Source: a virus
DNA length: 33,594 nucleotides
Virus record (IMG/VR): IMGVR_UViG_3300035670_000797
Location: 1 to 33,594 of that record
Direction: 5' to 3' (one strand)
In this document: positions 1 to 33,594 of the stretch, one piece after another
How positions within the stretch are numbered: the first letter of the stretch is position 1
Layout: each line of letters begins with the position of its first letter
Translations under genes and position numbers: made by a program
Notes under the pieces: model-generated
Told to the model about the DNA's origin: nothing
Databases searched by the model: none
The model's input: the letters and a program-made list of their open reading frames with translations, nothing else

Positions 1-56
1 TTCAAACTATCAAGTGAGAATTCTTTTTTACCTATTGCTTTCTTTGTTGTAGACAT
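1..56 (-). CDS. Truncated gene start, perhaps recombinase UvsX
   Basis: Only the first 18 codons are inside the window; the rest lies beyond the left edge. The visible N-terminus is MSTTKKAIGKKEFSLDSL, starting from an ATG ten bases after the gp32 stop codon with an A-rich leader (AAAAGAAT). It is therefore the next gene of the gp32 transcript. Basic, Ser/Thr/Lys-rich N-termini of this kind occur in phage RecA/UvsX proteins, and recombination genes often neighbour gp32 in T4-like phages, but 18 residues cannot prove that. The existence of the gene is likely; its identity is a guess. Confidence 0.45.
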   Translation of the reverse strand, partial: MSTTKKAIGKKEFSLDSL

Positions 57-66
57 ATTCTTTTAA

Positions 67-900
67 TTAAAATGGCATTTCATCATCATCTTCAGCTTCA
101 TCATCGATGACTGGGGATTTATATTTAGCACTCGTAGTACCAGTTTCTTTCTTCACTGTTTCTTCACCTTTGGCAACAAACTTTTCAAGTTTTTTATCCC
201 AAACAGGGTTTTCGCCATTAGCGATGATTTCAAGATACTCAACAGGGGAAGCTTTATAAATTTCTTTCCAAGACATAGTATCTTTTACCCAAACTTTTGC
301 TTTTTCTTTGTCGTTTGTTAACATTGAAGGGTCTTCGGCCATAATAGAAGTAACTTTTGTGTTGTTTTTATCTCCACGACCTAACATGAGAATAAGATCA
401 CGACCTTCACGACCGTCAGAAAGATTCCCTTTTTTAGTGAAAAGTGGAATCATTTTATCTAATTCACCTTCACCTTTGTAATTGTGACGGAAACGCCAAA
501 TTTTAACACCGTCTTCTTCTTTTGAGCGGTCAATTACACGAGTCAAGTAAAATTTAGAAGCTTTGTAGGTTTTGGCAATTTTTTTATCTTCTTCACTACC
601 TGTAGCTTTTAAAGCTTTTTCAACCTCACACAATGGACATGTGTCACCATCGTTGTGTTCTCTACAATAAAGTTTTCTCCATTGTCCGTTAACTTGCATT
701 ACGTGAAAATAACCTTCTTCAAATGGTGATGCACCATCTTTAGTTGGCATTAAACGAATGGTTACTTCACCACTCTTTTCCCCATCTTCCAAACGTGGAT
801 TAAAGTACTTAGAGAAATCTTTTTCCTCAAAGGATTTTCCACCCCCAGAGTTTTTGTTTTTTTCATACTGCGACATAATCGCATCTAACACATTACTCAT
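67..900 (-). CDS. 32: Single-stranded DNA-binding protein, gp32-like
   Basis: A 277-aa homologue of T4 gp32, which coats single-stranded DNA cooperatively at the replication fork and during recombination and repair. T4 gp32 is about 300 aa. Visible features are a basic N-terminal arm (residues 1-30), a core with a zinc-knuckle pattern C79-x2-H82-x5-C88-x2-C91, aromatic-rich core segments (YFHVMQVNGQWRKLY, KIWRFRHNYKG), and a strongly acidic C-terminal tail ending DDDEMPF. That tail resembles the protein-interaction tips of SSB proteins. T4 gp32 uses one His and three Cys for zinc in different spacing. The gene has its own leader downstream of a terminator and is followed by another replication-type gene start. 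Confidence in the family is high. Confidence 0.92.
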   Translation of the reverse strand: MSNVLDAIMSQYEKNKNSGGGKSFEEKDFSKYFNPRLEDGEKSGEVTIRLMPTKDGASPFEEGYFHVMQVNGQWRKLYCREHNDGDTCPLCEVEKALKATGSEEDKKIAKTYKASKFYLTRVIDRSKEEDGVKIWRFRHNYKGEGELDKMIPLFTKKGNLSDGREGRDLILMLGRGDKNNTKVTSIMAEDPSMLTNDKEKAKVWVKDTMSWKEIYKASPVEYLEIIANGENPVWDKKLEKFVAKGEETVKKETGTTSAKYKSPVIDDEAEDDDEMPF

Positions 901-937
901 TTGTTTTTGTTTTTAAATTGTTTAACATTTTATTCAT
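893..937 (-). CDS. Possible 14-codon upstream ORF overlapping gp32 start
   Basis: A tiny ORF (MNKMLNNLKTKTNE) begins in the gp32 leader and stops at a TAA inside the second and third codons of gp32, so the two frames overlap by eight bases. It could couple or throttle gp32 translation, or simply be a chance ORF in an A-rich leader. Nothing beyond the geometry supports its translation. Confidence 0.2.
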   Translation of the reverse strand: MNKMLNNLKTKTNE

Positions 938-956
938 ACGCAGTACAATCATTGTA
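901..956 (-). promoter_or_regulatory. gp32 leader: palindrome plus unstructured A-rich tract
   Basis: The minus-strand leader of gp32 has a perfect inverted repeat TACAAT-G-ATTGTA at 944-956, followed by about 30 bases made almost only of A, T and C right up to the ATG. T4 gp32 represses its own mRNA by binding cooperatively from an upstream folded element over an unstructured A/U-rich leader. The layout here is compatible with that, but the hairpin is short. Confidence 0.35.
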
Positions 957-1002
957 TACGTTAGGTTAATAATAATATTAAAACCTGTATTTGTAAATAG
1001 GC

Positions 1003-1033
1003 TAAAAAAAGAAACCCATCATTTCTGATGGGT
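1003..1033 (-). terminator. Intrinsic terminator upstream of gp32
   Basis: Perfect 8-bp stem ACCCATCA/TGATGGGT (1014-1021 with 1026-1033), loop of four, followed on the minus strand by TTTCTTTTTTT. It lies 29 bases past the stop of the acidic-protein gene and ends that transcription unit, so gp32 should have its own promoter. Confidence 0.85.
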
Positions 1034-1061
1034 CTGCCATAAAATACTATTTTATGAGTGG

Positions 1062-1850
1062 TTAAATTATTTTTTTCTTGTTTTTAGATTCAGGAACAAA
1101 AGATTTTTTAACATCTATTGAACTAAAATCTTTAGCTTCATTAGGGTCTAATTTCCAAACTTTAACTTCACCATCTGGACTTTGTGCATCAGGTGTTCCA
1201 CCATTAATTTCGTAATTAGATTTTAATTTTTCATCGTTCCAATAATCAGTAAGTTTAACATTAAAAGGGTATGAGTCTAAAGAACGTAATTCTAATTTTT
1301 CTTTTGGTTTTTGTGATTGAATGTCTTTCTTAATAATGTTTAATTCGTTAGCCACTGAATCTATTTTAGATAAAGTAGATTGTAATGCGTCAAATTTAGA
1401 CATTAAATCGGTAATCATATTTTTACCTTCTTCAGCAGCTTTAACTGCTTTTTCAGAATAACCTTTAGCGTCATCAGCTTTTTTAATAATATCGGTGACA
1501 TCGATTTCCTCAACATCATCACCTTCTTCTTCAATTTCATCTGCTGCACTAAATTCATCGGCTGTACCAAATTCATCCTCTTCTTTACCTTCTTCAACTT
1601 CAGTATCGTCACCAGTTTCTTCTTTACCTTCCTCACCACCAAAATCGAAATCTGGGTTATCCTCACCCTCTTCTGTTCCAGCATCTTCCTCATTTTCTTC
1701 ATTACCTTCAGCATAATCTGTATCATCGGCTAAATAAGTATGTCTTCTAACCTCATTTAAAGAAGAAGTTCCCTTAATAGGATCATAACCAAGAAGTTCT
1801 TTATGTCTTTTTAAAGACTCCTGTAATTCTTTTGATAAATTTTTTTCCAT
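1062..1850 (-). CDS. Acidic low-complexity protein, unknown function
   Basis: A 262-aa protein I do not recognise. After a charged helical N-terminus (MEKNLSKELQESLKRHKEL), residues about 45-125 are an extremely acidic Glu/Asp/Gly stretch with few hydrophobics, probably disordered. A helical, heptad-like section (about 125-180) follows, then a basic C-terminus ending SKNKKKII. I chose the ATG at 1850, one base past the preceding stop, over a GTG at 1871 that would add seven residues and overlap the upstream gene by 20 bases. It is the last gene before a strong terminator. A polyanionic segment plus coiled coil suits a scaffold, a DNA mimic or a protein chaperone, but none of these is shown. 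Confidence 0.75.
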   Translation of the reverse strand: MEKNLSKELQESLKRHKELLGYDPIKGTSSLNEVRRHTYLADDTDYAEGNEENEEDAGTEEGEDNPDFDFGGEEGKEETGDDTEVEEGKEEDEFGTADEFSAADEIEEEGDDVEEIDVTDIIKKADDAKGYSEKAVKAAEEGKNMITDLMSKFDALQSTLSKIDSVANELNIIKKDIQSQKPKEKLELRSLDSYPFNVKLTDYWNDEKLKSNYEINGGTPDAQSPDGEVKVWKLDPNEAKDFSSIDVKKSFVPESKNKKKII

Positions 1851-1851
1851 G

Positions 1852-2052
1852 TTATCTTTGTGTATATTCACTTAATAGCTGACGACCATCATTTGTAATG
1901 ATTTTCTTATTTTCTCTTTTAACAATTTCTTCAGGGTTGTTCATTAAACATTCTTCATCCTGACAATTATTTTGTTTTTGATTAGTTAAAAAAGAATCTA
2001 GTTTTGACTTAAGTTCTTTTTCAGATTTTTGTTTATTTCTATCTGTAATCAT
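1852..2052 (-). CDS. Small charged protein, unknown
   Basis: A 66-aa, very hydrophilic protein (MITDRNKQKSEKELKSK...). It has a Cys pair CQDEEC in the middle and a C-terminal block IVKRENKKIITNDGRQLL that looks conserved in style. No family can be assigned. In T4 the small late-transcription coactivator gene 33 lies close upstream of gp32, so a transcription-accessory role is conceivable from position only; no sequence match is claimed. It starts 12 bases after a late-promoter-like element and its stop lies one base from the next ATG, which suggests coupled translation. Confidence 0.7.
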   Translation of the reverse strand: MITDRNKQKSEKELKSKLDSFLTNQKQNNCQDEECLMNNPEEIVKRENKKIITNDGRQLLSEYTQR

Positions 2053-2064
2053 AAGCTTTTTTAT

Positions 2065-2074
2065 TTATAAATAT
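2065..2074 (-). promoter_or_regulatory. Late-promoter-like element (ATATTTATAA)
   Basis: The minus strand reads GATATTTATAAATAA and contains an exact T4 late consensus TATAAATA, inside the 12-bp palindrome TATTTATAAATA (2062-2073). It sits 12 bases before the ATG of the 66-aa gene and touches the 3' end of the 135-aa gene. Confidence 0.6.
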
Positions 2075-2481
2075 CAAGACTCCGATAAAAATATTCGTTC
2101 AATATTGTTTATCTCAAGATTATCACCCTTTAACATAATCACCTTATTTTTATAATTATCCCAATTAATTTTATAATCTTTATGATTAACATTCCCGGCT
2201 AAACCGCTTTCTTTTTCAATTAATTTATTTAAAGCATTAATTGTGAAAATTGTATCACCTTTTTTATGTATTTGAATTGTTTTTGGTAGTTCTTTTTTAA
2301 TATTAATTCTATTTTCGATATCAATTTGAATCTTATATGTTAAAAGATAATCGCCCGTATCAACTTTAAAGAAAAAAACTTGTTCTTTTTTAACATTAAA
2401 TTTTTTTCTAATTTTTTCTAGAAAGTTATCTAGATAATCAGCCTTCAGAAACGAGGCTAAGAGTAGTACTTTTTGTTGCAT
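2074..2481 (-). CDS. Unknown protein, 135 aa
   Basis: Unrecognised 135-aa protein, mixed alpha/beta in character: N-terminus MQQKVLLLASFLKADYLDNF, a Lys-rich middle, a KTIQIHKKGDTIFTINALN segment and a hydrophilic C-terminus. No membrane segment or metal site is visible. Its start overlaps the end of the upstream 205-aa gene by 44 bases in another frame. That is long for an overlap and suggests coupled translation or, less likely, a frameshifted fusion. No later Met in the N-terminal half offers an alternative start. Confidence 0.7.
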   Translation of the reverse strand: MQQKVLLLASFLKADYLDNFLEKIRKKFNVKKEQVFFFKVDTGDYLLTYKIQIDIENRINIKKELPKTIQIHKKGDTIFTINALNKLIEKESGLAGNVNHKDYKINWDNYKNKVIMLKGDNLEINNIERIFLSES

Positions 2482-3055
2482 CTTTATATATTAAGTATGG
2501 CAAATATTTTATATCTAAATATTTGAGTTCATTCTTAAAATTTTTTAACTCCCCCTCCGAAAAGTTTGTTATTTCTTTTAATGTACTCAAAATTATTCCC
2601 CTATCAAAACCTATGAAATCAAGTTGTTCTAAGTCAATAGAGTAAATAACAAAGTCATGGTATACATACACAACTTTATTTAAATATAAATATGCAAAAC
2701 CATTTGCAACATTTTTAATTTTAATAATTAATTCATCGATATTATTTATTTTATAGATGATTGGGTCTATATTAAAAAATTTTATTTTTTTGGTGTAGTC
2801 CTTATAGGATTTTTCTATAAATTTTTTTAAATCATTTTCAAAGATATTTCTTTTTTCTACTGAAGAAAAAGTCCAATAAACATTATCTTTTATTTTTTTT
2901 CTTAAAATTGATGCTTCAGGGTATAATGTTTTAGTTAATTCCCAACCAACTATTAAATTAGGTATTTCGTTATTTTTTACCTCTTCTAAAATATTAAAAT
3001 TGTTGGGTATTCCCGTAAAACTTTCTTTTGAAATTATATTGCCGACAACAATCAT
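2438..3055 (-). CDS. Unknown protein, 205 aa
   Basis: Unrecognised 205-aa protein, Lys/Ile/Asn-rich, with several hydrophobic beta-like strands (AYLYLNKVVYVYHDFVIYSI) and an N-terminal block IPNLIVGWELTKTLYPEA that looks like a structured core. It is the first gene of the left minus-strand cluster 205-135-66-262 aa and is transcribed divergently from the zinc-ribbon gene across only 33 bases. T4 places gene 59 (helicase loader, 217 aa) and gene 33 near gp32. The size fits gene 59 but I see no sequence likeness, so the function stays open. A minus-strand TATATTTA (3071-3078) could serve as its -7 box. Confidence 0.7.
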   Translation of the reverse strand: MIVVGNIISKESFTGIPNNFNILEEVKNNEIPNLIVGWELTKTLYPEASILRKKIKDNVYWTFSSVEKRNIFENDLKKFIEKSYKDYTKKIKFFNIDPIIYKINNIDELIIKIKNVANGFAYLYLNKVVYVYHDFVIYSIDLEQLDFIGFDRGIILSTLKEITNFSEGELKNFKNELKYLDIKYLPYLIYKDATKSTTLSLVSEG

Positions 3056-3059
3056 TTTT

Positions 3060-3067
3060 TATCTTTG
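3060..3067 (+). promoter_or_regulatory. Bacteroidetes-type -7 box
   Basis: TATCTTTG matches the Bacteroidetes housekeeping -7 consensus TAnnTTTG exactly. A TTG 18 bases upstream (3039-3041) is a possible -33 element. It lies 21 bases before the ATG of the zinc-ribbon gene and implies transcription by unmodified host polymerase. Confidence 0.6.
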
Positions 3068-3088
3068 TCTTAAATATAACAGATTAAG

Positions 3089-3547
3089 ATGAAAAAAGAA
3101 ACCGAATCAAACTTACTTACTTCTGAAACATTAAAAAGTTTTATTTTTGCTGGTACAGCTGTTTTTACTACTGTTAACGAAAAAACAGGTAATCGTTTTA
3201 CATTTCGTGTTCGTAAAGCTGGTTGGGGTACCTTGAATGTAAAGTCGGATATCTTTTATGTTTCTGTTTTAACAGGTTCGGATAATGAATCTTGTTATAC
3301 TTTTTTAGGTACTTTTTTTGGTGGTTCAAATCAATTATATCGTCACTCACCAAAAAGTAAAATTAGTTCTTCCGCTATTTCCAATAGGGTGATAGAATGG
3401 TTTTTTCAACATTATATTAAAAACCCCAATATTTACACAACGGTTAAAAATTACCATTCAGGTAAATGTGGTAAATGTGGTAGAAAACTGACCACCCCTG
3501 ATTCAATCAAAAGTGGTCTTGGTCCTCAGTGTGGAAATAGAGTTTAA
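3089..3547 (+). CDS. DUF6011-like zinc-ribbon protein
   Basis: A 152-aa protein whose C-terminus (residues about 125-152) carries CGKCGRKLTTPDSIKSGLGP followed by a final Cys. This is the signature of the DUF6011 family: a CxxCGRxLT knuckle, a Ser-Ile-Gly-Pro turn and one more Cys, probably a treble-clef or ribbon zinc site. The N-terminal 110 residues form an unknown beta-rich domain (FRVRKAGWGTLNVKSDIFYV). DUF6011 proteins are common in phages and plasmids and their function is unknown. The gene is alone on the plus strand with a host-like promoter, and its TAA overlaps the stop codon of the convergent hub gene in a shared TTAA. Confidence 0.8.
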   Translation: MKKETESNLLTSETLKSFIFAGTAVFTTVNEKTGNRFTFRVRKAGWGTLNVKSDIFYVSVLTGSDNESCYTFLGTFFGGSNQLYRHSPKSKISSSAISNRVIEWFFQHYIKNPNIYTTVKNYHSGKCGKCGRKLTTPDSIKSGLGPQCGNRV

Positions 3548-6500
3548 GTTATATTAAATAAATCAATAATTTTAGTCTCAGGTGTTATAGTTACACCATT
3601 ATAATTAAAAAATCCTGTAACAAAATTTAAATAATTATTATTTGATCTAGGACCAGTGGCGTAAGTAGCTAAATACTGATACAAATTTGGTTCATATAAA
3701 AATTTAACTCCTGGTACACATTTTTTTTGTTCTGAACTATAATCATTTGCTATAGTAATTTCTTTTCCAACAGAATTTCCGTAAAAAGCAGTTTTTCCTT
3801 TAGCATTTTTTACATCTTGAGGTGCTGAAGATAATTTATTTACAGAAGAATAGATGTATTTGGCTTGAGCCAAGGTACCATTTACTATATCACCTAGATT
3901 TGTGTTTTTACCACTATCAGTGTTACCAATATTACCTGGGTTTTTAGTGGTGTAAGCTCTGGCAGCTCGACTGTTGCCTTCTTTTGGGAAATAACCTTCT
4001 TGAATTGCCTGAGCAACCATCAATAACTTAATGCCTTTAGGTAATGATTTTATTGTACTGTTACTTTCAAATAATGGTGCGTATTCTTGCCAAAGATATT
4101 TTTGGTTTTTACGATCAATATCATTCCATTTTATACCACCTTTTATCCCAACACTTTTATCTTTTAAAACTGACGGTTTATATTGGTTAGGATCTGCAGG
4201 TCCTGAAGTTGGTGTACAACCCCCTCCTGTAACAGGTGAGTTATTCGAATTTCCCTGTCTAGCACCACCAGGTATGTAATGTTCGTAAATTGGATCTCCA
4301 ATTGGGACATTGGCCGGCTTACCGAATTCAGCGGTATTTAACAATGTATATGTAAATGATCTTACAGGTACACTATCACCTTCTTTTAATGTAGAACCGT
4401 TTGGTATAAAATTTTTGAGTTGGCCTAAAACCACTTTGGTTGTTGATGATCCTACTTGTGGGTTTTTAGCCTTTGTTAAAACGATATCTAAAAACTCCAT
4501 GTAGTCACCAGGTAATTTAAATACTTGACATCCGGCCGACCAATCATCAACTTCTTTTAAAGAACTAGTTTTAGTACCACTTGCGTGAATATTCATATTA
4601 GGTGTATCTAAAGTTAAAGATTTTATTCTTTTTTCGGCCCAAATGTCTTTATCATTATCCCTATAGATTAACATGGGTCTTTGGTTACTTAGAGCCGAAT
4701 ATTTACTTAAATGTATACCTGTTATATGAGAGCCTACATACTGACCTTCAGCTATAAATCCGGCACCTAACTTAGATTTAGCCTCAGTAGGGTCAGTATT
4801 GACAGTGTAAATTTGTCCACCCGTAACACCAGGGTCGGTAGTAATTTGCCAAACTTTAAATTGCCAATTATTTTTACAACTAGTGCAAGTAGGGTCTTTA
4901 TAGAAAACAGCTAAATAATCATCAAAAGAGTTTGGTGTCTGAACAAAATTTCTTATACCAACTATATTAACAACATATGGGTCGGTATATATTATATAAG
5001 GTTTATTAGGATCATAAACACCGTCTTTAATCAAAATATTTCTAGCATCTTTTAAAAATCTAGTACCACTTTCAGTATTAGGTCTTTTTTCAGAATAAAA
5101 AACTCCTTTATTTTTATTCATCACTGTTAATATCTCATCTAAGGTAGGTGGGGTTTTTACAGACTCTTCTTTAGTTATTATTTGTTCAAACTCTCCTGTT
5201 GAAAACACTTCTGTAGTAGTACCAACGCTAGTACCGTCACCGCCTTTAACCACTTCAGATAAAGGTCTTCCAGTAGTACTTGGTGTAACACCTTTAAAGG
5301 ATATATTCATCGCAACAGCCGCATCGGTAACAATAGGTACTGTTGCTCTTGGTTGTCTAACACCTTTGAATGTAGTTGTTGCGTGATTAGGTTTAATATT
5401 GTGTCTAACTTCCGTTATAATAAAAGCACCACTAAACATAGGTACACCTTGTAAATCAAAATAACTCATAGGTTGTATCATCATATTACCTAGAGATTCT
5501 ATAGTACATGTATAAGAACGAGTTAGATACATAGCATTTAGATTTTGACCCTTACTAGATTTATCATTACCACCTTGTTGTGTCAGTTTGTCAATAACTA
5601 ATAAAGACTCAGCTGTCTCACTAAATTCTGATTGATCTAATTGTATATTTTTAAAGTGGTTTTGATTTTCAGCCCCATATAAAACTCTAAAAGCAGTATA
5701 ACCTTCACTTTGATATGAAGGATCATTTGGGTTCGCTATTTCATCAGGTTTGTTAGGGTCTTGGAAGCTAAATCCGTCGTCTTCTATATTATCTAGAATT
5801 TCTTGATCTATGGGACAATTAACATTTGTTTTCATTTTTAATTGTCTAGATGACCCACCAACAAACATACATAAAAATAAAGGGCCACAACTAACGTCAT
5901 CTAAACTAAGGACAGGTCTAAACATATTTAAAACATCTTCATCTTTTACACCCTTAACCCCAAAATTAACATAGGTTGGTAGTGGAAAGAACATATACTC
6001 ATTTTCTGTTAATAAATCAGAAATATACTGATATAAACTAATTTTTTTATTATCCTTAAGTTCGTTTAATTTTGTAATATCTATCACTGCGATATCACCA
6101 ATATCACCCATAACTCTATTAACGTATTCAAAATGTGATGCTAATGTAGCCTTTGGTGTAGATCCTCTACCACCACAAGAACTTCCTGTTCCAGTTTCTC
6201 TAATATTAAAAAATAATTTCCCTGTACTTGATGCGGAAATCCATTTATCGGATAAAGATTTAAAGGTTCTATAAAGAGATAATTTAATATCATCATCATC
6301 TAATATTGTATCACCTAAACCAGAAATTTCTTCTTTACCTTGCTCTACTAAATCTTTTTTTCTATCTTCAATGGAAGCTCTGTAATTAGTATAAAAAGAA
6401 GTTAAATAAGTAGTTAATTGTTTTTCACTGACAACAAAACCTTCATTACCGTTTAAATTAAAATTGTTATTATTATTAGTATCCCCTATACCATACCAAA

Positions 6501-9500
6501 TTTTAGGTGTTGAATTTAAAATCCAATACTGGTCCGTCAAAAGTTTCATTAAGGTTTCGTTTTGATTGGGGGCTAGTAACCAATTATCTACAAGTAGTCC
6601 GTTAAATAAATTGTAAGCCGGGGTTTTATCACCGTTAAAATAAGAATATTTACTAGGTGATATGGTTCTAACTGAGGCTGAAGTATCAAAATTTATCGGA
6701 TCTATAATTTTTAACATATCATTCCATTCACTACTTATTGTCCAATCCTCAAATATTTTAACTATGTAGTTTTTAACATTGTCAGGTAAATACTGTATGA
6801 CCATACCTAAATTACCGTCTTCATATCTAGATCTAGTAGTATATTCACCATTTATATTGCCAGGTCCGTGTAAATACTGTGGGTTAGTAGTTGTTATTTC
6901 AGAAGTACCAACAGTACTTTCATCATAATTTTTACCGTCAATAGTGTTAGGCATCAAAGTAACATAATCTTGAAGTCCTATCCATTGGTCGGTTATTAAA
7001 ACAAAATTGGTACCGCCACCATCATCCCCATCATTAAAAACTTCTGGTGAAACATAAGGTATGTGGTGTGGTGCTATATAAATAAAAGGCCAAGAATAAT
7101 CTTTAGTTATATCTAACCTATTAGATCCACCACTATTTAGATTTGCCGTAGCTTTACCTAGTTCACCTAAACAGGTAGGACATTTTTCTTTTACAAAAGA
7201 AAAATATCTAAAACCTATAACATCATAATCACTGTCACCGCCAATATCATGTATAATTTGGCCGTATTCTCTATTTTGATAGTTTGACCCAAAAACAGAT
7301 TTGTTAATATTTTTATTATAATTGATGCGGTTTTGTCCACCATATACACCTTTTAAATAGGTATCCACATGGTTTCTGGTGTATACGGTTAAAACATCAT
7401 TATTAGTATCTTTACTGTCGTTAGTAGGCCATTTCCATCTTTTTCTTACGTTTACACTTTCAAAACTATTAAATCCTGGTTGTATTAAAGGATCATTACC
7501 TTCTGGTGTTTCACCATTACCACAATTATAACAATTTAAAGGTTTTTTCCATTTACTCCAACCACCAGTACCATCAGTATTTTTAGTATTAGGGTTATTA
7601 ACAAATTCACCCCATCGCCAAAGTTGGGATCCTAATGTTAATAACCATGCTTTAGGTACTTTTGATACCCCTGCAATAGAATTAAAAGCTTTTAATGACC
7701 ATATTAAGCTAGGATTACCGTCACTTTGGTTTTTAATACTGTAAAGACGGCCGTCATCGTCAATTATCCTTTTAATAAAAGGTGTTGATTTTAAAGAGTG
7801 TAAAAATAAATAGGCTAGGTTTTTATTTTGGGTTTCTGGGTTTAGAAGGTCAGCATTAGGTCTAGCCAACTTTCTAAAATTATTAACATTATCTAACCAT
7901 ATAGGTGTTGTTATTAACCCTGAATATAAATCATTAAGTTCTATTTCTGGAGCTTTTGTACCTTCAAATGCCGTTTCGGGAATAAATTTTTCTAAAAATT
8001 GGGTGTCATTAGGTACTTTCTCTGAGGTGATAGCATTAAAGCCAGTTATTTCTTTAACAAAATCGTTTTTAAATAAAGCAACACCATTAACTTCTTCATT
8101 AGCTACAACCCCTAATTCTTTATTCCAATAAGTTATTAAACCCATATTTGATACCACTTCTCCACCATAAGATTCTTTTGTTTGTTTAGTAAAATTACCA
8201 TCAGAATCTTCCCACCAACTAGACCAATTTATACTATTACTGGTTGTCAAAAAGGACATGATAAAAGTTGAGAACATTTGATTTTTTCTAAACTCAACAA
8301 TTTTTTGACCTTCAAAAACGGTTGTTAATTCTTTAGGGTATTTTTCATCATCTTGATTAAATGCTGAAGTTGCGAAATTAATATCGTTAATACTTTTCTT
8401 AAAAACTCTTGCCCAATTATCTAAAGATGCTTTTAATTTTTGGCCGGTGTTATTATTATCTGGAAAATTTATTTCTTGAAATCCTTGAACTGGTTGTCCA
8501 TTAGGTGCCTCAATAATCATAATTAAATTACTAGGGTCCATTTTGTGTGGATCAGAATAAATTTTAATATCACCATTATCCCTATCATTTTTTAAAATAA
8601 TAGAACCATCACCGTTTGGTTTGTATACATAAAAAGTGTCATCATCTTTAAAACCGTATGTATAGTTTATTTCAGTATTTGATTGGTCGTATGTTTTTGT
8701 TAATGTAACTTTTTTAAGTTGTGAACCTTTAAAAGTGGTTAAACTACCGTTTAATGTTAGTTGTTTTTCAACTTCTTGGATGAATGACTCTGGTGTCACC
8801 TCATTACAAATAGAAGATAATGTATTAAGGGTATCAACACTTGTTAATAAATTCCAAGAATCTATTTCTCCTGATCTTGCTGTAACGTTATCGTCACCAA
8901 TTTCCGCTTTTTGTAAAGGATTCCAATTGTCACCGACACCTATTTTAGGTATATAAAGAGCGTCATCAGTTAATCTAATTGGTTGGAAAAAGGTATGATC
9001 CAAAGTTATAAACATTCTTTCACCAATTATTTGGTATATTTCTTCTCTAGATGTTTTTTTGGTGTATTTAATTGGTGAATTTTTATACCACATTCTAGAT
9101 TCTAAAGGGTTTGTAGGTACATAGTTATCGTAACCTGGTTTACCTTCAGTTTTATCATCCAATATATCTAAAAAGTCTCTAGCTTCTAACATTGCTTTAA
9201 TAAAATCTTCAACAAATCTAACCTCCCACCAATTAGGAAAATCTCTTCCAGGAAAAACTTCTTTTTCGCCTTGTTTTGTTGAGTTTCCTTTAGTAGCAAC
9301 ATATGCCTTTTTAATATAAGTTGGCCAAGGATAAACTTTTTCTTCACCACTTATCACACTACTAGTAGAACCATTATTTTTTCTAAAGTTTTCAAGCTCT
9401 CCTTTATTGTCATCATGATATTTTTCAGCTTTCGCATAAACATCTAAAAGAACATCCATAAAGGCATCTGTGTTACATAAAATAACTGTAAAAATATTTC

Positions 9501-11025
9501 TAATAGAAGGTCTAAAACCTAATTTTTGTTCAATTAAGGCATTAATATTATCAATAAGTAACCTTCTTTTTTGTGTTAAAATACCATTATCACCAGTAAT
9601 TTTTTTTATCTCTTCTTCAATATCTTGTAAAACATATCCTAAATCAATAAAATTAGTTGTTACGTTATTAACAACATCGTTTGTAGTTGTAGGAGAACTA
9701 TAACCTAAATTACTTTTTATTTTAGAGGATAACCAATTACTATTTTTAAAAAAATTGGTGTCATATAAATTATAAGTCGTTGGCTGTGTTGGTTGATCAA
9801 ACTGATCGGGGCTTGAAACTCCACAAAAAATGTTATAAGGTGATTTATAAACAGAGTTGTTATTAACTTTAAAGGTTAAAACGTTTTTTATACTTTCCTT
9901 TAAATACCCTGTTGAAGTATTTAAGTAGCTGGATATAGTACCTCCGGATGTAGTTAATCTATTAACTTCATCATCAGAAAAAACAAATCTAGAAGGTCCT
10001 TGTTGTTTAGAAGTACTCGGTAAAAAAGAGGTGGGGTATTCTTCAGTTAACTTTTTTATTAATTCGTAAACCTGTCCTCTATAGGTTTTATAGTTAGTTT
10101 CTAACTGAATTAAATCAGTAACCTCTTTATAATCTGGTGATGCTACAATCTCTGGTTTACTTGTCTCATCAAATGTCTTTAAAAAAGTTAACAAATCCCC
10201 AATTGTAGTACATTTACCTTGACCAATTTGTGGATTATCACACCAAGGTTCCGCAATATCTCCAGGTAAAGGTACATTTCTACCAGTATTGTAATATTCT
10301 TTTGTGGCAATATATTTATTTCTTAATTTTTGTCTTGGTTGGTAGTCATTTTCTTTTAAAAACTGTGAAGATAAAACATACCAAACTATTACGTCAGCTA
10401 AAAACGCAAAAGTGTAACCGATAAATTCGGCTCTACACTCCATGTTACCAGTATCGGAATTAAATTTAGAATTAAACTTAACTAAATTTAAGTAATAATT
10501 TACGGGTTTACCGTAATAACCTTTAACAGTTAATTCAAAAATTGGGTAGGGCAAACTAAAAAATAAACCATATGGTGAACAAGAACCTTGTTCAAACAAT
10601 GTCGCACCACGTACATCTATAAAATCTATTACCACTTTTGGTGATGTTTGACTTTTAATCTCAATATCTATATTAGTTATACCAAAACCTTCATAGTCAA
10701 TATATAATTTTTCACTATTTGTTAAATGACCCCCAATTTCTGTCCAATCAGTTGTTAAATAATCTTTCGGTTGGAACAGTTTATTTCCTGCGACACTTTC
10801 TACAGTTTTTTGTGGTACACTTAAAATTATATCATTACCGTACTTGTTTTTATTAACACCTTCAGTAATTATAGATTTTGTTTTTTGTCTAGCCTTAAGT
10901 TTTACGTAAATAAATAAATCTTCTGGTGGTACAATTTCTCCTGAAGGGTTAGGATCTACAAACCTAACACCCTGTTCTCTACTTATCCATTCAGGTGTAT
11001 ATTCACTTTTACTGTACTCTGCCAT
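3544..11025 (-). CDS. Giant baseplate hub / tail lysin
   Basis: A 2493-aa virion protein, the largest gene here. The N-terminal part (1-220) has structural-protein blocks such as FSLPYPIFELTVKGYYGKPV. Residues about 1840-1895 carry a hub-like stretch (IQPMSYFDLQGVPMFSGAFI, then TTFKGVRQPRAT) typical of proteins at the tail-tube tip. At 2140-2175 there is an L,D-transpeptidase/YkuD-like signature, H2147 followed by S2163-A-G-C2166. The C-terminus (about 2330-2493) looks like a glucosaminidase or lysozyme domain, AQAIQEGYFP with candidate acid E2343, then NPGNIG. Three CxxC pairs lie near 1167, 1282 and 2046. In T4 the hub (gp27) and lysozyme (gp5) are separate; here one chain may do both, piercing envelope and murein. 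It follows the gp53-like gene by two bases. Confidence 0.8.
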   Translation of the reverse strand: MAEYSKSEYTPEWISREQGVRFVDPNPSGEIVPPEDLFIYVKLKARQKTKSIITEGVNKNKYGNDIILSVPQKTVESVAGNKLFQPKDYLTTDWTEIGGHLTNSEKLYIDYEGFGITNIDIEIKSQTSPKVVIDFIDVRGATLFEQGSCSPYGLFFSLPYPIFELTVKGYYGKPVNYYLNLVKFNSKFNSDTGNMECRAEFIGYTFAFLADVIVWYVLSSQFLKENDYQPRQKLRNKYIATKEYYNTGRNVPLPGDIAEPWCDNPQIGQGKCTTIGDLLTFLKTFDETSKPEIVASPDYKEVTDLIQLETNYKTYRGQVYELIKKLTEEYPTSFLPSTSKQQGPSRFVFSDDEVNRLTTSGGTISSYLNTSTGYLKESIKNVLTFKVNNNSVYKSPYNIFCGVSSPDQFDQPTQPTTYNLYDTNFFKNSNWLSSKIKSNLGYSSPTTTNDVVNNVTTNFIDLGYVLQDIEEEIKKITGDNGILTQKRRLLIDNINALIEQKLGFRPSIRNIFTVILCNTDAFMDVLLDVYAKAEKYHDDNKGELENFRKNNGSTSSVISGEEKVYPWPTYIKKAYVATKGNSTKQGEKEVFPGRDFPNWWEVRFVEDFIKAMLEARDFLDILDDKTEGKPGYDNYVPTNPLESRMWYKNSPIKYTKKTSREEIYQIIGERMFITLDHTFFQPIRLTDDALYIPKIGVGDNWNPLQKAEIGDDNVTARSGEIDSWNLLTSVDTLNTLSSICNEVTPESFIQEVEKQLTLNGSLTTFKGSQLKKVTLTKTYDQSNTEINYTYGFKDDDTFYVYKPNGDGSIILKNDRDNGDIKIYSDPHKMDPSNLIMIIEAPNGQPVQGFQEINFPDNNNTGQKLKASLDNWARVFKKSINDINFATSAFNQDDEKYPKELTTVFEGQKIVEFRKNQMFSTFIMSFLTTSNSINWSSWWEDSDGNFTKQTKESYGGEVVSNMGLITYWNKELGVVANEEVNGVALFKNDFVKEITGFNAITSEKVPNDTQFLEKFIPETAFEGTKAPEIELNDLYSGLITTPIWLDNVNNFRKLARPNADLLNPETQNKNLAYLFLHSLKSTPFIKRIIDDDGRLYSIKNQSDGNPSLIWSLKAFNSIAGVSKVPKAWLLTLGSQLWRWGEFVNNPNTKNTDGTGGWSKWKKPLNCYNCGNGETPEGNDPLIQPGFNSFESVNVRKRWKWPTNDSKDTNNDVLTVYTRNHVDTYLKGVYGGQNRINYNKNINKSVFGSNYQNREYGQIIHDIGGDSDYDVIGFRYFSFVKEKCPTCLGELGKATANLNSGGSNRLDITKDYSWPFIYIAPHHIPYVSPEVFNDGDDGGGTNFVLITDQWIGLQDYVTLMPNTIDGKNYDESTVGTSEITTTNPQYLHGPGNINGEYTTRSRYEDGNLGMVIQYLPDNVKNYIVKIFEDWTISSEWNDMLKIIDPINFDTSASVRTISPSKYSYFNGDKTPAYNLFNGLLVDNWLLAPNQNETLMKLLTDQYWILNSTPKIWYGIGDTNNNNNFNLNGNEGFVVSEKQLTTYLTSFYTNYRASIEDRKKDLVEQGKEEISGLGDTILDDDDIKLSLYRTFKSLSDKWISASSTGKLFFNIRETGTGSSCGGRGSTPKATLASHFEYVNRVMGDIGDIAVIDITKLNELKDNKKISLYQYISDLLTENEYMFFPLPTYVNFGVKGVKDEDVLNMFRPVLSLDDVSCGPLFLCMFVGGSSRQLKMKTNVNCPIDQEILDNIEDDGFSFQDPNKPDEIANPNDPSYQSEGYTAFRVLYGAENQNHFKNIQLDQSEFSETAESLLVIDKLTQQGGNDKSSKGQNLNAMYLTRSYTCTIESLGNMMIQPMSYFDLQGVPMFSGAFIITEVRHNIKPNHATTTFKGVRQPRATVPIVTDAAVAMNISFKGVTPSTTGRPLSEVVKGGDGTSVGTTTEVFSTGEFEQIITKEESVKTPPTLDEILTVMNKNKGVFYSEKRPNTESGTRFLKDARNILIKDGVYDPNKPYIIYTDPYVVNIVGIRNFVQTPNSFDDYLAVFYKDPTCTSCKNNWQFKVWQITTDPGVTGGQIYTVNTDPTEAKSKLGAGFIAEGQYVGSHITGIHLSKYSALSNQRPMLIYRDNDKDIWAEKRIKSLTLDTPNMNIHASGTKTSSLKEVDDWSAGCQVFKLPGDYMEFLDIVLTKAKNPQVGSSTTKVVLGQLKNFIPNGSTLKEGDSVPVRSFTYTLLNTAEFGKPANVPIGDPIYEHYIPGGARQGNSNNSPVTGGGCTPTSGPADPNQYKPSVLKDKSVGIKGGIKWNDIDRKNQKYLWQEYAPLFESNSTIKSLPKGIKLLMVAQAIQEGYFPKEGNSRAARAYTTKNPGNIGNTDSGKNTNLGDIVNGTLAQAKYIYSSVNKLSSAPQDVKNAKGKTAFYGNSVGKEITIANDYSSEQKKCVPGVKFLYEPNLYQYLATYATGPRSNNNYLNFVTGFFNYNGVTITPETKIIDLFNIT

Positions 11026-11027
11026 AT

Positions 11028-11351
11028 TTAAATTTTATATAAAACATTATAGTTATTTATTTGTTGTTGGTAGTCTTGTAAAGCGTTTAATAAAGGGAAT
11101 GGTACCCTAATTATAGTACCATCAGGTATATCAAACTCTAAACCACCGTATTGTGGATTTGCTTGCATAATTAGCCAACCGTAGTAAGGTGTACCATAAT
11201 AGGTGTTTGAAACAATGTCAAGTCTTGTTTTATTACTTTTGTATTGAATTGTTATGTCTGTCGACCTATCGGTTATTTTTATAAAAGGAAGAACTTTAAT
11301 TTCATTATTAATTCTAAAATTTTGATATCTGTCGTAATATTGTTTTGCCAT
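11028..11351 (-). CDS. 53: Baseplate wedge protein, gp53/LysM-like
   Basis: A 107-aa protein with the pattern DRLD/TRLDIVSNTYYGTPYYGWLI, ANPQYGG and IPDGTIIRVPFP. This is characteristic of the gp53 / tail protein X group, small LysM-like domains that help fasten the baseplate and may touch peptidoglycan or the hub. T4 gp53 is longer (196 aa), so this is a minimal version. It sits between the two giant baseplate genes with gaps of two and six bases, which suits an assembly partner of both. Family call is good; the exact T4 equivalence is inferred. Confidence 0.8.
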   Translation of the reverse strand: MAKQYYDRYQNFRINNEIKVLPFIKITDRSTDITIQYKSNKTRLDIVSNTYYGTPYYGWLIMQANPQYGGLEFDIPDGTIIRVPFPLLNALQDYQQQINNYNVLYKI

Positions 11352-11357
11352 AAAATT

Positions 11358-14300
11358 TTATGTTTTTGGTAATGTTATTTGAGTTCTTAATATTACCTCT
11401 TGTTGTTGATTTGTTACAGGACTTAACCCTGGGTTATAAGTAATTTCTATATCAAAAACACCTTCTCCTGACCAATATTTGTCGTTAGTTGAGCTAAGTA
11501 CATTGTTATTAGGATCTAAAGGTGTTGCGTAATAAGGTATAGAAATAGATGTGGTAATTTGTCCTTTTGTAAAAGTACCTGTACTAGATACAACATCACA
11601 CTTAGGACATTCTTGTAAATTACCAGATAATTTTTGGGTAACTTTTGTCCCCGTACTTGGGGTGATTTTAATCCCTAAAGGGCCTATAGGTTCTTTAAGG
11701 TGACCTGGATTAAAATCCGCACAACATTCTTTTCTTTTATCAAAAATCTGTAACACATAATATCTTCCGTTTGGTTTTTTAACGTTTACTAAAATTTGAC
11801 TTGCACTTTCTAAGGTAAAGTTAGGGTCACTTCCAGCAACACCGTAAAATGTATTACTTACTGGGTTAGGGTTGTTAGAATATTCTACCCCATCTTTATT
11901 AAGTAATCTAATTATTACATCATCCCCCCCATTTGGTGGTTGTGGTGGCGTAGGTGGTCTGTTATCACCCTCAGTTGATTTAACCTCACTTGTTGGTGTA
12001 TTAACCGGTGTGTTAGTTGTTATATCTATTTCAGGAAGTATAATTGGGTTTGTTTCAGTACCCAACGCTGTAGTGTTAGCCGTGTTTTTATTATCTTCTT
12101 TAGATTTTTCTTCAGCCTTAAGAAGGTTTACATCATTTTCAGAGAAAATTGTATCGATATCACTTGGTTTTAAGAAAGCCCCATAAACTAATTTTAATCT
12201 TTTACCTGTTTCATCAGAAAGTTGTTTCGCTTTTTGATAAGTTCCGGTATTTGCAAAGAAATTATAAGAAACAGCGTTCTGTAATTGTTTTATAGGACCA
12301 CCCAATGAACTTCCACCAATAAATTTAAAACCTAAACTAACTTTAGCTATCATGGGTTGTACCCCTATCCCTTCAGGGTTTAAATCCCATTGTAGTGGTT
12401 CGTAAGTGATATTAACACTGTCTATAATAATTTTTGTATAATAAAAATCACCAATTCTTAATACACAAACAGGTGGGCGACCGAAGACCATATTTGACGG
12501 TATTTCCGAATCCATCATTTGTGGTCCTTGTCTAGTACATTGTAATAAAAAAGTTAATCTTGAATTAAATCCTTCAGGTGTGATAGCGTGAAATGCGGGG
12601 TGGAAATATTTAATTTTTTCAGATAGTGATTGATAAACAAATGGTTGGTCTCGTTTCATTTGTTCAAAATATTCACATTCAGTAATAAATCTATCAGCAC
12701 TTCTATTAGCTAATTCTTGTCTTTCTTTATTAATTTGTTTTATTCTTTCTTTTTGAATTTTTTTCTCTTTATCTATTTGTTTTTTTAATAAACTTACTTG
12801 TAATTCAGTATCTTTTATTAAAATAATTTCACTAAATCTACTTTGTTTATCAGCTTTTGAGTTGGCACTACCGCTTTTTAATTCAGTATCACAAGGGTTT
12901 CCATCACAACAAGAGGGTTTACCACTATTGTCAAGACATTTATCTGATGGTTGGCATTCTCTTTTTAACTTTTTTCCATTAGGTTCAGCAATAGGTTCAA
13001 ACCATCTTAATGGTGATCCTTTTAATTCTTCTTCTGTAGGGTAAGTTCCATAATCTTTATTACCGTGTAAGTAGACTTCTGGTTTATCATTTTTTTCATA
13101 ATTTAACATTAATTTTAATAAGTAATCTCTAGTATTTATAGCTCTATCTGAAGCTAAAGTTTTGTTATAATTGTCACTCGGAAGTGCCGGTGAGGTATAA
13201 CCCAAAACTTTAATTTTGAAATTTTTACCGTCTTCTTTACCTTTAAACTCACCAGTACAAGTTAAAAATCTAGCCAATTTTTCTAAATTTTCTTTAGTAC
13301 CTTTATTTAAATAAGGGTAACTATTTGTACCCGCAGGTCCACAAGGATATTCAGTACTATTAATTAACCATTGGTTTTCATTTACATTAACTAAAGAAGG
13401 TACTGTAACTTCATATTTATCCAAATCAACTTTTCTACCTATTAATTGTCTTCTTTCTTTTATGGAAGTGTTATCTGGTACTCTTCTTGCGTTTTCAAAA
13501 TAAATTTTGATGTTATTAAAAGGTGGGTTTTCAGGGTCAGTAGATGTAATATTGATTTCTGGTTCAGTATATTCTTCTATTATCACATCTTCACCATCTT
13601 CTAATAAATCACCAAATATCTGTTTAAGAGTTTCGTTATCACATCCAGCAAAAAATGAATTATAGGCCTCATCCATTATAGAGTTTTTAAACCTATCTTT
13701 TAGTTGATTCAGAGCCGCAGGGTGGTCAACTACTATACTAAAATCTAAAGTACCACTTCTTTCGGTGTGATTATAGGTATACAAATTTTCTCCACGACCA
13801 ATAAAACTCGTTGTATCCCAACTTACCGAACTACTATCGGTAAAATTAATATCGTAAGGTGGAAACCACATTATCCTACCACCGTTAGGTCCTTTTTCAC
13901 ATTCTGGTAGTGAATTGTGTTGTGGAGCATCTTTCCAAGCCAAATTTTCTATCGATAACATATAAGGTATTACCGCAGATTTTATTTTAGATCCGTTTAC
14001 AATGTTTTTAACTCTTTCAAAATCATTTTTATCCCAAGCTATTTTAGGAGTACCTAAAGGTCTACCTGTTGTTTTATCGTACCCCCAATTCATAGTCATA
14101 TCAGTGTTAGTTGACTGTTTCCTCCACCAATTACCGTCACTTCTGACCAAATTATCCCAAGTATGATATTTTCTACGGGAAGACCAAGAACGACAATAAT
14201 ATTCACCACCAGAGTTGTCTGTAAAATTATAGTTTCTGGCCACATTACCTTTAGACGGATTTGTTGGTTTAGATTTTGGTGACTTAACTCCTGTTTGATG

Positions 14301-16184
14301 AGCTCCGTTTACTAAAGCCCCTGTATTACCATCTGAATCAAAATACCCTATATATCCGGCTGCAGAACCTAAATTAGATTTATTAACTAATTCTTGTGTG
14401 TATTTTAATAAACCTTTTTTAAATTGATTATTATTTTTAGATCTCCAATCAAATCTTTCATCAGTAACACCAATGGTAATATCTCTACCTTGTTCTACTG
14501 GTGTACCATTATAAGTTGTTAGTATAACATCTTTATCACTATAATTTAACTCCCCACCACCTTCATTAAAACCAGCGCCATCAGCTAAATCAAAACCGAC
14601 AGATTCTAAAGGTTCATAACGACCATAAAATGAACCGTATTTATCACTACCCCATTCAGCTGCAGATGTATCATCAAAAACACTACTCCTTAAACTTTCA
14701 GCATTTTCTTTTGACTTATTTAAGACATTTTTTACTTTTTGATTAATATCGTTAATTAATGAGTCTTTTCTTTGTCCTGTGTTTTCTGTAGTTGTAGATG
14801 TTTGTGTTAAATAATTTTGTGTGTTAGGTGCTTGTCCGGCTCCTAATTTTTCTTTAGTTATTTGACCCAAACTAGTTGTCGGTGGGTTGGCGTTTAATGT
14901 TGGCCCGTATTTGTTTATATAAAGTGCGTTATATAACAAAGATTTTTGCCCAGAACCCGTATAATCTAAAATTCCTGTAATATCTGGCGATGTATTATCA
15001 ATGTTATATAAACCAAACAAATTACCAACTTCATCTGTAGGTATAATACTTGTAGGTAAATTAAATCCGGCAAGGTCTGCAGCAAATTGTGCAGCTTTAC
15101 CGAGTCCTGTTTTAGGTACTGTAATACTATAGTTTTGTTCTATTAAATTACCTCCAGCTAAAAGATTAAATGGACTTGTGTTTAAAGCACCTACGGTATT
15201 ATCAGTAAAATTTAATTTTATTCTATTAAGTAATTCTACCCCTCTTTGTTTTCTAGCTATTTTATCTAATTCAGAAATATTTTGTCCATCAGGTTTAAAA
15301 TTAATACCTGAACCTATTGTACTAAACGGTATTACACCAACACCTAAACTTCTTGTTAATAATTGGTCTCTAAAATCACCTTGTACAGCCGTACTATATT
15401 GAATTAATCCTGTATTAGGGTTTACAACTTCATCAACCTTATAAGAATAAGATATCATCTCATTTGGTCCCCATTTATTGTTTGCAGGAGAAAATAATTG
15501 TGTATCTCTAAGTTCCGAAACTGTAGATACCGCACCACCAGGACTGACCCAAGATTCAACATTACCTGCAAAACCAATTTTTAAAGTTTGTGGAACACCG
15601 TAAGAAGTATTTTTAGAACTACCTGCTTGGTTAATTGCCGGTATTAAACTGGGATACCAAGTCGCTAACTCAACAAAAGTTGGGTTTTTATCAAAACTAT
15701 CTTGTCTTGGTGAAGTAAAATTATTATAAACTGAAGGTGTATCTGAAATATCTTCTGGTGAAGGTAAATCTATATTAGCTGTATTTGTGTTGAAAAGTGT
15801 TGTTGCATCTTGTCCTAAACCAGCTTGTATTGGCGTGCTTAATCCTAAAGTATTTTGTACCTCGGGATTAAGGTTTTGAAGGTTGTTGGTTAGATTAACT
15901 TGTCTCGGATTTGTTAAGTTATTGTAAAGTGATGGTGTTTGTGCAACATCTTGTAGATTAGGTACATCCACAATATTAGGACTGCTTTGAGACACGTCAT
16001 ACTCTGTTCCTCTATCTTGCCAAGGATTACCTCCTAAAATACCGTTAATAACACTATTAGCTACTGGTAAATTATGTGTAAATAAATAAGTACGAAAATT
16101 AGTGTCTGATATCGGACCTAATATACCACTATCAAAATTATCAATATTATAATTAAATGGATTTATTGCTGGGTTTGAAGGCAT
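11358..16184 (-). CDS. Large baseplate/tube-initiator protein with OmpA-like domain
   Basis: A 1608-aa structural protein. The N-terminus has two copies of a 24-residue peptide of form [VI]D[VL]P..[QE]D[VI]...TPS[LV]YNN.T.PRQ (72-95 and 138-161). Residues about 770-830 (MWFPPYDINF, then IGRGENLYTYNHTERSGTLD) resemble tube-like proteins of contractile injection systems. Residues about 960-1040 hold an OmpA-C-like peptidoglycan-binding signature (LGYTSPALPSDNYNK, LASDRAINTRDYLL). A Lys/Glu coiled coil lies near 1130-1170, preceded by a Cys-rich insert near 1085. Residues about 1195-1300 carry FHAITPEGFNSRLTFLLQ and RPPVCVLRIGDFYYTK, typical of hub-proximal baseplate proteins. The final 250 residues are beta-rich and Pro/Thr-rich. 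A tail-tip or tube-initiation role is the best inference. Confidence 0.75.
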   Translation of the reverse strand: MPSNPAINPFNYNIDNFDSGILGPISDTNFRTYLFTHNLPVANSVINGILGGNPWQDRGTEYDVSQSSPNIVDVPNLQDVAQTPSLYNNLTNPRQVNLTNNLQNLNPEVQNTLGLSTPIQAGLGQDATTLFNTNTANIDLPSPEDISDTPSVYNNFTSPRQDSFDKNPTFVELATWYPSLIPAINQAGSSKNTSYGVPQTLKIGFAGNVESWVSPGGAVSTVSELRDTQLFSPANNKWGPNEMISYSYKVDEVVNPNTGLIQYSTAVQGDFRDQLLTRSLGVGVIPFSTIGSGINFKPDGQNISELDKIARKQRGVELLNRIKLNFTDNTVGALNTSPFNLLAGGNLIEQNYSITVPKTGLGKAAQFAADLAGFNLPTSIIPTDEVGNLFGLYNIDNTSPDITGILDYTGSGQKSLLYNALYINKYGPTLNANPPTTSLGQITKEKLGAGQAPNTQNYLTQTSTTTENTGQRKDSLINDINQKVKNVLNKSKENAESLRSSVFDDTSAAEWGSDKYGSFYGRYEPLESVGFDLADGAGFNEGGGELNYSDKDVILTTYNGTPVEQGRDITIGVTDERFDWRSKNNNQFKKGLLKYTQELVNKSNLGSAAGYIGYFDSDGNTGALVNGAHQTGVKSPKSKPTNPSKGNVARNYNFTDNSGGEYYCRSWSSRRKYHTWDNLVRSDGNWWRKQSTNTDMTMNWGYDKTTGRPLGTPKIAWDKNDFERVKNIVNGSKIKSAVIPYMLSIENLAWKDAPQHNSLPECEKGPNGGRIMWFPPYDINFTDSSSVSWDTTSFIGRGENLYTYNHTERSGTLDFSIVVDHPAALNQLKDRFKNSIMDEAYNSFFAGCDNETLKQIFGDLLEDGEDVIIEEYTEPEINITSTDPENPPFNNIKIYFENARRVPDNTSIKERRQLIGRKVDLDKYEVTVPSLVNVNENQWLINSTEYPCGPAGTNSYPYLNKGTKENLEKLARFLTCTGEFKGKEDGKNFKIKVLGYTSPALPSDNYNKTLASDRAINTRDYLLKLMLNYEKNDKPEVYLHGNKDYGTYPTEEELKGSPLRWFEPIAEPNGKKLKRECQPSDKCLDNSGKPSCCDGNPCDTELKSGSANSKADKQSRFSEIILIKDTELQVSLLKKQIDKEKKIQKERIKQINKERQELANRSADRFITECEYFEQMKRDQPFVYQSLSEKIKYFHPAFHAITPEGFNSRLTFLLQCTRQGPQMMDSEIPSNMVFGRPPVCVLRIGDFYYTKIIIDSVNITYEPLQWDLNPEGIGVQPMIAKVSLGFKFIGGSSLGGPIKQLQNAVSYNFFANTGTYQKAKQLSDETGKRLKLVYGAFLKPSDIDTIFSENDVNLLKAEEKSKEDNKNTANTTALGTETNPIILPEIDITTNTPVNTPTSEVKSTEGDNRPPTPPQPPNGGDDVIIRLLNKDGVEYSNNPNPVSNTFYGVAGSDPNFTLESASQILVNVKKPNGRYYVLQIFDKRKECCADFNPGHLKEPIGPLGIKITPSTGTKVTQKLSGNLQECPKCDVVSSTGTFTKGQITTSISIPYYATPLDPNNNVLSSTNDKYWSGEGVFDIEITYNPGLSPVTNQQQEVILRTQITLPKT

Positions 16185-16201
16185 TTATTAAATCTTTTTT
16201 T

Positions 16202-16211
16202 TTATAAATAT
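16202..16211 (-). promoter_or_regulatory. Late-promoter-like element (ATATTTATAA)
   Basis: Minus strand AAATATTTATAAAAAAAAAG, 17 bases before the ATG of the 1608-aa gene. It keeps the ATATTTATAA core but lacks an exact TATAAATA. Confidence 0.5.
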
Positions 16212-16219
16212 TTACTTGT

Positions 16220-16243
16220 TAGAATTTTCTAGCTAATATTAGC
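16220..16243. repeat. Two abutting palindromes in tape-measure/baseplate spacer
   Basis: TAGAA-TT-TTCTA (16220-16231) is followed directly by the perfect 12-bp palindrome GCTAATATTAGC (16232-16243). Both lie just upstream of the late element of the 1608-aa gene and downstream of the tape-measure stop. They could be a weak terminator, an RNA-processing hairpin or a protein site. No T-run follows immediately, so a classical terminator is unlikely. Confidence 0.35.
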
Positions 16244-16299
16244 GCGGATCCTAACTTAAATAATATATAAGTTGCTTAAATAATAAAGCTTATAATAAA

Positions 16300-19056
16300 T
16301 TAAGCTTTACCACCGTTTCTATCAGATTTTGTGGCGTCAGCAATAAATTCTTTTAATTTAGAAACAAATATTGGGTCACTAATCCAATCGGTGTTATTTT
16401 TACCACCAGCTTGCCCTGATAATTGTATAGAACCATCTATTGTTAATGATTCATCAAATTTAATTGTAGTTGTAGCACCTAATAATGACATCCATCCACT
16501 TAATTCCTTTAATGCATTAAGTTTGTCTACATCTATAGAATTAATGGCTTCAATGGAAGCTTTTAAACCAGAAGGGTTTATATTACCAATTTGACTAACA
16601 CTTTCAGTCATTTCAGTAAAAGCTGAACCACCCACATACCAAGCAGCCGCCAAACCAAAAAGAGCTATTGATAAAACAGCAATCCCAGCACCAGTTAATA
16701 TTAACGCGGGACCCAACAACGATAAAGGTACAATAAGTCCAGGTAAAGTTGATATACTATCCATAAACATTTTCATGGGAGGGGTTACAGCATCAAGACC
16801 GAAAGATAATAACCAAAGTGAGGCTGATAAAACAGCCGATGCTGCAGCCAAACCTACTAAACCTAACCAAAACATCGGTGTCATTACTATTGGACCTAAA
16901 GCTTCTGCCGCAAAAGCAAAACCAACAATCGCAGCTGCTGCAACCAATAAGACCGCCCAATCAACACCTTGCATATAACTCATACCGATACCAAGTGGTA
17001 TCATGGCCAAACCTAAAACACCTATTGCAACAGCTCCTTGTATTACATTGTTTGTAGGTATTTTAGAAACTACAAACATAGCTCCTGATAATAATACTAA
17101 ACCACCAGCAGCTATAGCCAAACTTTCCCAACCATTTTGTAATTTATCAAATTCTTGTAAAGCTTTAGCAAATACAAATAAAGCAGCTGATAATATTAAA
17201 ATTGCTGTAGCTCCTTTAATCATATCCATTGGGTTAAGTCCTTTGGTCATACCACCAGGACCTCCTCCTTGATTTGGGGTTCCAGTAGTTGGTGGTACCG
17301 TAGATTGTTCAGGCATCGGTGAAGTACCACCTTTCTTAAACCAATTTTTAGGGTTTAACTTACTCAAGAACCCCCCACTTTTACCTGTACCAGCATTAAA
17401 AGATGCAGCGGCTGCACTACCAAAAAGTCTACCTTGAATTATTGGCCATATTATTTTAGGACCAAAATATAAAGCCAACAAAGTACCTAAACCAACCCAA
17501 GGGTTTTGAGAAAACCAACCTATAAGACCTACGATAGACTCACCAAATTTTTTCATTACCGGAATTATAGAATCCCAAGGTATTTTTTCAAATATTTTAA
17601 CTAAAGCTATCATAATTTGATTTTTGATAGCATCAAAATTATTTTGAACGGACATTGCTTGTTGAGCCAATTCTGCTTGACTTTTTTTCTGATTAACAAA
17701 TAACGCTGCCTCACTTGCTGTTAAATCTTTTAATAATTTTGGGTTACCTTCAATCGTGACAAAAGCCCCGTTTTCACCCATTTCTGCAGCACCAGTTAAG
17801 GCATCCATAGTATCTTTGTCTAAACCTTTACCACTCAATAACCCTTCAAATTTTTCAACTTTAGCACCTTGTTTAGCCGTTTCAACTAATTTAGAATAGT
17901 CCATACCTAAAGCTTGAGCCGCCTCCCTTAATCTATCCAACTCATAAGCGTTAACTTCAAACTCACCTGTTTTTTCATTAAAAGTAGCTGATGCGGTTGC
18001 AGCTTTTGTTAAACTTTTAGCCAACTCTTCAGGAGAGTTACGTGCTTTATACATTAAAGTAAAAGGGTCACCTAATGCTGCTAAATCCCCACCTAAAACT
18101 TGTAATTGAGCCGCAGCTTCAATCGCACCTTCAGGTCTAAAAACCTTATCCGCGACTGAGGCAACATCTTGCATATCTATTTTATATTTTTCAGAGAATT
18201 TGGCCATTTCTTTAAGACCTTTAACCCCTGCTTTAAAATTTAATTTATTTAATAACCCTAAATTTTGTTGAAACTTTTTAATAACCTGACCTGAGTTAAG
18301 ACCCATATCGGATGCTTCTTGTGACATCTGTAAAATCATAGATGTGGCTTGTTGAGCACCCAAACCAAAAAGTTCCATCTCACCCGTCATACCAGCCAAC
18401 TCCTCAACCTCCATTCCTGTGATTCTAGCTGTTTCTGCCATAGCTTTTGATGCCTGTTTTGTTAACATCACTTGTCTACCAGTTGCGTCAGCCATAGCTG
18501 ATTGAGCTTTATATGCTGACTCAATATCAAAACCCATTGCAGCAAACTCTTCTCTAGTAACAGAAAGATTGTCTGCCATTAACTTAAATTTAGTACCTTG
18601 AAAACCTAAAGTATTTGCAGTTTGATGAGCCAAATGGTCAATTGCTAAAAACTTTTGAAATATCTCAGACAATGAAGGGATGAATTCATTTTTCAAAGCC
18701 TTAGCTCCATCCAAAATAGAACCACCAATTGATTTGAATAAACTTTTTGTCTTAGATAACTCTTTGTTTATACCTTGATATAAAGCGTATTGTTGTCTAT
18801 TTTGTTCATTTATCTTTTGAAGTACTTTAATCTCATCAGTTAAAATACCTCCAGATTTCTTTAATAATTCATTTATTTTTGCCTCATTTCTTGCTGTTTC
18901 TTCAGCAAGTTCTTTCATTAACTTATAGTTTTTGGCAATAGTTTTTTGAACGTCCGCATAACTCTGTAAGTTTTTGGTGGACTCTTTAACCGCCTCTGCT
19001 ATCTGTTCCCTGAGTTCGGCTTCCTTTTTTGTTCTTTCGTAATTATCGTCAGCCAT
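16300..19056 (-). CDS. Tail tape measure protein
   Basis: A 918-aa protein with typical tape-measure design. Residues 1-115 are charged coiled coil. About 130-500 is an Ala/Met/Gly-rich helical region (AAQLQVLGGDLAALGDPF). A linker rich in Gly, Pro and Thr falls near 570-600. Long hydrophobic helices follow at about 510-540 and 605-830, capable of membrane insertion after ejection, and then a short hydrophilic C-terminus. Tape measures set tail length and help form the DNA channel through the inner membrane. T4 gp29 is 590 aa, so a longer tail is expected. The ATG overlaps the stop of the 556-aa gene (TAATG), giving tight translational coupling. Confidence 0.85.
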   Translation of the reverse strand: MADDNYERTKKEAELREQIAEAVKESTKNLQSYADVQKTIAKNYKLMKELAEETARNEAKINELLKKSGGILTDEIKVLQKINEQNRQQYALYQGINKELSKTKSLFKSIGGSILDGAKALKNEFIPSLSEIFQKFLAIDHLAHQTANTLGFQGTKFKLMADNLSVTREEFAAMGFDIESAYKAQSAMADATGRQVMLTKQASKAMAETARITGMEVEELAGMTGEMELFGLGAQQATSMILQMSQEASDMGLNSGQVIKKFQQNLGLLNKLNFKAGVKGLKEMAKFSEKYKIDMQDVASVADKVFRPEGAIEAAAQLQVLGGDLAALGDPFTLMYKARNSPEELAKSLTKAATASATFNEKTGEFEVNAYELDRLREAAQALGMDYSKLVETAKQGAKVEKFEGLLSGKGLDKDTMDALTGAAEMGENGAFVTIEGNPKLLKDLTASEAALFVNQKKSQAELAQQAMSVQNNFDAIKNQIMIALVKIFEKIPWDSIIPVMKKFGESIVGLIGWFSQNPWVGLGTLLALYFGPKIIWPIIQGRLFGSAAAASFNAGTGKSGGFLSKLNPKNWFKKGGTSPMPEQSTVPPTTGTPNQGGGPGGMTKGLNPMDMIKGATAILILSAALFVFAKALQEFDKLQNGWESLAIAAGGLVLLSGAMFVVSKIPTNNVIQGAVAIGVLGLAMIPLGIGMSYMQGVDWAVLLVAAAAIVGFAFAAEALGPIVMTPMFWLGLVGLAAASAVLSASLWLLSFGLDAVTPPMKMFMDSISTLPGLIVPLSLLGPALILTGAGIAVLSIALFGLAAAWYVGGSAFTEMTESVSQIGNINPSGLKASIEAINSIDVDKLNALKELSGWMSLLGATTTIKFDESLTIDGSIQLSGQAGGKNNTDWISDPIFVSKLKEFIADATKSDRNGGKA

Positions 19057-20726
19057 TATTTACTTAAAACTAATTTTTTAATAAAGGCCTTAGAACCTTT
19101 AAAATCTTTATTACCCATAGCCTTATCACCAACTACAACTTCACCCTTCCATTGGCTAGGGTCTTTAGGACTTTTTATATTTTTACCAGCCAAAGTGAAA
19201 AACGAACCTGATTCATTATTAGTTTTACTAAATATTAAAACTAAACCTTTTGGTTTTTGGGTCATTCTAACAAAAAAAGTACCTTTAGATAAACCCTCAA
19301 CAATTTGTTTTTTTGTGGCTTTATTAAAAATAGTGTCATCTTCGTCAGACTCAAACCTTAAATCAGCCTTACATTTAATAAATTTTTTATCAGAAATTTT
19401 AATTTCTTTACTTTCTTTCTCCTCTGGGTCTAAATCTTGTAATATACCTATTTTTAAAATTTTTATCTTTTCTAAAGAATTTTTTTCTTCTTCAGTGATT
19501 AATTTTATGTTATCAGCAATACTGTTAATAATAGATTCCACAGTATTCATATTAACTTTAGATGTTTTTTTAACTTTAATCTCCTTTTCTTTATTTTCAG
19601 GTTTACCATATCTACCTTTTGTCATTTCAGGTAAAGTAGTGAACTTTTTTAAAAATATAGAAAAAACCAAAATCATCTTTTTTAAAAGAATGTTTTTTTC
19701 TGTTTGTGATGTTACACCTTCACCTTTTAAGGCTATAATATAAAGTTCTTTATAGAAATTTTTAATTACTTTAAAAGTTTCTGATTGTTTACCGTTTTTA
19801 GATACTTTAGCGAATAAGGAAAATAAATCGGACATAAAGTTTTGAAAATTAGCTTTAAATTTTTTTAATTTTCTTCCTTTGCCTTTTTTTTTAATTTCTA
19901 ACAATCCGTATGCTTTTAAATCTTTTAAAGTTGCTAAAAGTGATTTTTGATTTATTTTTATAGATTTTGTGGTATTTACAATACTATCTAAGAACATTCT
20001 TTGAAAATCAGGATCATCTTTGTACTGTTTTATAACAGTAAAAAATTTAGCATTTTCTTTAATATCATTTAATTTTGTATTAACTTCTTGTAAATCTTCA
20101 CCGTTATAATAACTACCTTTTTCACCTAAGTTTTCTTTATTATCCTCCTCTTCTTTAGTTTTAGGTGTTAAATCACCTGAAATTTCTACATCAAAAAAAG
20201 CGTTTGTTTGTAAACCCATTAAAGCTAATTTATCTTTATATTTACCCCATATGTTTTTTTTAGCTAAAAAAGGTCTTTTTAAAGATTCTGGTGTAAATTT
20301 TAATTTAACCTCACCGTTATTTAAATCTAAAACCAAAGTTTTAAACTTTTCCGATAACTTTTTATTATAAATCGCTTTACCTGAAAATTTTTGACCGTCT
20401 TCTTTTACAAAAGAAAAATCAAACGGTTCGTTATATTGTTGGATTAATTCGAGAGTAAAAATACCCTGTGATTTCATATAACCCATAAGATTATAGGAAG
20501 GTATACCTAGTTCACTAAAATTTTTTTCAATTTTGTCTCTAAGATATTCTGAACGTGCTTTAGCAGAACCAACATCATCACCACCCAAATTTTTAACTAC
20601 TTCGGTAGGATCAGAAGAAGAACCGGCTAAAGTACTATAAGGGTTTATAGGGTTATATTTACCAGAAGTTAAATCTTCTTTTAATAAATTTTTAAATTTA
20701 TTTTTATCTAATAAAATTACCGACAT
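19056..20726 (-). CDS. Unknown tail-cluster protein coupled to the tape measure
   Basis: A 556-aa, Lys/Glu-rich, mostly helical protein of no family I recognise. It begins MSVILLDKNKFKNLLKEDL, a leader similar to the LLKE/ILKE starts of other genes here, followed by a Ser/Gly/Pro-rich linker. The centre (about 280-400) is strongly basic, and the C-terminus (about 470-556) is a compact beta-rich domain (GTFFVRMTQKPKGLVLIFSK). It has a late-promoter-like element 13 bases upstream and its TAA overlaps the tape-measure ATG. Position suggests a virion or tail-assembly factor, perhaps made in set ratio to the tape measure. An internal, processed protein is an alternative. Confidence 0.75.
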   Translation of the reverse strand: MSVILLDKNKFKNLLKEDLTSGKYNPINPYSTLAGSSSDPTEVVKNLGGDDVGSAKARSEYLRDKIEKNFSELGIPSYNLMGYMKSQGIFTLELIQQYNEPFDFSFVKEDGQKFSGKAIYNKKLSEKFKTLVLDLNNGEVKLKFTPESLKRPFLAKKNIWGKYKDKLALMGLQTNAFFDVEISGDLTPKTKEEEDNKENLGEKGSYYNGEDLQEVNTKLNDIKENAKFFTVIKQYKDDPDFQRMFLDSIVNTTKSIKINQKSLLATLKDLKAYGLLEIKKKGKGRKLKKFKANFQNFMSDLFSLFAKVSKNGKQSETFKVIKNFYKELYIIALKGEGVTSQTEKNILLKKMILVFSIFLKKFTTLPEMTKGRYGKPENKEKEIKVKKTSKVNMNTVESIINSIADNIKLITEEEKNSLEKIKILKIGILQDLDPEEKESKEIKISDKKFIKCKADLRFESDEDDTIFNKATKKQIVEGLSKGTFFVRMTQKPKGLVLIFSKTNNESGSFFTLAGKNIKSPKDPSQWKGEVVVGDKAMGNKDFKGSKAFIKKLVLSK

Positions 20727-20739
20727 TAAAAATGTTTAT

Positions 20740-20749
20740 TTATAAATAT
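20740..20749 (-). promoter_or_regulatory. Late-promoter-like element (ATATTTATAA)
   Basis: Minus strand GATATTTATAAATAA contains exact TATAAATA and ends 13 bases before the ATG of the 556-aa gene. It is nearly the same 15-mer as at 2061-2075. It lies just before the terminator of the upstream unit, so the two units are cleanly separated. Confidence 0.6.
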
Positions 20750-20754
20750 CAACC

Positions 20755-20784
20755 AAATAAAAAATGGGGCTATTAACCCCATTT
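20755..20784 (-). terminator. Intrinsic terminator after the gp26-like unit
   Basis: Perfect 8-bp stem AAATGGGG/CCCCATTT (20762-20769 with 20777-20784), loop of seven, then a T-run on the minus strand. It follows the 46-codon ORF stop by three bases, which supports that ORF being a real end of the unit. Confidence 0.85.
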
Positions 20785-20787
20785 AAA

Positions 20788-20928
20788 TTATTTTCTTTTT
20801 GATTTAGCTTTATCGTATTCTTTTTTCTGTTCTTCTAATTCTTTTTGCCAAAAGTCAAGATAAATTCTTCTTTCCCACACAGGCATATTTTGAACAGATT
20901 CGTAAGAAAACCTCATATGTTTAACCAT
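20788..20928 (-). CDS. 46-aa tail-chaperone-like ORF or frameshift extension
   Basis: From the ATG at 20928 this encodes 46 aa (MVKHMRFSYESVQNMPVWER...), ending in a charged Lys/Glu helix. The same frame is open upstream into the end of the gp26-like gene as far as 21056 or so, without another ATG. The residues just before the Met (LGLKKEIYY) read like part of the same helical domain. It may thus be a C-terminal extension of the gp26-like protein reached by a +1 or -2 shift at TTTTTTT (20977-20983), as tail chaperones upstream of tape measures often are, or a separate small gene. A homopolymer sequencing error is a third option. Confidence 0.6.
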   Translation of the reverse strand: MVKHMRFSYESVQNMPVWERRIYLDFWQKELEEQKKEYDKAKSKRK

Positions 20929-20956
20929 ATAATAAATCTCTTTTTTAAGACCTAAA

Positions 20957-21727
20957 TTATACTCTAACGTTAGGCCAAAAAAAGTTGAGTCCGAGGGTAA
21001 ATGGAGCTTGAAATGTACCTGTCGGTCCCTCCACCTCGGCCGACATATCTATACCTGGTTCAATTGAGTCAGAATATTCTCTGAATTTAAGTGAATCGTA
21101 AGCTGGCATCACATTAATAAATTGTTGAATAAAATTAATATCTCGATTACCATCAATTTCTTTAATTTGTGCTTGTAACCTATAAGTTAAAGTGTTTGAA
21201 ATTTGGGATTTTGTTGCTTTTTCATATTTTTCGGAACGAGAAACAATATTTTTTTCGTCAGCAACAGTTAAAAGTTTAAATTTAATTTTTCTTTTACTTT
21301 TTGGTAATAAGAAAGAAAATTCACCTTTTTCGTCGGGCTCAACACCTTCAGGTAATTCTTTTGTTTTTAAAGCCGATAAATCAATTTCAGTTTCAAATTC
21401 AACACCACTAGATGGATCGGTTAACTTAACAGGATACATTTCACCATAACCTGTTGCACGTAACCAAATCATAATCGCGTTTCTATCACCAACCAATAGT
21501 TGGTCAAATGGAACTGGGGATTCTTTAACTTTTCTTTCTAATAATATATCAAGAACTTTTCCACTCTTAATCAAATTTGGTGATGTAAGAATGTTTTCGT
21601 CCATTGCGGTCATATACTCTACTTTTACACTACCTTGTTGACCAGGATATAAAAGACCTTTTGAAGGCAAAGGAATTACATCGAATGGGGCTTGAAATTG
21701 AACTTCTTGTGTTTGTTGTTTTGACAT
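20957..21727 (-). CDS. gp26/gp51-family baseplate or tail-assembly protein
   Basis: A 256-aa protein with the signature of the T4_baseplate family (PF12322; T4 gp26 and gp51): FDVIPLPSKGLLYPG, then VKVEYMTAMDENILTSPNLI near the N-terminus, a GDRNAIMIWLRATGYG motif around 90-105, and a C-terminus ending NFFWPNVRV. In T4 these proteins help build the baseplate hub. Here it precedes the tape-measure unit, so a tail-assembly chaperone role is also plausible. The last 90 bases are unusual: 35 of 63 bases at 20984-21046 are G or C in an otherwise AT-rich gene. They fold into a hairpin and are followed by seven T residues where a frame change would add the downstream 46-aa segment. Confidence 0.82.
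   Translation of the reverse strand: MSKQQTQEVQFQAPFDVIPLPSKGLLYPGQQGSVKVEYMTAMDENILTSPNLIKSGKVLDILLERKVKESPVPFDQLLVGDRNAIMIWLRATGYGEMYPVKLTDPSSGVEFETEIDLSALKTKELPEGVEPDEKGEFSFLLPKSKRKIKFKLLTVADEKNIVSRSEKYEKATKSQISNTLTYRLQAQIKEIDGNRDINFIQQFINVMPAYDSLKFREYSDSIEPGIDMSAEVEGPTGTFQAPFTLGLNFFWPNVRV
20991..21039 (-). promoter_or_regulatory. GC-rich hairpin before T7 slip-site candidate
   Basis: CCGAGG-TGGAG (minus strand) pairs with CTCCA-TTTAC-CCTCGG: an outer 6-bp and an inner 5-bp stem separated by a five-base bulge. It lies seven bases upstream of TTTTTTT (20977-20983). Such GC content is exceptional for this genome, so the RNA fold may be selected. Most known frameshift stimulators lie downstream of the slip site, so a role in frameshifting is only possible. 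Confidence 0.4.
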
Positions 21728-21773
21728 TATAAAAACTTTTTTCTAAATTTGTTATTCTAATTAACCTTAAAAC

Positions 21774-21792
21774 TTTTACTATAATAGTAAAG
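21774..21792. repeat. Palindrome TTTACTAT-A-ATAGTAAA
   Basis: An 8-bp perfect inverted repeat around a single base, in the divergent region between the gp26-like gene and the metallopeptidase gene. Near-perfect dyads with one central base are typical of repressor sites. It could equally be a small RNA hairpin in the gp26-like leader. Confidence 0.35.
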
Positions 21793-21860
21793 ATTATATA
21801 CATAAATAGATTTATTTTAATTTTTCATATGAATTATTTTATTATCTAAGGAAAGATTAT

Positions 21861-21868
21861 TATATTTG
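21861..21868 (+). promoter_or_regulatory. Bacteroidetes-type -7 box
   Basis: TATATTTG fits TAnnTTTG exactly and lies 19 bases before the metallopeptidase ATG, the same geometry as at 3060-3067. No clear TTTG -33 element is seen. Confidence 0.6.
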
Positions 21869-21887
21869 TATATTAATTAATAACGAT

Positions 21888-22859
21888 ATGAAAATGACAC
21901 AAAATAAATTAACTCGATTAACTGAGGTTCTTTCAGTACCGACCCACTCTCGTAATGAAAAACTTATGATTGAGTATTTACAAAAAGTTTTAACCGAAAA
22001 AGGTTATGACCATTATACTGACTCACACGGTAACATTTATGTAACAAAAGGTAACAGTAAAAATTTTCCTTGTTTTGTTGCACATACTGATACCGTCCAC
22101 CCAATTAATATGAACATGGTAGTTGTACAGACAGAAAGTATTGAAGATGGGGTTATTCTTACCGGTATGGACAAAGTCACTAAAAAGGCTTCAGGTATCG
22201 GTGGTGACGATAAATGTGGTGTTTATTTAGCTCTTGAAATGTTGGACACATTACCAAATGTAAAAGCAGCGTTTTTTGTTTCAGAAGAAATTGGTTGTAA
22301 GGGTAGTATGTATGCGGACCCAAAATTCTTTGAGAATGTTGGTTATGTTATTCAATACGATTCTCCAGGTGGAAACTCAATGAGTTTGACATTAATGGGT
22401 CGTTACTTGTTTAATCAAAAATCGGAATTCGCAGATAAAGTATCGGGTTTAATTAAAGAACATGGTATTACTGATTGGGCATATCATCCGTATACTGATG
22501 TTTGGCAAATTATGGAAAAGTTTAACATTGCTTGTTTAAACTTGGCGGCTGGATATTATCGTTATCATACTGATAATGAATATGTTGTTGTCGATGACGT
22601 TCAAAACGGTTATGAACTAGGTTTAAAAATTGTGACAGAACTAGGTGAAAAGAAATACGAAAACCCAAAAGAAGATAGGTATAATAATTCTTATCTTAAA
22701 AAATATACAGGAAAAAGTCTTTTAAATGAAGAAGAAGAAAAAGATGATAATGATATTTTTAATAGTGGGGAATTTATTTATTCTGAACATAATAAAAAAG
22801 ATTATGGATACGGTCCATATTATGAAAGCCGTAATTGGGACGAAGATTATGATTGGTAA
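21888..22859 (+). CDS. Phage-encoded M20/M28-like metallopeptidase
   Basis: A 323-aa two-metal aminopeptidase-like protein of the MH clan (M20 peptidase T-like or M28). Ligand candidates in order are H66 and D68 in AHTDTVH, D107/D108 in GIGGDDKCG, the acid pair E133-E134 in SEEIGCKG, D158 in QYDSPGG, and H227 in YRYHTDNE. All the elements of an active enzyme are present. The dimerisation insert usual in M20 enzymes is very short, so the fold may be M28-like. The last 70 residues form an acidic, Tyr/Asn-rich tail (ending NWDEDYDW) that does not belong to the catalytic domain. No signal peptide is present, so it acts in the cytoplasm. Peptide recycling or a host-targeting role are both guesses. 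It is monocistronic, with a host-like promoter and a terminator. Confidence 0.85.
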   Translation: MKMTQNKLTRLTEVLSVPTHSRNEKLMIEYLQKVLTEKGYDHYTDSHGNIYVTKGNSKNFPCFVAHTDTVHPINMNMVVVQTESIEDGVILTGMDKVTKKASGIGGDDKCGVYLALEMLDTLPNVKAAFFVSEEIGCKGSMYADPKFFENVGYVIQYDSPGGNSMSLTLMGRYLFNQKSEFADKVSGLIKEHGITDWAYHPYTDVWQIMEKFNIACLNLAAGYYRYHTDNEYVVVDDVQNGYELGLKIVTELGEKKYENPKEDRYNNSYLKKYTGKSLLNEEEEKDDNDIFNSGEFIYSEHNKKDYGYGPYYESRNWDEDYDW

Positions 22860-22864
22860 AAAAT

Positions 22865-22889
22865 AAAGGGACTTAATAGTCCCTTTTTC
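22865..22889. terminator. Terminator shared by convergent genes
   Basis: Perfect 9-bp stem AAAGGGACT/AGTCCCTTT (22865-22873 with 22878-22886), four-base loop, with TTTTTC on the plus strand. It lies six bases after the peptidase stop and one base from the stop of the convergent 159-aa gene, so it probably serves both. Confidence 0.8.
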
Positions 22890-22890
22890 G

Positions 22891-23370
22891 TTATTCGTCT
22901 TTTAATCTAACCGGGTATTCAACCCCACCTTTGTCAAAGTAAGAAATTTCAACCTGATCCAAAGTAGCTGGATAATCACCCCCAAAAATAAAGTCAGACA
23001 CATCTTTTGGTGTACCGTAAATAGATTCTTCATCATAAGAACCTAAACCTAAACCAACACTTTTAGCTATCCTAGAGACATCTTGCCAACGTTCATAACC
23101 ATTTTTATTATAGGATTCAAATAAAGCAATATAAAATTTACAAACATTTATAAATCTTTGAAATGATATATCATCGTCAGATTTAAAAGAGACTTCTTCT
23201 CTAAGATAAGAATCACCATATTCCCATGTGGTTTTCATGACAAACACATTAGCAATCTTTGGTCGATTCATGGGTGTTTGGGAAACCTCAAAGGGTAAAT
23301 CATTTTGACTAAAATTTAATTCGTCAAACCACTCAGATTCTTTTAATATTTTTTTTATTAATACTTTCAT
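22891..23370 (-). CDS. Unknown protein with KILKE-type leader, 159 aa
   Basis: Begins MKVLIKKILKESEWFDEL; the remainder is a mixed, mildly acidic domain (about 35-159) with aromatic strands (FVMKTTWEYGDSYLREEVSF) and no motif I know. Its first 38 bases overlap the end of the 158-aa gene in another frame. The leader matches that of its neighbour (MKNIIRKILKEEQ) almost residue for residue, and both contain the DNA string AAAATATTAAAAGAA. The leader resembles T4 capsid-targeting peptides, which are cut after a hydrophobic-x-Glu. If so, this would be an internal head protein, but this is inference. Confidence 0.72.
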   Translation of the reverse strand: MKVLIKKILKESEWFDELNFSQNDLPFEVSQTPMNRPKIANVFVMKTTWEYGDSYLREEVSFKSDDDISFQRFINVCKFYIALFESYNKNGYERWQDVSRIAKSVGLGLGSYDEESIYGTPKDVSDFIFGGDYPATLDQVEISYFDKGGVEYPVRLKDE

Positions 23371-23809
23371 TTAACTGACTTTCTAATTTTTCGATTCTAT
23401 CTTTTAATTCTTGGATTTCATCTGCAGCTTCTTCTCTACCTCTATTATACCCTTCTTCTTCCGCCTCTTCTTTTTCCCTATCTGCGTCTTCATAATAAAC
23501 ATAATCGTCACAACAACCTTCACAAGTACAATCGTCACGACCAGAATCATAACCAGAATCACGACCATCATCGTAAACCCTTTCTACTTGGTCATACATT
23601 TCCTCACCGATTTCCATTAATTTATCAACATCTTTAATACCGGCATCAACCATCATATCATAAATGTTAAAAGCATCAAAATTATAGTCACTTTCTATTT
23701 TAGCAAAAGGTTTTTTGACAGTTTTTTCAGCCTCGGAAGTATCAAAACCACGAACCCATTCAAATTCGTCTTGTTCTTCTTTTAATATTTTACGGATAAT
23801 ATTTTTCAT
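23333..23809 (-). CDS. Acidic coiled-coil protein with Cys cluster and KILKE leader
   Basis: A 158-aa protein starting MKNIIRKILKEEQDEFEW. The middle has Gly/Asp/Tyr/Arg repeats (DDGRDSGYDSGRDD) followed by a tight Cys cluster CTCEGCCDD, a possible metal or disulphide site. The C-terminal third is a charged coiled coil (EEGYNRGREEAADEIQELKD). The protein is highly acidic overall. The start lies four bases after a late-promoter-like element that is itself made of the last codons of the homing-endonuclease gene. The function is unknown. The leader shared with the next gene suggests both go to the same place, possibly the prohead. Confidence 0.72.
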   Translation of the reverse strand: MKNIIRKILKEEQDEFEWVRGFDTSEAEKTVKKPFAKIESDYNFDAFNIYDMMVDAGIKDVDKLMEIGEEMYDQVERVYDDGRDSGYDSGRDDCTCEGCCDDYVYYEDADREKEEAEEEGYNRGREEAADEIQELKDRIEKLESQLNESINKKNIKRI

Positions 23810-23813
23810 TTTA

Positions 23814-23823
23814 TTATAAATAT
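23814..23823 (-). promoter_or_regulatory. Late-promoter-like element inside a stop codon
   Basis: Minus strand GAATATTTATAATAAAATG: the element ATATTTATAA is also the Glu-Tyr-Leu-stop end of the endonuclease gene, and lies four bases before the next ATG. A promoter here would give a nearly leaderless transcript. Confidence 0.45.
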
Positions 23824-24698
23824 TCAGATAATTTGGATTTTACCGAATCAATCGAATCATTTATATCTTTTTCCCAAAATCTTAGTAAGGGAATGTTGTT
23901 TTCTTTTGCGATAATATTTTTACGTTCATCATTTTCTTTAACAAACTTTTGAATTTCATGGATTGCCTCAGGATGAACATCTGGATTGCAATGAAACCAA
24001 TCACCATCAACCTCAATTAAAATATTATGTTTGGGGATATAGAAGTCGTATAGATAACCATTTAAAGGGTGTTGATTAATAAATTGGATATTAAGTTCGA
24101 TTAATAAATCCTCAAACTTTTGCTCTAGTTTGGATTTATGACTTGACATTTTATTCTTAAAATAATCTAACCTATTAAATCTTTGTTGGATTTTATTTTC
24201 TTCTTTAGACCAATACTCTTTTGACTGTTTAGAACATTTCTCAACCAATTCATCATATTTTTCTAACCAATTTCTACTTTGAGTTTCTTTAATTTTTCTT
24301 TTATGTTCATCAGTTTTTTTATATTTTGAAACTGACATACCATATTTTCTAACCCTATCATCAGTGTCAACAGTTAAACCTTTATTCCATATTTTTAATT
24401 CACCACTTTCATAAAGTTTTTTTTGGGTTTCACCAGCTTTACGATGTGCTTCAGGGTTGTGGCCCCAATTATTATGTACACGAGAAGCGTGACCATGTAT
24501 GTATTCTCTAAAACCTTCATAAATACCTAAATATTTTGGCCTTTCACCACAACCACAGGCACAAGTAGGTGTTATTCCATTTAAAAAATATTCGATATAA
24601 ACATCTTCGGCTTTCATTTTATGTTTTAAACGACAATGAGCCGATAACCCCTGTGGGTTTGTTAATTCTTGATTACAAATTTTACAAATGTGTTGCAT
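23814..24698 (-). CDS. Free-standing homing endonuclease, Vsr-like fold
   Basis: A 294-aa endonuclease. An N-terminal C2H2-type finger (C5, C8, H21, H26) is followed by a CACGCG cluster (46-50). A NUMOD3-like DNA-binding stretch comes next (TDEHKRKIKETQSRNWLE, about 129-146), then a coiled-coil linker. The C-terminal very-short-patch-repair/PD-(D/E)xK-like domain (about 185-294) has D208 in YDFYIPKHN, E219, D221 and H226 in IEVDGDWFHC, and ends PLLRFWEKDI. Enzymes of this type (I-Bth0305I/EDxHD relatives) spread themselves between phage genomes and may sit between essential genes. It lies between the tail tube gene and late genes, with a hairpin leader described separately. Closely related tail regions without it would mark the insertion. 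Confidence 0.85.
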   Translation of the reverse strand: MQHICKICNQELTNPQGLSAHCRLKHKMKAEDVYIEYFLNGITPTCACGCGERPKYLGIYEGFREYIHGHASRVHNNWGHNPEAHRKAGETQKKLYESGELKIWNKGLTVDTDDRVRKYGMSVSKYKKTDEHKRKIKETQSRNWLEKYDELVEKCSKQSKEYWSKEENKIQQRFNRLDYFKNKMSSHKSKLEQKFEDLLIELNIQFINQHPLNGYLYDFYIPKHNILIEVDGDWFHCNPDVHPEAIHEIQKFVKENDERKNIIAKENNIPLLRFWEKDINDSIDSVKSKLSEYL

Positions 24699-24736
24699 AA
24701 AAAATCCCTTTTAGCAATAAATATACTAAAAGGGAT
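24699..24736 (-). terminator. Terminator hairpin abutting the endonuclease start
   Basis: A perfect 11-bp inverted repeat ATCCCTTTTAG/CTAAAAGGGAT (24704-24714 with 24726-24736) is followed on the minus strand by TTTTTT and then at once the ATG of the homing endonuclease. It ends tail-tube transcription and would hide the endonuclease start in read-through RNA. The 11-base loop contains a late-promoter-like TATATTTATT. Confidence 0.8.
24715..24725 (-). promoter_or_regulatory. Late-promoter-like element in hairpin loop
   Basis: TATATTTATTG on the minus strand, a one-base variant of ATATTTATAA, 16 bases before the endonuclease ATG. Initiation a few bases downstream would make RNA lacking the 5' arm of the hairpin. 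Confidence 0.45.
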
Positions 24737-24765
24737 AGTAAAGTCAACTTTGATAGACCGATACT

Positions 24766-25254
24766 TCAGAAAACATGAATTGCACGGTCAAATCTTAACG
24801 TGCCGGTAATCTCAGCGATATCAGAAGAACTGTAATCTAATGAACCAAAGTCAACATTTGTTAACATTGTACCTTGAAGAATCCATTTTTCGATTACAAC
24901 ACCTGTTGGGTCAAGTAATTCTAATTCAATATCTTTCTTATAACCTGCCGCGTAACCTTGACGACCAGTTACAGATTCAGAATGAAGACGTACCCATTCC
25001 ATTAAAGCTTGTGCCGCTGAAGGACCAATTGGGTCGCGGAAAGTAACATCAATAGTATCCCAAGTAAAACGACCAATTACCCAAGTCGAAGTATTTAAGA
25101 ACTGAATTTCAGTTTCTTCTTGAGAAATTTTTGGTCTTGATGAAGATTTCACAAACCATTCTTGAATTCCTAATGGTGAAGGAAATCTAAGGATAAATCT
25201 GTTTTGTTTTTTCGGTTCGTAAGGAACCGGCATCCTCATTAATAAATCTGCCAT
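24766..25254 (-). CDS. 19: Tail tube protein, gp19-like
   Basis: A 162-aa protein, one residue short of T4 gp19 (163 aa). It forms the hexameric rings of the inner tail tube through which DNA passes. Diagnostic stretches are NRFILRFPSPLGIQEWFVKS near the N-terminus, STWVIGRFTWDTIDVTFRDP in the middle and a C-terminal beta-hairpin IAEITGTLRFDRAIHVF. It has its own upstream late-like element, and the hairpin that follows it is a strong terminator, fitting high-level monocistronic expression. In T4 it directly follows the sheath gene; here 289-aa and 68-aa genes and the plus-strand ClpP cassette lie between them. Confidence 0.92.
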   Translation of the reverse strand: MADLLMRMPVPYEPKKQNRFILRFPSPLGIQEWFVKSSSRPKISQEETEIQFLNTSTWVIGRFTWDTIDVTFRDPIGPSAAQALMEWVRLHSESVTGRQGYAAGYKKDIELELLDPTGVVIEKWILQGTMLTNVDFGSLDYSSSDIAEITGTLRFDRAIHVF

Positions 25255-25287
25255 AATATTTTATTTTTTTAAGTTGTTATCTTTTTA

Positions 25288-25297
25288 TTATAAATAT
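25288..25297 (-). promoter_or_regulatory. Late-promoter-like element of the tail tube gene
   Basis: Minus strand AGATATTTATAATAAAAAG, 33 bases before the tail-tube ATG. A second minus-strand copy of the core lies at 25345-25354, overlapping the plus-strand -7 box of clpP. Confidence 0.6.
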
Positions 25298-25327
25298 CTG
25301 GTATTTATAATTTTTTATTTAATATTT

Positions 25328-25359
25328 TTTGACTATTAACTTTATTATAAATATCCTTG
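25328..25359 (+). promoter_or_regulatory. Host-type promoter of the clpP cassette
   Basis: TTTG at 25328-25331, 20 bases, then TATCCTTG at 25352-25359 (seven of eight match to TAnnTTTG), 22 bases before the ATG. It overlaps a minus-strand late element at 25345-25354, so early and late polymerases could compete at this divergent spot. Confidence 0.55.
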
Positions 25360-25381
25360 TATAAACAAAATTTAAGTTAAT

Positions 25382-26068
25382 ATGACAGAATTTGAAAAAT
25401 TTGCTATTAAAGACCAAGGTATTGGGTCAAACACGTTGCACAGTTACCAAAACTTTATGTCACAAATACCAACAACCGTTCAAGGTAGTATGACACCTTA
25501 TGTATTGGAAGAAAGAGAGATGCGAGCGACTCAGATTGATATTTTCTCACGTTTAATGATGGACCGCCTACTTTGGGTTGCAGGACCAGTTAACGATAGA
25601 ATGTCAACAGTAGTACAAGCTCAATTACTTTTCTTGGATCAACAAGACTCTAAAAAAACAATTACAATGCACATTGATTCTCCTGGTGGTTCCGTAAAAT
25701 CAGGTCTTAGTATGGTAGACGTAATGTCTTACATAAAGGCCCCAATTGCAACGGTTAATACAGGTATGGCCGCATCAATGGGTTCCGTATTGTTAGGAGC
25801 GGGGACAAAAGGGATGAGAAGTTCTCTAAGGTTCTCAAAAACTATGTTACACCAATCAAGTGGTGGAGCAATGGGTAATATTCAAGATGCACGTATTACC
25901 ATGAAAGAGTGGGAAAAAACCAATGAAATTCTTTTTGAACTTCTTGGTGAGTATTGTGGTAAAACCGCAAAACAAGTGGCAAAAGATGCCGAACGTGATT
26001 TATGGTTATCGGCTGAAGAGGCTTTAAAATACGGTATTATCGACGAAATAATTCAATCTAAAAAATAA
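25382..26068 (+). CDS. clpP: ClpP-family serine protease
   Basis: A 228-aa ClpP, the barrel-shaped protease that degrades proteins fed by a Clp ATPase. The catalytic triad is complete: S132 (MAASMGS), H157 (MLHQ), D206 (AERDLWLS), with spacings of 25 and 49 as in E. coli ClpP. Residues 37-61 (MTPYVLEEREMRATQIDIFS and on) match the N-terminal block of Bacteroidetes ClpP, pointing to capture from the host. Differences lie around the active site: HQSSGG replaces the usual HQPLGG. No Clp ATPase is in the window, so it may join host ClpX or form mixed barrels. It heads an operon with a small membrane protein and an SPFH protein. A prohead protease role is unlikely given its host promoter and strand. 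Confidence 0.92.
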   Translation: MTEFEKFAIKDQGIGSNTLHSYQNFMSQIPTTVQGSMTPYVLEEREMRATQIDIFSRLMMDRLLWVAGPVNDRMSTVVQAQLLFLDQQDSKKTITMHIDSPGGSVKSGLSMVDVMSYIKAPIATVNTGMAASMGSVLLGAGTKGMRSSLRFSKTMLHQSSGGAMGNIQDARITMKEWEKTNEILFELLGEYCGKTAKQVAKDAERDLWLSAEEALKYGIIDEIIQSKK

Positions 26069-26072
26069 AAAC

Positions 26073-26339
26073 ATGTTCAGACTATTAATATTTTTTATAA
26101 TTTTAGGTCTTATTATATTAACAGTATATGCCGGCTTTAAAATTATTAAATCATTCAAAATACCAAAACCGACCACCACCGAAGAAATAGAATTTTTAAT
26201 TGAAAAAATTAAAATTAAAATTATGAGAGCGGAATTGGATCAAATGTCGGGTATTGAAGGTGCAGAAAAAGATTTACAATATTGGAAAGACCAATTGACT
26301 CAAACCCAAAAATTAAAAGAAAAAACAAACAATTTATAA
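26073..26339 (+). CDS. Small membrane protein between clpP and SPFH genes
   Basis: An 88-aa protein with one N-terminal membrane helix (residues about 3-24, LLIFFIILGLIILTVYAGFK) and a charged helical, probably coiled-coil, cytoplasmic part (about 38-80). It starts four bases after the clpP stop and ends 14 bases before the SPFH ATG, so the three genes form one operon. No family is recognised. A single-helix anchor with coiled coil next to a ClpP and an SPFH protein would suit a link tying the protease to the membrane ring; this is inference. Confidence 0.75.
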   Translation: MFRLLIFFIILGLIILTVYAGFKIIKSFKIPKPTTTEEIEFLIEKIKIKIMRAELDQMSGIEGAEKDLQYWKDQLTQTQKLKEKTNNL

Positions 26340-26353
26340 ACTAAAAAACAAAA

Positions 26354-27544
26354 ATGGAAACCAAATTACCAATTAAATGGATTACGACAGCAGTTCTTTC
26401 GATAATCGGAATTATAGTATTTTTATTTATTAACCCTTTTTCATGGAATGACGCTGGACATCGAACCGTGGTAGAACAAATGAGTGGAAATCAATTTGTA
26501 CAGTATCAACCAGGGATTTATTATTCAGGATTTTTTTGTAAAACCACAGAATGGCCAAATCAAATTTCTGTATCTTATCAAGATACTACAACTGATATGG
26601 AAATGAAAGATGGTACCATTGAAATTGGGAAGATTAAAATTCGTTTTGGTGGGGATGCTACAACAGCGGATGTTAGTGGTATTGTACAATATATTTTACC
26701 GTCCGATGAAACTGAAATGATTACGATGCATAACGCACATAGAACACCACAATCACTCGTGACTAAACGATTAGCGCCTTATACTAAAGAATGTTTACAA
26801 TCATCCGCACAATTAATGTCTTCTGAAATGCATTATTCAGGTGGTAGAGCAACAATGTCCCAAGATTTTGGCGAACAATTACGTGGTGGTGTGTATCTTT
26901 TAAAAACAAATGAACTTATGGTTTATGACTCTTTGGAAAAAGAAAATAAAAGACTGTATGAAACTAAAATTCAAACTGATAAAAACGGTAACCCTGTTCG
27001 TAAAATATCTTCTATTAAAGAGTATGGTATAACTGTAGCTGACGCTAATATTACGGACGTGGATTATGAAACTCGTGTTGATAATATGTTAGGTAAAAAG
27101 ATTGACGCGTCTACTAAGGCATCTATCGCAAAACAAGAGTTGATTACGGCACAACAACAAGGTTTAACGGCTAAAGCTCAGGGTGAAAAAACCTTAATTG
27201 AAACTGAATATAAACAAAAGGTTGAACAAACTAAATTAGTTGTGGCAGCACAAACCCAAGTCCAAGTGGCTGAACTTGAAACCAAAGCGGCTCAATTACA
27301 AGCTCAAAAAACAAAAACTCAGGCGGATGCTGAATCTTATAAAAACGCTAAATTGGTGGCAGCTGGTTTAACACCACAAGAAAGAGCACAATTTGAAATG
27401 GATACTAAAATTGGTGTTGCTAAAGCATTGTCTGAAGTTACGTTACCATCAACATATATCAACGGTAATACATCAGGTGGTAATAACAACAGTATGTTAG
27501 AGTCTATTTTAGGTGTCAAACTACTTGAACAAAATAAAAAATAA
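26354..27544 (+). CDS. SPFH / band-7 (stomatin-prohibitin-like) membrane protein
   Basis: A 396-aa protein with an N-terminal membrane helix (about 9-27), an SPFH/band-7 domain (about 35-235; GHRTVVEQMSGN, YQPGIYY, YGITVADANITDVDYE) and a long Ala/Gln/Lys-rich helix (about 245-345) typical of prohibitins and flotillins. The C-terminus is Gly/Asn-rich with a short final helix. SPFH proteins form large rings or cages on membranes and regulate proteases: HflK/HflC surround FtsH, and stomatins are often encoded with an NfeD/ClpP-class serine protease. This gene's pairing with clpP repeats that theme inside a phage. Likely roles are control of host membrane proteolysis, lysis timing or superinfection. 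These are hypotheses. Confidence 0.88.
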   Translation: METKLPIKWITTAVLSIIGIIVFLFINPFSWNDAGHRTVVEQMSGNQFVQYQPGIYYSGFFCKTTEWPNQISVSYQDTTTDMEMKDGTIEIGKIKIRFGGDATTADVSGIVQYILPSDETEMITMHNAHRTPQSLVTKRLAPYTKECLQSSAQLMSSEMHYSGGRATMSQDFGEQLRGGVYLLKTNELMVYDSLEKENKRLYETKIQTDKNGNPVRKISSIKEYGITVADANITDVDYETRVDNMLGKKIDASTKASIAKQELITAQQQGLTAKAQGEKTLIETEYKQKVEQTKLVVAAQTQVQVAELETKAAQLQAQKTKTQADAESYKNAKLVAAGLTPQERAQFEMDTKIGVAKALSEVTLPSTYINGNTSGGNNNSMLESILGVKLLEQNKK

Positions 27545-27561
27545 TAAAACCTATATATAAC

Positions 27562-27593
27562 AAAAAACCCTTAGAATTTCTAAGGGTTTTTTT
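27562..27593. terminator. Bidirectional terminator after the SPFH gene
   Basis: An AAACCCTTAGA/TCTAAGGGTTT hairpin with a three-base loop is flanked by T-runs on both strands (GGGTTTTTTT plus, GGGTTTTTTG minus). It separates the plus-strand cassette from the convergent 289-aa gene. Confidence 0.88.
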
Positions 27594-27608
27594 ATTTTAT
27601 ACTATCTA

Positions 27609-28478
27609 TTAAGAAAGTTCGTAAGTTTTGTTTGTTTTAGGGTTTTTTAAACTAACAATATTACCTTTATCATCTTTAACTTCTTCAGTGTAACCTTTTT
27701 TCTTAAGTTGGTTCACTACCTGTAATCTAGCTTCGTCTTGTTTTCTTTTATTTTCATCAGATACCGCTGAACCAGTTAAGGCAACACCAGCGATTGCTGA
27801 AACAATAGAACCAACCCAAAGAGGATTTTGTAATACTGAAGTTAAAACTGAATCTTCACGCATTGTTTTTACAATTGCCTCAGCAGACTCACCTACATAA
27901 CCTAAACCTGCTAAAGCTGCCATTAATAAACCAACACCAATTCCAGCTTTATATTTTTTTACAAAACCACCTACACCTTCTTCCATACCTTCCATGTAAT
28001 CTTTATCACCCATGTTGTCAGTCGCTGCTTGTTTAGCTGCATTAGTTGCTATTTTTTTAGCCTCTTCTTTAGAGTCAATACCTTTTTTTTCTAACGCTTG
28101 TTTAAAATCATTAAGATTAATTTTTTTTATAACTTTTTGTAAAGACGCCATTATTTCTTGTTTGGATGGCTGTCCTTCCATTTCTTCCGCTTCTTTAACA
28201 ACTTTAGCTTTGTTTGTATGCTTAACTTTCATATTAGACATATGTTTTTTAGCGTCAGATGCTTGAGAAAGCTTTTTCTTCATTGGAGTAACAGATGGCA
28301 TTCCTTCTGATTGGTCTACCATATCTCCCGACATTTTATTTTTAACATGTTTCTTAGCTGCTGCAGCTTGTGAGGGAATCATATCTTTTACAGAAGCTTT
28401 TTTAGATTCAATTGAAGCCTCCATTACAAAATTTTCAACTATTCTTTCAAGTTGGTCTTTGGTTACTTTATATCTCAT
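27609..28478 (-). CDS. Virion-type protein with two hydrophobic segments, unknown
   Basis: A 289-aa protein. The N-terminal 110 residues are charged and Met/Lys-rich with repeated KKHV/KKHM and SQAA/SQAS motifs. About 170-240 holds two hydrophobic, Gly/Ala-rich helices (AGIGVGLLMAALAGLGYVG; LWVGSIVSAIAGVALTG) that could cross a membrane, and the C-terminus is charged. The N-terminus, MRYKVTKDQLERIVENFVME, is a helix with hydrophobic-x-Glu ends like the other leaders here. It follows the sheath and 68-aa genes on the minus strand. An internal virion protein that inserts into the host membrane on infection, or a holin-like or membrane protein, are options. No family is recognised. Confidence 0.72.
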   Translation of the reverse strand: MRYKVTKDQLERIVENFVMEASIESKKASVKDMIPSQAAAAKKHVKNKMSGDMVDQSEGMPSVTPMKKKLSQASDAKKHMSNMKVKHTNKAKVVKEAEEMEGQPSKQEIMASLQKVIKKINLNDFKQALEKKGIDSKEEAKKIATNAAKQAATDNMGDKDYMEGMEEGVGGFVKKYKAGIGVGLLMAALAGLGYVGESAEAIVKTMREDSVLTSVLQNPLWVGSIVSAIAGVALTGSAVSDENKRKQDEARLQVVNQLKKKGYTEEVKDDKGNIVSLKNPKTNKTYELS

Positions 28479-28490
28479 TTTATTTTATTA

Positions 28491-28697
28491 TTAGTATTTG
28501 TAATTAAAAGATGTTAATTTATTAAATCTTTCTAAATCTTTTTTAATATCCTCGTTAATAAGTTCTTTAGACTCAGTAATAACTTTAGTTTCTTTTTTAG
28601 ACTCAGTTACAACTTTTTTTGGTTTATTAATACCAGCCTTTTCTAAAGTACTTTCAATTAGTACATCAAGGTCTTTCTTTTTAACTATTTTTGACAT
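28491..28697 (-). CDS. Small Lys/Glu-rich protein with leader-like repeats
   Basis: A 68-aa, highly charged protein (MSKIVKKKDLDVLIESTLEK...) with repeated VTESKKE/ITESKE units and an ELINED segment. The several hydrophobic-x-Glu triplets (LIE, TLE, LINE) are the kind of site cut by T4 gp21 prohead protease, so a small internal or scaffold protein is conceivable. It lies 12 bases upstream of the 289-aa gene, just after the sheath terminator, with its own late-like element. The function is unknown. Confidence 0.68.
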   Translation of the reverse strand: MSKIVKKKDLDVLIESTLEKAGINKPKKVVTESKKETKVITESKELINEDIKKDLERFNKLTSFNYKY

Positions 28698-28710
28698 AAT
28701 TAGTTTTTAT

Positions 28711-28720
28711 ATATAAATAT
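28711..28720 (-). promoter_or_regulatory. Late-promoter-like element (ATATTTATAT)
   Basis: Minus strand CATATTTATATATAAAAAC, 13 bases before the ATG of the 68-aa gene and just after the sheath terminator; one mismatch from the shared core. Confidence 0.45.
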
Positions 28721-28731
28721 GTTTATTTTAG

Positions 28732-28763
28732 AAAAAGAACCTACTTTTACATAGGTTCTTTTT
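28732..28763 (-). terminator. Intrinsic terminator after the tail sheath gene
   Basis: Perfect 12-bp stem AAAAAGAACCTA/TAGGTTCTTTTT with an eight-base loop, six bases past the sheath stop; the T-tract on the minus strand forms the stem's 3' end. Confidence 0.85.
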
Positions 28764-28769
28764 AATTTA

Positions 28770-31574
28770 TTAGATATTATCGAATGATGCACCAGTAGGT
28801 GTTACATTAAACTCGATTATGATAAATTCAAGTGAAGGTATTGGTTTTAAGAAAATCTTACCTCTCATCTCATTTCTATCAATTTCTTCAGGGTCATTAG
28901 ATAATTGAACTCTAAAGTCAGCTAAACCTCTTTCTTTTCTAATGTTATCCAAAATAGGGTTAACTAAGTTTAAGAATTGATTTCTAACAATTTGATCGTT
29001 TTGTTCAAATAATAATCTTACACCAACCGCTGTAATTAATTTACGAGCTTGTAATAACAACCTTCTAATGTTAAGTCTATCAAGAACAGAATCTTTAACT
29101 TGTAAGTTTTTATTACCCCAAATTACAACACCTACGTCAGAGAAAGTTGCCATTGGGTTTACACGTCCTTCGTAAAGTGTGTCTCTATCTTCTTCAGTAA
29201 GTTTAAATCTGGCTTGAAGTGCGTTTGTTAAACCTCTATTGTAACCAGCTACAGCGTACCAAGGAAATGCTACATTATCAGTTAAAGCGATGTTACGACA
29301 AACTTCTAATGTTGGTGGTAACCAAACATTAACATTGTTTTCATCGTCTCTTTCTTGAATCCACGGCCAGTATGTGGCTGTATAGTTAGAATCTATATCG
29401 GCTGCATCTAATAAATCTATTAAAGATGAGGCGTCATTTATTGTTACTGAATTAAAACCAAAACCTATTGTATCATCAGTAGTATCGTACTCAACATTTT
29501 CAGGGGAAGTTACAATATAAACTGAATCAGCTCTTTGTTCCTCAATCATATCTATAGTTTCTTGTACTAAATAATTGTTACCTAAAGATAATGATGGGGA
29601 CCAATCTATACCAGGTGTTGCAAACACATTAATATTTACAGCCTCAGGGTTTGCGAAAGTTTTAATATTGTTCCAATAAGCGTATAAATCAGAAGTTCCG
29701 TCTTGTGGACCAAGTTGTTGGAATTGGCCGTTAGCTAAACCTGTGTTAAATCCTGACTTACCGATACGATATCTATCTGTGTTAGTTCTTGAAGTTCTAT
29801 GACAATCCCATCCGTCAAAACCCCAATAAGGAACAAACGTGAATTTTCTTGCCGTAGTACTTTCATATATTGTACCCTCAATCCCAAGAGAGTCTCTAAA
29901 TTCGGCCTCACCAACTTCAAAATTACCTGCAATGGTTGCTCCACTATCCATATGGAATCCTTTAGTTGTTGCCGACCAATATTTATTATCGTCTGTTTTA
30001 CCTTTCCATTGGAACATGTCAGAATCAATACCTACTGTATCACTAATACCTAAATAAACTCTTCTAATCCTTTCATTCTCAGGATCGTAAGTTGTTTTGT
30101 AGTCAATAAAAGGTGGTAAATAACTTAACTGAGATGAAGACGAAAATGTTCTACCAACATAATCTCTAACACGATAGCCCTCAAAACCAGCTGGGAAAGC
30201 GTCTGACGGTGCGTTATCATTCATAACTACCATGATAAATCTACTGTTTAAAGTAAATTCACCATCCGCTGTACCAATTCTTCTTGCTATAAAATTATTA
30301 GAATTAGGTTCCATAGTACATTTAGCGTACGTTTCAAGAATTGAAGGTCTTGCGTCAGTGTCATTAAACTGTCTAACTACGACATCAAATTCTTTTCCGT
30401 CTGGATCTATATTTTGAATAGAAATTTTAATTTCAGTATTTGCTGCAGTACCATCAGAGATTGATACGAATTTAAATAATTTAAATACTTGATTACCACG
30501 TAATTCAGATACAACCCAAGGAGTTTCAGGAGTTTGATATTGTTGTTTATAATTATCTATATTACTTATATAGATTAACTCATCTTTTAAACCTAAAATA
30601 TAATTGTTATCAATTAAATCTTGTAACATATTAGGGTAGATTTCTTCTACATAAATTTTTGATGTTTTGTCTGTACAATCTTCACCTAAGACACCAGTTA
30701 TATAATTTCTACTTGTTCTATCTAATGAAACATCATAAACAGAACTAGCACTTAATCCTATAGAATATGCTGATAAAGAAAACTGTGCTAAAGGGTTTGT
30801 ACTGTTTAAAGACAAACCACCTACTAAACCTTGATATGACTGATCTGTAGACCATAAAAAGTTATCACTAATATAAGTTCCTCTTGATCTTAATAAAGCC
30901 AAAGTTAAACCATCGTATTCTGTATAAGCTGTTGCTGTATAGGTTGTTACGGTACCAGAAATTGAACCCGAATCACCGGTTATAGTTAATAAACTTATTG
31001 TCGTAGAGGCACCAGTAAAGTTAGGATAAGTATTACTATCAAAAGTTATACCTTCTGGATATACAGGTGTCACACCAGGTACATCTGTAGTGGTTAATGT
31101 AGCACCATTAGGGTATAAACCTAAGTTATAAAGATATTCTGCATTAGGATCAGTAAAATTATAATAAAAAGTACCACCAGTAAAATCCGCTGTAAATGTT
31201 GTGGTTGCACCAGTAACAATAGTGGAAGGATTGTAATTAGCTTTCGATACGATAGCCCATCCATCACCAGCATCATAACCAGTTAAACCCAATACCCTAG
31301 ATACAAATAATTGGTTTGATTGTGTTAGGTAATATTTAGCAATATATGGAAGTTCGTATTTTGGTTTATTATTACCAAATTTTTCAGGACTTAACCCACC
31401 AAAAATTGTTAAAAATTCATCGTAATTTGTAATAAAAATCGGTTCAAAAGCCGGACCTTTTAAGGTTTCACCAGCTAAACCTAAAGTTGTCACACCAACT
31501 TGTTGTGACACAAAGGTTAAATCTTTTTCTGAAGTAAAGACACCTGGTGATACAAATATTTTTTGTGAAGCCAT
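28770..31574 (-). CDS. 18: Tail sheath protein, gp18-like
   Basis: A 934-aa sheath subunit; T4 gp18 is 659 aa. The N-terminus (ASQKIFVSPGVFTSEKDLT, ITNYDEFLTIFGG, PYIAKYYLTQSNQLFVSRVL) and C-terminus (DVGVVIWGNKNL, NIRRLLLQARKLI, then EMRGKIFLKPIPSLEFIIIE) are classic for contractile sheaths; the ends interlink neighbours in the helical lattice. The middle (about 95-560) carries large Thr/Ser/Gly/Tyr-rich insertions, probably surface domains outside the conserved core. It has a late-like element 31 bases upstream and a strong terminator downstream, so it is expressed alone at high level. Confidence 0.95.
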   Translation of the reverse strand: MASQKIFVSPGVFTSEKDLTFVSQQVGVTTLGLAGETLKGPAFEPIFITNYDEFLTIFGGLSPEKFGNNKPKYELPYIAKYYLTQSNQLFVSRVLGLTGYDAGDGWAIVSKANYNPSTIVTGATTTFTADFTGGTFYYNFTDPNAEYLYNLGLYPNGATLTTTDVPGVTPVYPEGITFDSNTYPNFTGASTTISLLTITGDSGSISGTVTTYTATAYTEYDGLTLALLRSRGTYISDNFLWSTDQSYQGLVGGLSLNSTNPLAQFSLSAYSIGLSASSVYDVSLDRTSRNYITGVLGEDCTDKTSKIYVEEIYPNMLQDLIDNNYILGLKDELIYISNIDNYKQQYQTPETPWVVSELRGNQVFKLFKFVSISDGTAANTEIKISIQNIDPDGKEFDVVVRQFNDTDARPSILETYAKCTMEPNSNNFIARRIGTADGEFTLNSRFIMVVMNDNAPSDAFPAGFEGYRVRDYVGRTFSSSSQLSYLPPFIDYKTTYDPENERIRRVYLGISDTVGIDSDMFQWKGKTDDNKYWSATTKGFHMDSGATIAGNFEVGEAEFRDSLGIEGTIYESTTARKFTFVPYWGFDGWDCHRTSRTNTDRYRIGKSGFNTGLANGQFQQLGPQDGTSDLYAYWNNIKTFANPEAVNINVFATPGIDWSPSLSLGNNYLVQETIDMIEEQRADSVYIVTSPENVEYDTTDDTIGFGFNSVTINDASSLIDLLDAADIDSNYTATYWPWIQERDDENNVNVWLPPTLEVCRNIALTDNVAFPWYAVAGYNRGLTNALQARFKLTEEDRDTLYEGRVNPMATFSDVGVVIWGNKNLQVKDSVLDRLNIRRLLLQARKLITAVGVRLLFEQNDQIVRNQFLNLVNPILDNIRKERGLADFRVQLSNDPEEIDRNEMRGKIFLKPIPSLEFIIIEFNVTPTGASFDNI

Positions 31575-31605
31575 TTAATTATTTTTTTTGTTTATGTTAT
31601 TTTTA

Positions 31606-31615
31606 TTATAAATAT
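31606..31615 (-). promoter_or_regulatory. Late-promoter-like element of the sheath gene
   Basis: Minus strand CAATATTTATAATAAAAATAAC, 31 bases before the sheath ATG. Spacing and flanks match the tail-tube element at 25288-25297. Confidence 0.6.
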
Positions 31616-31656
31616 TGGTCTGTTTTTCAAAAGTTTTTAAAAAGTAAATAATAAAT

Positions 31657-31699
31657 CACTATTAATATGAATAGTGTCATACTTTTATATGAATAGTGT
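31657..31699 (+). promoter_or_regulatory. Repeated operator-like sites before the RHH gene
   Basis: ATATGAATAGTGT occurs twice (31665-31677 and 31687-31699), exactly 22 bases, about two DNA turns, apart. The first copy also forms an inverted repeat with CACTATT (31657-31663). A related half-site in reverse, near 31711-31724, covers the start codon. RHH repressors such as Arc and MetJ bind such tandem sites and usually regulate their own genes. Confidence 0.5.
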
Positions 31700-31721
31700 A
31701 ATATTTATGTAATACTATCAT

Positions 31722-31895
31722 ATGAAAAGAGATAAAAACATAAAGATAACTTCAACAACACATGAGTTGTTAAAAAACTATTGTGAAGAAAACGGTCTTA
31801 AAATGTTTTCTTTTGTTGAAAAACTAATTAGAGAAAAGTGTAAAGAAAAACCAAATCCAACCAAACAGAAAAAGGATTTGTATGATGAAAATTAA
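31722..31895 (+). CDS. Ribbon-helix-helix-like small DNA-binding protein
   Basis: A 57-aa plus-strand gene: MKRDKNIKITSTTHELLKNY, CEENGLKMFSFVEKLIREKC and a charged tail. The layout fits the ribbon-helix-helix fold: a basic N-terminal strand with alternating residues (NIKITS), helix A from THELLKNYC, a turn ENGLKM, and helix B SFVEKLIREK. Such proteins bind DNA as dimers. Direct and inverted repeats upstream suggest autoregulation. A weak promoter TATTTATG lies at 31702-31709, 12 bases from the ATG, giving a very short leader. Its TAA directly adjoins the stop of the convergent 220-aa gene with no gap. It is the only regulator-like gene in the window and lies between the sheath gene and the fibre-like paralogues. 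Confidence 0.75.
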   Translation: MKRDKNIKITSTTHELLKNYCEENGLKMFSFVEKLIREKCKEKPNPTKQKKDLYDEN

Positions 31896-32558
31896 TTAGC
31901 TAAGTTTTAGTTTAAAACCATAAGCCTTAAAATCAAAAGTAGATATAGAACTTATAGATAAATTTAAATTATCTCTGACTCTAAAAATTAATTTATCAGT
32001 TGTACCGGACTTTAATCTAATACCACCCACATAGTCAGAATCATAACCGTAATTTTTAAAATTAAAAACACCAAAATAACCACCATCGTTACCAGAAAAA
32101 ACATTATCAATACGAAAAGAATTAGTACCACTAGCACCATACGCAGGTTTAAAACCAACCATACGTAGTAAGTCAAAATTAGTAGATAAATTATCCGATA
32201 TTATTATATCACCATTTAAACTATCTTGATACAATAATTGACACCCATTTGTTAAAGGAGGGATGTTAGCGAATTCACCTAACTCAGGGTTAACCAATTC
32301 GGCAGCAATAAAAAAATTTAAAGACGTTATATAAATATCAAAATCCTTTTCCGCTGATATATAAAAATCTTGTGGAGTTGTTGACCCATCCACTTTCATA
32401 CTATTTGTAACCCCATCCCCGTTTAAAGTTAAGTAACTACTAAAAATAAATGTTTTATTGTCAGTTAACGGTGGGGAATCAGAGTCTATTTCAAACAGAC
32501 TGTATTCGGAAACTTTAGATTTTTTATTTTCTGCAACAATTTTGGCTGATTTTGACAT
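31896..32558 (-). CDS. Virion-type beta protein, tandem paralogue B (220 aa)
   Basis: A 220-aa beta-rich protein clearly related to the preceding 215-aa one. Shared blocks in order are LTLN-x-DGVT-x-SM, a short F-x-I-x-AE stretch, DIYIT, LTNGC, PAYG/PAFG, then VF-x-F-x-N-x-G and a final AYGF-x-K. It therefore arose by tandem duplication. The N-terminus differs (about 40 residues, MSKSAKIVAENKKSKVSEYS), and its paralogue begins with a different start region. No family is recognised. Size, beta-strand character and position before the tail sheath suggest a decoration, neck or fibre protein. It is seven bases after its paralogue. Confidence 0.75.
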   Translation of the reverse strand: MSKSAKIVAENKKSKVSEYSLFEIDSDSPPLTDNKTFIFSSYLTLNGDGVTNSMKVDGSTTPQDFYISAEKDFDIYITSLNFFIAAELVNPELGEFANIPPLTNGCQLLYQDSLNGDIIISDNLSTNFDLLRMVGFKPAYGASGTNSFRIDNVFSGNDGGYFGVFNFKNYGYDSDYVGGIRLKSGTTDKLIFRVRDNLNLSISSISTFDFKAYGFKLKLS

Positions 32559-32565
32559 AATAATT

Positions 32566-33213
32566 TTAGTTTATTTTTCTTCTAAAACCATACGCAATTG
32601 CGTTGAACTCGGTTGTTGCGGCACCACCTGTATTATCGTTTATTTCTAAAACCAATCTATTATTAGTGCCGGCAGCCAGCCTCAACCCCCATTTAAAACC
32701 GAAATTTCTAAAATCAAAAACGGGTATAAAGGCTTCACTAGTACCAATAACATTTGTACCTAAAAAAGCAGCAGTACCAGTACCAAATGCTGGTTGCCCT
32801 TGACATAAACGAACAAATTCCCAATTAGAAGTTAAATTCGTACCAATATTAATTTCACCATTACTGTCTTCATAATAAAACCTACAACCATTTGTTAACG
32901 CAGGGGAAGTACCAAACTCAGAAAGTGTTGCTGATACCGCAGCAATTAAAAAAGAAACTGTGGTTATATATATATCATAATTTGGTTCAGCATTTATAAA
33001 AAATCTTTCTGGACTTGCTAATGAACCAGCAACCCTCATACTAGTTGTTACCCCATCATTATTAAGGGTTAAGAATTCTCTATAAACCGTTATTTTAGTT
33101 TCTTCTCCAACTGGAGGATAAGGAGCTTCTTGTGTGTAAAGAAAACCTTCAGGGGATACTTTAGCTAAGTATCCATTACCCGTACCATCCTCAATATTTG
33201 TTTTTATTGACAT
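32566..33213 (-). CDS. Virion-type beta protein, tandem paralogue A (215 aa)
   Basis: A 215-aa protein with a Gly-rich N-terminus (MSIKTNIEDGTGNGYLAKV), which often marks the attachment arm of fibre or decoration proteins, followed by the beta domain shared with its neighbour (LTLNNDGVTTSMRV; DIYITTVSFLIAA; LTNGCRFYYEDSNG; AYGFRRKIN). It starts one base after the truncated upstream gene ends, so the three form one operon. It has one conserved Cys in LTNGC. The function is unknown; homotypic or heterotypic trimers with the 220-aa copy are possible. Confidence 0.75.
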   Translation of the reverse strand: MSIKTNIEDGTGNGYLAKVSPEGFLYTQEAPYPPVGEETKITVYREFLTLNNDGVTTSMRVAGSLASPERFFINAEPNYDIYITTVSFLIAAVSATLSEFGTSPALTNGCRFYYEDSNGEINIGTNLTSNWEFVRLCQGQPAFGTGTAAFLGTNVIGTSEAFIPVFDFRNFGFKWGLRLAAGTNNRLVLEINDNTGGAATTEFNAIAYGFRRKIN

Positions 33214-33214
33214 A

Positions 33215-33594
33215 TTATGTTTCTAAAGTTTCATAAACATTTAATCCTACTGCAACTTGAACCGAGGTGTTTGATGTTGGTGTGACAAACGAAAAACCTA
33301 CACTAGAACCTTTTGGTAATGTTGCAACTGAACTAATAAATGTTATATTTTGTAATGGAACTACTGGACTTCCAAAGACATCTGACGTTGTTGTAAAACC
33401 AGCTCCGTTTTGACCCCTTTCAGTAGTAACTTCTAAAGTATTAGAACTACCAAAATTAAGATTCGGTGTAGTTACTGATACTGAAGTTCCATTAGTCATA
33501 GAACCAGGGTTTCTATAGAAAATAAACCTACCATGTGTTTCGGTTGTTCCTGCACTATCTTTAACACTTAAATTAATCCTATCAATAACAATAT
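33215..33594 (-). CDS. Truncated virion-type gene at the right edge
   Basis: The frame is open from the stop at 33215 to the window edge (126 codons and two bases), so the gene begins outside the window. The internal Met 94 codons before the stop is not a convincing start because the preceding residues (VIDRINLSVKDSAG, THGRFIFYRNPGS) continue a well-formed protein. The visible part is Thr/Ser/Val/Gly-rich beta sequence (NGTSVSVTTPNLNFGSSN, PKGSSVGFSFVTPTSN), typical of phage surface or fibre proteins. It is the first visible gene of the operon with the two paralogues. Confidence 0.7.
   Translation of the reverse strand, partial: IVIDRINLSVKDSAGTTETHGRFIFYRNPGSMTNGTSVSVTTPNLNFGSSNTLEVTTERGQNGAGFTTTSDVFGSPVVPLQNITFISSVATLPKGSSVGFSFVTPTSNTSVQVAVGLNVYETLET

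Follow-up and report, generated by a model that had tools for sequence, protein, structure and literature searches.

An OmpA-C-like insert with a changed pocket in the probable tail-tube initiator of a T4-like phage group

Wall-binding folds in tails and other large machines

In T4-type tails the tube initiator travels with the tube and, after contraction, stands at the tip that enters the periplasm. A wall-binding fold, LysM, forms part of the tube initiator or of an adjoining connector in Mu (gp43), Milano (gp25), A-1(L) (gp16) and T4 (gp53), and the excerpts consulted describe it as the connector of hub, wedge and tube initiator (PMC11915804, PMC10966104). A second fold of this kind is the C-terminal domain of OmpA, Pal and MotB (PF00691; A. 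baumannii OmpA 3td3-5, Pal 1oap). The canonical peptidoglycan-binding motif reads TD(x)7NxxLSxxRA (PMC5104382), and the wall-peptide contacts given for TagL are Asp486, Asn494, Leu497 and Arg501 (PMC8253398). Domain D3 of Tp0624 from Treponema pallidum carries a fixed Ala for the Asp that binds diaminopimelate (DAP) and keeps LSxxRA; the excerpt reports no detectable DAP binding, by soaking or by calorimetry (PMC5104382).

The phage protein described here resembles the Mu, Milano, A-1(L) and T4 systems in having a wall-binding fold in or beside the contractile-tail tube initiator. It differs in that the fold is OmpA-C instead of LysM, is predicted to lie inside the tube-like fold, and is accompanied by a gp53-like gene. 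With the OmpA/Pal/MotB domains it shares the fold, the profile and the Asn, Leu and Arg residues, but its DAP-binding Asp is replaced and its carrier is a tail protein, not an envelope protein. TagL (type VI secretion system) and MotB (flagellar motor) likewise place OmpA-C on large machines, the first of which is related to contractile tails (PMC8253398), and there it serves to anchor the machine to the wall. They are located in the envelope of the producing cell, and TagL keeps its Asp, whereas the phage domain is part of the projectile and lacks it. Tp0624 D3 shows a comparable change, a small residue being fixed where the DAP Asp would stand, yet it is cellular and has Ala where the phage has Ser, and Glu or Gln where the phage has Asn. 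Baseplate chains of the PVC, AFP and Algoriphagus contractile injection systems (6j0n_b, 6rao_G, 7aeb_M) rank high among the structural counterparts of the tube-like core; with 223-225 residues they are too short for an OmpA-C insert, and the phage protein is about seven times longer. Among the matches listed in our search of the open-access literature, none concerned an OmpA domain in phage baseplates or tails.

The locus and its 1608-residue protein

The source window, by which we mean the whole stretch of DNA analysed, is a virus record of 33,594 bases; its features are collected in Table 1. The gene for the 1608-aa protein lies between a tape-measure candidate and the gp53-like and hub genes, separate from the main tube gene, and a baseplate hub protein (phrog_150) is also encoded around it. 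Flavobacterium phage immuto has the same gene order, with a 716-aa protein (gene 235, QQO92153.1) in the corresponding slot. The first half of the tube core of this protein was recognised by profile (E 2e-4) and the rest by eye; unlike the window protein, it has a tube core free of an insert, and the OmpA-insert profile does not match it. With the main tube gene located elsewhere and the slot fitting, sequence and predicted structure together make the 1608-aa protein the likely tail-tube initiator of a contractile, T4-like phage.

Table 1. Features of the 1608-aa protein and of neighbouring tail genes in the window
Feature	Coordinates	Strand	Basis
1608-aa protein, probable tail-tube initiator with OmpA-C insert	11358..16184	-	ORF reading; structure models; gene slot
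Full 66-aa tandem unit (aa 72-137), starting with repeat copy 1 (aa 72-95, 15900-15971)	15774..15971	-	
Repeat copy 2 (aa 138-161), start of last, diverged unit	15702..15773	-	
Tube-like fold, first half (aa 735-819; holds WFPPY...VVD)	13728..13982	-	Structural alignment to 6j0n_b on both sides of the insert
OmpA-C-fold domain (aa ~879-1126)	12807..13550	-	3td5_A Z 10.3, 118 aligned, model 227..472; 3td4_B; profile E 1.6e-9
Pocket motif GYTS...NxxLASDRA (aa 995-1015)	13140..13202	-	Ser998 at the DAP-binding Asp position; alignment counts; published contacts
Tube-like fold, second half (aa 1203-1294)	12303..12578	-	Structure model and structural alignment
gp53-like baseplate wedge protein, 107 aa, next gene	11028..11351	-	phrog_7145 E 2.4e-6
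2493-aa protein, hub/spike slot (assigned from gene order)	3544..11025	-	phrog_3000 E 3.6e-16, aa 2025-2182
Tape-measure candidate (weak), 918 aa	16300..19056	-	phrog_167 E 0.36; position as immuto gene 233
Tail tube protein (gp19-like)	24766..25254	-	phrog_4542 E 2.4e-31; Pfam Phage_T4_gp19 E 1.6e-4, under cut-off
Tail sheath protein	28770..31574	-	phrog_23 E 1.3e-50; Pfam sheath C-terminal domain

Relatives of the gp53-like gene were found at 178 of 251 loci; Pfam searched with the window's 107-aa protein at E up to 1 gave nothing. The sole good match of the 2493-aa protein is phrog_3000, labelled by PHROGs as of unknown function, and its last 504 residues gave one chance row only (Pfam, E up to 1); by eye, a stretch NIHASGTKTSS...SAGC in this protein looks like a catalytic His...Cys motif. 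Several other genes stand amid the tail genes. They encode a ClpP-type protease on the opposite strand (25382-26068, +; Pfam CLP_protease E 4.9e-59; phrog_94, head maturation protease), followed, also opposite to the tail genes, by a Band 7/SPFH protein (26354-27544, +; E 2e-6), an M42/M20-type peptidase (21888-22859, +; Pfam Peptidase_M42 E 3.3e-5) and a DUF559-domain protein, possibly an endonuclease (23814-24698; E 2.4e-6). Two IMG/VR contigs of 130,210 and 60,113 bases (L082 and L083) encode a sheath protein 100% identical to that of the window, so longer contigs of the same or a very close phage exist.

Database searches with the 1608-aa protein alone returned little. Its one Pfam match is to OmpA, with none to LysM, although a LysM of the Mu type may be too diverged for Pfam; residues 1-689 and 1345-1608 gave nothing at E up to 1. 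As a single sequence against the PDB it drew one chance row, and PHROGs holds no family for it, with only the OmpA region matching a ‘membrane protein’ family (three of 55 members). No relative of the whole protein was found in the viral contigs, nor by tblastn (E 1e-3) in 50,697 phage records. The segment of residues 690-1350 gave only two rows at E 10 in the phage records, and the segment of a relative gave none there.

The N-terminal part holds two copies of a 24-residue peptide, exactly at the positions first proposed (72-95 and 138-161). They are identical at 13 of 24 residues, with a BLOSUM62 score of 86, whereas shuffling the first 330 residues 200 times gave 46 at most. These copies are the heads of longer tandem units of 64-68 residues, 66 in the window protein. 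The motif exceeds the threshold in 17 of the 73 proteins scanned (first 450 residues), and its number does vary between relatives, as the initial annotation had suggested should be checked: one copy in L002, L008-L011, L027 and L029, two in the window protein, L003, L005, L006, L014 and L015, three in L016 and also in L004, where two are weak, and four in L012 and L013, where neighbouring units are 73-85% identical in DNA. Copy numbers of one, two, three or four in close relatives fit an arm of variable length better than a fixed symmetry. Since close relatives gain and lose units, the repeat resembles a spacer arm, though it may also act in docking to symmetric partners, as the initial annotation proposed.

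An OmpA-C fold inside a tube-like fold

Searched on its own, the window protein matches Pfam OmpA below threshold, at E 0.0034 and with 18.1 bits where 27.2 would be needed. A profile built from 59 relatives recovers solved domains of the OmpA/Pal/MotB type from the PDB with a best E of 1.6e-9, nearly all of the best rows being named OmpA-, Pal- or MotS-type molecules, and Pfam OmpA is matched at E<=0.01 by 36 of these relatives when each is searched singly. The similarity thus rises beyond chance only once the relatives are included. AlphaFold, given the domain alone, returned a model with mean pLDDT 82.8 and pTM 0.83, in which the beta-alpha-beta-alpha fold with its closing antiparallel strand is found. 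VIA-align placed first the diaminopimelate-bound A. baumannii OmpA 3td4_B (Z 9.8, rmsd 2.5, 111 residues), tied with the next rows. The 50 rows listed by Foldseek are periplasmic domains of the OmpA/Pal/MotB type or complexes containing one, with a best E of only 4.4e-3; for some of the complexes the presence of such a domain is our assumption. Profile and predicted structure agree, and the OmpA-C fold proposed for a segment of this protein is supported by both: the profile search and the structure prediction that the initial annotation had called for each recovered it, the latter with Z about 10. Of its landmarks, GYTS stands at 995-998 as given; the stretch LASDRAINTRDYLL, which it had set two residues away, begins at residue 1010 and spans 1010-1023.

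The surroundings of the domain were examined in a second AlphaFold model, of residues 655-1330 (mean pLDDT 67.6, with values mostly of 82-97 in the strands and helices of the OmpA core and lower ones in loops). Model residues 81-636, with the insert skipped, match baseplate chains of PVC, AFP, P1, Mu, T4 and A-1(L) with Z from 10.7 to 8.6. The best row is PVC 6j0n_b (Z 10.7, 144 residues, rmsd 3.8), and others are 6rao_G (Z 10.6), 9ay5_G (Z 9.9), Mu 9ki1 (Z 9.1), A-1(L) 8kea (Z 8.6), T4 5iv5 (Z 8.6) and 7aeb_M (Z 8.2); Foldseek gave this part a best E of only 0.12. We take the matched chains to be tube initiators, which the structure table itself says only of A-1(L), titled ‘baseplate-initiators’. 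A tail-tube-like fold is thus seen in the predicted model, a fold common to tube proteins and tube initiators. Residues 225-472 of the same model match OmpA and Pal with Z up to 10.5. As the two tube halves flank the insert and the OmpA/Pal match lies within it, the OmpA-C domain is, on this model, inserted inside the tube-like fold, after a long strand pair and ahead of the next helix. The segment had originally been put between tube-like and hub-proximal regions, a placement that the model corrects. An arrangement with the OmpA part as a separate domain beside the tube region is rejected on the structural alignment of the model.

Relatives were sought with the conserved segment of residues 1190-1330, which has 337 matching stretches in the viral contigs, of which the best 80 were used; further loci came from scans with the sheath and with relatives. 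Seven loci derive from bacterial genome assemblies, including rumen Bacteroidales bins and a Prochlorococcus single-cell genome contig. The loci are the best rows per scan and not a random sample. From 182 ORFs matching the profile, 25 were dropped for an absent anchor (10 without WFPPY, 12 without PAFH, three without VDH), and the 157 kept gave 119 distinct sequences and 107 at 90% identity. Two of these are OmpA-less by reading, leaving 105 counted relatives in which the presence of the domain rests on the alignment and not on a row-by-row profile match. Mel-JY01 and immuto aligned poorly in the family-wide alignment and were excluded from all counts. In ca. 32-42 kb around the sheath or tube genes of four cultured or named relatives, searched with both profiles, Mel-JY01, RM378 and LR756508 gave nothing above chance; only gene 235 of immuto matched, with the tube profile alone. 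By sequence and model, then, the OmpA-C insert in a probable tube initiator is common to a large phage group, and so is its changed pocket.

The changed pocket and its possible roles

At the position of the DAP-binding Asp, the 105 relatives have Ser (90), Gly (10), Thr (3), His (1) or Asn (1), and Asp in none. The rest of the pocket is largely kept, with Asn in 88, Leu in 95 and Arg in 100, and all three are present in the window protein. Three relatives (L017, L021, L026) have an Asp one residue further on, the spacing to Asn putting Ser in the Asp position. Among the 25 rows dropped earlier, 18 are readable at this column and read Ser (14), Thr (1), Gly (1), Ala (1, probably outside the domain) and Asn (1), again with no Asp. 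Arg is replaced by Phe or Leu in nine of the 25, some of them near-copies, and the count of 100 in 105 therefore leans upwards. For comparison, 45 distinct cellular Bacteroidota OmpA domains gave Asp in 37, Ser in seven and Ala in one by script, in a control set taken from Pfam OmpA matches of two of three genomes and from the loci that profile A1 ranked highest in 61 genomes, and so leaning towards phage-like domains. The Ala row (L175) is a misparse; it reads GYTD, so that Asp is present there too. The seven cellular domains with Ser for the DAP Asp (L181, L183, L200, L202, L206, L212, L213) read GYAS, GHAS or GFAS. A tree built for an origin from such Ser-type cellular domains has 85 columns and weak forks. 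Two of the seven cellular sequences with Ser fall among those of phages in this tree, and one phage sequence falls with the cellular set; the tree included the OmpA-less phage row L277, on a very long branch.

These counts bear directly on the first proposal for the domain, that it anchors the baseplate to murein. The Asp/Arg pair, chosen beforehand as the mark of murein binding in homologues, is split, Arg being generally present and Asp missing from all 105 relatives and all 18 readable dropped rows, compared with its presence in 37 of the 45 cellular domains. Canonical wall binding is disfavoured by this loss. The kept fold, Asn, Leu and Arg would suit a domain that, in the manner of OmpA or Pal, binds free diaminopimelate and ties the baseplate to the wall. 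From general knowledge, however, a probable tube initiator should not touch the Gram-negative wall before puncture: since it moves with the tube, contact would come only after puncture, and at the tube tip instead of the baseplate. We consider such an anchor very improbable.

The pocket has nevertheless not decayed across most relatives, to judge from the near-fixation of Ser at the Asp position and the retention of Asn, Leu and Arg. Of the 144 well-filled columns in the 105 rows, the most conserved are Arg1014 (95%), Leu1010 (90%), Ser998 (86%) and Asn1007 (84%), with Asn898 close behind (83%). Part of the Leu and Arg conservation may serve the fold itself, since Tp0624 keeps these residues with no DAP binding detected. 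The domain as a whole changes much faster than the tube core, mean pair identity being 25% for the domain core (within bounds that we chose) and 55% for the tube core.

Some relatives lack the domain. At twelve loci (L309-L320, ten distinct inserts) a low-complexity linker of 112-134 residues takes its place, and the domain profile gives no match on the sequence examined. In the tube-core tree (midpoint root, short search) their two representatives form one branch beside OmpA-bearing rows, which suggests loss of the domain if the root is placed anywhere but on this branch itself. Whether lost or not, the domain is absent from a branch whose twelve loci all retain the gp53-like gene; the domain is thus accessory, and a baseplate of this type can do without it. 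In another group of the tree, which as a whole has an SH-aLRT of only 74, the motif is eroded in 10 of 16 rows; these lie around and beside the Prochlorococcus-associated L167, and Phe or Tyr takes the place of Arg in five counted rows. Dropped rows near L167 (L242, L245-L248, L251, L258) have Phe or Leu for Arg, some still with Ser. Among L238-L258 (e.g. L243, L244, L249, L253), near L167, the OmpA-like insert is kept while the pocket motif is eroding.

The reading that we tentatively prefer, without holding it to be probable outright, is that the tube initiator bears an accessory OmpA-C module for docking, with a re-specified pocket; it draws on sequence, model and analogy. The Arg/Asn pocket of the module, carried on the tube-initiator ring, would hold a carboxylate-bearing peptide of a baseplate partner. 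The module would thereby bracket the initiator to the surrounding baseplate, as LysM appears to do in Mu, A-1(L) and T4, and the N-terminal 66-residue units would form an arm of variable length. Consistent with this are the tube-like fold flanking the insert, the OmpA fold within it, the pocket columns as the most conserved ones and the disappearance of Asp, with the LysM connectors and Tp0624 as precedents. Against it, the gp53-like wedge gene, a usual connector, already adjoins and is kept at all the OmpA-less loci; the domain evolves far more quickly than the tube core, which is not how a tightly packed structural part behaves; the best-conserved patch is the pocket, which also fits a small envelope ligand; and that pocket is eroded in one group, where Phe, Tyr or Leu replaces Arg.

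Fast change, absence from one branch and a conserved pocket fit a small ligand of the host envelope about as well as a bracket within the baseplate. After contraction, the OmpA-C modules at the tube tip would in that case bind a periplasmic envelope ligand through the Ser-type pocket and hold the tube end at the wall. We regard this as possible but somewhat doubtful; the ligand might be, for example, a peptidoglycan stem peptide with its diaminopimelate amine already cross-linked, or another carboxylate ligand. A grip of this kind would account for a pocket that is the most conserved part of a fast-changing domain, with Arg kept in nearly all relatives despite the loss of its acid partner. Ser-type pockets also occur in cellular Bacteroidota OmpA, and a host-facing trait would be expected to be absent from some branch and eroded in some group, as is the case here. 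On the other side stand the complete absence of the DAP Asp and the comparable change in Tp0624, which in the excerpt went with no detectable DAP binding (PMC5104382). Among the matches listed in the literature searched, we found neither a ligand nor a binding datum for a Ser-type OmpA pocket; the available text of the FopA paper states a wall interaction and gives no pocket test with it. The LysM precedents and the lost Asp lead us slightly to favour a bracket between initiator and baseplate over a grip on the envelope.

The low identity of the domain, its absence from one branch and the group with the eroded motif, together with the loss of Arg to Phe or Tyr in five of the counted rows and to Phe or Leu in nine of the dropped ones, could also point to a loosely constrained decoration, or to a mimic of host OmpA/Pal-type proteins that binds a periplasmic protein of the host, the old pocket being left without a role. 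Pure decoration, however, would not keep the pocket columns as the most conserved over 105 rows, and we think either version improbable.

The most far-reaching form of these ideas, which we put forward as unlikely though less so than a decoration or a mimic, is that a mostly uncultivated T4-like lineage took a Ser-pocket OmpA domain, of a kind also found in some Bacteroidota OmpA proteins, into the ring that starts the tube, where the altered pocket fastens the tip of the tube to the envelope that it has penetrated, perhaps by way of cross-linked and not free wall peptides. If true, this would be an injection machine anchored to the wall by its projectile and not by its base. Whatever its role, OmpA-C would be the second wall-binding fold, after LysM, to be recruited into the tube initiator of contractile tails, and with a clear change of its pocket. 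Should the pocket still bind, it would show by what means a tube tip stays at the wall and which ligands the Ser-type OmpA domains recognise; should it not, the group would illustrate neatly the conversion of a binding fold to a structural bracket. The natural relatives that lack the domain, or whose pocket is eroded, are ready comparisons.
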